Assembly (NCBI RefSeq): GCF_014137865.1
Contig: NZ_JACGWU010000007.1
Span: 1 to 64,000 of the forward strand
Origin: Alpinimonas psychrophila
Lineage (GTDB): Bacteria > Actinomycetota > Actinomycetes > Actinomycetales > Microbacteriaceae
Direction of reading: 5' to 3'
DNA length: 64,000 bases
Positions 1-64,000 of the stretch are shown piece after piece; position 1 is the first letter of the stretch, and each line of letters opens with the position of its first letter. Below the pieces are notes generated by a model. It made no database searches. It was not told where the DNA came from and worked only from the letters and a program-made list of their open reading frames with translations. Position numbers and translations under genes: made by a program.

Positions 1-122
1 AGGCCCTCACTTACGCGACCATTTAATGATCTCGTTGACAAGGATTGCCGCGCCGTAGTCAGACAGGAAGGTGCTACTCACCGCCGATCGAACCGGGATT
101 GCGCCATCGATTTAGTATTCGT
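1..122. other. Window edge, no gene assigned
   Basis: No convincing gene is seen. On the minus strand a frame ending at a TGA at 7-9 is open for about 34 codons up to position 108, but it has no ATG, no ribosome binding site and no recognisable motif. It could be the tail of a decayed gene or chance. Confidence 0.4.
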
Positions 123-156
123 CATGCATTTACTCTAGTGCTAGAGTAAATGCATG
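123..156. promoter_or_regulatory. Perfect 16-bp inverted repeat over the padR start codon
   Basis: CATGCATTTACTCTAG (123-138), a two-base centre TG, then the exact reverse complement (141-156). The right arm ends with the ATG start codon of the PadR gene. PadR proteins bind dyad operators and usually repress their own genes, so this is most simply the autoregulatory operator. Its overlap with the start codon leaves no room for a normal ribosome binding site, which fits a leaderless or very short-leader mRNA. Confidence 0.75.
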
Positions 157-678
157 ATTCTGACCTCCGCTGAGTTGGTTGTGCTCGGTCTTCTTATCGA
201 GGAACCTCGCCACGGCTACGCACTCGATCGCACCATCGCCGAGCGGGGTATTCGTCGGTGGGCGGACCTGGCTTTCTCCTCGATTTACTACCTGCTTGCC
301 AAACTGGAACGCCGCGGACTTATTCGAGTCGCGACCACGGGTGGCCCCAAGTCTCGCCGGGTGTACTCCGCTACGGACGAGGGGAAGACGACCGCCGTAG
401 CTGCGGTAACCGACGTACTTAGGGACGCAACTCCGAACTTCTCCCAATTCGTGGTAGGCCTGGCCAACGTCAATCTCATTGGTTCTGAGCAGTTCCACGC
501 TTGTCTGCGCGAGCGAATGAGGGCGCTCTCTGAGCAGATCACTGCTGTGGAGTCTGCGCGAGAAACACAAGCCCCGCTCTCACATGCCGCGCGCCTCGTC
601 TTCGCGCACTCCCTTGCCATCCTCGTCGCAGAGCGCGATTGGTTGATCACAATTGAAACAGGAGAGATCACCTCATGA
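154..678 (+). CDS. PadR family transcriptional regulator
   Basis: A 174-residue protein with the PadR winged-helix domain in residues 1-80 (MILTSAELVVLGLLIEEPRH, then SSIYYLLAKLERRGLI) and a helical C-terminal half (about 90-174) of the type that makes the dimer arm. PadR proteins are repressors released by phenolics, drugs or other small ligands. The start ATG is the last three bases of a perfect palindrome at 123-156, suggesting autorepression. The stop overlaps the start of the next gene (ATGA), so the two are co-transcribed and the GyrI-like partner may share or sense the ligand. Confidence 0.93.
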   Translation: MILTSAELVVLGLLIEEPRHGYALDRTIAERGIRRWADLAFSSIYYLLAKLERRGLIRVATTGGPKSRRVYSATDEGKTTAVAAVTDVLRDATPNFSQFVVGLANVNLIGSEQFHACLRERMRALSEQITAVESARETQAPLSHAARLVFAHSLAILVAERDWLITIETGEITS

Positions 679-1295
679 AATCTGACTTCAAGAAGGAGAT
701 CGAGACCTATACCGCTCCTGGTGGAAAGTTCGAAGTCGTAACGGTGCCGGCGATGCGTTGCCTCATGATTGACGGCCACGGCGACCCCAACACGTCTCAG
801 GCCTTCAAGGACGTCCTGGCAACGATCTACCCCGTCGCGTACAAGCTCAAATTCTTCAGCAAGGGCGAGCTCGGTCGCGACTATGCAGTCATGCCCCTCG
901 AAGCCCTGTGGTGGTCCGACGACATGGATTCATTCACCAGCGCGCGGGACAAGTCGCAGTGGAACTGGACCGCGATGAACATGGTCCCTGAGTGGCTCAC
1001 TCAGGAACACTTTGATGCGGTGGTCAACGCGGTCGCACGCAAAGGCGGAGCCCCGGCACTCGAAAAGCTCCGTCTCGAGCCAATCGACGAGGGACTGTGT
1101 GTGCAAACTCTCCACATCGGCTCCTACGACGACGAAGCACCAGTGCTGGACACAATGCACCACGAGTTCATTCCGGCCAACGGGCTACGCATGATCGGAA
1201 AGCACCACGAAATCTACCTCAGCGATGCCCGTCGCACGCCCGCGGACAAGCTCAAGACGATACTCCGTCAACCTGTCACCCACATAGGCAAGTAG
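675..1295 (+). CDS. GyrI-like small-molecule-binding domain protein
   Basis: A 206-residue stand-alone protein of the GyrI-like/SOUL effector-binding superfamily, recognised from the start pattern (YTAPGGKFEVVTVPAMRCLM), the GHGDPNTSQAF segment and the EALWWSDD motif followed by WNWTAMNMVPEW. Family members bind hydrophobic small molecules; some hydrolyse electrophilic compounds, but no such activity can be read here. It overlaps padR by four bases, so the pair probably forms a ligand-response operon. The family call is firm, the ligand is unknown. Confidence 0.85.
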   Translation: MKSDFKKEIETYTAPGGKFEVVTVPAMRCLMIDGHGDPNTSQAFKDVLATIYPVAYKLKFFSKGELGRDYAVMPLEALWWSDDMDSFTSARDKSQWNWTAMNMVPEWLTQEHFDAVVNAVARKGGAPALEKLRLEPIDEGLCVQTLHIGSYDDEAPVLDTMHHEFIPANGLRMIGKHHEIYLSDARRTPADKLKTILRQPVTHIGK

Positions 1296-1365
1296 CACCA
1301 CCGAACTGTTATTAGAGACCACCATCGATGAACGATGGCGGCGTCTCGCGCCCAACTCTTTGGAT

Positions 1366-1779
1366 ATGCAGCCCTCGCCCCAAACCCATATTCGGATAGC
1401 TCGTCCTTCGGCACATTTCCAAGTCACTCTCAAATTTTGGACAGAAGGTGTTGGTCTTCGCGTGATTGGACGCACAGACGACACCGCCGAAGGAGGACAT
1501 GCCCTCGCCTTCATTGGTTTGCCTGGAGCTGGATAGCATCTGGAGCTTGTCGACACCTCAGAATTTCCCCCAGCACCAACCGTTGAAGATCTCATCGTTC
1601 TTTATTTGGAGAACGCCGTCGAGGAAGAAATCATCCACAGGATTCAAGCTGCAGGCGGCGTGCACGTGGCCTCCCATAACCCGTATTGGGATCACAACGG
1701 CGTAACGTTCACGGACCCAGACGGCTACCTGTGCGTTCTCTCGACTCGATCATGGAGCAACGGAGTCGAGACGCTCTGA
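1366..1779 (+). pseudogene. VOC (glyoxalase/bleomycin resistance fold) gene with an in-frame stop
   Basis: From ATG 1366 to TGA 1777-1779 one frame of 138 codons reads as a single VOC-superfamily protein: FWTEGVGLRVIGR near residue 27, ALAFIGLPGAG ending at codon 56, then HLELVDTSEFPP, and TFTDPDGYLCVLSTRSW near the end. Codon 57 is TAG (1534-1536), exactly where the family usually has Tyr in a PGAGYHLE-type motif, so one base change from TAT or TAC would explain it. No frameshift is seen and the total length is normal for the family. Likely a recent pseudogene, unless the stop is a sequencing error or is read through. Confidence 0.75.
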
Positions 1780-1844
1780 GGGTTCCCGTTACGGGACTGT
1801 GACAATCCGGCGCGTATCGCCGGCTCCGCTCGGCCGTCCCACAG

Positions 1845-2075
1845 CTATTTCAGCGTTGGGTCTCCAACACGGATCCCGAAGGGGTGCGGTCCCAGGACGA
1901 ACCAGACGATCGTGCCAACGAGTGGGAATGTGAGAATCGCGACAACCCAGATGGCCTTCTCTGTTGGGTTTAGGCCACTTGTTCTGGTGATCTGGGTGAT
2001 CACGTAGGTAATGGTGGCGAGATAGAGCGCCCCAGCCAGAATGGCAGCCACAATCGCGAACGTTTCCACTGCCAA
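1845..2075 (-). CDS. PLDc_N (cardiolipin synthase N-terminal-type) membrane protein
   Basis: A 76-residue protein with two membrane segments: residues 5-27 and about 40-63. The second carries the PLDc_N signature, NPTEKAIWVVAILTFPLVGTIVWFVLG. The domain occurs at the N-terminus of cardiolipin synthases but also alone, as here, in many Actinobacteria, where its role is unknown. It is monocistronic and divergent from the DJ-1 operon, whose promoter lies about 80 bases upstream of this start. Confidence 0.85.
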   Translation of the reverse strand: MAVETFAIVAAILAGALYLATITYVITQITRTSGLNPTEKAIWVVAILTFPLVGTIVWFVLGPHPFGIRVGDPTLK

Positions 2076-2154
2076 CTCCTTAAATGTCCCGAATACTCAA
2101 TCCATCGTACGCGCACCAGTTTTCACGTTACTAGGTGTACTCGGTCATGTCATT

Positions 2155-2184
2155 TTGACAGGACGCTGTCATCTACGATATAAT
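2155..2184 (+). promoter_or_regulatory. Sigma-70-type promoter of the DJ-1/marR operon
   Basis: TTGACA at 2155-2160 and TATAAT at 2179-2184 are perfect consensus hexamers separated by 18 bases. Transcription would start near 2191, giving a leader of about 29 bases with a GGAAAGGGA ribosome binding site before ATG 2220. Perfect -35 and -10 boxes imply strong basal transcription that must be held off by a repressor, matching the two operators laid over it. Confidence 0.85.
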
Positions 2185-2199
2185 GACAGTACGCTGTCA
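2156..2199. promoter_or_regulatory. Two tandem TGACAG-N4-CTGTCA operators
   Basis: Two 16-bp dyads: 2156-2171 (spacer GACG) and 2184-2199 (spacer TACG), 28 bp centre to centre. The first overlaps the -35 box; the second begins on the last base of the -10 box and covers the likely transcription start. Identical arms and promoter overlap are hallmarks of repressor sites. The MarR-family product of the second gene in this operon is the obvious candidate ligand-responsive repressor (inference). Confidence 0.8.
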
Positions 2200-2219
2200 A
2201 TTCTGGAAAGGGAACGACA

Positions 2220-2834
2220 ATGAAGAATGTGATTCTCTACGCGACCGACACTATGGCTGATTGGGAATACGGCTATCTGGTGGCGGGCCTCACAATGGCC
2301 GAGCAAGCCACTCCCGGGCGATATCGACTTGTCGTCGCCTCAGACGGTTCGGCAGCTCACGTTACAACTATGGGAGGTTTACGCCTTCGCCCTGATGTGC
2401 AAGTCAGTGAACTCAACCCTGACAATGTTGGGGTATTGATTCTCCCGGGAGCCGATACCTGGGACAGTGATCACATCGCAGTTCTCCGCTTCGCTGAAGA
2501 TCTGTTGCAGGTCGGTACCCCCGTGGCAGCAATCTGTGGAGCCACCCTTGGACTTGCTCGTTCGGGGCTCCTGAACGATAGACCCCATACAAGCAATGCT
2601 CCCGAATTTCTTCTCGGTGCTCCCGGATACAACGGGGCGGAGCACTATCAGTCAAAAAAGACCGTGTCGGACGGCAGCCTCATTACAGCACCTGCAACAG
2701 CTCCCATAGAGTTCGCCAAAGCCGTATTTGAACGGCTCGAGCTCTTCCCGCAGCCGATTATCGATGCGTGGTACGGGCTGTATACGACCGGGGACAAAAA
2801 GTACTTCGATCGGCTCATTGGCAAATCTAAATGA
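2220..2834 (+). CDS. DJ-1/PfpI (type 1 glutamine amidotransferase-like) family protein
   Basis: A 204-residue DJ-1/PfpI-superfamily protein: N-terminal strand MKNVILYATDTMADWEYGY, DVGVLILPGADTWD-type loop at about 75-85, and the nucleophile elbow AAICGATLGLARSGLL with Cys near residue 104. Related proteins act as glyoxalases, deglycases, isonitrile hydratases or chaperones; the exact reaction cannot be read here. It is the first gene of a two-gene operon with a MarR regulator (ATGA overlap), transcribed from the strong repressed promoter at 2155-2184, which points to an inducible stress or detoxification role. Confidence 0.88.
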   Translation: MKNVILYATDTMADWEYGYLVAGLTMAEQATPGRYRLVVASDGSAAHVTTMGGLRLRPDVQVSELNPDNVGVLILPGADTWDSDHIAVLRFAEDLLQVGTPVAAICGATLGLARSGLLNDRPHTSNAPEFLLGAPGYNGAEHYQSKKTVSDGSLITAPATAPIEFAKAVFERLELFPQPIIDAWYGLYTTGDKKYFDRLIGKSK

Positions 2835-3319
2835 GCGAGCGGTCCGCTGGTGGTGACGCGCTGACGAATCTGGTGCTACCCATCTTTGAGCTCAGCGGTG
2901 AGTTCCTCGCCGCTGCCCGCGACATTGCAGAACCAGCTGGACTTACCCCAGCATTGTGGCAAGTTCTCGGGGCAACACTGGATGAACCCCTGACAGTCTC
3001 AGAGATCGCGCGTCGCGTTGGATTGGGGCTGGCGCGTCAGAGCGTGCAACGAAGCGCAGACATTCTCGTCGAAAAAGACTGGGCCGAGTATCTAGAGAAT
3101 CCGCGCCACCAGAGAGCAAAACTTCTTCAGCCGACACCGGCGGGTCTCAAATCACTCACCCGATTGCGCCGCTCACAGCACCTGTGGGCCGACTCGGTTG
3201 GAAAAGCCCTAGGTGAGAGTGAGTTGCTGACCTTACAAACGACTGTTCAGCGCATTATCGCAGCGTCCCGGGCGTACCGTGGAGATGCACCTCCCGCCTT
3301 AGATAACGGTCCAAGGTGA
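2831..3319 (+). CDS. MarR family transcriptional regulator
   Basis: A 162-residue MarR-type winged-helix regulator. The DNA-binding region (about residues 35-100) shows PALWQVLGATLDEPLTVSEI, ARRVGLGLARQSVQRSADIL and the wing DWAEYLENPRHQRAKLLQPT; flanking helices form the dimer interface. The start overlaps the upstream DJ-1 stop by four bases. As the only regulator in this operon it probably binds the two TGACAG-N4-CTGTCA dyads over the promoter and is released by a small molecule or oxidant. No pair of cysteines of the OhrR type is visible. Confidence 0.92.
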   Translation: MSERSAGGDALTNLVLPIFELSGEFLAAARDIAEPAGLTPALWQVLGATLDEPLTVSEIARRVGLGLARQSVQRSADILVEKDWAEYLENPRHQRAKLLQPTPAGLKSLTRLRRSQHLWADSVGKALGESELLTLQTTVQRIIAASRAYRGDAPPALDNGPR

Positions 3320-3382
3320 GAGCAGATCGCTTTGTCGCGCACGATCCCGTCTTTGGCGATCAGCGACCTGCAGATCGCACTG

Positions 3383-3673
3383 CTACAGGACGACCTGATA
3401 GTGCTCTACGACCGGGAACGGTTCGTAGAAGTGGTGAAGTAATTCTCTCCATCGGTCGTAGTCGGGCGACTGGCGGAATCTAACAGTGTGGTCCTCCAAG
3501 CGCTCCCATTCGACGAGGAGTAGGTAGGTGTTGGGGGACTCGACCGACCGGGAAAGTGAGAGGTTCCGGAAGCCGGGAATCGCGCTGATGATGGATCGTG
3601 CCTCGCGGAACTCGAACTCGAACTCATCTTCTCGCCCATGGATTACAGGTAACAACGCGTGTTCAGTGATCAT
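3383..3673 (-). CDS. Antibiotic biosynthesis monooxygenase (ABM) family protein
   Basis: A 96-residue single-domain ABM protein of dimeric ferredoxin-like fold: ALLPVIHGREDEFEFEFREA, then GFRNLSLSRSVESPNTYLLL and VEWERLEDHTVRFRQSPDYD, ending with FPVVEHYQ. Members include quinol and heme monooxygenases. It converges on the DJ-1/marR operon from the other side. Just upstream of its start (3684-3702) are the same TGACAG and CTGTC half-sites as in the DJ-1 promoter, so it may belong to the same MarR regulon. Confidence 0.88.
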   Translation of the reverse strand: MITEHALLPVIHGREDEFEFEFREARSIISAIPGFRNLSLSRSVESPNTYLLLVEWERLEDHTVRFRQSPDYDRWRELLHHFYEPFPVVEHYQVVL

Positions 3674-3683
3674 CCCGTAATCC

Positions 3684-3702
3684 TGACAGGAAACACACTG
3701 TC
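3684..3702. promoter_or_regulatory. TGACAG...CTGTC half-site pair upstream of the ABM gene
   Basis: TGACAG (3684-3689) and CTGTC (3698-3702) lie 11 bases upstream of the ABM start. The arms match those at 2156-2199 but the spacer is eight bases rather than four, so this is a weaker or variant copy. Candidate site for the same MarR protein. Confidence 0.4.
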
Positions 3703-4101
3703 CCGTGTCGATTGCCCGACCGATGACCTCGACCTCTTCGCTTAATCCCCCTGTCGTAGATTCTTAAGTGCACGCGGGGCTAAGTTCTACACGGCAGCGA
3801 TATTCCCGTCTTGGTTATTGTCGGCCCTCAGGCTTACACTCAACATTCGAACATATTTTCTAATGTTGGGGAGGTCAACATCTGCATTAGAGCCAGTGGC
3901 ACAGAGTTGCCCGAGTTCCCCAATGACGCGAAGCGCGACAACGACCGGGCAATGCCGTGGTGAAATCTTGAGTTCAGTCTCCCGCTAGCCGTTGATGGCC
4001 CGTCCACTTCTCCTCCCCAGCCGTTTCCGATACGAAGCGGGGTTCGTGAATCTCGAAAACTGAAACCGGCACTAAATTAGCTGGCACTCTCAATCCATAA
4101 C
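3703..4101. other. Intergenic stretch without a recognisable gene
   Basis: About 400 bases with no supported coding frame. It contains a short inverted repeat, CAACATT (3841-3847) and AATGTTG (3862-3868), which could be a weak regulatory dyad. Nothing else is evident. Confidence 0.5.
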
Positions 4102-4371
4102 ATGGAAGATAGGAGTGTGCTCGGATTGAATGAACCTCACGTGTGGACCCTGATCGGCGTCTTTAGCGGGATTATGGTGGCAATCTTGACGATTGGATTC
4201 GGGTCGTTGCGTAGCGAGATGAAGAGCATGCACGCTTCTCTCAGCGCCGAAATAACATCACTCGCCGTGCGCACGGAGTCAGGTTTCGACGCCGTTAACC
4301 GGCGCATCGACTATCTCGACCGCGATGTTCAGCATCTGATGCGCAAAGAATTTGGCGATAACCCGAGTTAG
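4102..4371 (+). CDS. Small membrane-anchored coiled-coil protein, unknown function
   Basis: An 89-residue protein with one N-terminal membrane segment (about residues 12-34, VWTLIGVFSGIMVAILTIGF) followed by a heptad-patterned helix (35-80: MKSMHASLSAEI, RTESGFDAVNRRIDYLDRDV). Similar short proteins are common in Actinobacteria and remain uncharacterised. The start ATG is at 4102, with a weak GATAGGAG-like sequence inside the first codons and no clear upstream ribosome binding site. The gene ends tail to tail with the next one, overlapping by four bases. Confidence 0.7.
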   Translation: MEDRSVLGLNEPHVWTLIGVFSGIMVAILTIGFGSLRSEMKSMHASLSAEITSLAVRTESGFDAVNRRIDYLDRDVQHLMRKEFGDNPS

Positions 4372-4670
4372 CGGCCGGTTGACGTACCCAGCATTTGATT
4401 AACACTTGCGAGGGGCAGTTTCAGGACCACCGCCATCTGGCCCGCCGAGATGCCGCGATGTTGCCATTCAGTCAAAAGCTCGGCGAGATCGCTTCGGTCG
4501 GCCTCTGAAGCCTTACTGTTGTCGCCGACTGACTCACACAGTGTTGCCGCGTGAGTTATCTCGGCGGCCTCGAGAGGAACGTGGGAGGGAGCGTCATTTT
4601 CCCGGAGCGTGAAACCCCAACCAGGATGGGTTCCCTCGCCTAGAACACCGTTGTTCGTTTGCATGGGCAT
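4368..4670 (-). CDS. Small hypothetical protein with helix-turn-helix-like C-terminus
   Basis: A 100-residue protein I do not recognise. The first 45 residues look disordered; residues 60-95 (DLAELLTEWQHRGI, then AGQMAVVLKLPLASVNQMLG) have the hydrophobic spacing of a helix-turn-helix. It converges with the preceding coiled-coil gene, overlapping at the stop codons. A GGGG run sits seven bases before the ATG. It could be a small DNA-binding protein or a chance frame. Confidence 0.5.
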   Translation of the reverse strand: MPMQTNNGVLGEGTHPGWGFTLRENDAPSHVPLEAAEITHAATLCESVGDNSKASEADRSDLAELLTEWQHRGISAGQMAVVLKLPLASVNQMLGTSTGR

Positions 4671-4934
4671 CCCCCGTCGTCGAACCTAGCTCAGCACATC
4701 TTTCTGTTCCCGACAAGGCGAGTGCCGGCTGAGATTTTCTCGTTGCGCTCGGCCTTGGCGTGTGGATGATTGTCAAAAGTGCCCAGGATGCTCGGATGGC
4801 CGCTTAACGTCCTGCACTGGACATCCTAATTTTTAGTTGTGCTGCATTGCATAAAATACGTGTTTTAAATTGCACTTAAACCCTCGTTACCAAGCTGGTT
4901 GTGAGTCACTTCACAACTAGTTAGAAGCACGACA

Positions 4935-5366
4935 ATGTCGATTACACCGGGTTTCACATTGGTGGAGATCCGCGAAAAAGGAATCCTCTTGGAGAAGCTT
5001 GCGCAGTCTTATCTAACGACAGGTCCTGTATGGACCGGAGAGTTCAAGAACGTTTGGCTTGGCAAGACTGGTCGGGCCGGGACGGTTCACTGTTGGGAAT
5101 TTCTTGGGCATAGCTGCATCCTTTCACCAGAAGGAAAGCGGCAGGAAATCAGGGACGGTTCAGGCTCCGTTTTTTATAACATCGGCCATTCGTACCCCGT
5201 GGCGGCTGCTTTGGTTGTTTTCGGCTTTGCCTTTGGGGCAACTCTGTTGATTGCACTGGGAGCTATCTGGTTTGGCCATATTGGCTGGGATCGGATGCTC
5301 GGCTACGGCTTGAAGTATGGAACCAACTTCAAGCACACCCACCTTGGGGACTTGGGCAAAGGCTAG
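4935..5366 (+). CDS. DUF4260 family membrane protein, N-terminal half divergent
   Basis: The last 70 residues are a clear DUF4260 domain: FYNIGHSYPVAAALVVFGFA, an apolar helix LLIALGAIWFGHIGWDRML, then GYGLKYGTNF with THLG. The first 75 residues do not look like the expected two hydrophobic helices; they are polar and contain Trp-rich segments. Another frame near 5070-5095 reads DGSLLGIS, resembling the PDxSLLGY motif that normally precedes the domain, so one or more frameshifts may have scrambled the 5' half. Function is unknown in the family. Treat as possibly broken. Confidence 0.6.
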   Translation: MSITPGFTLVEIREKGILLEKLAQSYLTTGPVWTGEFKNVWLGKTGRAGTVHCWEFLGHSCILSPEGKRQEIRDGSGSVFYNIGHSYPVAAALVVFGFAFGATLLIALGAIWFGHIGWDRMLGYGLKYGTNFKHTHLGDLGKG

Positions 5367-5444
5367 GCAGCATAAATCGACATGATTGGGCGGAGTTCGC
5401 TATTGGTAGCACATCGTTTAGCACACCGGCCTAAAACAAGGCCC

Positions 5445-5577
5445 TTTTTTGCGGAGAATGGGGGACTCCGTCGAAATGGTTCCACCATTTCTCCTCCCCG
5501 AATCCGCCGATTTCCAACGGTAAAAAAATTATGACCCCCATGAAGGAGGTCATAATTTTTTTGCGGAGAATGGGGGA
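5445..5577. repeat. 21-bp direct repeat of the tRNA-Ser 3' end
   Basis: The 21 bases at 5445-5465 are identical to 5557-5577, which span the acceptor/T-arm 3' end of tRNA-Ser and part of its terminator. The lone copy at 5445-5465 continues on the minus strand into a TTCGA-containing stretch, as a T-arm would, and then loses resemblance to a tRNA. The copies are 112 bases apart. Either a degraded second tRNA-Ser gene or the scar of an element that once integrated at this tRNA. Confidence 0.7.
5522..5562 (-). terminator. Terminator of tRNA-Ser
   Basis: A perfect 15-bp stem, AAAAAAATTATGACC (5522-5536) with its reverse complement (5548-5562), loop of 11 bases. Read on the minus strand it follows the tRNA 3' end directly and ends in a seven-T run, a typical intrinsic terminator; A/T symmetry would let it work in both directions. 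Confidence 0.85.
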
Positions 5578-5648
5578 TTCGAACCCCCGAGGGCTTGCAC
5601 CCAACCAACTTTCCAAGCTGGCGCCATAGGCCACTAGGCGAATCCTCC
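5564..5648 (-). tRNA. tRNA-Ser(GGA)
   Basis: Complete cloverleaf on the minus strand: acceptor GGAGGAT pairing with ATTCTCC, anticodon loop CTTGGAAAG with anticodon GGA (reads UCC/UCU), a long variable arm typical of class II tRNA, and T-loop GGTTCGAATCC. The CCA end is not encoded. It is followed by its own terminator and by a partial duplicate of its 3' end at 5445-5465. Confidence 0.95.
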
Positions 5649-5762
5649 AGCGTGCGACAACGAGAAAACTCGTTTCGAACCTCCGCTAGCTTACCGGAAA
5701 CGATCCGGTGCGCGGCGACGCCAAATAGAGCTGGCCCCGCAGCATCCCGTACACTTGAAGCG

Positions 5763-5853
5763 GCTCCTCGCGTGGCGCCACCCAGGCCAACTCCCCCAGG
5801 ACGGAAACGTAGCAAGGGTAACCCGGCTCTGGCGGGTGCGCGGGGAGTCATTT
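5763..5853 (+). ncRNA. Signal recognition particle RNA (small SRP RNA)
   Basis: Contains the conserved helix 8 core: CCAGGACGGAAACGTAGCA, with the GGAA tetraloop region, followed by AAGGGTAACCCGG and CTCTGGCGGGTG, while CTCCCC (about 5791-5796) pairs with GGGGAG (about 5842-5847) to close the stem. This RNA binds Ffh and guides membrane protein translation. It lies upstream of dnaX in many Actinobacteria; here pta-ackA sits in between. The exact ends are estimates. Confidence 0.88.
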
Positions 5854-5969
5854 ACCGTTAACTTCCTTGTGATGGCCGGGGCCGCACCTTCGGGCGCATC
5901 AAGGGGTGGTGAACGTGGGGGAGAGCACGCCGTGGGTGCCGTCAAGAATGTCAGCGTAGGGTGGGAATC

Positions 5970-8120
5970 ATGGCACGCAGCGTTTATTTAGCCTCGGTTG
6001 AGGGTCACACCGGCAAGTCAACGATTGCGCTGGGAGTGCTTGACGTCTTGCGGCAGTCTTACGACCGCGTCGGCGTTTTTCGCGCGGTAGCCCGCACCGC
6101 GTCCACGCCCGACTACGTGCTGGAGCTGTTACTGGCGCACACCGATGGGCGCCTGAATTACAACGAGTGCGTGGGCGTCACCTACGACGACGTGCATGCC
6201 AACCCCGAAGCTGCCCTGGCCCGCATCGTTGATCGTTACAAGGCGCTCGAAGCCCAGTGTGATGCCGTCGTTATTGTGGGTTCTGATTACACGGATGTCG
6301 GATCCCCCACCGAACTCTCTTATAACGCAAGGGTCGCCACCAACGTGGGCGCGCCCCTGGTGTTGGTTCTGAATGGGCGCGAGTCCTATGATACCGACGA
6401 GCACTTGGGGCAAGCGCCACCCCGAAGCGCCGAGGACCTTAAGCGCATCTCCGAGCTGGCGCTCGTCGAACTTGTCCACGAACACTCCACTCTCGCCGGC
6501 GTCATGGTCAATCGGGCGGATGGCGCCGACACCGCGGCCATCACTGTTGCCGTCACGGCAACCCTTCCCGCGGGGGTTCCCGTGTGGGTCGTCACCGATG
6601 ATCCCTCGTTGGCGGCGCCAAGAATGACGGATGTCACCACGGCGGTCAACGGCACCCTCGTTTTTGGCTCCGAAGATCGCCTCCAGACCGAGGCCCTCGA
6701 GGTTGTCGTCGCCGCCATGTCGATGGTCAATGTGCTGCTCCGGCTGTTGCCCGGCGCGGTCGTTGTCGTGCCCTCCGACCGCACGGAAGTGTTGCTGGCC
6801 CTAGTCATGGCGGATGCCGCAGAGACGTTCCCGAACTTGGCCGGCATCGTGCTGAACGGCGGTTTCGAGATCCCGGAGCCCGTGGCGCGCCTCTTGCACG
6901 GGCTCAACTCCACCCTGCCTGTCGTCGCCACGACCGGCGGAAGCTTCGACACGACCGTGAGCGTGATCCGCACCCGCGGTCGCCTTGAAGTGGGAGATGC
7001 CGAAAAAGTGGCTAAAGCGCGGGCGGTGTTCGCGGCCCACGTGAACGGCGCCGATCTCATGGCTCGAATTGAAGCGTCGCAGACTTCTGTCGTCACGCCT
7101 CTTCTCTTTGAATATGCCCTCGCCGCTAAGGCGCGGGCAGCGCAACGCCACGTTGTTTTGCCCGAGGGCGGGGATGACCGCATTCTGAGCGCGGCCGCCG
7201 AGATCTTGGCCAAGAAGATCGCCCGCATTACGATTTTGGGTGACCCCGCGACGGTGGCTAGCCGCGCTGCTGCGCTCGGGCTGGACCTGGGTGGGGCATC
7301 CGTTATCTCTGTTCATGACCCGGAGCTGAGTGAACTCTTTGCCACCGAATACGCGCGGCTTCGTTCTCACAAGGGTGTCACCTTGGAACGCGCGCGTGAG
7401 GTGATGAAGGGCGACGCCTACTTCGCCACGATGATGGTGCAGCTGGGCTTGGCTGACGGTATGGTGTCGGGCGCGGTCAACACCACGGCGAACACGATTC
7501 GGCCGGCTTTTGAGATTGTCAAGACACAACCGGATGTCTCGATCGTCTCGAGTGTCTTCTTCATGGCCCTCGCCGACCGAGTTCTGGTCTACGGCGACTG
7601 CGCGGTAGTACCCGACCCCACGGCGGAACAGCTGGCTGACATTGCAATTTCCTCCGCGGAGACGGCGCGCAGTTTCGGCATCGAACCGCGCATCGCCATG
7701 CTGTCGTATTCGACCGGAACATCGGGCTCGGGAAGTGACGTAGAGAAGGTACGGATCGCCACTGCGTTGGTGCGCGAGCGCCGCCCTGATCTCGTCATCG
7801 AGGGACCCATCCAATATGACGCCGCCGTGGATGTGGCAATCGCCGCGGCAAAACTTCCTGAATCCCGCGGGGCAGGCAACGCGACCGTCTTCATCTTCCC
7901 CGACCTCAATACGGGCAACAACACCTATAAGGCGGTGCAGCGAACGGCCGGTGCCGTTGCCATTGGGCCCATTCTTCAGGGGCTGCGCAAACCCATCAAC
8001 GACCTTTCGCGTGGGGCACGGGTGAGCGATATCGTCAACACGATCGCGATCACCGCGATCCAGGCCGCTACCTTGGATTCTGCCGTTCCGTCGTCCACTC
8101 CGAACGAAACCCAACGATGA
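5970..8120 (+). CDS. pta: Phosphate acetyltransferase
   Basis: About 716 residues; converts acetyl-CoA and phosphate to acetyl phosphate. The long type: a P-loop-like N-terminal domain (residues 1-200, SVYLASVEGHTGKST) and a DRTGG-type middle region (about 200-360), then the catalytic PTA_PTB domain (about 375-700) with VVLPEGGDDRILSAA, FATMMVQLGLADGMVSGAVN and FIFPDLNTGNNTYKAVQRT. ATG 5970 is preferred over an in-frame GTG at 5961 because AGGGTGG is correctly spaced from it. The stop overlaps ackA by four bases. Confidence 0.95.
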   Translation: MARSVYLASVEGHTGKSTIALGVLDVLRQSYDRVGVFRAVARTASTPDYVLELLLAHTDGRLNYNECVGVTYDDVHANPEAALARIVDRYKALEAQCDAVVIVGSDYTDVGSPTELSYNARVATNVGAPLVLVLNGRESYDTDEHLGQAPPRSAEDLKRISELALVELVHEHSTLAGVMVNRADGADTAAITVAVTATLPAGVPVWVVTDDPSLAAPRMTDVTTAVNGTLVFGSEDRLQTEALEVVVAAMSMVNVLLRLLPGAVVVVPSDRTEVLLALVMADAAETFPNLAGIVLNGGFEIPEPVARLLHGLNSTLPVVATTGGSFDTTVSVIRTRGRLEVGDAEKVAKARAVFAAHVNGADLMARIEASQTSVVTPLLFEYALAAKARAAQRHVVLPEGGDDRILSAAAEILAKKIARITILGDPATVASRAAALGLDLGGASVISVHDPELSELFATEYARLRSHKGVTLERAREVMKGDAYFATMMVQLGLADGMVSGAVNTTANTIRPAFEIVKTQPDVSIVSSVFFMALADRVLVYGDCAVVPDPTAEQLADIAISSAETARSFGIEPRIAMLSYSTGTSGSGSDVEKVRIATALVRERRPDLVIEGPIQYDAAVDVAIAAAKLPESRGAGNATVFIFPDLNTGNNTYKAVQRTAGAVAIGPILQGLRKPINDLSRGARVSDIVNTIAITAIQAATLDSAVPSSTPNETQR

Positions 8121-9241
8121 AGCCAATCTTGGTGGTCAACAGCGGATCATCCTCGCTGAAATACCAGCTCATCGATATGGTCACCGAAGAAGTTCTGGCG
8201 CACGGGCTCCTAGAGAGAGTCAGCGATCACGGTGTGGCGTTTGCGCAGATGTTGAAGGAGATTGCCGCGGGGGAGCCTCGCTTAGAAGGCATTTCCCCGG
8301 TCGCGGTGGGACATCGTGTCGTTCATGGCGGCACCGCCTTTTCGCAAGCCACGGTTGTCACCGATCAGGTGTTGACCCAAATTCATGAGCTGGCGTCACT
8401 AGCGCCCTTGCACAACCCCGGCAATCTGGCCGGGATCGAGGCCGCCATCGCCGCTTTCCCCGACGTGCCCCACGTTGCTGTCTTTGACACGGCATTCCAC
8501 CAGAGTTTGGCCCCGGCCTCGTATACCTATGCCATCGATACCGCGGTGGCCAGCAAGCACCACATCAGGCGCTACGGATTCCATGGCACCAGCCACTCCT
8601 ACGTCGCGTCGCGTACGGCCGAATTTCTCGGGCGCGATCTCGCCGACCTCAAGATCATCGTGTTGCACCTCGGTAACGGGGCCTCCGCTTGCGCGATCGA
8701 TTGCGGGCGCTCCATTGAGACCTCGATGGGCATGACCCCGTTGGAGGGGTTGGTGATGGGCAGCCGCTCGGGAGACCTGGACCCCGCTATCTTGATGTAC
8801 CTGTCTCGCGTCGCCGATTACACCCCCGATCAGCTGGATCTTCTTTTGAACCGGGAGAGCGGCCTTGTGGGGCTCACCGGGCTGAACGACATGCGTGACG
8901 TGTCGCTCGCCGCCACAGCGGGGGACCCTCGGTCAACGCTGGCGCTCGAGATCTATGCGCATCGGATCCGTCATTATGTGGGCGCGTATTTTGCGTTATT
9001 GGGTGGGCTCGACGCGGTGGTCTTCACGGCCGGTGTCGGCGAAAATTCTGCGGATGTTCGCGCGCGCGTGATTGTCCCCCTCGCGCATCTGGGGCTCACC
9101 CTCGACGAGTCCCGGAATGCCGTGAGCGGTGGTGGTGCTCGCAAGATTTCGGGGGAGGGTGCCGCGGTAAGCGTGCTCGTGATTCCGACAAACGAAGAGC
9201 TGGAAATAGCCCGGCAACTGTTGGACGTGCTCGAAGCGTAG
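8117..9241 (+). CDS. ackA: Acetate kinase
   Basis: A 374-residue ASKHA-fold kinase that transfers phosphate between acetyl phosphate and ADP, forming acetate and ATP. Visible motifs: the N-terminal nucleotide loop VNSGSSSLKYQL, HRVVHGG, the PLHNP segment, FHGTSHSYV, the ETSMGMTPLEGLVMGSRSGD phosphate-binding stretch and FTAGVGEN near the C-terminus. Slightly shorter than the usual 395-400 residues, because the region around residues 65-75 is compact. It overlaps pta (ATGA), so the acetate overflow/assimilation pathway is one operon. Confidence 0.96.
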   Translation: MKPILVVNSGSSSLKYQLIDMVTEEVLAHGLLERVSDHGVAFAQMLKEIAAGEPRLEGISPVAVGHRVVHGGTAFSQATVVTDQVLTQIHELASLAPLHNPGNLAGIEAAIAAFPDVPHVAVFDTAFHQSLAPASYTYAIDTAVASKHHIRRYGFHGTSHSYVASRTAEFLGRDLADLKIIVLHLGNGASACAIDCGRSIETSMGMTPLEGLVMGSRSGDLDPAILMYLSRVADYTPDQLDLLLNRESGLVGLTGLNDMRDVSLAATAGDPRSTLALEIYAHRIRHYVGAYFALLGGLDAVVFTAGVGENSADVRARVIVPLAHLGLTLDESRNAVSGGGARKISGEGAAVSVLVIPTNEELEIARQLLDVLEA

Positions 9242-9258
9242 CCAAGTACGATGGAGGG

Positions 9259-11340
9259 GTGGCTACCGCACTGTATCGCCGTTATCGACCCGAGTCCTTT
9301 GCCGAAGTAATTGGGCAGTCTCACGTGACCGATCCGCTCATGACGGCGCTCCGCACCAACCGCGTCAACCACGCCTATCTTTTCAGCGGCCCCCGCGGCT
9401 GTGGCAAGACGACATCCGCTCGTATCTTGGCCCGATGCCTGAACTGCGTCGAGGGCCCCACCGATACCCCCTGCGGTGTGTGCCCCAGCTGTGTCGAGCT
9501 TTCCCGTGAGGGCGGTGGCAGCCTCGATGTCGTCGAGATGGATGCCGCGAGCAACGGTGGTGTTGATGACGCCCGTGACCTGCGCGAACGTGCGATTTTT
9601 GCGCCCTCGCGTGATCGCTACAAGATCTTCATCATCGATGAGGCCCACATGGTGTCGCCTCAGGGTTTCAATGCGCTGCTCAAACTGGTGGAAGAACCCC
9701 CCGAGCACGTCAAGTTCATCTTTGCGACTACCGAGCCCGAAAAGGTTATCGGAACGATTCGCTCGCGCACCCACCACTACCCCTTCCGCTTGATTCCTCC
9801 GGCGCAGATGCTCGATTATGCGTCTTCGCTGTGTGTCATTGAGGGCATCACCGTGGAGCCGGGGGTCCTGGCGCTGGTGATTCGCGCCGGTGGCGGATCA
9901 GCGCGTGACACGCTGTCCCTACTGGATCAGCTCATTGCCGGCTCCGAGGGCAATACCGTGAGCTACGAGCGCGCCGTGTCACTGCTGGGATACACGCATG
10001 CCACCTTGCTGGACGAAGCGGTGGATGCGCTCGCCGCTGGCAATGCCGCCGCGGCCTTCGCATCGGTAGATCGTGTGATCGAGACCGGCCAAGATCCGCG
10101 CCGTTTTGTGGAAGACCTGCTCGAGCGCCTACGCGACCTGATTCTGGTGGCCGCCACCGGCACCGGCGCAGATGCCGCCCTCCGCGGTGTGCCCGCCGAC
10201 GAGTTGGAGCGCATGCACGGCCAGGCCCAGCGTTTTGGTTCCCGCGAGCTGTCGCGGGCGGCGGACATCACAAATTCCTCGCTCACCGAGATGACGGGCG
10301 CCACGTCCCCCCGACTCCACCTTGAACTGATGATTGCGCGCCTGCTCGTGCAGTCCGGCGCGGCGGGTAGCTCGGCGACACCAGGGCAATCCGGTTCCGC
10401 ACAATCCGTTCCCGCACAAACACGCCCTCCCGTTTCGGCGCCGGTTGTGATTCACGAATCCCCAGTCGCGTCGACAACGACAACGACTTCGACCCCAACG
10501 CCCAACGTGGCAGTTCCGTTGGTGGCCTCGGTTCCGCCGACCGCTCCGGTCACGGCACCGGTCGTATTGGAACGCGCGTCCGCCCCCGTGGTTCCGGCAG
10601 GGCCAATTGGCACGCCTGAACTCCTCGTGGCGTGGCCTGCCGTGCTGGATGCCGTTTCGCAGAAAAATCGAACCGCGTGGATTGTTGTTGATGCCGCGCA
10701 GGTGCGCTCGCTGGAGGGTGAAGTTCTGACTCTCGTCTTCAGAGACGCACGCGATGCTGCTTCGTTCCGGCCCCAAAAAGGTGTGCCCGGCGGCGTTCAC
10801 GAAATTCTTCGCAACGCCATCCTGGCCCTACTTGGCGTTCGCGTTCAGTTCTTGATTTCCACCGAGGGCGAATTCACTCAGCCCATTGATCGCCTGACGA
10901 CGAGCGGATCCATTCCCGTTCCTGGCTTCGATCAGAGGACTTCGGTAAAATCCACCCGTGAGTTTGCGACTCCCCTTCCTCCCGAAGATGATGCTCCTCC
11001 CGAGGGCGACGTTCCACCGGCAGACGACGTTCCCCCTGAGGTCGATGCTCCTCCTCTCGAGGAGGCGCCCCCAGAAGATGATGATGGCTGGAATGTCGTC
11101 AGCATTCCGAACGGTGCCGCGAGCTCGGCACCCAATGCCGCAGATGCAGATATTGACGTCGACGATGTTGCCTCGGTTGACGCTGTGCTCAACTCGTACG
11201 TGCCGAGTGAGCCCGTTCCGACAATCCCTGAAAACAATCGCTATGGAGAGTCGGTCGTGCGCGAGATTTTGAATGCTTCGTTCATTTCTGAAGAGACCGC
11301 TGAGCCAGCGCGACCAACGTCGACCGGAATGGGCGCGTAA
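9259..11340 (+). CDS. dnaX: DNA polymerase III subunit gamma/tau
   Basis: A 693-residue clamp-loader ATPase of the replisome. AAA+ domain: Walker [10 protein letters not shown] at residues 44-52, the four-Cys zinc module [19 protein letters not shown], Walker B IIDEAHM; domain III follows to about residue 370. Then a Pro/Ala/Thr-rich linker (375-450), a tau-like domain (about 450-540), and an acidic tail with PPEDD, PPEGD, PPADD-type repeats at about 575-615. GTG 9259 gives the usual start [11 protein letters not shown]. No slippery heptamer was found, so a shorter gamma form is not predicted. Confidence 0.95.
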
Positions 11341-11344
11341 AGAA

Positions 11345-11941
11345 ATGTACGAAGGCATCGTTCAAGAGCTCATCGACGAGCTCGGTCGCCTCCCGGGCAT
11401 TGGTCCCAAGTCTGCCCAGCGAATCGCATTCCACATTCTGCAAACGGAATCTTTCGATGTTTCTCGCCTCGCATCGGTGCTTGTTGAAGTGCGGGAAAAG
11501 GTCAGGTTCTGTGAAATTTGTGGCAACGTCACGCAAGAAGTGACCTGTTCGATTTGTCGCGACCCACGGCGTGATGCAACATCGATCTGCGTGGTCGAAG
11601 AGGCCAAGGACGTTGTGGCAATTGAGCGCACCCGCGAGTTCAAAGGTTTTTACCACGTTTTGGGCGGTGCGATTAGCCCGATTGACGGCATCGGCCCCGA
11701 TAACCTGCGCATTCGCCAGCTCATGACCCGTCTGGCAGACAACACTGTGCAGGAGGTCATCATCGCGACCGATCCCAACCTCGAAGGTGAAGCGACAGCG
11801 ACCTACTTGACGCGCTTGCTCTCTTCGCTCGAGATTAAGGTGACACGCTTGGCCTCGGGCCTTCCCGTTGGCGGCGACCTTGAATATGCCGATGAGGTCA
11901 CGCTCGGGCGCGCCTTTGAGGGGCGCCGCACCGTTTCCTAG
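11345..11941 (+). CDS. recR: Recombination mediator RecR
   Basis: A 198-residue RecR of normal length; with RecFO it loads RecA at gaps. N-terminal helix-hairpin-helix ([20 protein letters not shown]), four-Cys zinc finger ([16 protein letters not shown] at about 57-72), Toprim domain ([16 protein letters not shown], then [18 protein letters not shown]) and the C-terminal [23 protein letters not shown] 11345 lies four bases after the dnaX stop. A longer in-frame reading from 11273 would add about 24 residues inside dnaX without support. It follows dnaX as in most bacteria. Confidence 0.96.
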
Positions 11942-12049
11942 GTCCGGACTGATCGACCGCGCTAAAGCGGGCGGCCAACGGAGCGTAGAATGGTGTTTCG
12001 ATTCCACCACACGCCGGGGGACGATGCTACTTCTTTCAGGAGAATTTTC

Positions 12050-14370
<2,321 letters not shown>

Positions 14371-14420
14371 GTGGGACACCCGAAGCGGCCCCGTGGGGCC
14401 CCTCACCGTAAGGTTGCATT

Positions 14421-15896
14421 GTGAAAGCTAAGTCTGTCGATGTCGTCCTTGTGGGTGGGGGCATCATGAGCGCAACGCTCGGGGTCCTTCTCAAACAACT
14501 CCAGCCCGACTGGAGTATTCAGATTTTTGAACGCCTCGGTGAGGTTGCGCAAGAAAGCTCCGACCCGTGGAGCAATGCGGGAACCGGTCACGCCGGTCTC
14601 TGCGAGTTGAACTACATGCCGGAGGCTCCTGATGGATCGGTGGAGCCCTCCAAGGCTCTCGTCATCAACGAACAGTTTCAGGTTTCGCGCCAATTTTGGT
14701 CCTACCTTGTTGCCGGCAAACTTCTCGGAGCCCCGAAGACCTTCATTAACTCAACTCCCCACATGACGTTTGTCTGGGGTGACGCCAATGTTGAGTACCT
14801 GCGCAAACGCTTTGACTGCTTGAAAGGCGAGCCCCTTTTTGCGGGAATGGAATTCAGTGATGACCCCGCTGTCATCGGCGAATGGGCACCGTTGCTCGTT
14901 GCCGAGCGTCACGGAAACGACCCGATCGCCGCCACGCGAATGATGTCGGGAACAGACGTTGACTTTGGCTCCCTCACTCATCAGCTTTTTGATTATCTGA
15001 CGCGAAATGGCGCGGAGCTTGCCCTCGAGACTCAGGTGACGAAGTTGCACAAGCAACGAGACGGCCAGTGGCGCGTGAGCGTTCGTGACAACATTGGCCA
15101 GACGCCGCGAAGCTTTACGGCAAAGTTTGTTTTTGTCGGTGCCGGCGGCGGTGCCTTGGCGCTCCTTCAGAATTCAGGGATTCCCGAGGCTAAGGGCTAC
15201 GGAGGGTTCCCAATTTCCGGTGAATTTTTGCGCACCGATGACCCCGCAATCGTTGCTCAACATCATGCCAAGGTCTACGGCAAAGCATCCGTTGGGGCTC
15301 CTCCCATGTCGGTGCCGCACCTCGACAACCGCTACGTCAACGGCCAGGAGTCTCTGCTCTTTGGTCCTTATGCGGGGTTTAGCCCCAAGTTCTTGAAGAA
15401 GGGATCGTGGCTTGACCTGCCGGGTTCCATCCGCGCCCACAACCTTGTCACGATGTTGGCCGTTGGCGCGCGCAACGTCGATCTCGTCAAGTATCTCGTG
15501 GGTGAGCTCGTGGCCAGCCCGCACAAAAAACTTGCGGCTTTGCGCGAATTTATGCCGGCTGCCGAGGCTAAAGACTGGTATCTCATCACGGCTGGCCAGC
15601 GCGTTCAGGTTATGAAGAAGGATCGGGTCAAGGGAGGCGTTCTGCAATTCGGAACGGAGGTCGTCTCCTCGGCCGATGGCAGCATCGCGGGCCTTCTGGG
15701 GGCATCTCCTGGGGCATCCGTTTCCGTCTCGATCATGCTGGATGTGCTCAAAAAGTGTTTTCCCGCGAAGGTGTCGGAATGGGAACCGGCGTTGAAGAAG
15801 ATGATTCCCAGTTATGGAACACTTCTTTCCGTCACTCCCGCAGCGGCGAAGAAGTCCTTGGCGGCGACAGCGAAGGTGCTTGAGCTCAACAACTAA
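14421..15896 (+). CDS. mqo: Malate:quinone oxidoreductase
   Basis: A 491-residue FAD-dependent peripheral membrane enzyme that oxidises malate to oxaloacetate and feeds the quinone pool. FAD-binding start VDVVLVGGGIMSATLGVLL, the NAGTGHAGLCELNYMP motif, FVFVGAGGGALALLQNSGIP in the middle and LLGASPGASVSVSIMLDVL near the end are characteristic. GTG 14421 has AAGG about eight bases upstream. It stands 50 bases after asd, with a GGCCCC/GGGGCC hairpin in the gap but no T run, so read-through from asd is possible. Confidence 0.96.
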   Translation: MKAKSVDVVLVGGGIMSATLGVLLKQLQPDWSIQIFERLGEVAQESSDPWSNAGTGHAGLCELNYMPEAPDGSVEPSKALVINEQFQVSRQFWSYLVAGKLLGAPKTFINSTPHMTFVWGDANVEYLRKRFDCLKGEPLFAGMEFSDDPAVIGEWAPLLVAERHGNDPIAATRMMSGTDVDFGSLTHQLFDYLTRNGAELALETQVTKLHKQRDGQWRVSVRDNIGQTPRSFTAKFVFVGAGGGALALLQNSGIPEAKGYGGFPISGEFLRTDDPAIVAQHHAKVYGKASVGAPPMSVPHLDNRYVNGQESLLFGPYAGFSPKFLKKGSWLDLPGSIRAHNLVTMLAVGARNVDLVKYLVGELVASPHKKLAALREFMPAAEAKDWYLITAGQRVQVMKKDRVKGGVLQFGTEVVSSADGSIAGLLGASPGASVSVSIMLDVLKKCFPAKVSEWEPALKKMIPSYGTLLSVTPAAAKKSLAATAKVLELNN

Positions 15897-16014
15897 GATC
15901 GGCGGACAACGTCAAGATCCTCGTTTTATGCCCTCACGAGGCAGGGGCAAAATAACTAGGCTGTGGTAAACGGGGGTCATCTCCCGTCGTTACATAAGGG
16001 GATGTGGGGGACAC

Positions 16015-17223
16015 GTGGCTCTCGGAATTCCCGCAAAATTTGCACCACTGCTTCTCTCGCGAGCACTCTCGCGCCAGCTCCTCGTATATGCCATCTGCTT
16101 GCTCGTCACCGCGCAGGTTGCGCTGATCGCCATGGGAATTTATGCCGGCCAATTCGTGGTCGTGGCGGCTGCCGGCGTGTTTTTTATTCCCTTGCTCGTA
16201 CTGATGGGCATGATGTTCTGGTTTCCGTATCCTTGGGTGGCGGCAATTTACCTTGCCACGGCGGGAACAGCCCTGTACATCGCCACGAGCGCCGTACTCA
16301 CGCTCGTTCCCAACGCCACCACAACAGCTCTCGCGCCATTTGCTCTGGTGTCAATCGCCATGACGTTAGTGACCAGCGCGGCCGCGACCGTACCAGGTCG
16401 AGTGGTTCTGGCGATTGTGGGGTCCGGGTTGAGCACGCTCGTGTTGGTGGCGGCCGCCACGACGGCACAAAGCGAATTTCGCTGGGACGCACGAGCTGTT
16501 ATTGGAGCGCTGGTCATCATCGGGATTGCGTTCATCGTACCCGGGCAGGTCACATTGGCGTCCAAAGCTCAGGCAGCTTTTGACGCGAGCTTGGCCGAAG
16601 CCCAGGAGGATGGCGCACGCGCCAATGTCAATCGCGAAGCGATAGCGCGGGTTCATGACACGTTATTGGCTGACTTGACGGTTGTGGCAAGAATCAAGCC
16701 CGGGCCACTCTCCCCGGAGGTGCGGGCCATGCTGGAGCGCGAACTTGCTCATCTCGTCAGTACCGATTGGTTTGTCGCGGCCATTGATCAGTCAGAGAAA
16801 ACCGCCGAAAATGCCCGTCAGCCGTCATTCGCGGCGGAGATGTTCTTGGCCGCAATTGATTCCAGCGCAGTGCAGGGGCTTGACATCAACATGTCCGGCG
16901 ACATTGCGGCCTTGGATCCGCTCTCCGCAGAGGCCGCTCTGGCTCTCACGGGTGCTGTAGGGCAGTGTCTGTCGAACGTCGTGGCTCATGCGCACATGAC
17001 CCGTGTTGATGTCGTGGTTCTTCCCTCGGGTGACGGGGTAACGGTGACGGTGATTGATGGCGGCGTTGGCTTTGAACCGGATGCCGTCGCCGTCGACAGA
17101 TTGGGCCTGCGATTCTCGGTCCGCAGTCGGATCGAGAGCGCCGGTGGATTTGTAACGATTTGGTCAACGCCTGGGCACGGCACGGCCATCATGCTTCAAG
17201 TGCCCTACGGGGCGAACCCATGA
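16015..17223 (+). CDS. Membrane sensor histidine kinase (NarL/LuxR-partner type)
   Basis: A 402-residue protein with about five to six N-terminal membrane segments (residues 15-180) and no extracellular sensor domain. A short dimerisation helix (about 195-225) has RVHDTLLADLTVV, with the His of a degenerate HisKA_3 motif. The C-terminal HATPase domain shows an N-box GQCLSNVVAHAHM, D-box DGGVGFEPDA and GHGT. GTG 16015 has GGGGG four to five bases before it. The stop overlaps the next gene (ATGA). With the downstream response regulator it forms a two-component system of unknown signal. Confidence 0.8.
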   Translation: MALGIPAKFAPLLLSRALSRQLLVYAICLLVTAQVALIAMGIYAGQFVVVAAAGVFFIPLLVLMGMMFWFPYPWVAAIYLATAGTALYIATSAVLTLVPNATTTALAPFALVSIAMTLVTSAAATVPGRVVLAIVGSGLSTLVLVAAATTAQSEFRWDARAVIGALVIIGIAFIVPGQVTLASKAQAAFDASLAEAQEDGARANVNREAIARVHDTLLADLTVVARIKPGPLSPEVRAMLERELAHLVSTDWFVAAIDQSEKTAENARQPSFAAEMFLAAIDSSAVQGLDINMSGDIAALDPLSAEAALALTGAVGQCLSNVVAHAHMTRVDVVVLPSGDGVTVTVIDGGVGFEPDAVAVDRLGLRFSVRSRIESAGGFVTIWSTPGHGTAIMLQVPYGANP

Positions 17224-18353
17224 GCCGAAATCTGAGGTCATCTCCTCCGCGTCTGTCCTTGCAGGACATCAACCCTCTGGGCTCAGCGGGAAGCTGGGAA
17301 TTGGCAATTGTGTTGGGGCTCGCGACGTGGTCGTACGCGGTGTTGAGCACCCTTGCGGGTCGGGCGGCGGTTTCCCACCACGATCAAATGCTCCTCGCGC
17401 TGGTATTGGTTACCTTGGGGGTTGTCCTCAGCATCGTCGCTTCGGCTCCCAAAAATGGGGGCTTCGCCCGATTCGATTTTGTGCTCATTGTGAGTTTGGC
17501 GCTCGGCGCGGCACTCTTGCAAGGCAATGCGTCCTCGGGGGGAGTGCCGTCCATCGCCACCGATTGGGGCCCGTTGGCACTCGCCGGGGTTCTGGCGGGC
17601 GCGAGCTCCTTCAGGCCTCAGATTGACCAGTTGTGGGCGGGCTTTGTTGCGGCCACCGTGATGACCGTGGCGATGGCGGTCGAGGGTTTACAGTCGTCAC
17701 CAACCTTCGGAGTACCGTATTTTGTGATCACGGCGGTCGCTCCTATTGTCATCGTCACCATTGGGCAGTCGGCCTACACCCGTCATGCGATTCGGTCTCT
17801 GAAGGCCTGGCGGCTGGGATTTGAACAAACCCGGGAGGATATGCGCACGTTCGTTCCTTCCAAGGTGGGGAGAAAAATTGGTCAAGACTTTTTGACGGAG
17901 ATCAGTGTTGACGTCCAACCTTTGTTCGCGCGCATTCTGGGCTCGGGAATCATCACCGAGGGGGACAGTCGCATGGCCGCCGCGGCGACAGAGCGAATTC
18001 GAATTCGCCTCGTCGGGATTGCTCACCAAACGTGGTTGGAGCGCTTGCCCGTGACCGTCCACGATCAAGGTCGCGTGGCCGAAAGAATTGACGTGTCAGC
18101 GCGTGCGGCCGTCACGGCGCTCGTCAATGGCCTGGCCGCTCACGGGGTGGGCGATATCGTGATTCAGCTGACATCAGCGGAAGGGAGTCAGCAGATTCTC
18201 ACCAACGTCACGGGCACCCATAGCCAACCTCGCATCGCTCTGCGAACTCAGATAGCACCCATTTTGCGGGTGATGTATGTGGTTTTTGCCAACGTGACCG
18301 TCGTCTACGAGCCGACAAAAATGACACTACAGTTTGACTATGGGGTGGACTGA
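17220..18353 (+). CDS. Membrane protein with degenerate kinase-like C-terminus
   Basis: A 377-residue protein with about six or seven membrane segments in residues 28-200, then a cytoplasmic part (215-377) whose arrangement parallels the kinase encoded just upstream: a helical stretch after the membrane, then an alpha/beta region ending in VTVVYEPTKMTLQFDYG. I see no phosphoacceptor His in an LHD context and no DxGxG ATP box, so it is probably a pseudo-kinase or signalling partner (inference from position and layout). It overlaps the upstream kinase by four bases and ends one base before the response regulator start. Confidence 0.65.
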   Translation: MSRNLRSSPPRLSLQDINPLGSAGSWELAIVLGLATWSYAVLSTLAGRAAVSHHDQMLLALVLVTLGVVLSIVASAPKNGGFARFDFVLIVSLALGAALLQGNASSGGVPSIATDWGPLALAGVLAGASSFRPQIDQLWAGFVAATVMTVAMAVEGLQSSPTFGVPYFVITAVAPIVIVTIGQSAYTRHAIRSLKAWRLGFEQTREDMRTFVPSKVGRKIGQDFLTEISVDVQPLFARILGSGIITEGDSRMAAAATERIRIRLVGIAHQTWLERLPVTVHDQGRVAERIDVSARAAVTALVNGLAAHGVGDIVIQLTSAEGSQQILTNVTGTHSQPRIALRTQIAPILRVMYVVFANVTVVYEPTKMTLQFDYGVD

Positions 18354-18354
18354 T

Positions 18355-19017
18355 GTGAAGACGCAACGGAGCGAACTCAGGTTGCGGGTGGGGTTGCTCG
18401 ATGATCACGCTCTTCTTCTTGACAGTATGTCGTGCTGGATTCTTGAGAACTGTCCAGATATGGAGGTTGTCGTTGCCTCGACGACATGGGTGGATTGTCT
18501 CCTCGATGAAAACTTTCCGCCGGATGTCTTTTTCATGGACTACCAACTGATCGAACCCATCTCAATTGAGGCTCGTATCCTGACGTGTCGCGCCGCGGGG
18601 GCGAAGGTTATCGTCATGAGCGCGCTCGCTGGGCCAGATATTCGACAACGTGTGGAGGATGCCGGCGCGGACGCTTTCTTCGTCAAATCTGAGCCCATGT
18701 ACGCCGTGGTTTCATTTGCCCGCAAGCTCTTTGGCATGCCGTCGTTGAACAACGGCGCACCCCACTTCGACGGACTCTCCAATGGCGCGCATATCGTTTC
18801 GGAGAGACCTAAACTCAGTGCCAGCGAACGTGAGGCACTACTCCTCTACGTGCACGGTAATTCCACTCGCGAAGTCGCCGATATCCTCAATGTTCACTAC
18901 GAGACGGCCAAGACGTTCCTGCGTCGGGCCAGGGAGAAGTACGCTAGAGCAGGTAGGCCGGCGTCTCGTCGGGCAGATCTTGTGCGGCGAGCAGCCGAGG
19001 ATGGATATCTCACCTAA
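18355..19017 (+). CDS. LuxR-type response regulator
   Basis: About 220 residues: receiver domain with the acidic pair in GLLDDHALLLDSM, phosphoacceptor Asp in VFFMDYQLI, the switch Ser in IVMSALAG and Lys in FFVKSEP; then a C-terminal LuxR HTH (KLSASEREALLLYVHGNSTR, EVADILNVHYETAKTFLRRA). All receiver residues are intact. GTG 18355 is preferred because GGGGTGG precedes it; an ATG at 18340 and a TTG at 18334 are in frame but lie inside the upstream gene. It completes the sensor cassette and is followed without a gap by thymidine kinase. Confidence 0.88.
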   Translation: MKTQRSELRLRVGLLDDHALLLDSMSCWILENCPDMEVVVASTTWVDCLLDENFPPDVFFMDYQLIEPISIEARILTCRAAGAKVIVMSALAGPDIRQRVEDAGADAFFVKSEPMYAVVSFARKLFGMPSLNNGAPHFDGLSNGAHIVSERPKLSASEREALLLYVHGNSTREVADILNVHYETAKTFLRRAREKYARAGRPASRRADLVRRAAEDGYLT

Positions 19018-19680
19018 ATGGCAAAGCTCTATTTTCGCTATGGCGCCATGAATAGCGGCAAAAGTACCGCAATGCTCCAGGCGGCATTCAACTACGAAGA
19101 ACGTGGCCATGCTGTCTTGATCGCGAAGCCCGCCGTCGATACCAAAGGCGACATGGGAATTTTGTCCCGCCTCGGGTTTAGTCGCAAGGCCGATTTCATC
19201 ATCAGCCCTGAATCCGACGCCTACGCCGTGTTCCAGCGATTGCGGGAAGAAGTCATCCGTAAAACGGGAGCCGATGTCAAATGCCTCCTGCTCGACGAAG
19301 CTCAGTTTCTTACTGAAGCTCAAGTGGACGACCTCCTCCGTATCGCCTTGCTCGAAGACGTGCCGGTCATCACCTACGGCATTCGCACCGACTTCCAGAC
19401 CGTGGCTTTTCCTGGTAGTCGTCGTCTCCTCGAGGTGTCGCACAGCATCGAAGAGCTGAAGACCATCTGTCGCTGCGGTCGAAAAGCCATTTTCAATGCC
19501 CGTAAACTTCAGGATCGCTACATCTTCAGTGGGGAACAGGTTGCCATCGATGGGGTTGCCGTTACCTATGAATCCCTCTGTGGAACGTGCTATCTCACCG
19601 AGAGTAACGGTGTGTTGAATGCCGGGCGACGCCAGTGGCCGGTGGCCTATACGTTCGAACCAGACCCCGACTTCACCTAA
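19018..19680 (+). CDS. tdk: Thymidine kinase
   Basis: A 220-residue type II thymidine kinase of the salvage pathway. P-loop GAMNSGKSTAML at about residue 9, KPAVDTKGD, the catalytic Glu in CLLLDEAQFL, TYGIRTDFQ, the zinc-binding Cys pairs CRCG and CGTC, and the lasso-loop substrate motif GVAVTYESLC. The ATG follows the response regulator stop directly (TAA then ATG), so it is likely co-transcribed with the sensor cassette, though no functional link is evident. Confidence 0.95.
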   Translation: MAKLYFRYGAMNSGKSTAMLQAAFNYEERGHAVLIAKPAVDTKGDMGILSRLGFSRKADFIISPESDAYAVFQRLREEVIRKTGADVKCLLLDEAQFLTEAQVDDLLRIALLEDVPVITYGIRTDFQTVAFPGSRRLLEVSHSIEELKTICRCGRKAIFNARKLQDRYIFSGEQVAIDGVAVTYESLCGTCYLTESNGVLNAGRRQWPVAYTFEPDPDFT

Positions 19681-19691
19681 GGATTTTAACT

Positions 19692-21014
19692 GTGCGCATT
19701 TCTGTGATTGGGTGCGGCTACTTGGGGGCAGTGCACGCTGCGGCCATGGCCGACGTGGGTCATGATGTCGTTGGAATCGACGTCGATGTTGCCAAAATTG
19801 CATTGCTCTCCGCGGGAAAGACCCCCTTTTTTGAGCCCGGATTACCGGAGATCTTGGCCTCGGCATTAGCCAGCGGGCGCCTCACCTTTACGACTGATAT
19901 TTCTGTGGCCTCGCGGTGCGACGTGCACTTCATTGCCGTGGGGACCCCGCAAAGCGCTGGTAGCAATGCGGCCGACATGCGGTTCGTCGATGCCGCAGTG
20001 ACGGCGCTCATTCCGCACCTCAACGACGGTGATCTCGTCGTTGGCAAGAGCACGGTACCCGTGGGAACAGCGGCTCGCTTGAGGGACATGATTGGGGCCT
20101 CAGGCTCAGCGGCCGAGCTCGCCTGGAATCCCGAATTCTTGCGTGAGGGACACGCGGTGACCGACACTATTTCCCCCGATCGCCTGGTCTACGGAATTGC
20201 CCCCGGAGATCGTCATGACGAATCTTTGCGCCTGTTGAACGCGGTCTATGCCTCGGCACTGGCCGCGGGTACCCCCGTTGTCGTTACCGACCTTGCCACG
20301 GCCGAACTGGTGAAGACTGCGGCCAACGCATTTTTGGCCACCAAGATCAGTTTCATCAATGCTATGAGTGAGATTACGGATGCGGTGGGGGCCAACATTA
20401 CCGAGCTCGCAGATGCCATTGGCTATGACGCTCGCATTGGTCGACGATTTCTTAACGCCGGGGTGGGCTTTGGGGGTGGATGTTTGCCAAAAGATATTCG
20501 AGCATTTGTCGCCCGCGCTGAGGAGTTGGGGCAGGGAGAATCCGTTGCCTTCCTCACAGAGGTAGATGTTATTAATCAACGTCAGCGCTCTAGAGTGACG
20601 AAGCTCGTCTGTGATGCTGTCACGCGCCAAGGCATCGAGGTGACGTCCGCTCGCATTGCGGTCTTGGGGCTTGCCTTCAAGCCTCACTCTGACGACGTAC
20701 GAGACTCTCCCGCCTTGGACGTTGCGCGCAACCTAGGTGCCCTCGGTGCCGATATCATCGCCTTTGATCCCGAGGCCAATGCGTCAGCGCAGGCTCGATT
20801 CCCCGCCCTCGTCACGGCGACCAGCATCGACGTCGTTCTAGCGGGCGCAGATGTGATTGTGCTCGTCACGGAATGGCCAGAATTTGTGGCCCTTGATCCC
20901 GTTCACGTGGCCACACTGGTGAGGCATCGTGCCATTGTTGACGCTCGAAACGTGCTGGACGCACAAGCCTGGCGAGCAGCGGGTTTCACCTTTGTGAGCA
21001 TGGGCCGTCCTTAA
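19692..21014 (+). CDS. ugd: UDP-glucose 6-dehydrogenase
   Basis: A 440-residue NAD-dependent enzyme that makes UDP-glucuronate for surface polysaccharides. N-terminal Rossmann domain VIGCGYLGAVHAAAMADVGH, FEPGLPEIL, the ATAELVKTAANAFLATKISF central helix, catalytic Cys264 in GVGFGGGCLPKDI, and the C-terminal nucleotide domain starting VLGLAFKPHSDDVRDSPAL. GTG 19692 has AAGGA eight bases upstream; longer readings begin inside tdk. It lies 11 bases after tdk. Confidence 0.93.
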   Translation: MRISVIGCGYLGAVHAAAMADVGHDVVGIDVDVAKIALLSAGKTPFFEPGLPEILASALASGRLTFTTDISVASRCDVHFIAVGTPQSAGSNAADMRFVDAAVTALIPHLNDGDLVVGKSTVPVGTAARLRDMIGASGSAAELAWNPEFLREGHAVTDTISPDRLVYGIAPGDRHDESLRLLNAVYASALAAGTPVVVTDLATAELVKTAANAFLATKISFINAMSEITDAVGANITELADAIGYDARIGRRFLNAGVGFGGGCLPKDIRAFVARAEELGQGESVAFLTEVDVINQRQRSRVTKLVCDAVTRQGIEVTSARIAVLGLAFKPHSDDVRDSPALDVARNLGALGADIIAFDPEANASAQARFPALVTATSIDVVLAGADVIVLVTEWPEFVALDPVHVATLVRHRAIVDARNVLDAQAWRAAGFTFVSMGRP

Positions 21015-21054
21015 GGCTTTTCATCTGCTCCGAACTTAGCGTAAAGATAAAAAA

Positions 21055-21090
21055 CAAGCGGTGCGACCCTTGTGAGGATCGCACCGCTTG
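21055..21090 (-). terminator. Terminator of the permease operon
   Basis: Perfect 12-bp stem CAAGCGGTGCGA (21055-21066) with TCGCACCGCTTG (21079-21090), 12-base loop. On the minus strand it is followed by a T run (the A run at 21049-21054), as expected for the end of the amidohydrolase-permease transcript. It may also stop reads from ugd. Confidence 0.85.
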
Positions 21091-21112
21091 TGCCCCACGG
21101 GACGGGCGGTTC

Positions 21113-22489
21113 CTATTCCTTCAGGTCGAGCATGGGGGTCTTACGCTTGAAGCCACGGGTGAGCACTAAGAGATAGACGAACCCAATCGCAAGCCAAATG
21201 AGGCCTACGGTAAGAGCGCGCGGCGAGAGGCTCGTCCACAGCCAGAGCGTCAAGGCAACACCAATCGCAGGCACGACGAAGTAGATCAGGGTGTTCACTC
21301 CGCCGCGTTTCTTTTCGTCAAAGAAGTAGTGCTTGATAACCGAGAGGTTAACCGCCGTGAACGCAATGAGTGCCCCGAAGCTGATCATCTCGGCGAGGAG
21401 ACTCAGGTCGATCCAGATTGCCGCGAGCGAGATGACCGACACAATCAGGATGGACAACACCGGGGTGCTGAAGCGAACGCTGATGCGTCCAAAGACGCGG
21501 CGGGGAAGAACTCCGTCTCGTCCCATCGCGAACAGGATGCGCGATACCGATGCCTGCGACGTTAACGCCGACCCCATTGCGCCGGCTACATAGGCGGCGA
21601 TGAAGAAGGTGGAGAGGAATGCTCCGCCGGCCTTGACCATGACGTCGAGGGACGCGGCATCCACGCTCGTAAATGCAGCGTTGTCGGGCAGGACCAACTG
21701 GCTGAGCCACGCGAGAAAAATGAAGATGAGTCCCGCGGCGATGGTCGTTATCATGATGGCCTTGGGCAGGCTGCGCTTGGGGTCGCGCGTCTCTTCGGCC
21801 AGTGTCGACACGGAGTCGAAACCGAGGAAGGAAAGGCACAGAACCGCGGCGCCGGCGACGAGTGGTCCGAATCCTGAGGTGCTTCCGTCTCCCGTGAAAG
21901 GCGCGAGGAGGTCGACGCTGGTGCCACTGTTGACGGCGCCCACGGACATGGCGGCAAAAACCACAATGAAGATAATCTGGATGGCCAGAATCAGAATGTT
22001 TGCGCGGGCCACCGAGACGATTCCGATGATGTTGAGAAAGGTCACGATAGCAATCGTGGCCAGAACGAAGATCCAGGCGGGAACATCCGGGAAAGCGGCG
22101 TGCAGATACAGACCGATGACGAGGTAGTTAATCATGGGCAAGAAGAGATAGTCGAGCATGAGCGCCCACCCCGTCAGAAAGCCCAATCCAGGGCCGAAGC
22201 TGCGCTGAGTGTACGTGTAGGCCGAACCGGCAAACGGATAGGCTCGCGCCATCTGGCCGTAGGAGCGTGCCGTGAAGACCATGGCAATGAGGGTGACAAT
22301 GTAAGCCGCCGGTAGGCGCCCACCCGTCAGCTGGGTCACGAAACCGTAGGTGGTGAAGACCGTCAGGGGAACCATATAGACGAGGCCGAATAGCACCAGA
22401 GAGGGAACGCCCAAGACGCGTTTGAGGTGCCCCTGTTCGGCGCCGCCCATCATGGTCTTTGCTGATTCGGAGTTTGTTTCTACAGCCAT
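21113..22489 (-). CDS. APC superfamily amino acid/amine permease
   Basis: A 458-residue membrane transporter with about 12 helices. Family hallmarks: VLFGLVYMVPLTVFTTYGFV in helix 1, MARAYPFAGSAYTYTQRSFG before helix 3, and FLGFDSVSTLAEETRDPKRS between helices 6 and 7. Substrate cannot be read; amino acids or amines are usual. AGGA lies eight bases before the ATG. It starts 19 bases after the amidohydrolase stop on the same strand, so the two form an operon that probably imports and hydrolyses the same N-acyl or amide compound. Confidence 0.88.
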   Translation of the reverse strand: MAVETNSESAKTMMGGAEQGHLKRVLGVPSLVLFGLVYMVPLTVFTTYGFVTQLTGGRLPAAYIVTLIAMVFTARSYGQMARAYPFAGSAYTYTQRSFGPGLGFLTGWALMLDYLFLPMINYLVIGLYLHAAFPDVPAWIFVLATIAIVTFLNIIGIVSVARANILILAIQIIFIVVFAAMSVGAVNSGTSVDLLAPFTGDGSTSGFGPLVAGAAVLCLSFLGFDSVSTLAEETRDPKRSLPKAIMITTIAAGLIFIFLAWLSQLVLPDNAAFTSVDAASLDVMVKAGGAFLSTFFIAAYVAGAMGSALTSQASVSRILFAMGRDGVLPRRVFGRISVRFSTPVLSILIVSVISLAAIWIDLSLLAEMISFGALIAFTAVNLSVIKHYFFDEKKRGGVNTLIYFVVPAIGVALTLWLWTSLSPRALTVGLIWLAIGFVYLLVLTRGFKRKTPMLDLKE

Positions 22490-22508
22490 GGAGGTGTCCT
22501 ATTCGTTG

Positions 22509-24197
22509 TTATTTGTTGTGCGCGGAATGCGTCGTTGCACCCGCGAGGTAGGTACCCAAAATGCCGATGGTCGGCATGAGAGAAGGTGTCGTGGCTCGGG
22601 GATCGGCTGAGAGCCAGACGAGGTCGGCACTGGCGCCAATCTCGATGATGCCCCACGGGGCTCCCGTCAGGTCGGCGAAAGCCTGTTTCGCGACTCCCGT
22701 CGAGTATGCCGCCAAGGCTGTTTCGGCAGAGATGATTTCGCGTGGAACCCACCCCCCTTCGGGGAGACCATCATTGGTGGTGCGCGATGTCGCTACAGCG
22801 ATGCCATCAAGGGGCGCAGCGGAGGAGACGGGCCAGTCAGACCCGAAGGCCAGAGACGCCCCAGACTCCGTCAGCGAGGCCATCTGATATTGCCGGGCGC
22901 TGCGTTCTGTGCCCAGGCGAGGAACGGTCAGCACCATCATGAGCGCATCCAGCTGCGCCCACAGCGGTTGCATGGTTGCTATCACGCCGAGAGAGGCAAA
23001 CCGCGCCAGATCGGCAGCATCGGCTAATTGAACGTGAGCAACAACCGCGCGGCGGTCGCGAGGACCGTTCACGGCGTTGGCGTGTTCGATGGCATCCAGT
23101 GCAACGCGCACGGCGGCATCCCCAATGGCATGAATGTGGGTTTGAAATCCTTCAGCATCGATAGTCGCAACGGCGCTCGCGAGGTCTTCGGGGGTCCATA
23201 CCAGCATGCCGTGATCGTGCAACCCGGAGCAGTAGGGCTCTAGGAGCGCCCCTGTTTCGTTTTCCACGACGCCATCGGCGAAGAACTTGATGCTGTGGGC
23301 GGTGAGGAGAGGGTGTCCGAGGGCCTCGACGCGATCACGCGCTGCGATGAGGGCCGGGAGGGACGCCGGAAACGTTCGAGGGTCCGCGAGAAAAGCGAGA
23401 TTGATGCGCGTGGAGAGGGCGCCCTGCGTCGCGGCCGCGAGAAACGCGTCAATGTCGGTACCCTCGACCCAGGCATCCTGCACCCAGGTCACACCGAGTC
23501 CCGCGTAGTGTGCCGTCGCCCGTCGCAGCGCCTCCACTTTTTGGTCGAGGGTGAAAGGAGGGCAGACGGCACTCAACAGATCGATGGCTCCCCACTCACG
23601 CAGGGTGCCCAGGGGGGACCCATCGGCTCGGCGGGGAATTTCTCCGAGCACCGGTTCTGGGCTGTCTGCCGTAATTTCCGCGAGTTCAAGTGCGCGGCTG
23701 TTGCACCACACCGTGTGGTAGTCCCAGGCGCGCAGCATGACGGGACGATCGCTGACAGCTTCGTCTAGCCAGCGCGCATCGAAGAGCCCGTTCGGAGCGA
23801 GGCTGCCGTCGTAGGAGGCTCCGACGATCCATTCCTGCTCGGGGTTGGCCTCAGCAAAGCGTCGGACTTCCTCCACGATTTCGGCGACGCTCTGACCGGC
23901 CCGCACACGGGGGCCAAATTCCTCGAGTCCGCCATAGAGGGGATGCGCGTGGCCATCGCCAAAGGAGGGCATCAGAAACCCTCCGCCCAAGTCCACGTGG
24001 GTGATTTCTAAGCTCGACGTGGCTACAGCCGCCAACGCGTCCTCGTCAAGAGCAACAATGCGGCCGCCCTGCACGAGGAGTGCGGAGGCATCGGTTTTAT
24101 CTGCTCCCTGCCAGATCACTCCGTTTTCAAACAGCACAGAATTGGCACTGCCATCGGAGGAGAACGGGAGGGCTTTTGCGCCTAAGGAGTTTGACAA
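22509..24197 (-). CDS. YtcJ-type amidohydrolase
   Basis: A metal-dependent hydrolase of the amidohydrolase superfamily, about 542-562 residues. After a short beta-sandwich segment (ALLVQGGRIVALDEDAL) come the metal ligands in MPSFGDGHAHPLYGG, SYDGSLAPNGLFDARWLDE, a HIHAIGDAAVRVALDA segment, and FGSDWPVSSAAPLDGI near the end. Substrate unknown. TTG 24197 has GGAG upstream; GTG 24137 (LFENGVIW) is an equally plausible start. The frame is open to 24287 and beyond, but that would place the TetR operator at 24225-24245 within the gene. Confidence 0.85.
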   Translation of the reverse strand: MSNSLGAKALPFSSDGSANSVLFENGVIWQGADKTDASALLVQGGRIVALDEDALAAVATSSLEITHVDLGGGFLMPSFGDGHAHPLYGGLEEFGPRVRAGQSVAEIVEEVRRFAEANPEQEWIVGASYDGSLAPNGLFDARWLDEAVSDRPVMLRAWDYHTVWCNSRALELAEITADSPEPVLGEIPRRADGSPLGTLREWGAIDLLSAVCPPFTLDQKVEALRRATAHYAGLGVTWVQDAWVEGTDIDAFLAAATQGALSTRINLAFLADPRTFPASLPALIAARDRVEALGHPLLTAHSIKFFADGVVENETGALLEPYCSGLHDHGMLVWTPEDLASAVATIDAEGFQTHIHAIGDAAVRVALDAIEHANAVNGPRDRRAVVAHVQLADAADLARFASLGVIATMQPLWAQLDALMMVLTVPRLGTERSARQYQMASLTESGASLAFGSDWPVSSAAPLDGIAVATSRTTNDGLPEGGWVPREIISAETALAAYSTGVAKQAFADLTGAPWGIIEIGASADLVWLSADPRATTPSLMPTIGILGTYLAGATTHSAHNK

Positions 24198-24224
24198 GAA
24201 GGGTGCTCCAGAGAGAGGTGTCAA

Positions 24225-24245
24225 AATACGAACGACGTTCGTATT
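24225..24245. promoter_or_regulatory. Perfect 10-1-10 palindrome between tetR and the amidohydrolase
   Basis: AATACGAACG (24225-24234), one central A, then CGTTCGTATT (24236-24245). It lies in the divergent gap, next to a TTGACA -35-like box for the minus strand (24219-24224). Size and symmetry are those of a TetR operator, so the adjacent TetR probably controls both directions. Confidence 0.85.
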
Positions 24246-24302
24246 GAGTAGAGTAGCGGTTTCCGAGAAGAAAACGTGAATAGTCATTCTGGGAGGAGCC
24301 CG

Positions 24303-24929
24303 GTGGTACTTAAGCCTCGCCAAATTGCGCTCGCCGCGCTTGATCTCGTCGATACTGACGGGAGCGAAGCCCTGACCATGAAGCGGCTCGCGACACGATT
24401 GAATCGTCGGCCATCCTCGCTGTACAACCACATTGAGGGCCGTGTTGATCTCATCGAGCGCATGAGAGCGCTCATTGTTGAGGACATCGACGTGTCGTTC
24501 TTCGCTCTTAAAGACTGGGACGATGCTTTGCAGGATTGGGCCTATTCCTATCTGGCAGCGTTCGCCGCTCGCCCAAACTGCATTCGCCTGCTCGCGACGA
24601 CCCCCATCACCGATCCGTCGACGCTGCGAATGTATGAGACCGTTGTCAGCGCACTGTGCTCGGCGGGGTGGCCCGATGGTGACGCAGTGGCCGTAATGCG
24701 CACGGTTGAAGCTCACGTCCTGGGTTCTGCGCTAGATATCGTCGCCCCCGAGTCGTTGCTCACCGCCGAGGTCGTTCCCCGCGAGCTGGTCTCGTTGCGC
24801 CGGTCTCTCGATCCGGCGAACGTGAAACATTCCACTGCGCGTTTTGCCTTTAGGCTCGGAATCCCCGCGCTCATCGCCGGGCTCGCGAAAGGTCTGAGGC
24901 ACGAGGCAAAAGATGAAACGAAGGGATGA
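24303..24929 (+). CDS. TetR family transcriptional regulator
   Basis: A 208-residue repressor. N-terminal HTH in residues 1-50 (RQIALAALDLVDTDGSEALT, MKRLATRLNRRPSSLYNHIE), followed by an all-helical ligand domain with a TetR_C-like pattern. GTG 24303 is chosen because GGAGGA (24292-24297) is ideally placed; an earlier in-frame GTG at 24276 has no ribosome binding site. It is divergent from the amidohydrolase-permease operon with a 21-bp palindrome between them, and its stop overlaps the next LuxR-type gene (ATGA). Confidence 0.9.
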   Translation: MVLKPRQIALAALDLVDTDGSEALTMKRLATRLNRRPSSLYNHIEGRVDLIERMRALIVEDIDVSFFALKDWDDALQDWAYSYLAAFAARPNCIRLLATTPITDPSTLRMYETVVSALCSAGWPDGDAVAVMRTVEAHVLGSALDIVAPESLLTAEVVPRELVSLRRSLDPANVKHSTARFAFRLGIPALIAGLAKGLRHEAKDETKG

Positions 24930-26014
24930 CAATCATTCCTGAGGTGACCGGTACCTTCTCCGACCACGGCGATCCCGGGACGTGGTCGATTCGCCATGTC
25001 ATCCGGTCGATGGCACGCGGCAATGCCGACGACGTGATTCCGCAGAGTACAGCGGAGCTCATGCAACGGTTCCTTCGAGACCTGCACGATATTCTCCCCT
25101 ATGACGCTGCTCAGTTACTCGTTTTTGACCGCACAAATGACCGACATCATGAGCTTGCCAGGGAAGGATACTCGAGTCTGGTTGCGGGGGTCATGGCTCA
25201 TGAATTCACCAAGGATTGGCCTAAGCCAATCTGGCTCCCGGTGAACCCGGGGGACAATTTGCCTCCCACGATCGGATCCGAGCAGGACCTTCCTGACAGC
25301 TTTCGACGGTCAGCGATTTACCTTAACTTCCTGCATCCAGCGGGTTACCGCGATGGTCTCACCTTCGAGCTGAACCACCGCGGTCGCTATGTCGGCCTTG
25401 TCAATATTTCGTCGAAGACTCCTCACTTCTATTCCGATGAGATTCGACGTCGCAGCCAAGCAATGAGTTCAATTCTGGGATTCGTTGCGAACGCCACCGC
25501 TCGCGAAATGGAACGAGTTCCCTCCCATTCTCGCGCGGCGGTTCTCTCGCGAGACGGGCACATCGCACCTCTTGCCGGTCGAGGCCAGTCTCGACTCGCC
25601 CAGCAACCCGAATTCTTGTCGGCCCTTGTTCCCTTGTTCACCATGGTCGGCGAAGACGTGTATTTTCTGTGGGATCTCGACCGCCAGTGGTACAGAGTTC
25701 ACGTCCAGCATCAGAGGGACGATTCCATGCAGGGCGCGGAGCATCTCATTATCGTCGAAGCACCGATCAGTCGGCCCTTTAGCCTGACTCCCACCGAGAT
25801 CCGCGTTCTGACGTACATGTCTTCGTGCCCGTCAAACGAGGCCATTGCCGTTGCCCTGAGCATCAGTATTCGAACCGTTCACTCGCACGTGGCAAGCATT
25901 TTGGCCAAGTTGGATTGCTCCCGGCGTTCGCAAGCTGTTTCGAGCGCCATTCGGAACGGACTCTTCCGCCCCGAGCCCAATACGCTGGCGTCGCTCGAGC
26001 GAATTGTTACATAA
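24926..26014 (+). CDS. LuxR-type regulator with GAF-like N-terminus
   Basis: A 362-residue regulator. Residues 40-190 look like a GAF-type sensory domain (ILPYDAAQLLVFDRTND, YVGLVNISSKTPHFYSDEIR); the C-terminal 65 residues are a LuxR HTH (LTPTEIRVLTYMSSC, NEAIAVALSISIRTVHSHVA, SILAKLDC). There is no receiver domain, so it probably senses a ligand directly. It is translationally coupled to the TetR gene and lies 155 bases upstream of the ABC transporter/deacetylase operon, which it may control (inference from position). Confidence 0.85.
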   Translation: MTIIPEVTGTFSDHGDPGTWSIRHVIRSMARGNADDVIPQSTAELMQRFLRDLHDILPYDAAQLLVFDRTNDRHHELAREGYSSLVAGVMAHEFTKDWPKPIWLPVNPGDNLPPTIGSEQDLPDSFRRSAIYLNFLHPAGYRDGLTFELNHRGRYVGLVNISSKTPHFYSDEIRRRSQAMSSILGFVANATAREMERVPSHSRAAVLSRDGHIAPLAGRGQSRLAQQPEFLSALVPLFTMVGEDVYFLWDLDRQWYRVHVQHQRDDSMQGAEHLIIVEAPISRPFSLTPTEIRVLTYMSSCPSNEAIAVALSISIRTVHSHVASILAKLDCSRRSQAVSSAIRNGLFRPEPNTLASLERIVT

Positions 26015-26061
26015 ACGTCTTCAAAACGTCGGTATTTATGCCGATAACGCCGCCTCGTGCA

Positions 26062-26142
26062 AAACCTAGACTCCCCAACAAGGACTTTGCAGCACCCTTT
26101 CGTTGAGGGTGGCTCACGGTATCTAGGTTTCGCCCCCCCCCC
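26062..26142. repeat. 9-bp inverted repeat and ten-C tract before the ABC operon
   Basis: AAACCTAGA (26062-26070) and its reverse complement TCTAGGTTT (26122-26130) are separated by 51 bases, followed by ten consecutive C at 26133-26142, 27 bases upstream of ATG 26170. The arms could form a regulator site or fold the leader RNA. Homopolymer runs of this length are prone to slippage. Confidence 0.6.
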
Positions 26143-26169
26143 ACTCCAATTAGAAAAGAGGCAATACGA

Positions 26170-27147
26170 ATGTTGTCAAAGAAAATCCTCGGTGGAATAA
26201 GTATCGCTCTTGCATTTGCTCTCTCCCTTGCGGGTTGCTCATCAAGTCCAGTAGCAGACAGCCCAGCCGAAAGCAAAGGCGCCATTGCGATGAGCTTTGG
26301 TGGTCTCGACATTCCCATCTGGAATGACATGTTGTCCATCATGGAACCACAGATAACCGCCGCGGGTTATAAGTTCCTCACCGATGACCCTAAATGGGAC
26401 ATCCAGACCCAGGTATCGGATTGGCAAAATTGGGTCCAGCGTGGTGACGTCAAGACAATCATGGGCTACCCCGTCCAATCGGATTCAATGGTGAACGTCA
26501 CGCAAGAGGCTCAAAACGCTGGGATTTCAGTTCTTGGCTATGCCGGCAAATGGGAGGGGACCTCTTTTTCCCTCGTTTTGAACAACTTCGAGGACGGCAA
26601 GACGCTGGGCGAAGCTGCCGGAAAGTGGATCATCGATAAGTACGGTAAAACGACACCTCAACCCGTCGCTCTTCTCGGTTACTGGGAAACGGACCTCGGC
26701 CGTGAACGATCCGAGGGCATTAAAGCCGGCCTCGCTTCGAGCGGTGCCAACGTGACAATCAATGAGCTGTCCGTCATCAACCTTGATGATGGCTACAAGG
26801 CGGCTCAGAACCAGTTGGCGGCATTCCCTGACACGAAAATCTTCTTGGGCATGGCTTCCGAACCCACTGAAGGGGCTTACCAGTTCCTCATGGACTCGGG
26901 CGTAGCGCCAGATGATGACAGTTACCTGTTGGGGGCGCTAGATGCCACAGATTCGATTCTCGATATTTACCTCACCCCGAACTCAATCTGGCACCTCAGC
27001 TATATCCTCCCCGCGAAATCCCTTGCCGACGCTATGGTCAAAATGATGATTGGCGCCGCGGAAGGAACGCTCACGGCAGATATTGAAATCGCTTCAACGC
27101 AGGTCACCCGCGAGAACGCGGCGTCCTTCTATTCTGCAAAGAACTAG
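26170..27147 (+). CDS. Ribose-type ABC transporter substrate-binding lipoprotein
   Basis: A 325-residue secreted lipoprotein: signal peptide with lipobox LAGC (Cys at about residue 22), a Ser-rich linker, then a Peripla_BP_4-type fold (GAIAMSFGGLDIPIWNDMLS, DVKTIMGYPVQSDSMVNVTQ, ISVLGYAGKWEG). This class binds pentoses, autoinducer-2 and related small polar ligands. GAGGCAAT lies upstream of the ATG. First gene of a four-gene operon with ATPase, permease and a deacetylase-like hydrolase, which suggests the ligand may be an N-acetylated compound. Confidence 0.88.
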   Translation: MLSKKILGGISIALAFALSLAGCSSSPVADSPAESKGAIAMSFGGLDIPIWNDMLSIMEPQITAAGYKFLTDDPKWDIQTQVSDWQNWVQRGDVKTIMGYPVQSDSMVNVTQEAQNAGISVLGYAGKWEGTSFSLVLNNFEDGKTLGEAAGKWIIDKYGKTTPQPVALLGYWETDLGRERSEGIKAGLASSGANVTINELSVINLDDGYKAAQNQLAAFPDTKIFLGMASEPTEGAYQFLMDSGVAPDDDSYLLGALDATDSILDIYLTPNSIWHLSYILPAKSLADAMVKMMIGAAEGTLTADIEIASTQVTRENAASFYSAKN

Positions 27148-27159
27148 GGCGGCAAGACA

Positions 27160-28668
27160 ATGAGTCTTGCCAGCGCCGTTGTGGCGCCCCGCCTTGAATT
27201 CCGCAACCTTACGGTTGATTTTGGAGCGACGAGGGCACTGAACGCCATCACCGCCTCTATTCAACCGGGAGAAATTGTCGGGCTCTTGGGCCACAACGGC
27301 GCTGGCAAAACCACCCTGTTCAACGTTGTCGCAGGAGCAAACCCTGCGACGTCGGGAACTTTTCTCCTCGGATACGAAGAAATTTCCCAGAAAATTACCC
27401 CGCGGGAAATTGCCTCCAAGGGCGTGACGGTTCTCTATCAAGACCCTGCTCTCACCGGTAATCTCAGTGTTCTTGACAATCTCTATCTTGCTCAATTGGC
27501 CCCATTTTCTCGCCCCGACCGTGCTCAGGCTGCTGCCGCCCTGGAACGTGTGGGAAGTGATCTTGATCTCGATCAACTGGTCGATACTCTCAGCTTGGGC
27601 GAACGTCAGCTTGTGGCGCTAGCCCGGGGCCTGCTCGGCAAGGACATGAAAGTTCTTCTCCTCGATGAGCCAACCGCCGCCCTGGGTCTCAAAGAAACAG
27701 AGGCTCTGCATTCGCTCATTAGAAAGTTCGCGAAGGAAGGTGTTGCGGTTGTCTACGTCTCACACCGCCTGCCTGACATCCTGCAGGTGTGTCAACGCAT
27801 CATCATTTTGTCTGCTGGTGAAATTGTCGCCGATGGCCCGGTCACGGACTACGACGCTAGAAAGCTCGCCCGCGCACTCGCTCCGGGACTTCTTGAAGTC
27901 GAACGGAGTGAGCTCGTTCTCGGCCAGGCACTCCTGAGCGTTAAGCATGCCGGCACCCCACTCTCGTTTCGAGAGGGCGAAGTTGTCGGACTCTTCGGCA
28001 TGGCTGGGGGCGAGCAATTCGCCATTCTTGAACGACTCTTTGGTCTCAAGGGCAAATATTCTACGGTTCTCTCGGGTCTTTTATTGGAGGTCAGCAATCC
28101 TTTGTCTGCGATGAAGCAAGGAATCCACCTTGTCCCTGCTGATCGCGAAAAGGACGGCCTCATCTCAGGCATGAGCGCTGCGGAAAATACTTTCCTTCCG
28201 TGGTATCGCACGATTGCGGGACGCGGGTGGTGGGTTTCTCGAGATACCGGGAACGCGGATTACGATTCCGCTCGTGAACGACTCAATATTTTGGGTCCCA
28301 CGCGTGCCTCCACGATCGATCAGTTCAGCGGAGGTAATCGGCAAAAGCATCTCATCGCTCGATGGATGTTCGTGAAGCGGCCAAAAATATTGCTGTTGGC
28401 TCAACCTACGCAGGGCGTAGATGTTGGCGCCAAAGCAGACATTGTTCGCGCGGTCAGAGCAATGGCAGCTCAGGGCACAATCGTCATCGTGGCTTCCGCT
28501 GAATCTGATGAGATTGCCAGCATCTGTGACCGCTCCTACATCCTTTTTCATGATCACGTTCGCGAGCGCACGGCGGCAAAAGGGTTTGACGAGCAATTGC
28601 TCGCCGATCTCCTCGATCTCGCCCAGCCGCAGCCCCATTCCCAGCCCGATCTGCTTCAGAAAAATTGA
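27160..28668 (+). CDS. RbsA/MglA-type ABC transporter ATP-binding protein
   Basis: A 502-residue tandem ATPase. First domain complete: Walker A GLLGHNGAGKTTLF, signature LSLGERQLVALARGL, Walker B VLLLDEPTAALG. The second domain has the signature FSGGNRQKHLIARW and a Walker-B-like ILLLAQPTQGVD, in which Asp-Glu of the usual LLLDEP is replaced by Ala-Gln, and a degenerate Walker A (GLFGMAGGEQFA). A non-catalytic second site is usual in this family. Twelve bases downstream of the binding protein, before the permease. Confidence 0.92.
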   Translation: MSLASAVVAPRLEFRNLTVDFGATRALNAITASIQPGEIVGLLGHNGAGKTTLFNVVAGANPATSGTFLLGYEEISQKITPREIASKGVTVLYQDPALTGNLSVLDNLYLAQLAPFSRPDRAQAAAALERVGSDLDLDQLVDTLSLGERQLVALARGLLGKDMKVLLLDEPTAALGLKETEALHSLIRKFAKEGVAVVYVSHRLPDILQVCQRIIILSAGEIVADGPVTDYDARKLARALAPGLLEVERSELVLGQALLSVKHAGTPLSFREGEVVGLFGMAGGEQFAILERLFGLKGKYSTVLSGLLLEVSNPLSAMKQGIHLVPADREKDGLISGMSAAENTFLPWYRTIAGRGWWVSRDTGNADYDSARERLNILGPTRASTIDQFSGGNRQKHLIARWMFVKRPKILLLAQPTQGVDVGAKADIVRAVRAMAAQGTIVIVASAESDEIASICDRSYILFHDHVRERTAAKGFDEQLLADLLDLAQPQPHSQPDLLQKN

Positions 28669-28677
28669 GGACCCCTC

Positions 28678-29694
28678 GTGTCGAATAAGAATTCACTGGC
28701 CCTTTTTGCTGCTCGCAACGGCATTTTCATGGCCTTGATTGTGTTGGTTGCGTTCTTTAGTCTGCTCAACAAGAACTTCCTCACCTTCGGCAACGCAGAA
28801 AATATCATTCTGCAATCAGCCGAACTGGGAATCGTCGCGATCCCACTAGCCTTTCTCCTCATTTCAGGTTCCGTCGATCTCTCGATCGGGGCTGTTGCCT
28901 CGGCGGCCGCGGTGACTTCCGGGCTCGTGATGGCGGCAACGCAGAACACCCTGTTAGGAATCGGCGCGGGACTCGCCCTCGGCCTCGTCGCAGGTGCTAT
29001 CAACGGCTTTCTCGTCTCGTATGTCAAGCTCAATCCCATTGTGGTGACGTTAGGTTTCTTGAGCATCTGGGCCGGCTATGCCCAACTGGTCACCTCGGGG
29101 CGCACGGTTCAACGGTCTTCACTGCCAGAAGATTTTCGTAGTCTTGGCACAGCATCCATTGGCCCCGTTCCCCTCCAAATCGTGCTCCTCGCCATTGTGG
29201 TGGTTCTCGGTTGGTACGTACTGAACCGCACGCGTTTTGGCAAAGAAACCCTCGCAATCGGTGGTAACGAAAAGGCCGCGTACCTCATGGGGGTGAGTGT
29301 CCAGCTCCGACGCTTCCAGATATTCATCGCCTCGGGAGTGGCCGCTTCGATTACCGGGATGCTCCTCACCGCAAAAGTGCAGTCCGCTAGCCCCGTCATC
29401 GGAACCGGCATGGAACTCGCCGCTCTCACCGTGGTGTTGCTGGGGGGGATTGCCTTCGAGGGCGGAATCGGTCGTATAAGTGGCGTGGTTGCCGGCCTTC
29501 TGTTCTTCAAGGTGCTTAATAACGGATTGGTGTTCCTGCAGGCGTCCGCATTCCTCCAGACAATTCTGGTGGGTGCGACATTGGTCATTGCCGTGGCCCT
29601 GGACAGCACGATCCAAGAGGTAGTCAAAAAAGCGCGACGCCAAATTCTCCAGCGCGTCACCCCCAAATCCGACATCACTACAACGGCTCGTTGA
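28678..29694 (+). CDS. RbsC-type ABC transporter permease
   Basis: A 338-residue integral membrane protein with about 8-10 helices of the BPD_transp_2 family: IPLAFLLISGSVDLSIGAVA near residue 60, VVTLGFLSIWAGYAQLVTSG, and the coupling segment GGNEKAAYLMGVSVQLRRFQ, then LAALTVVLLGGIAFEGGIGR. One permease is present, expected to dimerise. Start GTG 28678 is nine bases after the ATPase stop with GAGGA upstream. Confidence 0.92.
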   Translation: MSNKNSLALFAARNGIFMALIVLVAFFSLLNKNFLTFGNAENIILQSAELGIVAIPLAFLLISGSVDLSIGAVASAAAVTSGLVMAATQNTLLGIGAGLALGLVAGAINGFLVSYVKLNPIVVTLGFLSIWAGYAQLVTSGRTVQRSSLPEDFRSLGTASIGPVPLQIVLLAIVVVLGWYVLNRTRFGKETLAIGGNEKAAYLMGVSVQLRRFQIFIASGVAASITGMLLTAKVQSASPVIGTGMELAALTVVLLGGIAFEGGIGRISGVVAGLLFFKVLNNGLVFLQASAFLQTILVGATLVIAVALDSTIQEVVKKARRQILQRVTPKSDITTTAR

Positions 29695-29709
29695 AGTAAG
29701 GAAGAGAAG

Positions 29710-30828
29710 ATGAGAACAACGGGATACGTCTGGCATGAACGCTACTCATGGCACGACACCGGTACTTTTGCGGGCATCATCGCGCCCGGGTCAACTGTCC
29801 AGCCGTTTCATAACTTTGAATCGGCGGATTCGAAGTCCCGGTTCAACAGTCTCGTTGAGGTGAGCAGTCTCATTGACCACCTTGTCAAGGTTCCTGCTCG
29901 CATCGCAACAGACGAAGATATCCTCCGCATCCACACGCCGCGCCATCTCGATTTCATCAAGAATCAGAGTGAACTTGTCGTCGGCGATGCCGGTGACGGC
30001 TGGTCGCCTTTTGGGCACAAGGGCATTGAAATCGCGCGTCTCGCCGCGGGTGGTACGATCGCTGCAGTTGACGCTGTCCTTCGCGGTGACGTGACCAATG
30101 CATATGCCCTCGTGCGTCCTCCCGGACACCACGCTGAACGGGACATGGGAATGGGCTACTGTATTTTTGCGAATATCCCCATTGCAATCGAATGGGCCCG
30201 AGCCAACCATGGCATAGAGCGAATTGCCGTCGTCGACTTCGACATCCATCACGGCAATGGCACACAAAGTATTTTTGCCGACGACCCAAATGTGCTGACG
30301 ATCTCCTTGCACCAGGATCGCCTTTTTCCCCAAGACAGCGGATACGTCACCGAGACTGGCGGTTCAGGGGCCGAAGGATCCGCACTCAACGTGCCGCTGC
30401 CAGCGGGGACCGGTAACGGTGCCTATGCGGCTGCTTTCGAGCGGCTGGTTCTGCCCGCCTTGCGCAATTTCAAGCCGGAAGCGATCTTTGTCGCCAGTGG
30501 TTTTGACGCCTCAGCGGTCGATCCCCTCGGTTGTATGACACTCACGGCGACCGCTTATCGACAGATGACGGCTTCGTTGGTCACCGTGGCCGACGAGTTA
30601 TGTGACGGCAGGCTCATCATGTCGCACGAGGGCGGTTACTCACCTGTTTACGTGCCCTATTGTGGCTTGGCCGTACTGGAGGAATTGTGTGGATTCGAAA
30701 CGGGCATCCCCGATCCATTTGAATTTTCCTTCGGCAATTCCCCAGCACATGCCCTTACGCAGGCTCAGGATGACGTTTTGAACGTTGCCGAAAATATTGC
30801 ACGGCAGATGCAACTTATCGTCGGCTAG
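29710..30828 (+). CDS. Class II histone-deacetylase-like amidohydrolase
   Basis: A 372-residue zinc hydrolase of the arginase/deacetylase superfamily. Visible motifs: RPPGHHAERDMGMGYC (tandem His pair), VVDFDIHHGNGTQSIF (Asp and His zinc ligands), SLHQDRLFP and ASGFDASAVDPLG (second zinc Asp). Bacterial members remove acetyl groups from acetylpolyamines, acetoin-related proteins or other amides. Here it is the last gene of a ribose-type ABC import operon (15 bases after the permease, AGGAAGAGA before the ATG), so its substrate is probably the imported compound. A strong terminator follows. Confidence 0.92.
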   Translation: MRTTGYVWHERYSWHDTGTFAGIIAPGSTVQPFHNFESADSKSRFNSLVEVSSLIDHLVKVPARIATDEDILRIHTPRHLDFIKNQSELVVGDAGDGWSPFGHKGIEIARLAAGGTIAAVDAVLRGDVTNAYALVRPPGHHAERDMGMGYCIFANIPIAIEWARANHGIERIAVVDFDIHHGNGTQSIFADDPNVLTISLHQDRLFPQDSGYVTETGGSGAEGSALNVPLPAGTGNGAYAAAFERLVLPALRNFKPEAIFVASGFDASAVDPLGCMTLTATAYRQMTASLVTVADELCDGRLIMSHEGGYSPVYVPYCGLAVLEELCGFETGIPDPFEFSFGNSPAHALTQAQDDVLNVAENIARQMQLIVG

Positions 30829-30843
30829 CGGAGCCCTAGCAAT

Positions 30844-30884
30844 AAAGGAAACCTCCGAACGCGTAGGCTCGGAGGTTTCCTTTT
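30844..30884 (+). terminator. Intrinsic terminator of the ABC/deacetylase operon
   Basis: A 15-bp stem (30844-30858 with 30869-30883) around the core GGAAACCTCCGA/TCGGAGGTTTCC, ten-base loop, then TTTT. The A-rich left flank also suits termination of the minus-strand tRNA-Pro. Confidence 0.9.
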
Positions 30885-30903
30885 GTCTTGAGACATCACA
30901 GAG

Positions 30904-30977
30904 TCGGGATGACAGGAATTGAACCTGCGACCTCGTCGTCCCGAACGACGCGCGCTACCAAACTGCGCCACACCCCG
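30904..30977 (-). tRNA. tRNA-Pro(CGG)
   Basis: Complete cloverleaf on the minus strand: acceptor CGGGGTG with CATCCCG, D-loop region GCGCAGTTTGGTAGCGC, anticodon loop TTCGGGA with anticodon CGG, T-loop GGTTCAATTCC. The CCA end is not encoded. Confidence 0.95.
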
Positions 30978-31013
30978 CGGTGTTGCTAGCAGTCTAAACC
31001 CGTTGGTGCAGGC

Positions 31014-32027
31014 TCAGGAAACTCGCGCCGTGAGTGTCACGAGCGAAACCTCGGGAGCACACGCAAAGCGCACAGGGGCATAGATGGACGTGCCGACTCC
31101 CGCCGAAACATTGAGCATTGCAGTGTTGCGCCCATTGCGCCAGGTGCTCAAACCCTTGACCTGGGAACGGGGAATGTCGCAGTTCGTCACGAGAGCCCCA
31201 AAACCGGGCAGACACACTTGGCCGCCGTGCGTGTGCCCTGCAAAGATCATGTCCGCACCGTTGTTGACGAAAGCATTGAGGATTCTCTGGTACGGCGCAT
31301 GCGCCACGCCGATCGTTGCTGCCGGTGCGGTCTCGCTTGGAACTGCCGCGCCCGGGTCCTTGGCGCCCCTAGTCGGTTCGAGGCCGAGCTCGAGACCGAG
31401 CTCGAAGAAGTCCCCCGAGCGCACGTCATCGAGGGCACGCGTCATGCTGGCGAGCGAGTCGAAATGGCGGTGGGGATCGTCGACCCCCATGAAGTCCAGC
31501 CGAGTTGAGCCCAGCATGATTGTGGCAGCGGCATTGTTGAGGTTCGCCCAGCCAAGGCCATCGATAAACAATGACTGCAGGCGGGCCGTGTCGAGGCGTG
31601 CCGCCGGATGCTCGCCGCTGGTGGGCCCCGCAAAATATTTGAACGGGTTTTTGAACTGAGGTCCAAAGTAATCATTGGAACCGTTGACAAAGACTCCAGG
31701 AATTCCCAAAAAAGGCTCGAAAGCATATTCCACGGCATCCAGAGCCTTGGCATGACCAAGGTTGTCACCGGTGTTGATCACGAGGTCGGGTTGCAGGTCA
31801 GCGAGTGCCCGAATCCACGCTTGCTTCTCTTTCTGCCACGGTGCGAGATGCAGGTCGGAGATGTGCAAAATGCGCAGGGGGGCCGAGCCGGGTTCGAGAA
31901 CCGGGGCGGTCACGCGGCGCAGTGTGAAGGCGTTGCGTTCGATAACGGATGCCCAGACGAACGATCCGACAGCGAGAAGCCCCAAGGCGACGAGCGCATC
32001 GCGCCCGCCGCTACCCCGGTTGGACAT
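31014..32027 (-). CDS. Membrane-anchored metallophosphoesterase
   Basis: A 337-residue calcineurin-like phosphoesterase with an N-terminal membrane segment (about residues 8-27). Metal motifs in order: ISDLHLAPWQ, NTGDNLGH, NGSNDYFG (replacing the usual GNHD), and AGHTHGGQVCLP. This YaeI-like group acts on cell envelope or nucleotide phosphoesters; the substrate is not known. ATG 32027 lies four bases after the penicillin-binding protein stop on the same strand, so they are co-transcribed; this neighbour pair is common in Actinobacteria. Confidence 0.9.
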   Translation of the reverse strand: MSNRGSGGRDALVALGLLAVGSFVWASVIERNAFTLRRVTAPVLEPGSAPLRILHISDLHLAPWQKEKQAWIRALADLQPDLVINTGDNLGHAKALDAVEYAFEPFLGIPGVFVNGSNDYFGPQFKNPFKYFAGPTSGEHPAARLDTARLQSLFIDGLGWANLNNAAATIMLGSTRLDFMGVDDPHRHFDSLASMTRALDDVRSGDFFELGLELGLEPTRGAKDPGAAVPSETAPAATIGVAHAPYQRILNAFVNNGADMIFAGHTHGGQVCLPGFGALVTNCDIPRSQVKGLSTWRNGRNTAMLNVSAGVGTSIYAPVRFACAPEVSLVTLTARVS

Positions 32028-32031
32028 TTGG

Positions 32032-34590
32032 TTAGCCCTGAACGGTGATCGTGACGGTTGCGCCGGGTTTTGCATACCCGCCGATCACATCTTGGGCAAT
32101 TACTGTGCCCTGGTTCGGATTAGCAACCGGGCACGTGCTCGGCACGGGCGTCGGCGTGCCAGGACCCGTCGACGGTGGTGTACTGGGACACGGGGTGGGC
32201 GAGGGAGCCGGCACGGTGTTGACCGATACTGCCCACCCGGTAAGAGCTGCCCGGGCTGCGGCTGTTGTCATGCCAATCGTGCTCGGCGGACCGTCCACCA
32301 AAGCTTGGTTGCTCGAGAAGAACTTGACGGTGGTGCCCAATGCTGACGTCGTTCCGGCTGCGGGCTCGGTGCGAACCCCCGTACCCTTGGCAAGTTCAGA
32401 ATCAACTTCGCCGCCGTCTTCAAAGGTGAAACCGATACTTTCGATCAGAGATTTGGCTTGGGCAAGAGTGAGCCCCTTGACCTCGGGAACGGAAATTGAC
32501 TTTCCGGCCACGAGAGCAGGATCAGGCGCGGCAAATTCACCACCGGCATAGAGCGTGTTTGTCACTCTCATAATGTCGCGCCACATGTGTTGAACCATGA
32601 TGTACGGAGCTTGGACGAACTGAACTACCGGTGTGTGTCCGGAGACGTTTCCCAGCCAGATTGCGGTCGATACCGCCGTCGTCGAGCCGAGCATCCAGTT
32701 GTGCTCCGAGTACTCGGAGGTACCGGTCTTTGCGATATAGGGCACGCCGTCACCGATGGGGGACCATTGAGCGGTCACGGTGGGAACTTTTGTCATGCCG
32801 AATGCAACCGTGTTGGCCACGTTGGCAGGCAGGGCCTGAACGCAGTCTGCCGTGGGGGGTGGAATATCTTTGCCGTTACGATCGGTGATTTTGTCAATGG
32901 CAATGGGGTGACAGGTTAGGCCGCTATCTGCGAGGCCGGCAACGGCCGTGGCCATCGTCATTGGGGCAATCTCGTTTGTGCCGAGCACCGCGGAAGGGTT
33001 GCTGGTGAGTTGGTTGCCGTCGGCGCGATGCACCAAAAGTGCCTCGGCATCCTTTCGGATGTTGCAGAGGTCCAGTTTGGACGCCATCGTGACGAAGTTG
33101 GTGTTCCACGAGTTGTTGAGGGCCACCTGAACGGTTGCGGTTTGACCGCCGCCCGCATAGTTCGAGGGGCGCCAATCGGGCCCTCCGGTTCCATCGCAGG
33201 TGTTCGTAAATTCTGACATCTTCCAGGTCTTCGTTGCACCTGCGACGGATTCACCCAAACCATGACCTGCTTTGAGCCATTCGGACAAGGTGAAAAGTTT
33301 GTAGGTCGAACCGACTTGGAAGCCTGTTGACCCTCCGTAGGTGCTGTCAGTGTTGTAGTTCACAGACGTAAAGTTTCCACCCGTCGCAATAATCTCGGGA
33401 TCGTTGGAATAGTCCTTACTTTGTGCCATTGCCAGTACGCGTCCGGTGCCCACCTGAACGGAAACCGACGTGGCAGCGATGTCCCCGACGTCAACGACTT
33501 TGGGCACGTTGGCATCGATAGTTGCCACCGAAATGGCTTGAACCTCAGGGTTTAGCGTTGTCATGATTTTCCAACCACCACGCTGAAAAGCAGTCCAGCG
33601 TTCATCGGCCGTGGTGCCGAAGGCGGGATCATTTTTGATGATCCAGGTGACGTAGTCACAGAAGTATGCTGCCCCCCCGGCGGTCTGGCAGCCGGTGCTG
33701 GCCTCCACAATGTTGGGTGTCACGGGAGCGGCAACAGCCTCGTCGTGCTGTTGTTGCGTGATCTTCTTTTCGATCAGCATGCGGTCCAGAACGTAGTCGC
33801 GACGCGCCTGATTCTCGGCGATGTTGTCGGGAAGGTCAATGCGGAGGTTATTGGGGTTATTGACGGTGGCCATCAGACTGGCAGACTGGGCCAACGTCAA
33901 GTCCTTGGCGCTCACTCCGTAGTAGTGCTTCGCCGCTGATTCGATGCCGTACACACGACCGCCGAATGAGGCGATGTTCAGGTAGCCCATCAAGATGTCT
34001 TGCTTGCTGTAATCCTGCTCGACGCCGATGGCGAGCTTCATTTCTTTCAGCTTGCGATCAATACTCGTTTCGGTGGCCGCCTTGAAAGCCGCTGCTTTAG
34101 CGACGGGGTCAGAGATTTCTTCAGCCTTTTGAACGAGCACGTTCTTCACATACTGCTGGGTGATGGATGATCCACCCTGCACGTCGCCTCCGGCCGAGTT
34201 GCTGAGGGCGGCGCGAATTGTGCCCAGAAGGTCGATCCCGCCGTGTTCGTAAAATCTAGGATCCTCGGTGGCGACAGCGGCGTCTTTGACGAAGGGGGAC
34301 ACCTGATCCCATGAGACCTCCTGGCGGTCCTGGGCGAAGAAGGATGCCAAAAGGACCTCTGAGCCATCGGATGCAGTGGCGTAAATGCTGGTCTTCTCCG
34401 CCAAGTCGCCGATGGCGAGGTAGTCGGGAAGGTTGTCAAAGATGCCCAACGTGCTGTTGGCAGTGAGTCCGGTAACAGCGATGGCAGGGGTCACGGCAGC
34501 GGCTACAAGCACCGAGGCGACCGCGCTCATTCCCACAAATGCGAGAACAGCGCCCACGACACCAGGCTTTAACGTTTTTCGGGCAGACAT
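32032..34590 (-). CDS. Class A penicillin-binding protein with PASTA domains
   Basis: About 852 residues; polymerises and crosslinks peptidoglycan. One membrane anchor (residues 9-35); GT51 transglycosylase with EDPRFYEHGGIDLLG and GGSSITQQYVKN; transpeptidase with the nucleophile Ser428 in GSTYKLF, and Lys621 of the KTG motif in IAKTGTSEY. C-terminal PASTA repeat VPEVKGLTLAQAKSLIESIG and a second, looser one, with a Pro/Thr-rich insert (PAPSPTPCPSTPPSTGPG). ATG 34590 is chosen so the anchor begins normally; no clear ribosome binding site precedes it. Confidence 0.93.
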   Translation of the reverse strand: MSARKTLKPGVVGAVLAFVGMSAVASVLVAAAVTPAIAVTGLTANSTLGIFDNLPDYLAIGDLAEKTSIYATASDGSEVLLASFFAQDRQEVSWDQVSPFVKDAAVATEDPRFYEHGGIDLLGTIRAALSNSAGGDVQGGSSITQQYVKNVLVQKAEEISDPVAKAAAFKAATETSIDRKLKEMKLAIGVEQDYSKQDILMGYLNIASFGGRVYGIESAAKHYYGVSAKDLTLAQSASLMATVNNPNNLRIDLPDNIAENQARRDYVLDRMLIEKKITQQQHDEAVAAPVTPNIVEASTGCQTAGGAAYFCDYVTWIIKNDPAFGTTADERWTAFQRGGWKIMTTLNPEVQAISVATIDANVPKVVDVGDIAATSVSVQVGTGRVLAMAQSKDYSNDPEIIATGGNFTSVNYNTDSTYGGSTGFQVGSTYKLFTLSEWLKAGHGLGESVAGATKTWKMSEFTNTCDGTGGPDWRPSNYAGGGQTATVQVALNNSWNTNFVTMASKLDLCNIRKDAEALLVHRADGNQLTSNPSAVLGTNEIAPMTMATAVAGLADSGLTCHPIAIDKITDRNGKDIPPPTADCVQALPANVANTVAFGMTKVPTVTAQWSPIGDGVPYIAKTGTSEYSEHNWMLGSTTAVSTAIWLGNVSGHTPVVQFVQAPYIMVQHMWRDIMRVTNTLYAGGEFAAPDPALVAGKSISVPEVKGLTLAQAKSLIESIGFTFEDGGEVDSELAKGTGVRTEPAAGTTSALGTTVKFFSSNQALVDGPPSTIGMTTAAARAALTGWAVSVNTVPAPSPTPCPSTPPSTGPGTPTPVPSTCPVANPNQGTVIAQDVIGGYAKPGATVTITVQG

Positions 34591-34639
34591 AGAATCAAGG
34601 TTAGCTCGAATTTGCTGAGAAATAACCGAACGGAGAATC

Positions 34640-34801
34640 ATGCCTGCGATCAAGTGGGAGTACACAACCACGCCATTGTTGATCCATAACACGACGGCGA
34701 TCCTCAACACCTGGGGCTCCGAAGGTTGGGAACTTGTTCAAATCGTGACCGGCCCAGAAGGCGGCCTTGTCGCTTACCTCAAACGCCCGCTCACTGAATA
34801 G
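34640..34801 (+). CDS. DUF4177 small protein
   Basis: A 53-residue protein, MPAIKWEYTTTPLLIHNTTA onward, with the central LNTWGSEGWELVQIVTG pattern of DUF4177 and a C-terminal LVAYLKRPL strand. GGAG sits five bases before the ATG, and the stop lies 11 bases before ridA, so the two are an operon. Function unknown. It is divergent from the penicillin-binding protein gene with only 49 bases between starts. Confidence 0.85.
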   Translation: MPAIKWEYTTTPLLIHNTTAILNTWGSEGWELVQIVTGPEGGLVAYLKRPLTE

Positions 34802-34812
34802 AAGGTTGAACC

Positions 34813-35283
34813 ATGTCTTTAATTGATCTGCGTCTGGCGGAACTGGGAATTGATCTTCCAGATGTCGTTGCTCCCGTCGCCGCCTACGTGCCGGCTGTCG
34901 TGGAGGGTAACCTCGTTTTCACATCCGGGCAGCTCCCCATGGTTTCGGGCGCACTTCCGGCCACGGGCAAGGTTGGTGACGGCCAGGGCCTCGTTTCGGC
35001 CGCCGACGCCAGGGCCTACGCCCGAATTTCGGCCCTCAACGCGCTGGCCGCGGTGAAGTCTGTCATCGGTTCGCTGGACCGCATCACGCGCATTGTCAAA
35101 CTCACCGGTTTTGTGGCCTCGCATCCTGATTTCACGGGGCAGCCAGGCGTCATCAACGGTGCCTCCGACGTTCTGGGCGAGATTTTTGGTGATATTGGCG
35201 CCCATGCCCGAAGTGCTGTTGGGGTAGCCGTTCTTCCGCTGGATTCTCCGGTGGAGCTCGAGTTGATCGTCGCGTTCAAGTAA
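34813..35283 (+). CDS. RidA family protein
   Basis: A 156-residue RidA/YjgF homologue of the longer subfamily. Motifs: VVEGNLVFTSGQLPMVSGAL, the ALNALAAVKSVIGSLDRITR helix and GVAVLPLDSPVELELIVAFK at the end. RidA proteins deaminate reactive enamine/imine intermediates of pyridoxal enzymes; the Arg of the catalytic motif in E. coli RidA is not visible in this subfamily, which has SAVGVAVLPLDSPVELE instead, so activity is uncertain. AAGG precedes the ATG. Confidence 0.9.
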   Translation: MSLIDLRLAELGIDLPDVVAPVAAYVPAVVEGNLVFTSGQLPMVSGALPATGKVGDGQGLVSAADARAYARISALNALAAVKSVIGSLDRITRIVKLTGFVASHPDFTGQPGVINGASDVLGEIFGDIGAHARSAVGVAVLPLDSPVELELIVAFK

Positions 35284-35292
35284 GAGCCGGCA

Positions 35293-36195
35293 ATGCCCGA
35301 ACTTAAGAAAACGATCACGCCGCGTGATCTGCTGGATGATGATGCCCCCAGCCTTCTCGAAGACGACGGTTCTTGGCGCCAGGGGTATCCCTATGACACG
35401 AAAATGTCACGCGAGAACTACGAGAGCAACAAGCACCTTCTGCAAATTGAGCTGTTGAAGCTTCAGGCATGGGTTCGGGATTCCGGCCAGCGCATTGTGC
35501 TGATTTTTGAGGGCCGGGATGCCGCTGGCAAAGGGGGAACCATTAAGCGATTCATGGAGCACCTGAATCCCCGTGGTGCCCGGGTGGTGGCACTCGAAAA
35601 ACCCACCGACCGCGAATCGACCCAGTGGTATTTTCAGCGCTACGTAGAACACCTTCCCGCTGCTGGTGAGATGGTCTTCCTCGACCGATCCTGGTATAAC
35701 CGTGCCGGCGTGGAAAGGGTGATGAGCTACTGCACCCCTGCCCAATACCTCGAGTTCACACGATCGGCCCCGGAATTCGAGCGGATGCTCGTGCAGTCGG
35801 GCATTCACCTCGTCAAGTTCTGGTTTTCTGTCGGCGAAGCCGAGCAACATCGGCGTTTTGTCGAACGCCGAACCGACCCAGTGAAACGGTGGAAGCTCTC
35901 GCCCACGGACCTCGCAAGCCTCGATAAGTGGCAGGAATACACCCAAGCCAAGGAGGCCATGTTCTTCTACACGGACACTCCCCAAGCGCCCTGGACGGTG
36001 GTGAAATCGAACGATAAAAAGCGCGCGCGGATCGAAGCGATGCGCTGGGTGTTGAACACTTTTGACTATCCCGATAAAGATGTGGCGGCTGTCGGCACCC
36101 CCGACGCCCTCATCATCGGCAGCCCCGCCCACGTTTATGACCAAGGGGAGAATCCGACCGGCTCGTTCCCTGTCGTTCGTTCCACTGACACCTAA
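35293..36195 (+). CDS. ppk2: Polyphosphate kinase 2
   Basis: A 300-residue class I-type PPK2 that phosphorylates nucleoside mono- or diphosphates with polyphosphate. Walker A GRDAAGKGGTIKR at about residue 76, the LNPRGARVVALEKPTDRE segment, Walker B-like FLDRSWYNRAGVERVM, and DPVKRWKLSPTDLAS followed by DTPQAPWTVVKSNDKKRARI. All key residues are intact. It lies nine bases after ridA and six bases before the next gene, so the four genes from DUF4177 to DUF2252 may share a transcript. Confidence 0.93.
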   Translation: MPELKKTITPRDLLDDDAPSLLEDDGSWRQGYPYDTKMSRENYESNKHLLQIELLKLQAWVRDSGQRIVLIFEGRDAAGKGGTIKRFMEHLNPRGARVVALEKPTDRESTQWYFQRYVEHLPAAGEMVFLDRSWYNRAGVERVMSYCTPAQYLEFTRSAPEFERMLVQSGIHLVKFWFSVGEAEQHRRFVERRTDPVKRWKLSPTDLASLDKWQEYTQAKEAMFFYTDTPQAPWTVVKSNDKKRARIEAMRWVLNTFDYPDKDVAAVGTPDALIIGSPAHVYDQGENPTGSFPVVRSTDT

Positions 36196-36206
36196 AGGAA
36201 ATGTCC

Positions 36207-37601
36207 ATGACGACAGCGCTGTCGACCGAAGCCGCCAAAGAACTCTTTCACCGTTCGCGTCCCACGAGAGTGGAGCGACGCACCGTGGGGGAACACTTGC
36301 GCCTGCGGGCACCTCTGGCAGGGCAAGCCGTTGTTCCGGCCCTGGCAGAACGCCCAGATTCGATCAAGATTCTGCGCGGGCAAGAGGAGGTTCGCAATGC
36401 TGACCTCGTGCCGCTGCGGTATCAGCGCATGGCGAGCAACCCGTTTGCTTTTCTTCGCGGCGCCGCCGCGGTCATGGCCAGCGACCTCTCATTGACCTCC
36501 AATTCGGGCATCCGGGTGCAACTGTGTGGGGATGCCCACCTGGCCAATTTCGGTATGTTTGCCTCGCAGGAGCGGAGCCTCGTTTTTGACCTCAATGATT
36601 TTGATGAGACCCTGCCTGGCCCCTTCGAGTGGGACGTCAAACGCTTGGCGGCTAGCTTCGCTATCGCAGCGCGCGGCAATGGCTTTTCGTCCGAGGAGGT
36701 TGTCCGGGCGAGCCAAAGTGTGGGGCAGTCCTATCGCGAGTGGATGCAAGCCTTCAGCGAGCGCGAAACCCTGGACGTGTGGTACACCCGCGTTGACGTC
36801 GAATGGATGGTTTCGCAACTCAAGAAGTCCGATATTCGCCGAGCTTTGGTGAAAGCCAGCGACAAAGCCAAGCGCAAGAATTCCGAATCGGCCATTCTCA
36901 AGCTCACCGAAATTGTTGATGGCAAGCGTCAATTTCGTTCCGACCCGCCCATCCTCACGCCCGTTGCTGACGGAGAGTTTGGCACCGTGGTCGACACGTT
37001 GGCCCCCGTGTTCGCCGATTACGTCAGTACGCTCCAATCAGATCGCGCCGCACTCGTCGCGCGGTACTCCTTCGTTGACTTCGCCTTCAAGGTCGTGGGC
37101 GTGGGCAGTGTCGGCACGCGCGCCTACGTCATTCTGCTGGAGTCCGGCGATGGCGAGCCCATGGTTCTTCAGGCCAAGCAGGCCGGAGCGTCTGTACTGG
37201 AGCCCTACGCGGGAGCCAGCGAATTCGCCAATAGCGGCGAGCGGGTGGTGGCGGGGCAACGCCTCATGCAGTCGGCCGGTGACCCCTTCTTGGGGTGGTG
37301 CCACGGAGGCCCGTCGGCGCCTTTCGACTTCTATTTTCGCCAGTTATGGGACATGAAGGGGTCCATCGATGCGACCCTACTGGACGAGCACGGGCTGCGC
37401 GTCTACGGTCAAATCTGTGGCGCTGTCTTGGCCAGGGCTCATGCTCGAGCTGGAGATGCCTCCATCATCAGCGGCTATCTGGGGGAGACGAGCGAGTTTG
37501 ATGCCGCAATCGCCGCCTATGCAGTGAGCTATGCGGACATCACGGAGGTTGACTACGCGGCCCTTGTGGCCACGGGGTTGGGCACGACTCCTACTGGTTA
37601 G
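36207..37601 (+). CDS. DUF2252 family protein
   Basis: A 464-residue protein of the uncharacterised DUF2252 family: RYQRMASNPFAFLRGAAAVM, then VQLCGDAHLANFGMF and FDLNDFDETLPGPFEWDVKR. The DAHxxNFG and DxNDFD motifs resemble the catalytic and metal loops of aminoglycoside-phosphotransferase-like kinases, so a phosphotransferase role is possible but unproven. ATG 36207 is preferred to 36201 because AAGGA is then seven bases away. Co-located with ppk2, which is suggestive of a phosphate-linked role (inference). Confidence 0.85.
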   Translation: MTTALSTEAAKELFHRSRPTRVERRTVGEHLRLRAPLAGQAVVPALAERPDSIKILRGQEEVRNADLVPLRYQRMASNPFAFLRGAAAVMASDLSLTSNSGIRVQLCGDAHLANFGMFASQERSLVFDLNDFDETLPGPFEWDVKRLAASFAIAARGNGFSSEEVVRASQSVGQSYREWMQAFSERETLDVWYTRVDVEWMVSQLKKSDIRRALVKASDKAKRKNSESAILKLTEIVDGKRQFRSDPPILTPVADGEFGTVVDTLAPVFADYVSTLQSDRAALVARYSFVDFAFKVVGVGSVGTRAYVILLESGDGEPMVLQAKQAGASVLEPYAGASEFANSGERVVAGQRLMQSAGDPFLGWCHGGPSAPFDFYFRQLWDMKGSIDATLLDEHGLRVYGQICGAVLARAHARAGDASIISGYLGETSEFDAAIAAYAVSYADITEVDYAALVATGLGTTPTG

Positions 37602-37656
37602 GAGCGGATCCGGGGACGCAGTCGTTGGCGAGGTTGCTGGGCTTATCGCTGCTGGT

Positions 37657-38286
37657 TCAGCTGGCCCGGTCGGTGCGATCGGCAAGAACGATGGCAATGA
37701 CGCCGAGCAGCATCGTGCCGCCGATCCGTGCCAAACTGTCCAGGGTCATTAGGAACCAGGTCACCGCATTGGGTCCGACCATGGTGGGGGCTCCACTACC
37801 CACCAGTTGCAGCAGCACCCACGTCAACGTGACTGCCGCGGTGACACCGGCGGGCACCCAATTCCACGGAGCCGGCACGGCACCCAGCCGGACGATCTGC
37901 ATAACAGCCGTGAGGGCGAGAGCAAACTGCACGAACGAGTCCGCGTAGGCGAAGGCCATCAGGATGTTCGGCACGGGATTGTTCGAGAAGCTGTCGGCGA
38001 TGACGCCATACAGCACAGACCCGAGCAGTAACCAGATAGCCAACAGAGCGAGCGCGGTGGTACCAAGCGGGCGGCGAGCGGTAATGCTGCCGGCGCCCCG
38101 AATCCCAAAGGCGAATACGAAGAGTGCCGCCGAAAAGAGAGCGAGGCTCACGGTCCCGGCGAATGGGAAGGGAAGTGGCTGCTCGATGACGCGGATCACG
38201 ACGGAGCCCAGCAAGAGCCCACCGCCGATGAAACCGGTGAGAGCTGCGGGGGAGGTGCGGCGAACCAGAAGCGCGGGAGATGTCAT
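37657..38286 (-). CDS. Hypothetical six-helix membrane protein
   Basis: A 209-residue protein with about six hydrophobic segments (AALTGFIGGGLLLGSVVIRV, AGTVSLALFSAALFVFAFGI, LGTTALALLAIWLLLGSVLY, FVQFALALTAVMQIVRLGAV, GVTAAVTLTWVLLQLVG, and a last one at about 185-203). No motif or family was recognised. It converges with DUF2252 and is divergent from the thioesterase. Confidence 0.7.
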   Translation of the reverse strand: MTSPALLVRRTSPAALTGFIGGGLLLGSVVIRVIEQPLPFPFAGTVSLALFSAALFVFAFGIRGAGSITARRPLGTTALALLAIWLLLGSVLYGVIADSFSNNPVPNILMAFAYADSFVQFALALTAVMQIVRLGAVPAPWNWVPAGVTAAVTLTWVLLQLVGSGAPTMVGPNAVTWFLMTLDSLARIGGTMLLGVIAIVLADRTDRAS

Positions 38287-38364
38287 CTGAGGAGCCTACG
38301 CCGAGTGGTCACCACCATAATAGGGGCAAAGGTCGACCGCATCCTGAGCCACTAAAGTTGGCCT

Positions 38365-38796
38365 ATGACCGCGCTGGAGAACGACCCGCTGGAGATCAAC
38401 TTTCGAACGCGCAAATGGGTGCGTCCGGAAGACCTGAATGCCAATGGCACGCTCTTCGGGGGCAGTCTCCTCAAGTGGATCGATGAGGAGGCAACGATTT
38501 ACGCGATTGTGCAGCTGGGCAACCGCCGCGTCGTGACCAAGTTCATGTCTGAGATCAACTTCTTAAGTTCCGCAGTGCAGGGCGATGTCATCGAGATGGG
38601 CCTGCAGGCAACGGCATTCGGCTCGTCATCCATGACCATGCGGGCCGCGGTGCGCAACATGATCACCCGCAAGCCCATTTTGACCGTCGATCGCATCGTC
38701 TTCGTTGGGCTGGATGCCTCGGGGGTTCCGTTCCCTCATGGTTTCACCGACATTACCTATGACCGCGACCGAATCCCGCAGGAGCCTCTCGCTTAA
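38365..38796 (+). CDS. Acyl-CoA thioesterase (hotdog fold)
   Basis: A 143-residue YciA/BFIT-type thioesterase: NANGTLFGGSLLKWIDEEATIYA contains the catalytic-loop Asn-Gly and the Asp of the active site, followed by INFLSSAVQGDVIEMGLQAT and SSSMTMRAAVRNM. It hydrolyses acyl-CoA to free CoA and acid. No clear ribosome binding site lies before ATG 38365; the region AGTTGGCCT is weak. Confidence 0.9.
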   Translation: MTALENDPLEINFRTRKWVRPEDLNANGTLFGGSLLKWIDEEATIYAIVQLGNRRVVTKFMSEINFLSSAVQGDVIEMGLQATAFGSSSMTMRAAVRNMITRKPILTVDRIVFVGLDASGVPFPHGFTDITYDRDRIPQEPLA

Positions 38797-38825
38797 AAGC
38801 CCGGCGAATTGCTAGTGTCACTCTC

Positions 38826-39512
38826 ATGACACTCCCGGAAACCCCTGCTTCCTCTCGACGCGTTATTGCACTCCTCCGCGCCGCCCTTGCGCTGGTGGTG
38901 CTGGCGGCTGTGGCGTATCAAATCATTGATCGGGTGAGGCACAATTTTTTTGCTCCGGGGGAGTACTTCGCGTACTTCACGATCCAGTCCATGCTCATGT
39001 GTGTCGTGGTCCTCGCCGTTGGCGGCCATCTTGCGTGGCGAACGACGCGTGACACGAAACTCTTCACCATCGTTCGCGTCAGCGTGCTGTCATACGCCGT
39101 GATTGCGTGTGCTGTCTACAACGTTCTGTTGCGGGATCTTCCGTCTGTTCCGGGCTACGCGTGGCCAGTGTGGCCCAACGAGGTGTTGCATGTCTGGGCG
39201 CCAATTCTGTTGGTGCTTGACTGGGCTCTGAGCCCGGGCCGCCGGGCGCTTCGCCTCCGCGCCTCACTGTGGGCATTGCTATATCCCGTGGCCTGGCTCG
39301 TCTTCACCATGGTGCGGGGTGCCATCACCGGATGGTGGCCGTACCCGTTCCTCAACCCCAATGGCGTCAACGGAATCATGGGTGTCATTGTTTATGTGGT
39401 GGGAATCGCCCTGGTCATTTGGCTCATCGCGTTTCTCGGACTCCTCCTTGCCAAAATCAGAACGCGCCAACTTCCGTCGGTTGTCTCAACGCCAGATAAG
39501 GTCTCCGCATGA
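38826..39512 (+). CDS. Pr6Pr family membrane protein
   Basis: A 228-residue protein with six or seven membrane segments. The conserved FFAPGEYFAYFTIQSMLMCV segment, the HVWAPILLVLDWALSPGRR motif and the WWPYPFLNPNGVNGIMGVIV loop mark the Pr6Pr/FAR-17a-like family, which has no established enzymatic role in bacteria. The stop overlaps the dienelactone hydrolase start by four bases. Confidence 0.85.
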   Translation: MTLPETPASSRRVIALLRAALALVVLAAVAYQIIDRVRHNFFAPGEYFAYFTIQSMLMCVVVLAVGGHLAWRTTRDTKLFTIVRVSVLSYAVIACAVYNVLLRDLPSVPGYAWPVWPNEVLHVWAPILLVLDWALSPGRRALRLRASLWALLYPVAWLVFTMVRGAITGWWPYPFLNPNGVNGIMGVIVYVVGIALVIWLIAFLGLLLAKIRTRQLPSVVSTPDKVSA

Positions 39513-40234
39513 ACGTCACCGAGGTGCTCATTCCGACGACCGATGGCAAGGGGGAGCTTCGCGGTGTTCTGGCAATACCGGATGGGCCGGGCCCCTTCCC
39601 GGCCGCCATCATGGTTCACGAAGTGTTTGGAATCGAAGAAAACATGCGCGCCCAAATCGAGCGCCTGTGCAGCGCCGGGTACGTCGTGCTGATGCCCGAT
39701 CTTTTTAGTCGCGGGGGCGCTCGCCGCTGTCTCATGGCCACGTTCCGGGCGCTTACCGACGGGCGAGGCCAAGCCTTTGACGATGTCGCCGCCGCCCGCA
39801 GGCTCCTCCTCGACCGCCCTGATTGCACGGGAAAAATCGGGGTCATCGGGTTCTGCATGGGCGGAGGTTTCGCGTTGCAGCTGGCGAATCACGGCTTCGA
39901 TGCGGCATCGGTCAACTACGGCATGATGCCGAAAGATATTGAGGCAAGCCTGGTGGGTGCGTGTCCCATCATCGGCTCCTATGGGGCAAAAGATGGCTCG
40001 CTCAAAGGCGCCGCCGGGGCCATGGAGCGCGCTTTGACGAACGCCCATATTCCCCACGACATCAAAGAATACAAGAACGCCAATCATGCCTTCATGAACC
40101 CTGGGCCAGCCGGACCTAAGGTTCTGAGACCGGTCATGAGCAAGGTCGTCGGTATGAAGCCGTACCCCACAGAGGCCGCTGATGCGTGGCGCCGCATTGA
40201 AGAATTCTTTGCAATGCACTTGGCGGCCGAATGA
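39509..40234 (+). CDS. Dienelactone hydrolase family protein
   Basis: A 241-residue alpha/beta hydrolase. Nucleophile Cys in GVIGFCMGGGFALQLA, acid in IIGSYGAKDGSLKGA and His in EYKNANHAFMNPG give the Cys-Asp-His triad of dienelactone hydrolases; oxyanion region IMVHEVFGIEENMRAQI. Substrate specificity beyond this family cannot be read. Coupled to the upstream Pr6Pr gene (ATGA). Confidence 0.88.
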   Translation: MNVTEVLIPTTDGKGELRGVLAIPDGPGPFPAAIMVHEVFGIEENMRAQIERLCSAGYVVLMPDLFSRGGARRCLMATFRALTDGRGQAFDDVAAARRLLLDRPDCTGKIGVIGFCMGGGFALQLANHGFDAASVNYGMMPKDIEASLVGACPIIGSYGAKDGSLKGAAGAMERALTNAHIPHDIKEYKNANHAFMNPGPAGPKVLRPVMSKVVGMKPYPTEAADAWRRIEEFFAMHLAAE

Positions 40235-40406
40235 GTTACGTAGCTACCCTTGTGGTCCACGAAGCCGTAACGAAGGGGGACGCCCTCGCGCCCAAGCACA
40301 CTTCACAGCTCGTTATCAGGGAAGGGGTTATACCCTTTTGATATTGCGTCTCTAGGGGGTTTACCCCTGTTTTGCAATCTGGACCACGAGCCCTAAGGAA
40401 CGCACC

Positions 40407-40805
40407 ATGTCAAACATCGTAGAGACTGCCGTCGGAGCAGGTACTTTCACCACCCTGGTAGCTGCTGTACAGGCTGCCGGACTCGTTGACACGCTCACGA
40501 GCCCGGGCCCCTTCACTGTCTTCGCGCCCACGGACGAGGCGTTCGCCGCTCTCCCGGCCGGAACCGTAGAGGGCCTGTTGAAGGACATTCCCGCACTCAC
40601 CAAGGTGCTGACGTACCACGTAGTCGCCGGCAAAGTTATGGCGGCCGATGTCGTCAAGCTCACGTCGGCAACCACGGTTGAAGGAAGCGACGTCACCATC
40701 GACGCCACGAATGGAGTCACCGTTAATGGTGCCCACGTCGTGACAGCAGATATTGAATGCGACAACGGTGTCATTCACGTAGTGGATGCCGTTTTGCTCC
40801 CGTAA
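40407..40805 (+). CDS. Single fasciclin (FAS1) domain protein
   Basis: A 132-residue protein that is one FAS1 domain: [20 protein letters not shown], the [21 protein letters not shown]1 motif, [15 protein letters not shown] and the C-terminal [13 protein letters not shown]. It has no signal peptide or membrane anchor although FAS1 domains normally act in secreted or surface adhesion proteins; cytosolic forms exist in bacteria without known function. TAAGGA lies eight bases before the ATG. A 172-base leader region precedes it. Confidence 0.9.
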
Positions 40806-40823
40806 CCCCTCCACCGGGAAAGC

Positions 40824-40845
40824 ATTCGGCCAATTTTGGCCGAAT
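40824..40845. terminator. Hairpin after the fasciclin gene
   Basis: A 22-base dyad, ATTCGGCCAA (40824-40833), TT, then TTGGCCGAAT (40836-40845), 19 bases after the stop. No T run follows on the plus strand. Possible terminator shared with the converging XRE-cupin gene, or an operator. Confidence 0.5.
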
Positions 40846-40976
40846 CAAGATGCCCGTCTTTTGCTTCAGCCGCGCCCCCGGCTCGTCGCGAAAGGCGGGT
40901 ATTTCCGTACACTCCAAACAACGAAATAGCTGCACGACCTTGCCTCGCGTCGAAGGTCCTATGCGGTGAGGACTCT

Positions 40977-41627
40977 TTAGCGAGCAAAGGGCGAGCGCGG
41001 GGTATGAGAAACGAACCCCGGTTTACTGACGAGCACCCCCTTTTGCTCGAAGGGAAGCGGTGGTGAAATAACCCAAAGAACTTGGCTCTCCGTATCAAGA
41101 GGGTTATGCCAGTTGTGCGACTTGCGTGCAGAAAAGGTTGTGGAGTCTCCCGTTTCGAGAATGCGTTCCTCGCCCTCGATATCGAGAAAAAGTTGTCCCT
41201 GCGTGACGACGACGAAGATCGATTCGGCCTCTAGCGTGTAGGCCCCGTCCGAGCCCCCGCCTGGTTGCATCGTTGTTCGCATGACCTGAACGTTTTTCTC
41301 ATCTACGGGCGTCAGCAGATATTCCTGCAGGTCGACACCGCCCATGTAGAGCGGAACTCCGCCGTGCACCACGGGTTCTTGGGGGTAGCTGAAGAGCGAC
41401 CCAATAGAGATCTCAAGGACTTCACAGATGCGTAAAAGCACGGGAACGGAGACGCGGGTTTTGCCGCGTTCTGCCAAACTCAAGAATCCTTTGGAGACGC
41501 CGGCCAGCTCGGCAACATTGGTAACGGATCGACCCTGAGCAAGGCGAACGGTGCGGAGTTGGGGGCCGACAGTCTCCATGCCGCGGGCGTCGGCTACGGG
41601 CTTCTTCATGTGCTCAGTCTTTCGCAT
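40977..41627 (-). CDS. XRE-cupin transcriptional regulator
   Basis: A 216-residue PuuR-like regulator. HTH_XRE at about residues 20-80 (LRTVRLAQGRSVTNVAELAG, VSKGFLSLAERGKTRVSVPV) and a C-terminal cupin barrel (about 130-200: GAYTLEAESIFVVVTQGQLF, LETGDSTTFSARKSHNWHNP). The cupin binds a small ligand. It is divergent from an alcohol dehydrogenase and an APC permease and probably controls them. Start ATG 41627; an alternative at 41609 is possible. Confidence 0.9.
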   Translation of the reverse strand: MRKTEHMKKPVADARGMETVGPQLRTVRLAQGRSVTNVAELAGVSKGFLSLAERGKTRVSVPVLLRICEVLEISIGSLFSYPQEPVVHGGVPLYMGGVDLQEYLLTPVDEKNVQVMRTTMQPGGGSDGAYTLEAESIFVVVTQGQLFLDIEGEERILETGDSTTFSARKSHNWHNPLDTESQVLWVISPPLPFEQKGVLVSKPGFVSHTPRSPFAR

Positions 41628-41652
41628 AAAGGCAAGTAATGTCGCCCGTCTT

Positions 41653-41699
41653 GTTTAACGATACAAAACATGCCACAGTATCGATTAGTGTCACTAAAC
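41653..41699. promoter_or_regulatory. Nested inverted repeats between XRE-cupin and alcohol dehydrogenase
   Basis: GTTTA (41653-41657) pairs with TAAAC (41695-41699), and CGATAC (41659-41664) with GTATCG (41678-41683). They are centred in the divergent gap, where an operator for the XRE-cupin protein is expected. AGTGTCACT at 41687-41695 is another small dyad. Confidence 0.45.
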
Positions 41700-41756
41700 G
41701 GGAGCGACTATTTCGCTCACGATCATCGGCAATGCGTCATAACAAAGGGGTTATTA

Positions 41757-42851
41757 ATGAAGGCCATCGTTTTCAACGGCACGGATGTCGAACTCGCCGA
41801 CGTTGAACTGAGCGCCCCAGGGCCGGGTGAGGTCAGTGTCAAAATCTCGGCCGCGGGCGTGTGTCACTCCGACCTGCACATCTTGCGTGGTGAATGGGGA
41901 GTTCCCCTTCCTCTTGTCATGGGCCACGAAGGGTCCGGTATCGTTTCCGCACTGGGCGAGAGCGTCACTGACCTTGCCGTTGGCGACCATGTTGTGCTGT
42001 CGTGGGTTCCCAACTGCGGTGTCTGTCGCTACTGCGTTCTTGGTCGCCCGGCCCAATGTGAAATGGTGGCCAACGTCGTAGCCCCCGGCGGCGTTCTTTA
42101 CGACGGAACCAGTCGACTTTCTCAGGACGGCTCACTCCTCCATCACTACCTCGGTGTTTCATCCTTCGCGGAATATGCTGTTGTTCCACAGTCGGGAGCG
42201 ATCAAAGTTCGCTCGGATGCCCCCCTTGACCTCATTGCGCTCGTGGGCTGTGCCATCGCGACGGGCGTGGGCGCTGTGAGAAATACCGCTCGTTTTGTTG
42301 CCGGTTCGACCGCGGCGGTCATCGGATGCGGTGGGGTGGGGCTCTCTGTTGTGCAAGGGGCCAGACTCGAAAAGGCGTCAAAGATTCTTGCTGTGGATCT
42401 CTCTCAGGAAAAATTAGATCTTGCTAAAAAACTCGGAGCGACACATACCCTTCTGGTCACGCCGGGAATGGATGTGGTGAGGTCCATGAAAGCCCTTATC
42501 CCCGAAGGTCTCGACTATGTGTTCGATGCGATTGGCAAAATAGCGACGACGGAACAGGCCATTGGGGCACTCGGCCTCGGCGGTAGCGCGGTTGTCGTCG
42601 GGCTTCCGCCAACGGGGCAGACCGCGCGGTTCGACCCGCTAATCCTTGCCGAAGCTGACCAACGAATCCTCGGTTGCAACTACGGTTCTACGGTGCCCAA
42701 GCGAGACATTCCTCGCTTGGTTGATGAATTGATGTCGGGAGATCTCGACCTTGAATCCATGGTCTCGGCACGGCGCCCTCTTTCGGAAGCAAAGTCCGCC
42801 CTCGACGACCTTAATTCGGGTCTCGCTCTTCGCCAACTTCTTATTCCCTAA
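41757..42851 (+). CDS. Zinc-dependent alcohol dehydrogenase
   Basis: A 364-residue medium-chain dehydrogenase. Catalytic zinc ligands in AAGVCHSDLHILRGEWGVPL and VMGHEGSGIV with the matching Cys later; structural zinc Cys in CGVCRYCVLGRPAQC; Rossmann motif VIGCGGVGLSVVQGARL. The enzyme interconverts alcohols and aldehydes with NAD(P). ATG 41757 has AAGGGG at the right distance. It lies 51 bases before an APC permease, and is divergent from the XRE-cupin regulator, so the three are likely one catabolic unit for an amine or alcohol. Confidence 0.92.
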   Translation: MKAIVFNGTDVELADVELSAPGPGEVSVKISAAGVCHSDLHILRGEWGVPLPLVMGHEGSGIVSALGESVTDLAVGDHVVLSWVPNCGVCRYCVLGRPAQCEMVANVVAPGGVLYDGTSRLSQDGSLLHHYLGVSSFAEYAVVPQSGAIKVRSDAPLDLIALVGCAIATGVGAVRNTARFVAGSTAAVIGCGGVGLSVVQGARLEKASKILAVDLSQEKLDLAKKLGATHTLLVTPGMDVVRSMKALIPEGLDYVFDAIGKIATTEQAIGALGLGGSAVVVGLPPTGQTARFDPLILAEADQRILGCNYGSTVPKRDIPRLVDELMSGDLDLESMVSARRPLSEAKSALDDLNSGLALRQLLIP

Positions 42852-42902
42852 CTCTTCGTTCTTCACGCTTCTCACCATCCAACCCCTATCGGAGGAAATA
42901 AC

Positions 42903-44336
42903 ATGAGCATCAAAATTGCAGAACATTCGGGAGGACTCGCGCGACGAAGCGTGACGCCTTTCGAGGTTTTAGCCCAAAGTGTCGCCAACATTGCCCCGAG
43001 CGCGGTCATCGCTTTTGGCCCCGGTGTTATGGCACTCTACGCAGGTAACGGTGCATGGTTCTCGTTCGTGATCGGCATGGTCCTTATCCTGATCGTCGCC
43101 CAGTCGGTGGCGGTCTTTGCGCGTCGACGTGCAGGAGCAGGGTCGCTCTACTCCCTCGTTCGCCCTGCGCTGGGACCGTGGGGCAGCATCGTTACAGGCT
43201 GGGCGCTGTTCATCGGTGTCATCGCCATCGCCTCAGGTTCGCTCGCGGGTGCCGGCTTTTTTGCTTCAGCCTTCCTCGAGGGCCTTGGCGTAAATCTCTT
43301 CCAACCCATGGTGGGTCAAATTGTTCTTGACGCAATCCTGCTGGCGATTGCTGTCTACCTCACCATTTCCGGAGTTCGCATCGCGGCCCGCGTTTCGGCA
43401 ACCCTCGAAGTGATCTCCATCTTCGTCATCGTCGTCATGTTGGTTATCGTTCTTGTCAGCAGTGGCAACGTCTTTGACATCGCTCAGCTGACTCTTACCG
43501 GTGCGACCTTCGACGGTATGGTCTTCGCGGTCGTTCTTGCCATTCTCGGATTCGTCGGCTTTGAGAGCGCTGCCGCCCTCGGCGAAGAGGCGAAAGACCC
43601 GTACCGCGCTATTCCTCGTGCCATCCGTCGGGGCGCCATCTTCGCCGGAATTGTGTACATTTTTGCGACGTACGTTCAGGTGGCAGCTTTTGACGGCGGC
43701 GCGGAGGGGCTCGGAAAGAGCCTTTCCCCCATGGATGACCTCGCGGCACAATATGGCCTTGACGGATTCGTCCCCCTCCTCAACCTCGGTTTTGCCGCGT
43801 CCTTCATGGCTGTCGTCATTGCCTGCATGACCGTGGGCGCGCGCCTCTTGTTCGCCTGGGGCAATGAGGGCCTCATTCCATCATGGCTTGGCAAGGCTCA
43901 CCCCAAGCACCGCACTCCAGCCCGAGCGATCTACACGACAATCCCTCTCGTGTTCTTGCCCATGGCAATCGTGCTCTCGCTCGGTGTGGCGCCCCTCGGT
44001 GCCACAACGTATATCGACACCGTCGGCGTCTTCGGCTACATGTTTGCATACATTTTGGTCTGTATTGGAGCACCCATCTTCTTGAAGAAAACGAACGGCA
44101 AGAGTGTGATCTTCACGATGATTGTGGGAATCGTTGGCGCTCTCTCGCTGCTGTACGTCTTCTACCGAAACGTGTGGCCCATCCCCGCACCTCCTCTGGA
44201 TTCCCTACCCGTCTACTTCGCCGTCGCTCTCCTCATTGGAATCATCCTTTTCGCAATTTTGCGCCTGCGCAAGCCTGCTGTCGCAGCGACGGCCGGTACC
44301 TTTGCCGATGACAATCCGGAGCCCGAAGACGCCTAG
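42903..44336 (+). CDS. APC superfamily permease
   Basis: A 477-residue transporter with about 12 membrane segments. Helix 1 shows VTPFEVLAQSVANIAPSAVI; helix 6/7 region has GFVGFESAAALGEEAKDPYR; the GAGSLYSLVRPALGPWGSIV loop precedes helix 3. It resembles the amino acid/amine permeases but substrate cannot be read. A strong GGAGGA ribosome binding site precedes ATG 42903. Downstream of the alcohol dehydrogenase in the same direction. Confidence 0.9.
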   Translation: MSIKIAEHSGGLARRSVTPFEVLAQSVANIAPSAVIAFGPGVMALYAGNGAWFSFVIGMVLILIVAQSVAVFARRRAGAGSLYSLVRPALGPWGSIVTGWALFIGVIAIASGSLAGAGFFASAFLEGLGVNLFQPMVGQIVLDAILLAIAVYLTISGVRIAARVSATLEVISIFVIVVMLVIVLVSSGNVFDIAQLTLTGATFDGMVFAVVLAILGFVGFESAAALGEEAKDPYRAIPRAIRRGAIFAGIVYIFATYVQVAAFDGGAEGLGKSLSPMDDLAAQYGLDGFVPLLNLGFAASFMAVVIACMTVGARLLFAWGNEGLIPSWLGKAHPKHRTPARAIYTTIPLVFLPMAIVLSLGVAPLGATTYIDTVGVFGYMFAYILVCIGAPIFLKKTNGKSVIFTMIVGIVGALSLLYVFYRNVWPIPAPPLDSLPVYFAVALLIGIILFAILRLRKPAVAATAGTFADDNPEPEDA

Positions 44337-44429
44337 CGTCGCGTGACAGTTCCACAACTTCCTTCTCGCAACTTGTCGGGGTCAGCCTGGGTCAGCCGGG
44401 TGCTCCACGCGTACTGGTGAGGCTATTTG

Positions 44430-44560
44430 TTATACGGCCGAAGACACTGCCAGGCCTCCTTCGCCAATCGTACCGATGGCCAACTCCGACGGGCTGGTTG
44501 GCGGCACGCAATGGCCCCGACGACCCAGAGACCGGCGATAACGTTCTGGATCGGCCGGAT
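44430..44560 (-). pseudogene. Possible remnant of a FAD/NAD oxidoreductase tail
   Basis: On the minus strand one frame reads NVIAGLWVVGAIA and another, ending at TAA 44430-44432, reads PTSPSELAIGTIGEGGLAVS. Joined across one frameshift they resemble the C-terminal GLxAAGDV...AIGEGxxAA pattern of thioredoxin-reductase-like enzymes. Upstream sequence does not extend the match. The 424-base gap before katG holds no intact gene. Low confidence. Confidence 0.35.
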
Positions 44561-44667
44561 ACGGTCTGAGCGGAGGTAATTTCGACATCCGTTTCACCGG
44601 TGAGAATTTCAAGGACGAGGCCCAGCCTATGCCCAGGACACACAGCTTTAGGGTCCCGCGACAGTAG

Positions 44668-46941
<2,274 letters not shown>

Positions 46942-46958
46942 ACCGATCGAATGTCGTG

Positions 46959-46995
46959 AGGGAGTGCGGGGCGAAAGCCTCGCACTCCCTTTCTT
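46959..46995 (+). terminator. Terminator of katG
   Basis: Stem AGGGAGTGCG (46959-46968) with CGCACTCCCT (46981-46990), 12-base loop, then TTCTT. Located 18 bases after the katG stop. Confidence 0.85.
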
Positions 46996-47102
46996 GTTTA
47001 GCGGTTGTCTCGAACCCCGCAGCCCCGAACCTTGCAGCGGATCCGGACGGCGGCACGCAAGCTCTAGGGAAACTTTTCACCGCTCGCCCAACACTTCAAC
47101 AA

Positions 47103-47133
47103 AAAATCCCCCGGAAAAATTCTGGGGGATTTT
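47103..47133 (-). terminator. Terminator of tRNA-Phe
   Basis: Stem AAAATCCCCC (47103-47112) with GGGGGATTTT (47124-47133). On the minus strand it begins right after the tRNA-Phe 3' end and ends in a T run. Confidence 0.8.
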
Positions 47134-47134
47134 G

Positions 47135-47207
47135 TGGCTCCGACCGGGATTGAACCGGTGACCTTTCGATTTTCAGTCGGACGCTCTACCAACTGAGCTA
47201 CAGAGCC
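47135..47207 (-). tRNA. tRNA-Phe(GAA)
   Basis: Complete cloverleaf on the minus strand: acceptor GGCTCTG with CGGAGCC, D-loop AGCTCAGTTGGTAGAGC, anticodon loop CTGAAAA with anticodon GAA, T-loop GGTTCAATCCC. CCA not encoded. First of three minus-strand tRNAs here. Confidence 0.96.
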
Positions 47208-47233
47208 AGACAACAATTACTTGCCGCCTAGGT

Positions 47234-47262
47234 AAAAAACCCTTCCTTTCGGAAGGGTTTTT
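47234..47262 (-). terminator. Hairpin between tRNA-Phe and tRNA-Asp
   Basis: Stem AAAAACCCTTCC (47235-47246), loop TTTC, GGAAGGGTTTTT (47251-47262), bounded by A and T runs on both sides. It can terminate tRNA-Asp transcripts on the minus strand. Confidence 0.85.
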
Positions 47263-47271
47263 CTCACCTTG

Positions 47272-47345
47272 CGACCCTGACGGGACTTGAACCCGCGACC
47301 TCCGCCGTGACAGGGCGGCACGCTAACCAACTGCGCTACAGGGTC
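47272..47345 (-). tRNA. tRNA-Asp(GTC)
   Basis: Minus strand: acceptor GACCCTG with CAGGGTC, D-loop AGCGCAGTTGGTTAGCG, anticodon loop CTGTCAC with anticodon GTC, T-loop GGTTCAAGTCC. CCA not encoded. Confidence 0.96.
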
Positions 47346-47380
47346 TTACTTTTTGGAGCTAGTTCAGTCTACTATCCCGG

Positions 47381-47453
47381 TGACCCCAACGGGATTCGAA
47401 CCCGTGTTAACGCCGTGAAAGGGCGCCGTCCTAGGCCGCTAAACGATGGGGCC
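47381..47453 (-). tRNA. tRNA-Glu(TTC)
   Basis: Minus strand: acceptor GGCCCCA with TGGGGTC, anticodon loop CTTTCAC with anticodon TTC, T-loop GGTTCGAATCC. It is the most upstream of the Glu-Asp-Phe tRNA cluster. CCA not encoded. Confidence 0.96.
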
Positions 47454-47692
47454 GAGAAGTCGACTGAATGTTGACTACCGAGAATCGAGCTTAGAGAAGA
47501 TTTGCCAAATATGCCAATCGGCGGGTCGAGGCTACATTGAGCGCTTTGGGAAAGCCGACGTTCATGATGCGTTAACGCGTGAGACATACTGCGGTTGGAA
47601 GGCGCTCCTAGGTTGAACGAGACCAGTCTCCGGGCTACCAACTGTTCACCTCGCACGGTGGACGGCCTAGGGCTGGTCGCAACGGAGGAAAA

Positions 47693-48823
47693 TTGTTAGC
47701 CAAACGAACTCTGGTAGCGTCCATTGCTGCCACAGCTGCTCTCGCTTTAACCCTGACGGGCTGCACATCCACTCCCGCGACTTCCGCAAGTCAGGTTGAC
47801 GCTTCCACCGCAACAAGCCTGGCTGCATGGGGCGACCTTTCGGCACTCGAAGCTGCAGCTCAAGCCGAGGGGGCTCTCAACGTCATCGCCTTGCCCCGCG
47901 ACTGGGCAAATTATGGCGCCGTACTCGACCTGTTCGCAAAGAAATACCCCACAATCACGATTAACGAGTCTGCTCCCGATGGTTCCAGTGCCGAGGAAAT
48001 CCAAGCTGCAGATAACTTGAAGGGTCAAGACACGGCCCCCGACGTCTTTGATATTGGCCTCGCTGTAGCACTTGCCAGCACCGACCGATTCGCGCCCTAC
48101 AAAGTCGCCACGTGGGCGGATATTCCCGACGCGCTCAAGGAAGCGAATGGCTTGTATGTGGGAGACTACGGAGGCTACATGGCAGTCGGATACGACCCAG
48201 CCGCGGTTCCCGCACCCACATCGCTTGCTGATCTTTTGAAGCCTGCTTACAAGGGGAAAATTTCCATCAACGGCGATCCCACCCAGGCAGGTGCAGCATT
48301 TGCTGCTGTGGGCATGGCAACCGTGCAAAACAAGGGCACTGTTGACAACTTCCAAGCTGGAATCGACTTCTTTACCGAGCTTCAAGCAGCCGGCAACTTT
48401 GTGAAAATTGATCCGACTCCGGCAACAATCGCCTCGGGGGAGACCCCCGTCGTCTTCGATTGGGATTATCTCAATGTTGGCTATGGTAAAAAACTTGCCG
48501 CCGACCGTAAGTGGGAAGTTGTCGTGTTCCCTGGAACAGGATATGCGGGTTATTACAACCAAGCGATAAACGCAGCCGCTCCCCACCCTGCCGCAGCCCG
48601 GCTCTGGCAGGAATTCCTCTACAGCGACGAGGCCCAGAACCTCTGGCTAGCTGGTGGGGCACGCCCGGCGCGTGCGGATGCGATGGCGTCAGCTGGCACT
48701 ATCGATGCGACGTTGTTTGCCGCACTTCCCGCAACGCCGAAGGTAACGGTTGTTCCTTCTGCCAAGCAAAGTGCTGCCGCGGCGACACTCCTTGGTGAGA
48801 AATGGGCAGCCGCTGTCAAGTAG
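47693..48823 (+). CDS. Pot/Fbp-type ABC transporter substrate-binding lipoprotein
   Basis: A 376-residue lipoprotein: signal peptide and lipobox LTGC (Cys about residue 23), then an extracellular solute-binding domain (SLAAWGDLSALEAAAQAEGA, ALPRDWANYGAVLDLFAKKY, TDRFAPYKVATWADIPDALK, VVFDWDYLNVGYG). The family includes binding proteins for polyamines, iron, thiamine and phosphonates; the ligand is not evident. TTG 47693 has a strong GGAGG. A 239-base gap before it, downstream of tRNA-Glu, holds no recognisable riboswitch. First gene of a complete importer operon. Confidence 0.88.
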   Translation: MLAKRTLVASIAATAALALTLTGCTSTPATSASQVDASTATSLAAWGDLSALEAAAQAEGALNVIALPRDWANYGAVLDLFAKKYPTITINESAPDGSSAEEIQAADNLKGQDTAPDVFDIGLAVALASTDRFAPYKVATWADIPDALKEANGLYVGDYGGYMAVGYDPAAVPAPTSLADLLKPAYKGKISINGDPTQAGAAFAAVGMATVQNKGTVDNFQAGIDFFTELQAAGNFVKIDPTPATIASGETPVVFDWDYLNVGYGKKLAADRKWEVVVFPGTGYAGYYNQAINAAAPHPAAARLWQEFLYSDEAQNLWLAGGARPARADAMASAGTIDATLFAALPATPKVTVVPSAKQSAAAATLLGEKWAAAVK

Positions 48824-49676
48824 AAATCCTCGTGGAACGGCAGCAGCCTTAGGGCTGTTGCCGTTCGCGATCTATGTGTTGCTCTTTCTTGCAGTGCCCA
48901 CCCTGATCGCCATTGCCACGGGGTTTTTTGACAAAGCGGGTTCGTTTACGCTCGATACTGTGGCGGCACTGGGCAGTCCAGTGGTCATCAGCACGTTCTT
49001 CAACTCATTCTGGTTGTCTTCTTTGACCGCCGTGCTCGGAGCCGTGCTAGGCGCTTTAGCCTGTTACGCGCTCCTCAGTGCGAGACCCGATGGCTCACTC
49101 CGAATCGCCGTTGATTCCGTGAGCGGGGTCCTGGCGCAATTTGGTGGCGTCATGCTTGCGTTCGCCTTCATCGCAACAATCGGCATCCAAGGAATGGTGA
49201 CGGTCTGGCTGCGCGACACTTTCGGCGTCGACATTTACACGAATGGCGTGTGGCTTTACGAAATGCCAGGCCTCGTTCTCCCCTACATCTACTTCCAAGT
49301 GCCCCTCATGATCATCACATTCATGCCCGCAGTTCAAGCTCTGAAGCCACAGTGGGCGGAGGCTAACGCAACGCTCGGGGGAACCCGGGCGAGTTACTGG
49401 TTTCGCATAGCGTTCCCCGTTTTGGCTCCATCATTTTTCGGGAGCCTCTTACTCCTGTTCGCCAATGCTTTCTCGTCCTACGCCACAGCGGCCGCCCTGA
49501 GCAGTCAAGGATCGGAGATTGTGCCCCTACAGATACGCGCAGCGCTAACGAGTGAAACGCTCTTGGGACGAGAGAATTTGGCCGGTGCCCTTGCGCTGGG
49601 GATGATCGCCGTCATGGTTGTCGTGATGCTCAGTTACTCGGCGCTTCAATCGCGTGCTGCACGGTGGCAGCAATGA
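48795..49676 (+). CDS. ABC transporter permease (PotB/CysT-like)
   Basis: A 293-residue permease with six membrane segments. The start at GTG 48795 lies inside the end of the binding protein gene, a 29-base overlap, without an obvious ribosome binding site, suggesting translational coupling; the hydrophobic LGLLPFAIYVLLFLAVPTL segment follows. The conserved inner-membrane loop is EANATLGGTRASYWFRIAFP. It overlaps the next permease by four bases. Confidence 0.85.
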   Translation: MRNGQPLSSRNPRGTAAALGLLPFAIYVLLFLAVPTLIAIATGFFDKAGSFTLDTVAALGSPVVISTFFNSFWLSSLTAVLGAVLGALACYALLSARPDGSLRIAVDSVSGVLAQFGGVMLAFAFIATIGIQGMVTVWLRDTFGVDIYTNGVWLYEMPGLVLPYIYFQVPLMIITFMPAVQALKPQWAEANATLGGTRASYWFRIAFPVLAPSFFGSLLLLFANAFSSYATAAALSSQGSEIVPLQIRAALTSETLLGRENLAGALALGMIAVMVVVMLSYSALQSRAARWQQ

Positions 49677-50524
49677 GTCCTGTCTTGTCCCGTCGCGGGG
49701 ACGTCGCCCACGCACCCTCGCGCGCCGTCAGCATCATTATTTTGGCCGTCATTGGCGTCCTCTTTGCGATTCCAATCCTGGCAATGGTCGAATTCACGTT
49801 GCGCGCAGGGCTCTCGGGCGGCCACGATTTCTCACGATGGATCGCCCTTTTCCAGGGCGGTTTTACGGGTACCTATCGCACGGTGCTGGTGGCCCTCGGC
49901 AATTCGCTGGGTCTCGCTATGGGCACCGTCGCCATCGTACTGATATTGCTTGTCCCAACGATGCTCCTGCTGCACATCAGATTTCCTCGGCTGCGCCGAG
50001 TGATGGAATTCATTTGCATCCTGCCAATCAGCATTCCGGCGATCGTGCTCGTTGTTGGCCTAGCTCCCGTGTACTCCGTGGTGGCTCGCCTGTTTGGTAG
50101 CGGCGTGTGGACCCTAGCTTTTGCATATGGCATCACAGTTCTTCCCTTCGCGTACCGCGCGATCCAATCCAACATTGATGGCGTTGATGTCCGTACATTG
50201 AGTGAGGCAGCCCGCTCGCTTGGAGCAGGTTGGTGGAGCGTCCTCCTCTTGGTTCTGGTTCCAAACCTGCGGCGAGGTCTCCTCGCGGGTACTTTCATTT
50301 CGGTTGCAGTCGTGCTCGGTGAGTTCACGATCGCTTCTCTTCTGAACCGGATCAACCTCCAGACCGCGCTTCTTGTCGTCAGCAAGGCTGATCCCTATGT
50401 GGCCGTCATTTTGTCATTACTGGCGCTCATTTTTGCGTTCCTCCTCCTGCTTGCCATTGGCCGCCTTGGAGCGGAGCGCAGGGTTCCAGTACGAGAGCGT
50501 TCCCGAGTGAAAGGTAAGTCATGA
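49673..50524 (+). CDS. ABC transporter permease (PotC-like)
   Basis: A 283-residue permease with six membrane segments and the coupling loop SEAARSLGAGWWSVLLLVLV followed by PNLRRGLLAGTF, matching the PotC/FbpB group. ATG 49673 overlaps the previous permease stop, and its own stop overlaps the ATPase start. With the first permease it forms the heterodimeric channel. Confidence 0.9.
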   Translation: MSPVLSRRGDVAHAPSRAVSIIILAVIGVLFAIPILAMVEFTLRAGLSGGHDFSRWIALFQGGFTGTYRTVLVALGNSLGLAMGTVAIVLILLVPTMLLLHIRFPRLRRVMEFICILPISIPAIVLVVGLAPVYSVVARLFGSGVWTLAFAYGITVLPFAYRAIQSNIDGVDVRTLSEAARSLGAGWWSVLLLVLVPNLRRGLLAGTFISVAVVLGEFTIASLLNRINLQTALLVVSKADPYVAVILSLLALIFAFLLLLAIGRLGAERRVPVRERSRVKGKS

Positions 50525-51582
50525 GTCAGACAGAGTCTCCCGTGCGTTCAGGTTCGGTAGTCGAATTCACCGGTGTCATGAAGGAGTTTGCCGGTCACCG
50601 AGCCTTAGCGGGTCTAGATTTGACACTTCATGCAGGCGAACTAGTTGCGTTGCTGGGCCCCAGCGGTTGCGGGAAAACTACTGCCCTCCGTGTTCTGGCC
50701 GGACTCGAATCCACGGATGACGGCACCATTTTGATCAATGGCACGGATATCTCGACACTGCCCACGAGTAAGCGCGATATGGGAATGGTCTTTCAGTCAT
50801 ATTCGCTCTTTCCGCACCTTAGCGCCGGGGAGAACGTCGAATTTGGCCTGCGCATGCGCAAAGTCAATGCTGCCGAGCGGCGGCGGCGGGCACTGGATGC
50901 CCTCCACCTTGTTGGACTTGATGGTCACTATGACCGCTATGCACACCAACTTTCGGGCGGGCAACAGCAGCGTGTCGCCCTTGCAAGGGCGCTCGTCACC
51001 GAACCGCGCGTTCTCCTTCTGGATGAGCCCTTGTCGGCGCTGGATGCCAAAGTCCGAGTGCAGCTCCGAGAAGAGATTCGGCGGATCCAGACTGAACTTG
51101 GGATTACGACCCTTTTTGTGACTCACGATCAAGACGAGGCGCTCGCCATCGCAGACCGAGTGGCGGTCATGCGAGCAGGAGTCATCGAGCAAATTGGAAC
51201 GCCGGAGGAACTCTATGCTCGACCCTCGTCTCCTTTCGTCGCAGATTTTGTCGGCCTGAGTAACCACGTTGCTGGCATCGTGAGAGGGGGGGTCGTGGAA
51301 GTTTATGGAATAGCGCTCCCTCTAGTTGACCCATCCCACCCGGATGGACCGGTGCGCGTCTACCTTCGCCCGGAGGACATTGAACTCGCTTCTGAGGGCA
51401 TCGCGGGCATAGTGATCGCTACGAGTTTCCTCGGGTCCCTTCGCCGCACGAGCGTGCGCCTTGAGGACGACACTGTACTCTTCGTTCAACACAGTGTCCT
51501 ACTTAATCCGCTGCTGGGCGAGCGGGTACACCTTCGCTTGACCGGGGCACCGGTGACGGTCGAAGTCCTTGAGTATGTCTAG
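50521..51582 (+). CDS. ABC transporter ATP-binding protein (PotA/FbpC-like)
   Basis: A 353-residue ATPase: Walker A ALLGPSGCGKTTALRVLAGL at about residue 46, Q-loop MVFQSYSLFPHLS, signature LSGGQQQRVALARALV, Walker B RVLLLDEPLSALD, switch His in FVTHDQDEALA, and a C-terminal TOBE-type domain (PDGPVRVYLRPEDIEL). Last gene of the binding-protein/permease/permease/ATPase operon. No terminator was found; the M23 gene follows after 101 bases. Confidence 0.94.
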   Translation: MSQTESPVRSGSVVEFTGVMKEFAGHRALAGLDLTLHAGELVALLGPSGCGKTTALRVLAGLESTDDGTILINGTDISTLPTSKRDMGMVFQSYSLFPHLSAGENVEFGLRMRKVNAAERRRRALDALHLVGLDGHYDRYAHQLSGGQQQRVALARALVTEPRVLLLDEPLSALDAKVRVQLREEIRRIQTELGITTLFVTHDQDEALAIADRVAVMRAGVIEQIGTPEELYARPSSPFVADFVGLSNHVAGIVRGGVVEVYGIALPLVDPSHPDGPVRVYLRPEDIELASEGIAGIVIATSFLGSLRRTSVRLEDDTVLFVQHSVLLNPLLGERVHLRLTGAPVTVEVLEYV

Positions 51583-51683
51583 CTCATCGACATCCGGGAG
51601 TTACGCCTTGCCTTCGCCCTGTTTTGCAACTTCGCTTGTTATGGTGAAGGGGTCCGTGCCTCGAGACCCCTAGGAGAATGCGC

Positions 51684-52982
51684 ATGAGCAGAACTACCGG
51701 AGCGCGTTTTGCGTCCGCTCTGTCCTTGCGAAAGACCCGTATTCAGTGGGGTGTAGCCGCATTTTCCGTGTTTGCCTTGGCTATGGGGATGTTTGTTTCC
51801 TCCCCGGCCTACGCCGTCGACTACCCCTCGTGGGGTGACGTGCAGAACGCCAAAGCCAACGAATCGGCAAAAAATGCTCAGGTCGCCAATATTCAAAGTT
51901 TGATCGCAAACCTCCAAACCGAGGTGACGGCGGCCCGGGCGCTCGCGGAACAGCGCGGCGGCGAGTTCTTAGATGCTCAGGCGAAATTTGATACTGCTGA
52001 TCAGCGCTCCCAGCAGTTGGAAGCTCAAGCGGCCGCTAGCCAGGCAAAGGCAGATCAAGCCACAACGCAGGCCGGTCGATTGGCAGCGCAGCTGTATCGC
52101 TCCGGCGGCAGCGACCTCAGCGTGAACTTGTTAATGGAGAAGTCTTCTGCCGGTGCCGATGAACTCCTAGCCAAGCTCGGCAGCATGTCCAAGCTCGTGC
52201 AGCGCTCCAGCGACATTTATGAGACCGCTCTGGCGGCCAAGAACGAAGCACAATCCCTCTCCGATCAGGCCGTCATCGCCACGACGGAACGCGAGAAGCT
52301 TCGCGTGGCGGCACAGGCCGCTATGCAGGCGGCGACGGATGCCAGCGCGGCGGCAGATGCGAAACTTGCCGAAAGTCAGTCCCAATCAATGATTTTGAGC
52401 GCGCAACTGGCGGCGCTCCAAGACACGACCGCCACGACAGTTTCTGGGTATGAAGCCGGTGTTGCCGAACGTGCGCGCTTGGAACTCATTGCTCGCCAGG
52501 AGGCTGCCGCGGCGGCGGCTGCCGAAGCCGCCGCGCGTGGTGTTTCAATTTCGGATGCTGGGTGGACCAACCCTGTTCCGAACGCTTACATCAGCGACAC
52601 CTATGGCCCGCGCACGAACTTCTACATCCCGGGGGTTGGGTGGACCGGTAGTTTTCACAATGCGACTGACCTCGCCGCCGGCTGCGGTTCTCCTGTCTAT
52701 GCAGCGTCAAGCGGCACTGTGACCTATGCGGGCGGCGCGAGCGGCTACGGAAACCTTCTCGTGATCAACCACGGCGGGGGAGTATCCTCGGCCTATGGTC
52801 ACCTTCAGACGGGCGGTTTTGCTGTGAGCACGGGCCAGTGGGTGACCGTGGGTCAACTTGTTGCTCGCGTCGGCGCCACCGGGCTTGCCACCGGTTGCCA
52901 CACGCACTTCGAGATTCGCATCGGCGGCGGAACGACCGATCCTCAGCCCTTCATGTCTGACCGCGGAGTCTGGTTAGGTTAG
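51684..52982 (+). CDS. Secreted M23 family peptidase with coiled coil
   Basis: A 432-residue exported peptidoglycan hydrolase: signal peptide ending AYAVD (cleavage about residue 48), a long Ala/Gln-rich coiled coil (about 55-290), then an M23 domain with HNATDLAAGCGSPVYAASSG and the catalytic GCHTHFEIRIGG. Related proteins cleave peptide crosslinks during growth and division. ATG 51684 fits the AGGAGA ribosome binding site better than 51678. A hairpin GGGGTC/GACCCC lies upstream in the leader. Confidence 0.92.
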   Translation: MSRTTGARFASALSLRKTRIQWGVAAFSVFALAMGMFVSSPAYAVDYPSWGDVQNAKANESAKNAQVANIQSLIANLQTEVTAARALAEQRGGEFLDAQAKFDTADQRSQQLEAQAAASQAKADQATTQAGRLAAQLYRSGGSDLSVNLLMEKSSAGADELLAKLGSMSKLVQRSSDIYETALAAKNEAQSLSDQAVIATTEREKLRVAAQAAMQAATDASAAADAKLAESQSQSMILSAQLAALQDTTATTVSGYEAGVAERARLELIARQEAAAAAAAEAAARGVSISDAGWTNPVPNAYISDTYGPRTNFYIPGVGWTGSFHNATDLAAGCGSPVYAASSGTVTYAGGASGYGNLLVINHGGGVSSAYGHLQTGGFAVSTGQWVTVGQLVARVGATGLATGCHTHFEIRIGGGTTDPQPFMSDRGVWLG

Positions 52983-52995
52983 TTTTTTTCGAAGA

Positions 52996-53039
52996 AACAG
53001 TACAGGCGCCCACTCGAATGAGTGGGCGCCTGTACTGTT
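52996..53039. terminator. 20-bp stem hairpin between M23 gene and ppa
   Basis: ACAGTACAGGCGCCCACTC (52997-53015), loop GAAT, exact reverse complement (53020-53038); one further A-T pair closes it. It lies between two converging genes and can end both transcripts, though T runs are weak on both sides. Confidence 0.85.
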
Positions 53040-53073
53040 GTGGCGCCAGTTAAAAAAGCACGCCGGCACGGCT

Positions 53074-53574
53074 CTAATGTTCGGCGTGGCCTTCAGCCTT
53101 TAGGCGAGCGAAGCCATCGATGATGATCTGCTCGGCTTCTGCGGCGTTGCCCCAGCCCTCGATCTTCACGAACTTCTCGGGCTCGAGGTCCTTGTACCGG
53201 GCGAAGAAGTGCTCGATCTCTTTACGGGCCTGCTCGGGAACATCCGAAATGTCCTGAATGTGCGCCCAACGAGGGTCTTTGTGAGGAACCACGACGACCT
53301 TGGCATCGGAACCGGCCTCATCGCTCATGTTCAGCACGCCCACGGCGCGAACCTTGACGCCAACGCCCGGGAAGACAGGGTATTCCAAGAGGACCAAAGC
53401 GTCAACGGGGTCACCGTCGAGGCCCAGGGTGTTCTCGAAGTAGCCGTAATCGGTGGGGTAGGCGAACGACGTAAACAGCACGCGGTCCAGATAAACGCGA
53501 CCGGTGAGGTGGTCAACTTCGTACTTGTTGCGACTTCCCTTGGGGATTTCAACAACGACGTCATATGCGGCCAC
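53074..53574 (-). CDS. ppa: Inorganic pyrophosphatase
   Basis: A 166-residue family I enzyme hydrolysing pyrophosphate. Metal and substrate motifs: [48 protein letters not shown], and [20 protein letters not shown]. Length is typical. Divergent from tilS with 51 bases between the starts. Confidence 0.96.
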
Positions 53575-53625
53575 GGGCAGACTCCTTCAAACTCTGTAGG
53601 CGGTGTACTGGAATAACGTTACTGG

Positions 53626-54693
53626 ATGAGCACAATTCGTCCCCGCCTCACCCCTGCCATGGCCGACGTTCGACGGGCCGTGCGCGAGATGCTGGCCGAT
53701 ATTTTTCCGGATGCCCGCGAGAGCTCTGAAGAGTCTGCACATTCTCTGCCTGCCGCTCAAGATTTCGCCCCTGTGGGTGCCCCCCTCCTCCTGGTTGCCC
53801 TCAGCGGCGGGGCGGATTCTCTTGCCTTGGCGTCCGCCCTCGCCTTTGAGGCTCCCCGGGCCGGCCTGCGAGCGGGCGCCGTCATCGTTAACCACAACCT
53901 GCAAGCTGGGTCTGCTGCCGTTGCCGATCGGGCCGCTGAGCAGGCCCACTCGCTGGGCCTTGACCCCGTGCTCATCCGCACCGTGGAAGTTTTGCCAGCC
54001 TCGGGGCCCGAGGCCGACGCTCGTTCCGCACGTTACGCAGCGCTAGCAGCGGCTCGCGACGATTCGGGAGCAGCCGCGGTGCTGCTCGGGCACACGCTAG
54101 ACGATCAAGCTGAGACGGTTCTGCTCGGCCTCACCCGCGGTGCAGGCCCCACGAGCCTTGCCGGTATGAGCCCCGTTTCGGGTTTTTACCTCCGGCCGCT
54201 CTTGGGCATCCGAAGAAGCGCGACCGAGTCGGCCTGCGCCGATCAAGGCCTCGAACCCTGGAACGACCCTCACAATGTCGATCCGACGTACACGCGGGTG
54301 CGCATCCGTCACACCGTCATGCCGGTCCTCGAAAAAGAACTCGGTCCCGGAATCGCGGAGGCCCTCGTCCGCACTGCTGAGCACCTGCGGGAGGACGCGG
54401 CCACCCTCGACTCACTCGCCAACGACTTGATGCAGGGGCTCATCATGCCCGGGGCCGGGCCGGAGGTTGCCCTCGACGCTAATGCTCTAGCCGACGCCCC
54501 GCGGGCCATTTACACGCGCGTCATCCGTGCCGTCGCGCTCGCGGCATTTGGGGTGAGCCTCACGAGCGCCCACACCGCGGCAATCTCCTTGTTGGTGACG
54601 AACTGGCACGGCCAAGGCGCGGCCCATGTCCCGGGCATTAGAGTTGAGAGACAGGGTTTCCGCCTTGTTTTTGTACCAACGGAAAGCGAATAA
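53626..54693 (+). CDS. tilS: tRNA(Ile)-lysidine synthase
   Basis: A 355-residue TilS that makes lysidine at the tRNA-Ile wobble position. N-terminal ATP pyrophosphatase: LSGGADSLALASALAFEAPR at about residue 59, GHTLDDQAETVLLGLTRGAG, PLLGIRRSATESACADQGLE and the DPHNVDPTYTRVRIRHTVMP motif; the C-terminal part is short as in Actinobacteria. It is seven bases from hpt, in the classical tilS-hpt-ftsH order. Confidence 0.95.
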   Translation: MSTIRPRLTPAMADVRRAVREMLADIFPDARESSEESAHSLPAAQDFAPVGAPLLLVALSGGADSLALASALAFEAPRAGLRAGAVIVNHNLQAGSAAVADRAAEQAHSLGLDPVLIRTVEVLPASGPEADARSARYAALAAARDDSGAAAVLLGHTLDDQAETVLLGLTRGAGPTSLAGMSPVSGFYLRPLLGIRRSATESACADQGLEPWNDPHNVDPTYTRVRIRHTVMPVLEKELGPGIAEALVRTAEHLREDAATLDSLANDLMQGLIMPGAGPEVALDANALADAPRAIYTRVIRAVALAAFGVSLTSAHTAAISLLVTNWHGQGAAHVPGIRVERQGFRLVFVPTESE

Positions 54694-54700
54694 GGCCCCC

Positions 54701-55270
54701 ATGGAACTGAGCGACGTACAAGCGGACATCACCAAAGTTCTCTATACCGAGCAGGAGTTGCAGGAGCGTCTCGCCGTGCTCGCTCGCCGGATTGAGACCG
54801 ACTATGAGGGCAAAGAACTTCTGCTCGTCGCCGTTCTCAAAGGAGCCGTCATGGTTCTCAGTGATCTCGCCCGCGAGCTCAAATTTCACGCCCACATGGA
54901 CTTCATGGCGGTCAGTTCCTATGGTGCCAGTACGCAATCTTCCGGTGTCGTGCGCATCGTGAAAGACCTTGACGCCGACATTGCCGGGCGCCACGTGCTC
55001 ATCGTCGAGGACATCATCGATTCCGGCCTGACCCTGAACTGGCTGATCGGTAACCTGCAGTCGCGCGGGCCGGCCTCCATCGAAGTGTGTGCCATGTTGC
55101 GCAAACCGGATGCCGTCAAAGAGCCCGTAGACGTGAAATACCTTGGTTTCGACATCCCGAATGAATTCGTCGTCGGTTATGGACTGGACTTCGCCGAGGA
55201 CTACCGCAACATTCGCGGCGTCGCGGTTTTGGCACCCCACGTCTACGGCGGCGAAGACCCCCACGCTTAA
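54701..55270 (+). CDS. hpt: Hypoxanthine phosphoribosyltransferase
   Basis: A 189-residue purine salvage enzyme: KELLLVAVLKGAVMVLSDLA, the PRPP-binding VLIVEDIIDSGLTLNWLIG, and GFDIPNEFVVGYGLDFAEDY. ATG 54701 immediately follows AAGGCC; a longer frame from 54626 overlaps tilS and lacks support. Its neighbour is ftsH, 64 bases away. Confidence 0.95.
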   Translation: MELSDVQADITKVLYTEQELQERLAVLARRIETDYEGKELLLVAVLKGAVMVLSDLARELKFHAHMDFMAVSSYGASTQSSGVVRIVKDLDADIAGRHVLIVEDIIDSGLTLNWLIGNLQSRGPASIEVCAMLRKPDAVKEPVDVKYLGFDIPNEFVVGYGLDFAEDYRNIRGVAVLAPHVYGGEDPHA

Positions 55271-55334
55271 GCAATTCCGCCCTCGGCAAACACTCAGCAG
55301 TTTGCTCTTCTCGCACCGATAGATTTAGGTCACC

Positions 55335-57332
<1,998 letters not shown>

Positions 57333-57341
57333 GCTTAACGT

Positions 57342-57911
57342 ATGACTGTCGACAAGGCCCGCATTGAAGCGGCTGTCGTGGAACTCCTTCATGCCATTGG
57401 GGAAGACCCGAAGCGTGCAGGCCTGACAACGACGCCCACCCGCGTGGCTGAGGCCTACGCAGAGTTCTTTGCCGGCATCGGGGCAGACCCTCTGGATCAC
57501 CTTCAGGAAACGCTCGCCGTGTCGGAGCTTTCCGATGCTGTGGTCCTGACAGACATTGCCTTTCGTTCTATTTGCGAACACCACCTTCTCCCGTTCATTG
57601 GGGTCGCCCACGTGGCGTACCTCCCCTTGAACAAAGTCGTCGGCCTCGGCAAACTGCCCCGCGTCGTGGCCACTATCGCAGCGCGCCCCCAGGTGCAGGA
57701 ACGCTTGACCGAACAGATTGCTGATGCCCTCGAAGAGGGCCTTGGTGCTCGGGGAGTCTTGGTCGTATTGGACGCGGCTCATCAATGCGTTGCCGCTCGC
57801 GGGCTCGAACAGCCCAACACGCGCACCATCACGATGGCATCGCGCGGACATCTCTCCGACGTTCATGCCCGGGCCGAATTGATGGCACTCATCGGAGGCC
57901 CCCGTGGCTAA
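57342..57911 (+). CDS. folE: GTP cyclohydrolase I
   Basis: A 189-residue enzyme making dihydroneopterin triphosphate. TPTRVAEAYAEFFAG, the zinc ligands in IAFRSICEHHLLPFIGVAHV, PLNKVVGLGKLPRVV, and HQCVAARGLEQPNTRTITM. The stop overlaps folP by eight bases. First of five folate genes in the block. Confidence 0.96.
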   Translation: MTVDKARIEAAVVELLHAIGEDPKRAGLTTTPTRVAEAYAEFFAGIGADPLDHLQETLAVSELSDAVVLTDIAFRSICEHHLLPFIGVAHVAYLPLNKVVGLGKLPRVVATIAARPQVQERLTEQIADALEEGLGARGVLVVLDAAHQCVAARGLEQPNTRTITMASRGHLSDVHARAELMALIGGPRG

Positions 57912-58749
57912 GCCGGCCCCCCGGCGCACTCTCATCATGGGTGTGCTGAATGTCACGCCCGACTCTTTTAGCGACGGTGGTGAGTATCTTGACACCGAGG
58001 CCGCGATCAAACGCGGGATGCAGTTGGTCGAGGAAGGTGCCGACATCATCGACGTTGGTGGCGAGTCCACTCGCCCAGGGGCCGCCCGGGTCACCCTCGA
58101 ACAGGAGCAACTTCGGGTCATTCCCGTTATCGGCGCCCTCGTGCGGGCGGGAGCCACCGTGAGTGTCGACACCATGAACGCATCGACGGCACTGCAAGCC
58201 GTTGACTTTGGAGCAAAGTACATCAACGATGTGTCGGGAGGAATCGCCGATTTCTTCATGGCACGTGTCGTTCGCGAGTCTGATGCCATGTTTATCGCCA
58301 GTCACTGGCGGGGGCATTCCGTGGAGATGGATGCCCAAGCGCTCTACAAAGATGCGCCGAGTGACATCACGCGAGAGCTGGGTGCGCGCGTCGCGGCACT
58401 TCTCGCCGATGGCGTCCGGCCAGAGCAGCTCGTCGTGGACCCTGGCCTTGGCTTTGCCAAAAATGCCGAGCACAACTGGCAGATGCTGGGGCGTCTCGGT
58501 GACCTTTTGGCGCTGGGGTACCCCCTCCTCGTCGGGGCCTCACGCAAACGTTTCTTGAGCTCGCTCTTACCCGATGACGCCACCATGGAGGACCGTGACG
58601 CTGCAACCGTCGCTGTCAGCGTGCTGGCCGCTCAGGCCGGAGCCTGGGGAGTCCGCGTTCATGCCGTAGCCCGCACGTACGCAGCACTGCGAGTCCTCGA
58701 GTCGTGGGAGCACGGCGCCGCTTTCCGAGCCCAAGGAGCCGGCGCATGA
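57904..58749 (+). CDS. folP: Dihydropteroate synthase
   Basis: A 281-residue TIM barrel joining pterin pyrophosphate and p-aminobenzoate; target of sulfonamides. Motifs: LIMGVLNVTPDSFSDGGEY, ADIIDVGGESTRPGAARVTL, KYINDVSGG and DPGLGFAKNAEHNW, GASRKRFLSSL. GTG 57904 overlaps folE, and the ATGA at the end overlaps folB. Confidence 0.95.
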   Translation: MAKPAPRRTLIMGVLNVTPDSFSDGGEYLDTEAAIKRGMQLVEEGADIIDVGGESTRPGAARVTLEQEQLRVIPVIGALVRAGATVSVDTMNASTALQAVDFGAKYINDVSGGIADFFMARVVRESDAMFIASHWRGHSVEMDAQALYKDAPSDITRELGARVAALLADGVRPEQLVVDPGLGFAKNAEHNWQMLGRLGDLLALGYPLLVGASRKRFLSSLLPDDATMEDRDAATVAVSVLAAQAGAWGVRVHAVARTYAALRVLESWEHGAAFRAQGAGA

Positions 58750-59126
58750 ACGACGCATTCCCCCATACTGACCGGATCACGCTCACGGGCATCCGTGTTC
58801 AGGCACACCACGGGGTGTTCGACTTTGAGCGCGAAAACGGTCAAGAGTTCGTCGTCGATGTCATTGCCTGGCTCGACCTGTCCGCCGCTTCCGGGACCGA
58901 TGATCTCTCGCGAACCGTGCATTACGGCGAACTGGCCGAAGAGGTTGCAGATGCCGTGGCCACCAGCCCGGTAGATCTCATCGAGACGGTCGCCGAACGC
59001 GTCGCAAACGTCGTCTTGGGGCACGAGGCGGTCATGGTCACGGAGGTCACCATTCACAAGCCGCACGCTCCCATCTCGGTTCCTTTCGGAGATGTCTCGG
59101 TCACGATTGTGAGACGCCGCCGATGA
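58746..59126 (+). CDS. folB: Dihydroneopterin aldolase
   Basis: A 126-residue aldolase: ITLTGIRVQAHHGVFDFERE, EFVVDVIAWLDLSAASGTDD, and TVHYGELAEEVADAV. ATG 58746 overlaps the folP stop; an earlier in-frame ATG at 58704 lies inside folP. The stop overlaps folK. Confidence 0.95.
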   Translation: MNDAFPHTDRITLTGIRVQAHHGVFDFERENGQEFVVDVIAWLDLSAASGTDDLSRTVHYGELAEEVADAVATSPVDLIETVAERVANVVLGHEAVMVTEVTIHKPHAPISVPFGDVSVTIVRRRR

Positions 59127-59689
59127 GTGGCCAGACGCCGCAGGGTTCATCGGAGCAGGGTTCATCGGAGCAGGGTTCATCGCAGCATGGCGCCGTCATT
59201 GCGTTCGGAGCCAACCTCGGAGATCGCGTGAGCACCATCCGTGCCGCTGCTGCGGAAATTGATGCGCTGCCGGGAACTCATGTGATCGTGCTCTCCTCTT
59301 TTGTCGAGTCCGCGGCGGTCAAGCCAGACGGCGTCGACCTCAGCGCACCCGAATATCTGAACGCTGTGGCCCTCATCGAAACGACCCTCGCGCCACACGA
59401 TCTTCTTTCGGCCCTGAACGGGATCGAGCACGCTCACGGTCGAACCCGCGAGGTGCGTTGGGGAGATCGAACCCTTGACCTCGACATCATCACCTATGAC
59501 AATCTGGAGATCAGCGACGAGAGCCTGACCCTTCCGCACCCTCGCGTGGGTGACCGTTCCTTCGTGCTGGCGCCGTGGCTCGAACTCGATCCCGACGCGG
59601 CTATCCCCGGCCGGGGCAATGCCGCCGAACTGCTCGCATTCTGTCCCGACCCAGTCCGCGCCCATGTCGAAGTGGTTGTTGGGCAGTGA
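59123..59689 (+). CDS. folK: 2-amino-4-hydroxy-6-hydroxymethyldihydropteridine diphosphokinase
   Basis: A 188-residue HPPK: AVIAFGANLGDRVSTIRAAA, SSFVESAAVKPDG, and RTREVRWGDRTLDLDIITYD with LTLPHPRVGDRSFVLAPWLE. Unusually, residues 7-21 are three QGSS(E/Q) repeats encoded by a 15-bp tandem repeat just before the domain. The stop overlaps DUF3180 by four bases. Confidence 0.94.
   Translation: MSGQTPQGSSEQGSSEQGSSQHGAVIAFGANLGDRVSTIRAAAAEIDALPGTHVIVLSSFVESAAVKPDGVDLSAPEYLNAVALIETTLAPHDLLSALNGIEHAHGRTREVRWGDRTLDLDIITYDNLEISDESLTLPHPRVGDRSFVLAPWLELDPDAAIPGRGNAAELLAFCPDPVRAHVEVVVGQ
59141..59185 (+). repeat. Three-copy 15-bp tandem repeat inside folK
   Basis: CAGGGTTCATCGGAG occurs at 59141-59155, 59156-59170 and, with one change, 59171-59185. 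It codes for QGSSE, QGSSE, QGSSQ in the linker before the HPPK domain and keeps the frame. Confidence 0.9.
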
Positions 59690-60168
59690 AGCGCACGCGC
59701 GCGAGCATTCTCTTGGCGGCGATCCTCGCCGGCGGCGTCATCGCGTATCTCCTTGAGCTTCTTGCCCAATCGGTGGGATCGAACATTGTTGTGCCGCCGC
59801 TGAGCCTGACCCTCACACTCGCGGCCCTCGCTGTCGCTGTCGTCCTTCTGGCGATCCCTGTTCGCCGCTCGGTGACGGGCAAGAGAAAGGCGCCGATCGA
59901 CCCGTTTTATGCGTTGCGCGTGGCAGTCTTTGCGAAAGCATCAAGCCTCACCGGCTCCCTTCTCGTGGGAGCAGCCGCGGGCATCCTCATCTTCCTGTTG
60001 GGCCGCCCCATCCCGCCGACATTCAGCATGAGCGCCCTCGCCATTTCACAGATTGTGGCGGCAGCGCTCCTTGTCGCGGGGGGACTCATTGCCGAGTTTC
60101 TGTGCACCCTCCCACCCCAAGATCCTGAAGACCCTCGAGGAAAGAGCCTGAGTGAACCCGCCGCATGA
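59686..60168 (+). CDS. DUF3180 family membrane protein
   Basis: A 160-residue protein with four membrane helices (ILLAAILAGGVIAYLLELLA at 8-27, a second at about 37-58, a third at about 82-106 following the FYALRVAVFAKASSLTGSLL segment, and a fourth at about 115-140). It is the standard neighbour of folK in Actinobacteria, function unknown. GTG 59686 overlaps folK (GTGA). Confidence 0.9.
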   Translation: MKRTRASILLAAILAGGVIAYLLELLAQSVGSNIVVPPLSLTLTLAALAVAVVLLAIPVRRSVTGKRKAPIDPFYALRVAVFAKASSLTGSLLVGAAAGILIFLLGRPIPPTFSMSALAISQIVAAALLVAGGLIAEFLCTLPPQDPEDPRGKSLSEPAA

Positions 60169-60892
60169 TCGTGACGGACGCCTCGGCGTCGGCATTATCG
60201 GAGCAGGTCACGTTGGCCCGGTTCTCGGCGCTGCCCTCGCCGGCGCGGGGCATGCTCTTGTCGGTATCGCGGCGATCTCTGAGGCCAGTCGCGAACGCGC
60301 GCACACCATGTTGCCGGGGGTGCCCATCATGGAGGTACCCCGATTGATCGAGCTGAGCGAACTTGTCCTCATCGCGATTCCGGATGCTGAACTCCCCAAC
60401 CTCATCGAAGGACTTGCGCGTGCCGGAGCCTGGCAGCCCGGCCAGATTGTCGCCCACACGTCGGCCAAATACGGTACAGGCGTCCTCGCGCCGGCCGTGG
60501 CCGCGGGCGTGATCCCCGTGGCTCTTCATCCCGCGATGTCGTTCACGGGCACCAGCATCGACCTTGCCCGACTGAATGAGTGCTACATCGCCGTCACCGC
60601 TCCGACGCCCGTGCTGCCCATTGCGCAGGCTCTGGCCGTGGAGATGGGCGGTGAGCCCGTTGTCATCGCCGAGAGCAAGCGCTCCGATTACGCCGAGGCT
60701 ATCGCCACCGCTTCGCAGTTCTCCGCGGCCGTAGTCGAGCAATCCACCGCCATCCTCGCGGGCATCGGCATCGACCGTCCGGGGCGCATCCTGGCCCCTC
60801 TAATTCGCTCGGCTGTCGACAATGCGTTGACGGCGCGGGGAGATATTTCGGGCCTTCCGTTCCGTGAGCTCGACGGGGACCTCTCGTCATGA
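60152..60892 (+). CDS. DUF2520/Rossmann-like protein next to panC
   Basis: A 246-residue NAD(P)-binding protein: VGIIGAGHVGPVLGAALAGA, LIAIPDAELPNLIEGLARAG, and VALHPAMSFTGTSIDLARLN, with a DUF2520 C-terminal helical region. Related to ketopantoate reductases, and its position beside panC suggests a role in pantothenate synthesis, but it is unproven. GTG 60152 has GAGGAAAG upstream and overlaps DUF3180 by 17 bases. It overlaps panC by four. Confidence 0.85.
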   Translation: MNPPHDRDGRLGVGIIGAGHVGPVLGAALAGAGHALVGIAAISEASRERAHTMLPGVPIMEVPRLIELSELVLIAIPDAELPNLIEGLARAGAWQPGQIVAHTSAKYGTGVLAPAVAAGVIPVALHPAMSFTGTSIDLARLNECYIAVTAPTPVLPIAQALAVEMGGEPVVIAESKRSDYAEAIATASQFSAAVVEQSTAILAGIGIDRPGRILAPLIRSAVDNALTARGDISGLPFRELDGDLSS

Positions 60893-61758
60893 GTGGCGCG
60901 CCGAAAGTACTCACCACCGTGCGCGAGGCCGGGCAGATTCGTCACGCGCACGATGGTCATCGCATCGCGTTGGTTCCGACCATGGGCGCGTTGCATGAGG
61001 GGCACTTGGAACTCATTCGGCATGCCCGCACGCTCGCGGAAGTGGTGCTGGTCTCCATTTTTGTAAACCCACTGCAGTTTGGTGTCGGGGAAGATTTTGA
61101 CCGCTATCCGCGCACGCTGGAGGTCGATGTCGCTGCCCTCGCCGACGAGGGCGTCGACTACGTCTTCGCTCCTTCCACCTCCGAGATGTATCCCGCCGGT
61201 CTCACTATTCCCGCCAGGCACGCCGGCCCGGTCGGCACCACCTTCGAGGGCGCCGCTCGCCCCACTCATTTCGATGGCATGCTCACGGTGGTCGCCCGTC
61301 TTTTCGATATCGTCGGCCCGAACGTTGCCGTTTTCGGCCAGAAGGATGCGCAGCAGGTCTTCCTCGTTCGGCAGATGATTGCGCAGAACGATTGGCCCAT
61401 CGAGCTCGACGTGGTGCGTACCGTGCGCGAGCACGACGGCCTTGCCCTCTCCAGTCGCAATCGTTTCCTCGATGAAAGTCAGCGGGGCCTGGCGCTTGTG
61501 ATGCCGGAGGCATTGACCGCCATCGCATTGAATGCGCCCCTCGGTGTCGCAGCGGCGCGAACGGCCGGCCGTCAGGTATTCGCGGCTGCCCCGCTGGCTA
61601 GACTGGATTATCTCGACCTCGTCGATCCAAAAACCTTCACGGCGGTCAGCGATGATTACCAAGGCCCGGTTACCGCCGTGATTGCCGCTGTCATTGGTTC
61701 GACTCGCTTGATCGATACCGATAATCTCGTTCTCGGCTCGCCCGAAGCCGATTCTTAA
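60889..61758 (+). CDS. panC: Pantothenate synthetase
   Basis: A 289-residue enzyme ligating pantoate and beta-alanine with ATP. VPTMGALHEGHLELIRHA carries the HIGH-like motif; SIFVNPLQFG, VFGQKDAQQVFLVRQMI and the KMSKS-like region LALSSRNRFLDESQRGLAL follow. panD and coaX, its usual neighbours in many Actinobacteria, are absent here; lysS follows directly. Confidence 0.95.
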   Translation: MSGAPKVLTTVREAGQIRHAHDGHRIALVPTMGALHEGHLELIRHARTLAEVVLVSIFVNPLQFGVGEDFDRYPRTLEVDVAALADEGVDYVFAPSTSEMYPAGLTIPARHAGPVGTTFEGAARPTHFDGMLTVVARLFDIVGPNVAVFGQKDAQQVFLVRQMIAQNDWPIELDVVRTVREHDGLALSSRNRFLDESQRGLALVMPEALTAIALNAPLGVAAARTAGRQVFAAAPLARLDYLDLVDPKTFTAVSDDYQGPVTAVIAAVIGSTRLIDTDNLVLGSPEADS

Positions 61759-61773
61759 AGGACAGCCCCACTT

Positions 61774-63303
<1,530 letters not shown>

Positions 63304-63332
63304 TCAGCTCACCGCGCTAGTCTAAAACCACC

Positions 63333-63518
63333 ATGGATAACTTCTGGCTCAACGCCCTCTGGTCGCTCACGCCGACCGTGCTCCTCGGCCTGCTCTTTTG
63401 GCTCATTATTCGTTCCATCGTGCGTTCTGACCGCACGGAGCGTGAGGCCCGCGTTCGCATTGAAGCTGAGGAAAGGGCCAAGCGCGGTCTTCCGGCTGCC
63501 GCTCCCCAAGGGAGCTAA
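63333..63518 (+). CDS. Small single-pass membrane protein, unknown
   Basis: A 61-residue protein with one membrane helix (about residues 8-29, LWSLTPTVLLGLLFWLIIRS) and a charged cytoplasmic tail (RTEREARVRIEAEERAKRG). Similar small proteins lie between lysS and the cardiolipin synthase gene in related bacteria as far as recalled. Only two bases separate its stop from the next start. Confidence 0.75.
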   Translation: MDNFWLNALWSLTPTVLLGLLFWLIIRSIVRSDRTEREARVRIEAEERAKRGLPAAAPQGS

Positions 63519-63520
63519 GT

Positions 63521-64000
63521 GTGAACACCCTGTCATTTTGGATTGCCGTTGCGGCAGTCCTTCTTGACCTAGCCATCCGTGTGACGGCCATCATTATCGT
63601 GCCCCGCAATCGTCGACCTACGTCGGCAATGGCATGGTTGCTCGCCATTTTCTTCATCCCCTATGTCGGGGTTCTTCTCTTTTTGCTCATCGGGAGCCCC
63701 CGATTGGGGCGTGGCCGCCGCCGCCGTCAAAGTGAAATCAATAAGTTCATCATTGAATCCACCGAGGGCATGGATGAGATCGCCAAGGTTGATGCCTGGC
63801 CGCCGTGGCTTGAATCCGTCGTAAAGCTCAACCGCAACCTCGGCTCCATGCCAATGATTGGTGGCAACACCGCGAGCCTGCAGATTGATTACGAAAAGAA
63901 CATCGGTGACATCGCGGCCGACATTGACGCGGCCAAGCGTTTCGTTCACGTTGAGTTCTACATCCTCTCCTCCGACTCCGTAACGGAACCCTTCTTTGCC
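63521..64000 (+). CDS. cls: Cardiolipin synthase, 5' part (cut by window end)
   Basis: The first 160 codons are in the window, open to the end. Two N-terminal membrane segments (about 5-27 and 38-62, AMAWLLAIFFIPYVGVLLFL) form the PLDc_N domain, followed by LNRNLGSMPMIGGNTASLQI and a RFVHVEFYILSSD stretch that leads into the first phospholipase D domain, whose HKD motif lies beyond the window. GTG 63521 has AGGGAG upstream. Confidence 0.88.
   Translation, partial: MNTLSFWIAVAAVLLDLAIRVTAIIIVPRNRRPTSAMAWLLAIFFIPYVGVLLFLLIGSPRLGRGRRRRQSEINKFIIESTEGMDEIAKVDAWPPWLESVVKLNRNLGSMPMIGGNTASLQIDYEKNIGDIAADIDAAKRFVHVEFYILSSDSVTEPFFA

Follow-up and report, generated by a model that had tools for sequence, protein, structure and literature searches.

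The DNA analysed here, a stretch of 64,000 nucleotides from Alpinimonas psychrophila (Microbacteriaceae; assembly GCF_014137865.1, contig NZ_JACGWU010000007.1, positions 1–64,000, forward strand) that we call the window, carries six + strand genes between positions 24303 and 30828, encoding a TetR-family regulator, a LuxR-type regulator, a substrate-binding protein, an ABC ATPase, a permease and a histone deacetylase (HDAC)-like amidohydrolase; each has the Pfam domain expected of it, and each lies where the earlier note had placed it. Working along the locus from the regulators, we predict that the TetR gene (24303..24929, +; PF02909, TetR_C_1, 4.3e-11; closest solved chain 2g7g, 1.8e-38) is more likely to start at the GTG at 24303, with GGGAGGAG directly upstream, than at 24276, where the longest open reading frame begins. 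It overlaps by 4 bp the gene for the LuxR-type regulator (24926..26014, +; GerE helix-turn-helix, PF00196, 4e-13), a protein whose N-terminal part finds weak matches in the PDB (E 0.008–0.035) and whose counterpart in the closest relative, locus L036, is 55% identical. A gap of 155 bp then separates LuxR from the binding-protein gene and, because of it, the regulator genes and the transporter genes may form separate transcripts; within the gap lies an imperfect inverted repeat of 12 nt (arms 26059–26070 and 26122–26133), the span of which (26059..26133) is a possible regulator site. The remaining gaps are short (binding protein to ATPase 12 nt, ATPase to permease 9 nt, permease to HDAC 15 nt). 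The description ‘fused in an operon’ holds in the sense of adjacent genes and in no other. A consensus scan for sigma-70-type promoters returned none between 21000 and 31000 (mean of 3.4 in shuffles) and, apart from a tRNA-Pro, no known RNA element reached the gathering score within 20000–34000.

The unit is larger than these six genes, as a second amidohydrolase (of a kind unrelated to the HDAC-like enzyme), an APC permease and a probable operator, all overlooked by the earlier note, lie outside the extent it gave; the amidohydrolase and the operator carry much of the evidence that follows. The divergent arm runs on the − strand from 21113 to about 24137. Its first gene encodes a YtcJ-type amidohydrolase (22509..24137, −; PF07969, Amidohydro_3, 5.7e-76), likely starting at a GTG at 24137 that has no clear ribosome site, within a reading frame open to 24716; next comes an APC-family amino acid/amine permease (21113..22489, −; PF00324, 1.4e-41; PF13520, 2.2e-38) and, 3′ of this, a terminator-like hairpin found by consensus scan (21054..21091, −; 17-bp stem, T-rich tail). 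In the YtcJ-type protein we could locate HxH, Lys, His, His and Asp motifs, which we take to be the metal-site set of this family; it shares both domain and motifs with N-substituted formamide deformylase (NfdA) and with metallo bile salt hydrolases, and its activity is a predicted one. Its PDB matches are 3icj and 3igh only, both uncharacterised; a preprint places N-acyl amide hydrolases in PF07969 (PMC13081902).

Between the TetR gene and the divergent arm sits a perfect 21-bp palindrome, AATACGAACG-A-CGTTCGTATT (24225..24245), found at a single place in the 2.24-Mb genome when up to 2 mismatches are allowed, and probably a TetR operator common to the two arms. Its 11-bp core occurs again in L002, upstream of a TetR gene whose product has 37% identity (about 0.8 occurrences of the 11-mer being expected by chance in the bases scanned), and was not found beside the other TetR relatives (L037, 41% identical; L042, 30%).

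The transporter comprises a ribose-type (CUT2) substrate-binding lipoprotein (26170..27147, +; PF13407, Peripla_BP_4, 3.2e-19) with a lipobox, LAGC, read by eye at C23; a double-domain ATPase of RbsA/AraG type (27160..28668, +; PF00005, ABC_tran, 4.6e-37, in two stretches); and a permease of RbsC/AraH type (28678..29694, +; PF02653, BPD_transp_2, 7.9e-38). Standing side by side, the three have the layout of the CUT2 ribose and arabinose importers (RbsABC, AraFGH)—lipoprotein, double ATPase, single permease—and the same Pfam families.

The final gene encodes a class II HDAC-like amidohydrolase (29710..30828, +; PF00850, Hist_deacetyl, 3.1e-83), with a full-length domain match (residues 44–324, profile 11–296 of 298, 280 bits) and PDB matches to HDAH (1zz0, 5e-107; presumably from strain FB188), propanil hydrolase (9gku, 1.4e-99) and dimethoate hydrolase (9gkw, 5.6e-97). 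Residues H140, H141, D176, D178, H180, D266 and Y310 are all present; the tandem histidines H140 and H141, the trio D178, H180 and D266, which we take to be the zinc ligands, and Y310, presumably the catalytic tyrosine, align with identical residues of HDAH 1zz0 and are invariant in 10/10 aligned sequences, nine relatives plus the protein of the window. The enzyme resembles the bacterial class II group of HDAH, PA3774, DmhA and PrpH in its near whole-length match, zinc site and catalytic tyrosine, and differs from it in that its gene is linked to those of a dedicated importer and of another amidohydrolase. Its best PDB matches include two enzymes of sub-cluster 1b of PMC11532494, PrpH (propanil hydrolase) and DmhA (dimethoate hydrolase), which leaves it a candidate member of that sub-cluster; these two relatives are small-molecule amidases according to the same survey. 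Family and chemistry are also shared with the acetylpolyamine amidohydrolases and HDAC10. At the gatekeeper place (residues 272–274), however, the window enzyme reads PLG, neither the PEG of HDAC10 nor the PIS of ApaH (motifs as given in PMC11532494), and its match to APAH (6phr) is weaker, at 2e-33; on these two grounds we rejected a polyamine deacetylase as first choice.

Co-conservation of deacetylase and transporter, by which the earlier note proposed to judge its reading, is borne out. The transporter was found at 18 loci in 17 genomes (Microbacteriaceae and Micrococcaceae), with an HDAC gene adjoining it in ten, across two families, at a distance of 19–337 nt; since the other eight have genes for YtcJ-type (PF07969) amidohydrolases within 3 kb and no adjoining HDAC, the latter is not obligatory. 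A PF07969 gene was present in the stretch at 10 of the first 14 loci, against about 0.65 expected were such genes placed at random; those in L002 and L037 are 46% identical to the window's, and APC permease genes 52–55% identical to that of the window occur in 6 further transporter loci. The matching gene of L034 is 5.3 kb past the permease, in a genome that holds 16 such genes, and may therefore be due to chance; L039 and L040 are near-identical loci. Three clades—{window, L036}, {L015, L017, L034, L035} and {L057–L060}—are supported in both the HDAC and binding-protein trees; in the HDAC tree the window pair sits closest to a non-linked HDAC (L014; 85/92). A close HDAC (E<=1e-60) was absent from 6 of the 13 transporter genomes searched, a set that leaves out the four Micrococcaceae genomes of L057–L060; G483 has its HDAC on a different contig from either transporter, and in a 299-genome sample of the family 3 of 10 HDAC matches adjoin the transporter. 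Class-wide, the transporter was found in 1/394 and 1/345 genomes (overlapping samples), each time the window genome itself; a scan of genome contigs gave two transporter loci only, and plasmid records gave no transporter match at E<=1e-25.

Similar HDAC genes on plasmids keep company with other importers. Counting by hand, from tables, any same-strand run of genes with gaps up to 350 bp that contains a transporter gene, we found an importer in 9/12 annotated contexts (Fisher p 0.0017 against 21/80 control genes), of SSS, HAAT, peptide ABC, MFS or APC type; Leisingera, Pantoea and Novosphingobium account for the three contexts that have none. The sample was 15 stretches out of 28 matching records, those from Embleya, Shinella oryzae and Rhodococcus opacus being left out of the count because they are unannotated; control stretches were chosen at round coordinates in 6 of the 12 plasmid records. 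For Rhizobium (H13) the HDAC match falls in two pieces and carries no gene annotation.

Amine, aldehyde and amide enzymes recur among the annotated neighbours of the transporter loci: class III aminotransferases in L002, L037 and L038 and, beyond L060, in L063; aldehyde dehydrogenases (ALDHs) in L038–L041 and L063; and FAD amine oxidoreductases in L036 and L063–L065. The four Micrococcaceae loci, L057–L060, bring in HyuA/HyuB nearest to caprolactamase, a PF01522 deacetylase, a C45/AAT hydrolase and LuxR regulators that carry a Peripla_BP_6/5 domain. The window holds no relative of any of these aminotransferases, ALDHs or amine oxidoreductases. L036 also has a polar amino acid-type ABC transporter beyond its FAD oxidoreductase and polysaccharide genes on the other side, flanking genes that point to no substrate.

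Gene content, catalytic residues, the position of the palindrome and the conserved neighbourhood can be read directly from the sequences, and the reading that suits them best, one we consider reasonably probable, is that an N-acylated (most likely N-acetylated) amine is taken up under the control of TetR and loses its acyl group inside the cell. We infer a direction of transport, an amide substrate and an order of steps as follows: the lipoprotein would take up a neutral amide outside the cell; the double ATPase and permease would bring it inside; and the zinc HDAC-like enzyme would cleave the N-acyl bond in the cytoplasm, giving a free amine and a short-chain acid. A second or alternative amide, another acyl group for example, might be the target of the divergent YtcJ-type metallo-amidohydrolase, with the APC permease carrying a partner or product that is amino-acid-like or an amine. 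TetR is envisaged to sit on the palindrome between the arms until released by substrate or product as inducer, whilst LuxR would supply a second input. Within this reading, an arylalkyl- or omega-amine product is slightly favoured over a polyamine.

Of the competing explanations, the one that survives best, whilst still unlikely, is a catabolic locus for cyclic amides, in which an imported lactam, imide or hydantoin-like compound would be opened by the YtcJ-type enzyme (or, in relatives, by HyuAB or a PF01522 deacetylase), the HDAC removing a side acyl group or handling the opened product. Four of the 18 loci, the Micrococcaceae L057–L060, do contain HyuA/HyuB together with a PF01522 deacetylase; M20 enzymes occur in L017, L039 and L040, and L063 pairs its class III aminotransferase with an ALDH of aminobutyraldehyde-dehydrogenase type (705.8 bits, over the cut-off of 615). 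The caprolactam pathway includes an ALDH step. The G837 locus resembles it in being flanked by HyuAB, a class III aminotransferase and an ALDH (CapAB and an aminotransferase in PMC6061476), its HyuA and HyuB being nearest to caprolactamase CapA and CapB at 479 and 236 bits, far under the 1000-bit cut-offs. Against this, HyuA/HyuB have no match in the window or in 13 other loci, and simple lactams need no N-deacylase.

That the transporter is an ordinary sugar importer, with the HDAC gene adjoining by chance, strikes us as distinctly improbable. In fold, in domain composition and in the profiles it matches best, the transporter is like the CUT2 importers of sugars, and the model of the binding protein (pLDDT 86) has its best Z, 27.8, among sugar-binding proteins, its fold being about equally near many of these; structure searches did not separate ligand classes. 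Unlike in RbsABC and AraFGH, however, the NCBIfam matches listed all fall under their curated cut-offs: for the ATPase (best 25 of 188 matches) the top score is that to AraG, 292.6 bits against 689, and among the matches listed for the binding protein RbsB reaches 43 of 337 bits. N13, F16, D89, R90, R141, N190, D215 and Q235 are what we take to be the sugar-contact residues of RbsB. In our alignment of 14 binding proteins, where the Q235 region is poorly aligned, D215 is kept in all and R141 is arginine in 11, but N13, D89, R90 and N190 are replaced in 14/14, with tryptophan at both F16 and R90. Other sugar-binding proteins also differ from RbsB at contact residues. Linkage to HDAC or YtcJ-type genes, moreover, recurs across loci, and no sugar enzymes were seen in the annotated part of the neighbourhood.

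AcuC, which deacetylates protein lysines, regulates acetyl-CoA synthetase. An equivalent role here, with the HDAC regulating the transporter or a metabolic enzyme, is in our view very unlikely, given that the linked transporter types vary (ABC, SSS, MFS, APC) and it is amide and amine chemistry that recurs. Related enzymes speak for both sides: PA3774 and HDAH accept acetyl-lysine substrates (PMC4784309), and DmhA is also an active lysine deacylase, albeit less active than others in its sub-cluster, whereas PrpH has almost no such activity (PMC11532494). The earlier note's general idea of an N-acylated substrate, brought in by a ribose-type importer and deacylated inside the cell, is the best supported, but its suggestion of an amino sugar, natural enough for a deacetylase beside a ribose-type importer, has hardly any probability left, as no gene of NagA/NagB type, for a sugar phosphate isomerase/deaminase or for a sugar kinase turned up among those neighbours that were annotated (a subset of all), where the one sugar-kinase-fold gene is that of the pyridoxal kinase PdxY in L039/L040.

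Among the literature matches listed, we recognised no published description of this operon, and the words ‘transporter’, ‘genomic context’ and ‘gene neighborhood’ are all absent from the main text of the bacterial deacylase survey (PMC11532494). More broadly, and somewhat tentatively, such class II ‘histone deacetylases’ could at heart be catabolic enzymes that N-deacylate amines imported in acylated form, their genes repeatedly linked to whatever importer suits the acylamine (CUT2, HAAT or peptide ABC, SSS, MFS, APC) and in some cases accompanied by that of a YtcJ-type enzyme that cuts a different acyl bond, with the window representing the CUT2 version. The interest of the locus lies in the related HDAH, whose natural substrate has been described as unknown: where such an enzyme is encoded alongside a binding protein, the ligand of the latter should equal or approach the substrate of the former. 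It may show the natural role of some bacterial ‘histone deacetylases’ and, if our reading is true, would add ligands other than sugars to those of ribose-type importers.

Reading the locus from its upstream end, we find all six genes described in the earlier note, a TetR-LuxR-importer-deacetylase series at 24303-30828, as open reading frames with supporting domain profiles on the + strand: TetR (start at 24303 or 24276, end at 24929), LuxR (24926-26014), a ribose-type substrate-binding lipoprotein (SBP; 26170-27147), a double ATPase (27160-28668), an ABC permease (28678-29694) and a class II HDAC-like enzyme (29710-30828; here 'HDAC'), separated in that order by -4, 155, 12, 9 and 15 nt. A tRNA-Pro gene lies on the opposite strand, approximately 75 nt past the end of the HDAC gene. 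The six-gene part of that description stands; overlooked were a divergent arm on the - strand upstream of TetR, comprising a PF07969 (YtcJ-type) amidohydrolase and an APC permease and closed by a terminator-like hairpin, and a perfect palindrome, AATACGAACG-A-CGTTCGTATT (24225-24245), located between this arm and TetR. Elsewhere, a run of ten Cs at 26133-26142, 27 nt 5' of the SBP start codon, could represent a leader prone to slippage or arise from the assembly, and a separate palindrome with perfect 17-bp arms, 2 nt apart, is found at 122-157.

Allowing up to two mismatches, the palindrome between the arms occurs at a single place in the genome (12 contigs, 2.24 Mb); the same scan with its pattern reversed, as a control, gave no match. 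In the related locus of Microbacterium oleivorans (L002), where a TetR 37% identical to ours is divergent to the SBP gene, the site AATGAACGACGTTCATT at 8765-8781 has the same 11-bp core; it has the TetR domain (7905-8486) on one side and the SBP start (8914) on the other and, if the TetR reading frame is taken at its longest, falls within its upstream end. Across 851,404 bases of fetched loci the core is seen at these two places only; approximately 0.8 occurrences are expected by chance, and it is thus the positions, rather than the count, that carry the evidence. A scan of the L037 and L042 loci found no site of this type beside their TetR relatives.

The HDAC aligns over nearly its full length with HDAH (1zz0; E = 5e-107), propanil hydrolase (1.4e-99) and dimethoate hydrolase (5.6e-97); its tandem histidines, zinc ligands and catalytic tyrosine are present, and are invariant in all 10 aligned sequences. 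At the gatekeeper position we see PLG, as against the PEG of HDAC10 and the PIS of bacterial polyamine deacetylases given in PMC11532494; because of this replacement, the enzyme is probably not a polyamine deacetylase, an identity we considered and set aside. The same paper regards DmhA and PrpH as deacetylases shifted to small-molecule amides, with lysine deacylase activity retained in the former and almost undetectable in the latter.

By profile, all three transporter subunits belong to the ribose/arabinose (CUT2) type; among the matches listed, none reaches the curated cut-off of a known sugar system. The SBP model (mean pLDDT 86.2) has the common fold of sugar-binding proteins, the best match (Z 27.8, 278 residues, 2.7 Å) being tied with its near neighbours. 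When 14 relatives are aligned to E. coli RbsB and scored at positions we take to contact the sugar, F16 and R90 are both replaced by Trp and N13, D89 and N190 are substituted in all 14; D215 is retained throughout, and R141 is Arg in 11. From sequence, these changes hint at a bulky or aromatic ligand, and at nothing firmer, because those positions vary in other sugar SBPs too.

Profile searches found the SBP in 11 of 398 Microbacteriaceae genomes and in 5/245 Micrococcaceae; a genome-contig search gave two loci, that of Arthrobacter terricola being already among the five, and in two class-wide samples only the window's own genome was recovered (1/394 and 1/345). The total is 18 loci in 17 genomes, near-identical sister loci L039 and L040 both being counted. 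HDAC adjoins the transporter, at 19-337 nt, in ten of these (the window, L015, L017, L034, L035, L036 and L057-L060), and PF07969 genes lie within the fetched stretch in ten (the window, L002, L003, L034 and L037-L042), the nearest being no more than 3 kb from the transporter in nine and at 5.3 kb in L034. No locus of the 18 is without both an adjacent HDAC and a PF07969 gene, and PF07969 genes are present in all eight that lack an adjacent HDAC; for the first 14 loci, random placement would give approximately 0.65 with PF07969 in the stretch, as against 10 observed. Trees of HDAC and SBP share three supported groups, {window, L036}, {L015, L017, L034, L035} and {L057-L060}, which is what joint transmission of the two would produce; the branching order among them is not resolved, the HDAC tree has some long branches that meet, and three changes of the label placed on the trees are needed on either.

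Other partners are found in some of the loci. The APC permease (52-55%) is also found in L002, L037 and L057-L060 (7/18 loci with the window), and an AsnC-type regulator adjoins HDAC in L015, L017, L034 and L035, with another in L037. Three of the 18 loci (L002, L037 and L038) encode class III aminotransferases, those of L002 (4260-7127) and L037 (15000-17954; NF004800, 1223.6 bits against a cut-off of 973) being fused to a kinase (APH) and near the transporter; four (L038-L041) encode aldehyde dehydrogenases (ALDHs), and one (L036) an FAD amine oxidoreductase. The Micrococcaceae loci L057-L060 add HyuA, HyuB, a C45/AAT hydrolase, a PF01522 deacetylase and two SDRs, the HyuA/HyuB of genome G837 being nearest to caprolactamase subunits, below cut-off. 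Beside their HDAC-ABC cluster are LuxR regulators in which an HTH (residues ~80-135) precedes a Peripla_BP_6 domain (L060, 3777-5486, - strand; L057, 13373-15106, + strand). Farther out, an FAD oxidoreductase is present in all three genomes of this type for which that flank was fetched, and the G837 flank encodes a class III aminotransferase together with an ALDH of the aminobutyraldehyde dehydrogenase type. Taken together, the partner genes favour a product that carries an amino group; the window itself holds no relatives of these aminotransferase, ALDH or oxidoreductase types. After the transporter permease of L039 (12858-13703) and L040 (13074-13919) we observe pyridoxal kinase PdxY (381 bits in L039, cut-off 292); the ligand in these two loci may differ from that of the others.

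Several observations argue against tight coupling. A close HDAC (E ≤ 1e-60) is encoded in 7 of 13 transporter genomes searched, a set that left out the L057-L060 genomes with their adjacent HDAC, and none in the other six; in genome G483 the gene lies apart from the transporters. Only three of ten HDAC matches (E ≤ 1e-80; nine genomes) in a 299-genome sample adjoin this transporter, and in the HDAC tree the window-L036 pair groups next with the non-linked HDAC of L014 (85/92). 

Looking beyond this transporter, we searched plasmids: similar HDACs turned up in 28 records, the SBP in none. In 9 of 12 annotated plasmid contexts HDAC shares a run of same-strand genes (gaps up to 350 bp) with a transporter: an SSS symporter (Rhodococcus, Burkholderia), a branched-chain-type ABC system (Shinella, Roseovarius, Variovorax), a two-permease, two-ATPase ABC system read as peptide-type (Pseudorhizobium), an ABC ATPase (Rhizobium), APC (Micromonospora) or MFS (Klebsiella); control genes from six stretches of the same records do so in 21/80 cases (Fisher p = 0.0017). 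YtcJ-type genes flank HDAC in Rhodococcus, Novosphingobium and L014. In Klebsiella, the gene next to the MFS-hdaH pair carries the annotation monoamine regulon regulator, and the stretch also contains genes named puuB and feaB; in Pantoea, a few genes separate HDAC from a homoprotocatechuate (hpa) cluster. Both contexts hint at aromatic amines. In L019 and L022, without the CUT2 transporter, HDAC neighbours a methylmalonate-semialdehyde-type ALDH and an FAD amine oxidoreductase; a class III aminotransferase gene is found ~7 kb away. In L016 (4361-8553), reading frames beside a non-linked HDAC and predicted symporter resemble, by eye, cas1 and cas9.

On the simplest reading of these facts, an N-acylated amine would be imported and then deacylated inside the cell, and two amide hydrolases of unrelated families, HDAC and YtcJ, would work with one importer family in different genomes. 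As PF07969 includes characterised N-acyl amide hydrolases (NfdA and metallo bile salt hydrolases among them, according to preprint PMC13081902), the two enzymes may be alternatives or act on different acyl bonds. The N-acetylated substrate guessed in the earlier note survives in general form; its amino-sugar variant looks unlikely from the neighbours annotated. The parts of the locus are known families; among the literature matches listed, we found no description of their combination or of a class II HDAH linked to dedicated importers. Since, according to PMC4784309, HDAH has no known natural substrate, importer-linked HDAC loci offer a practical means of finding it.
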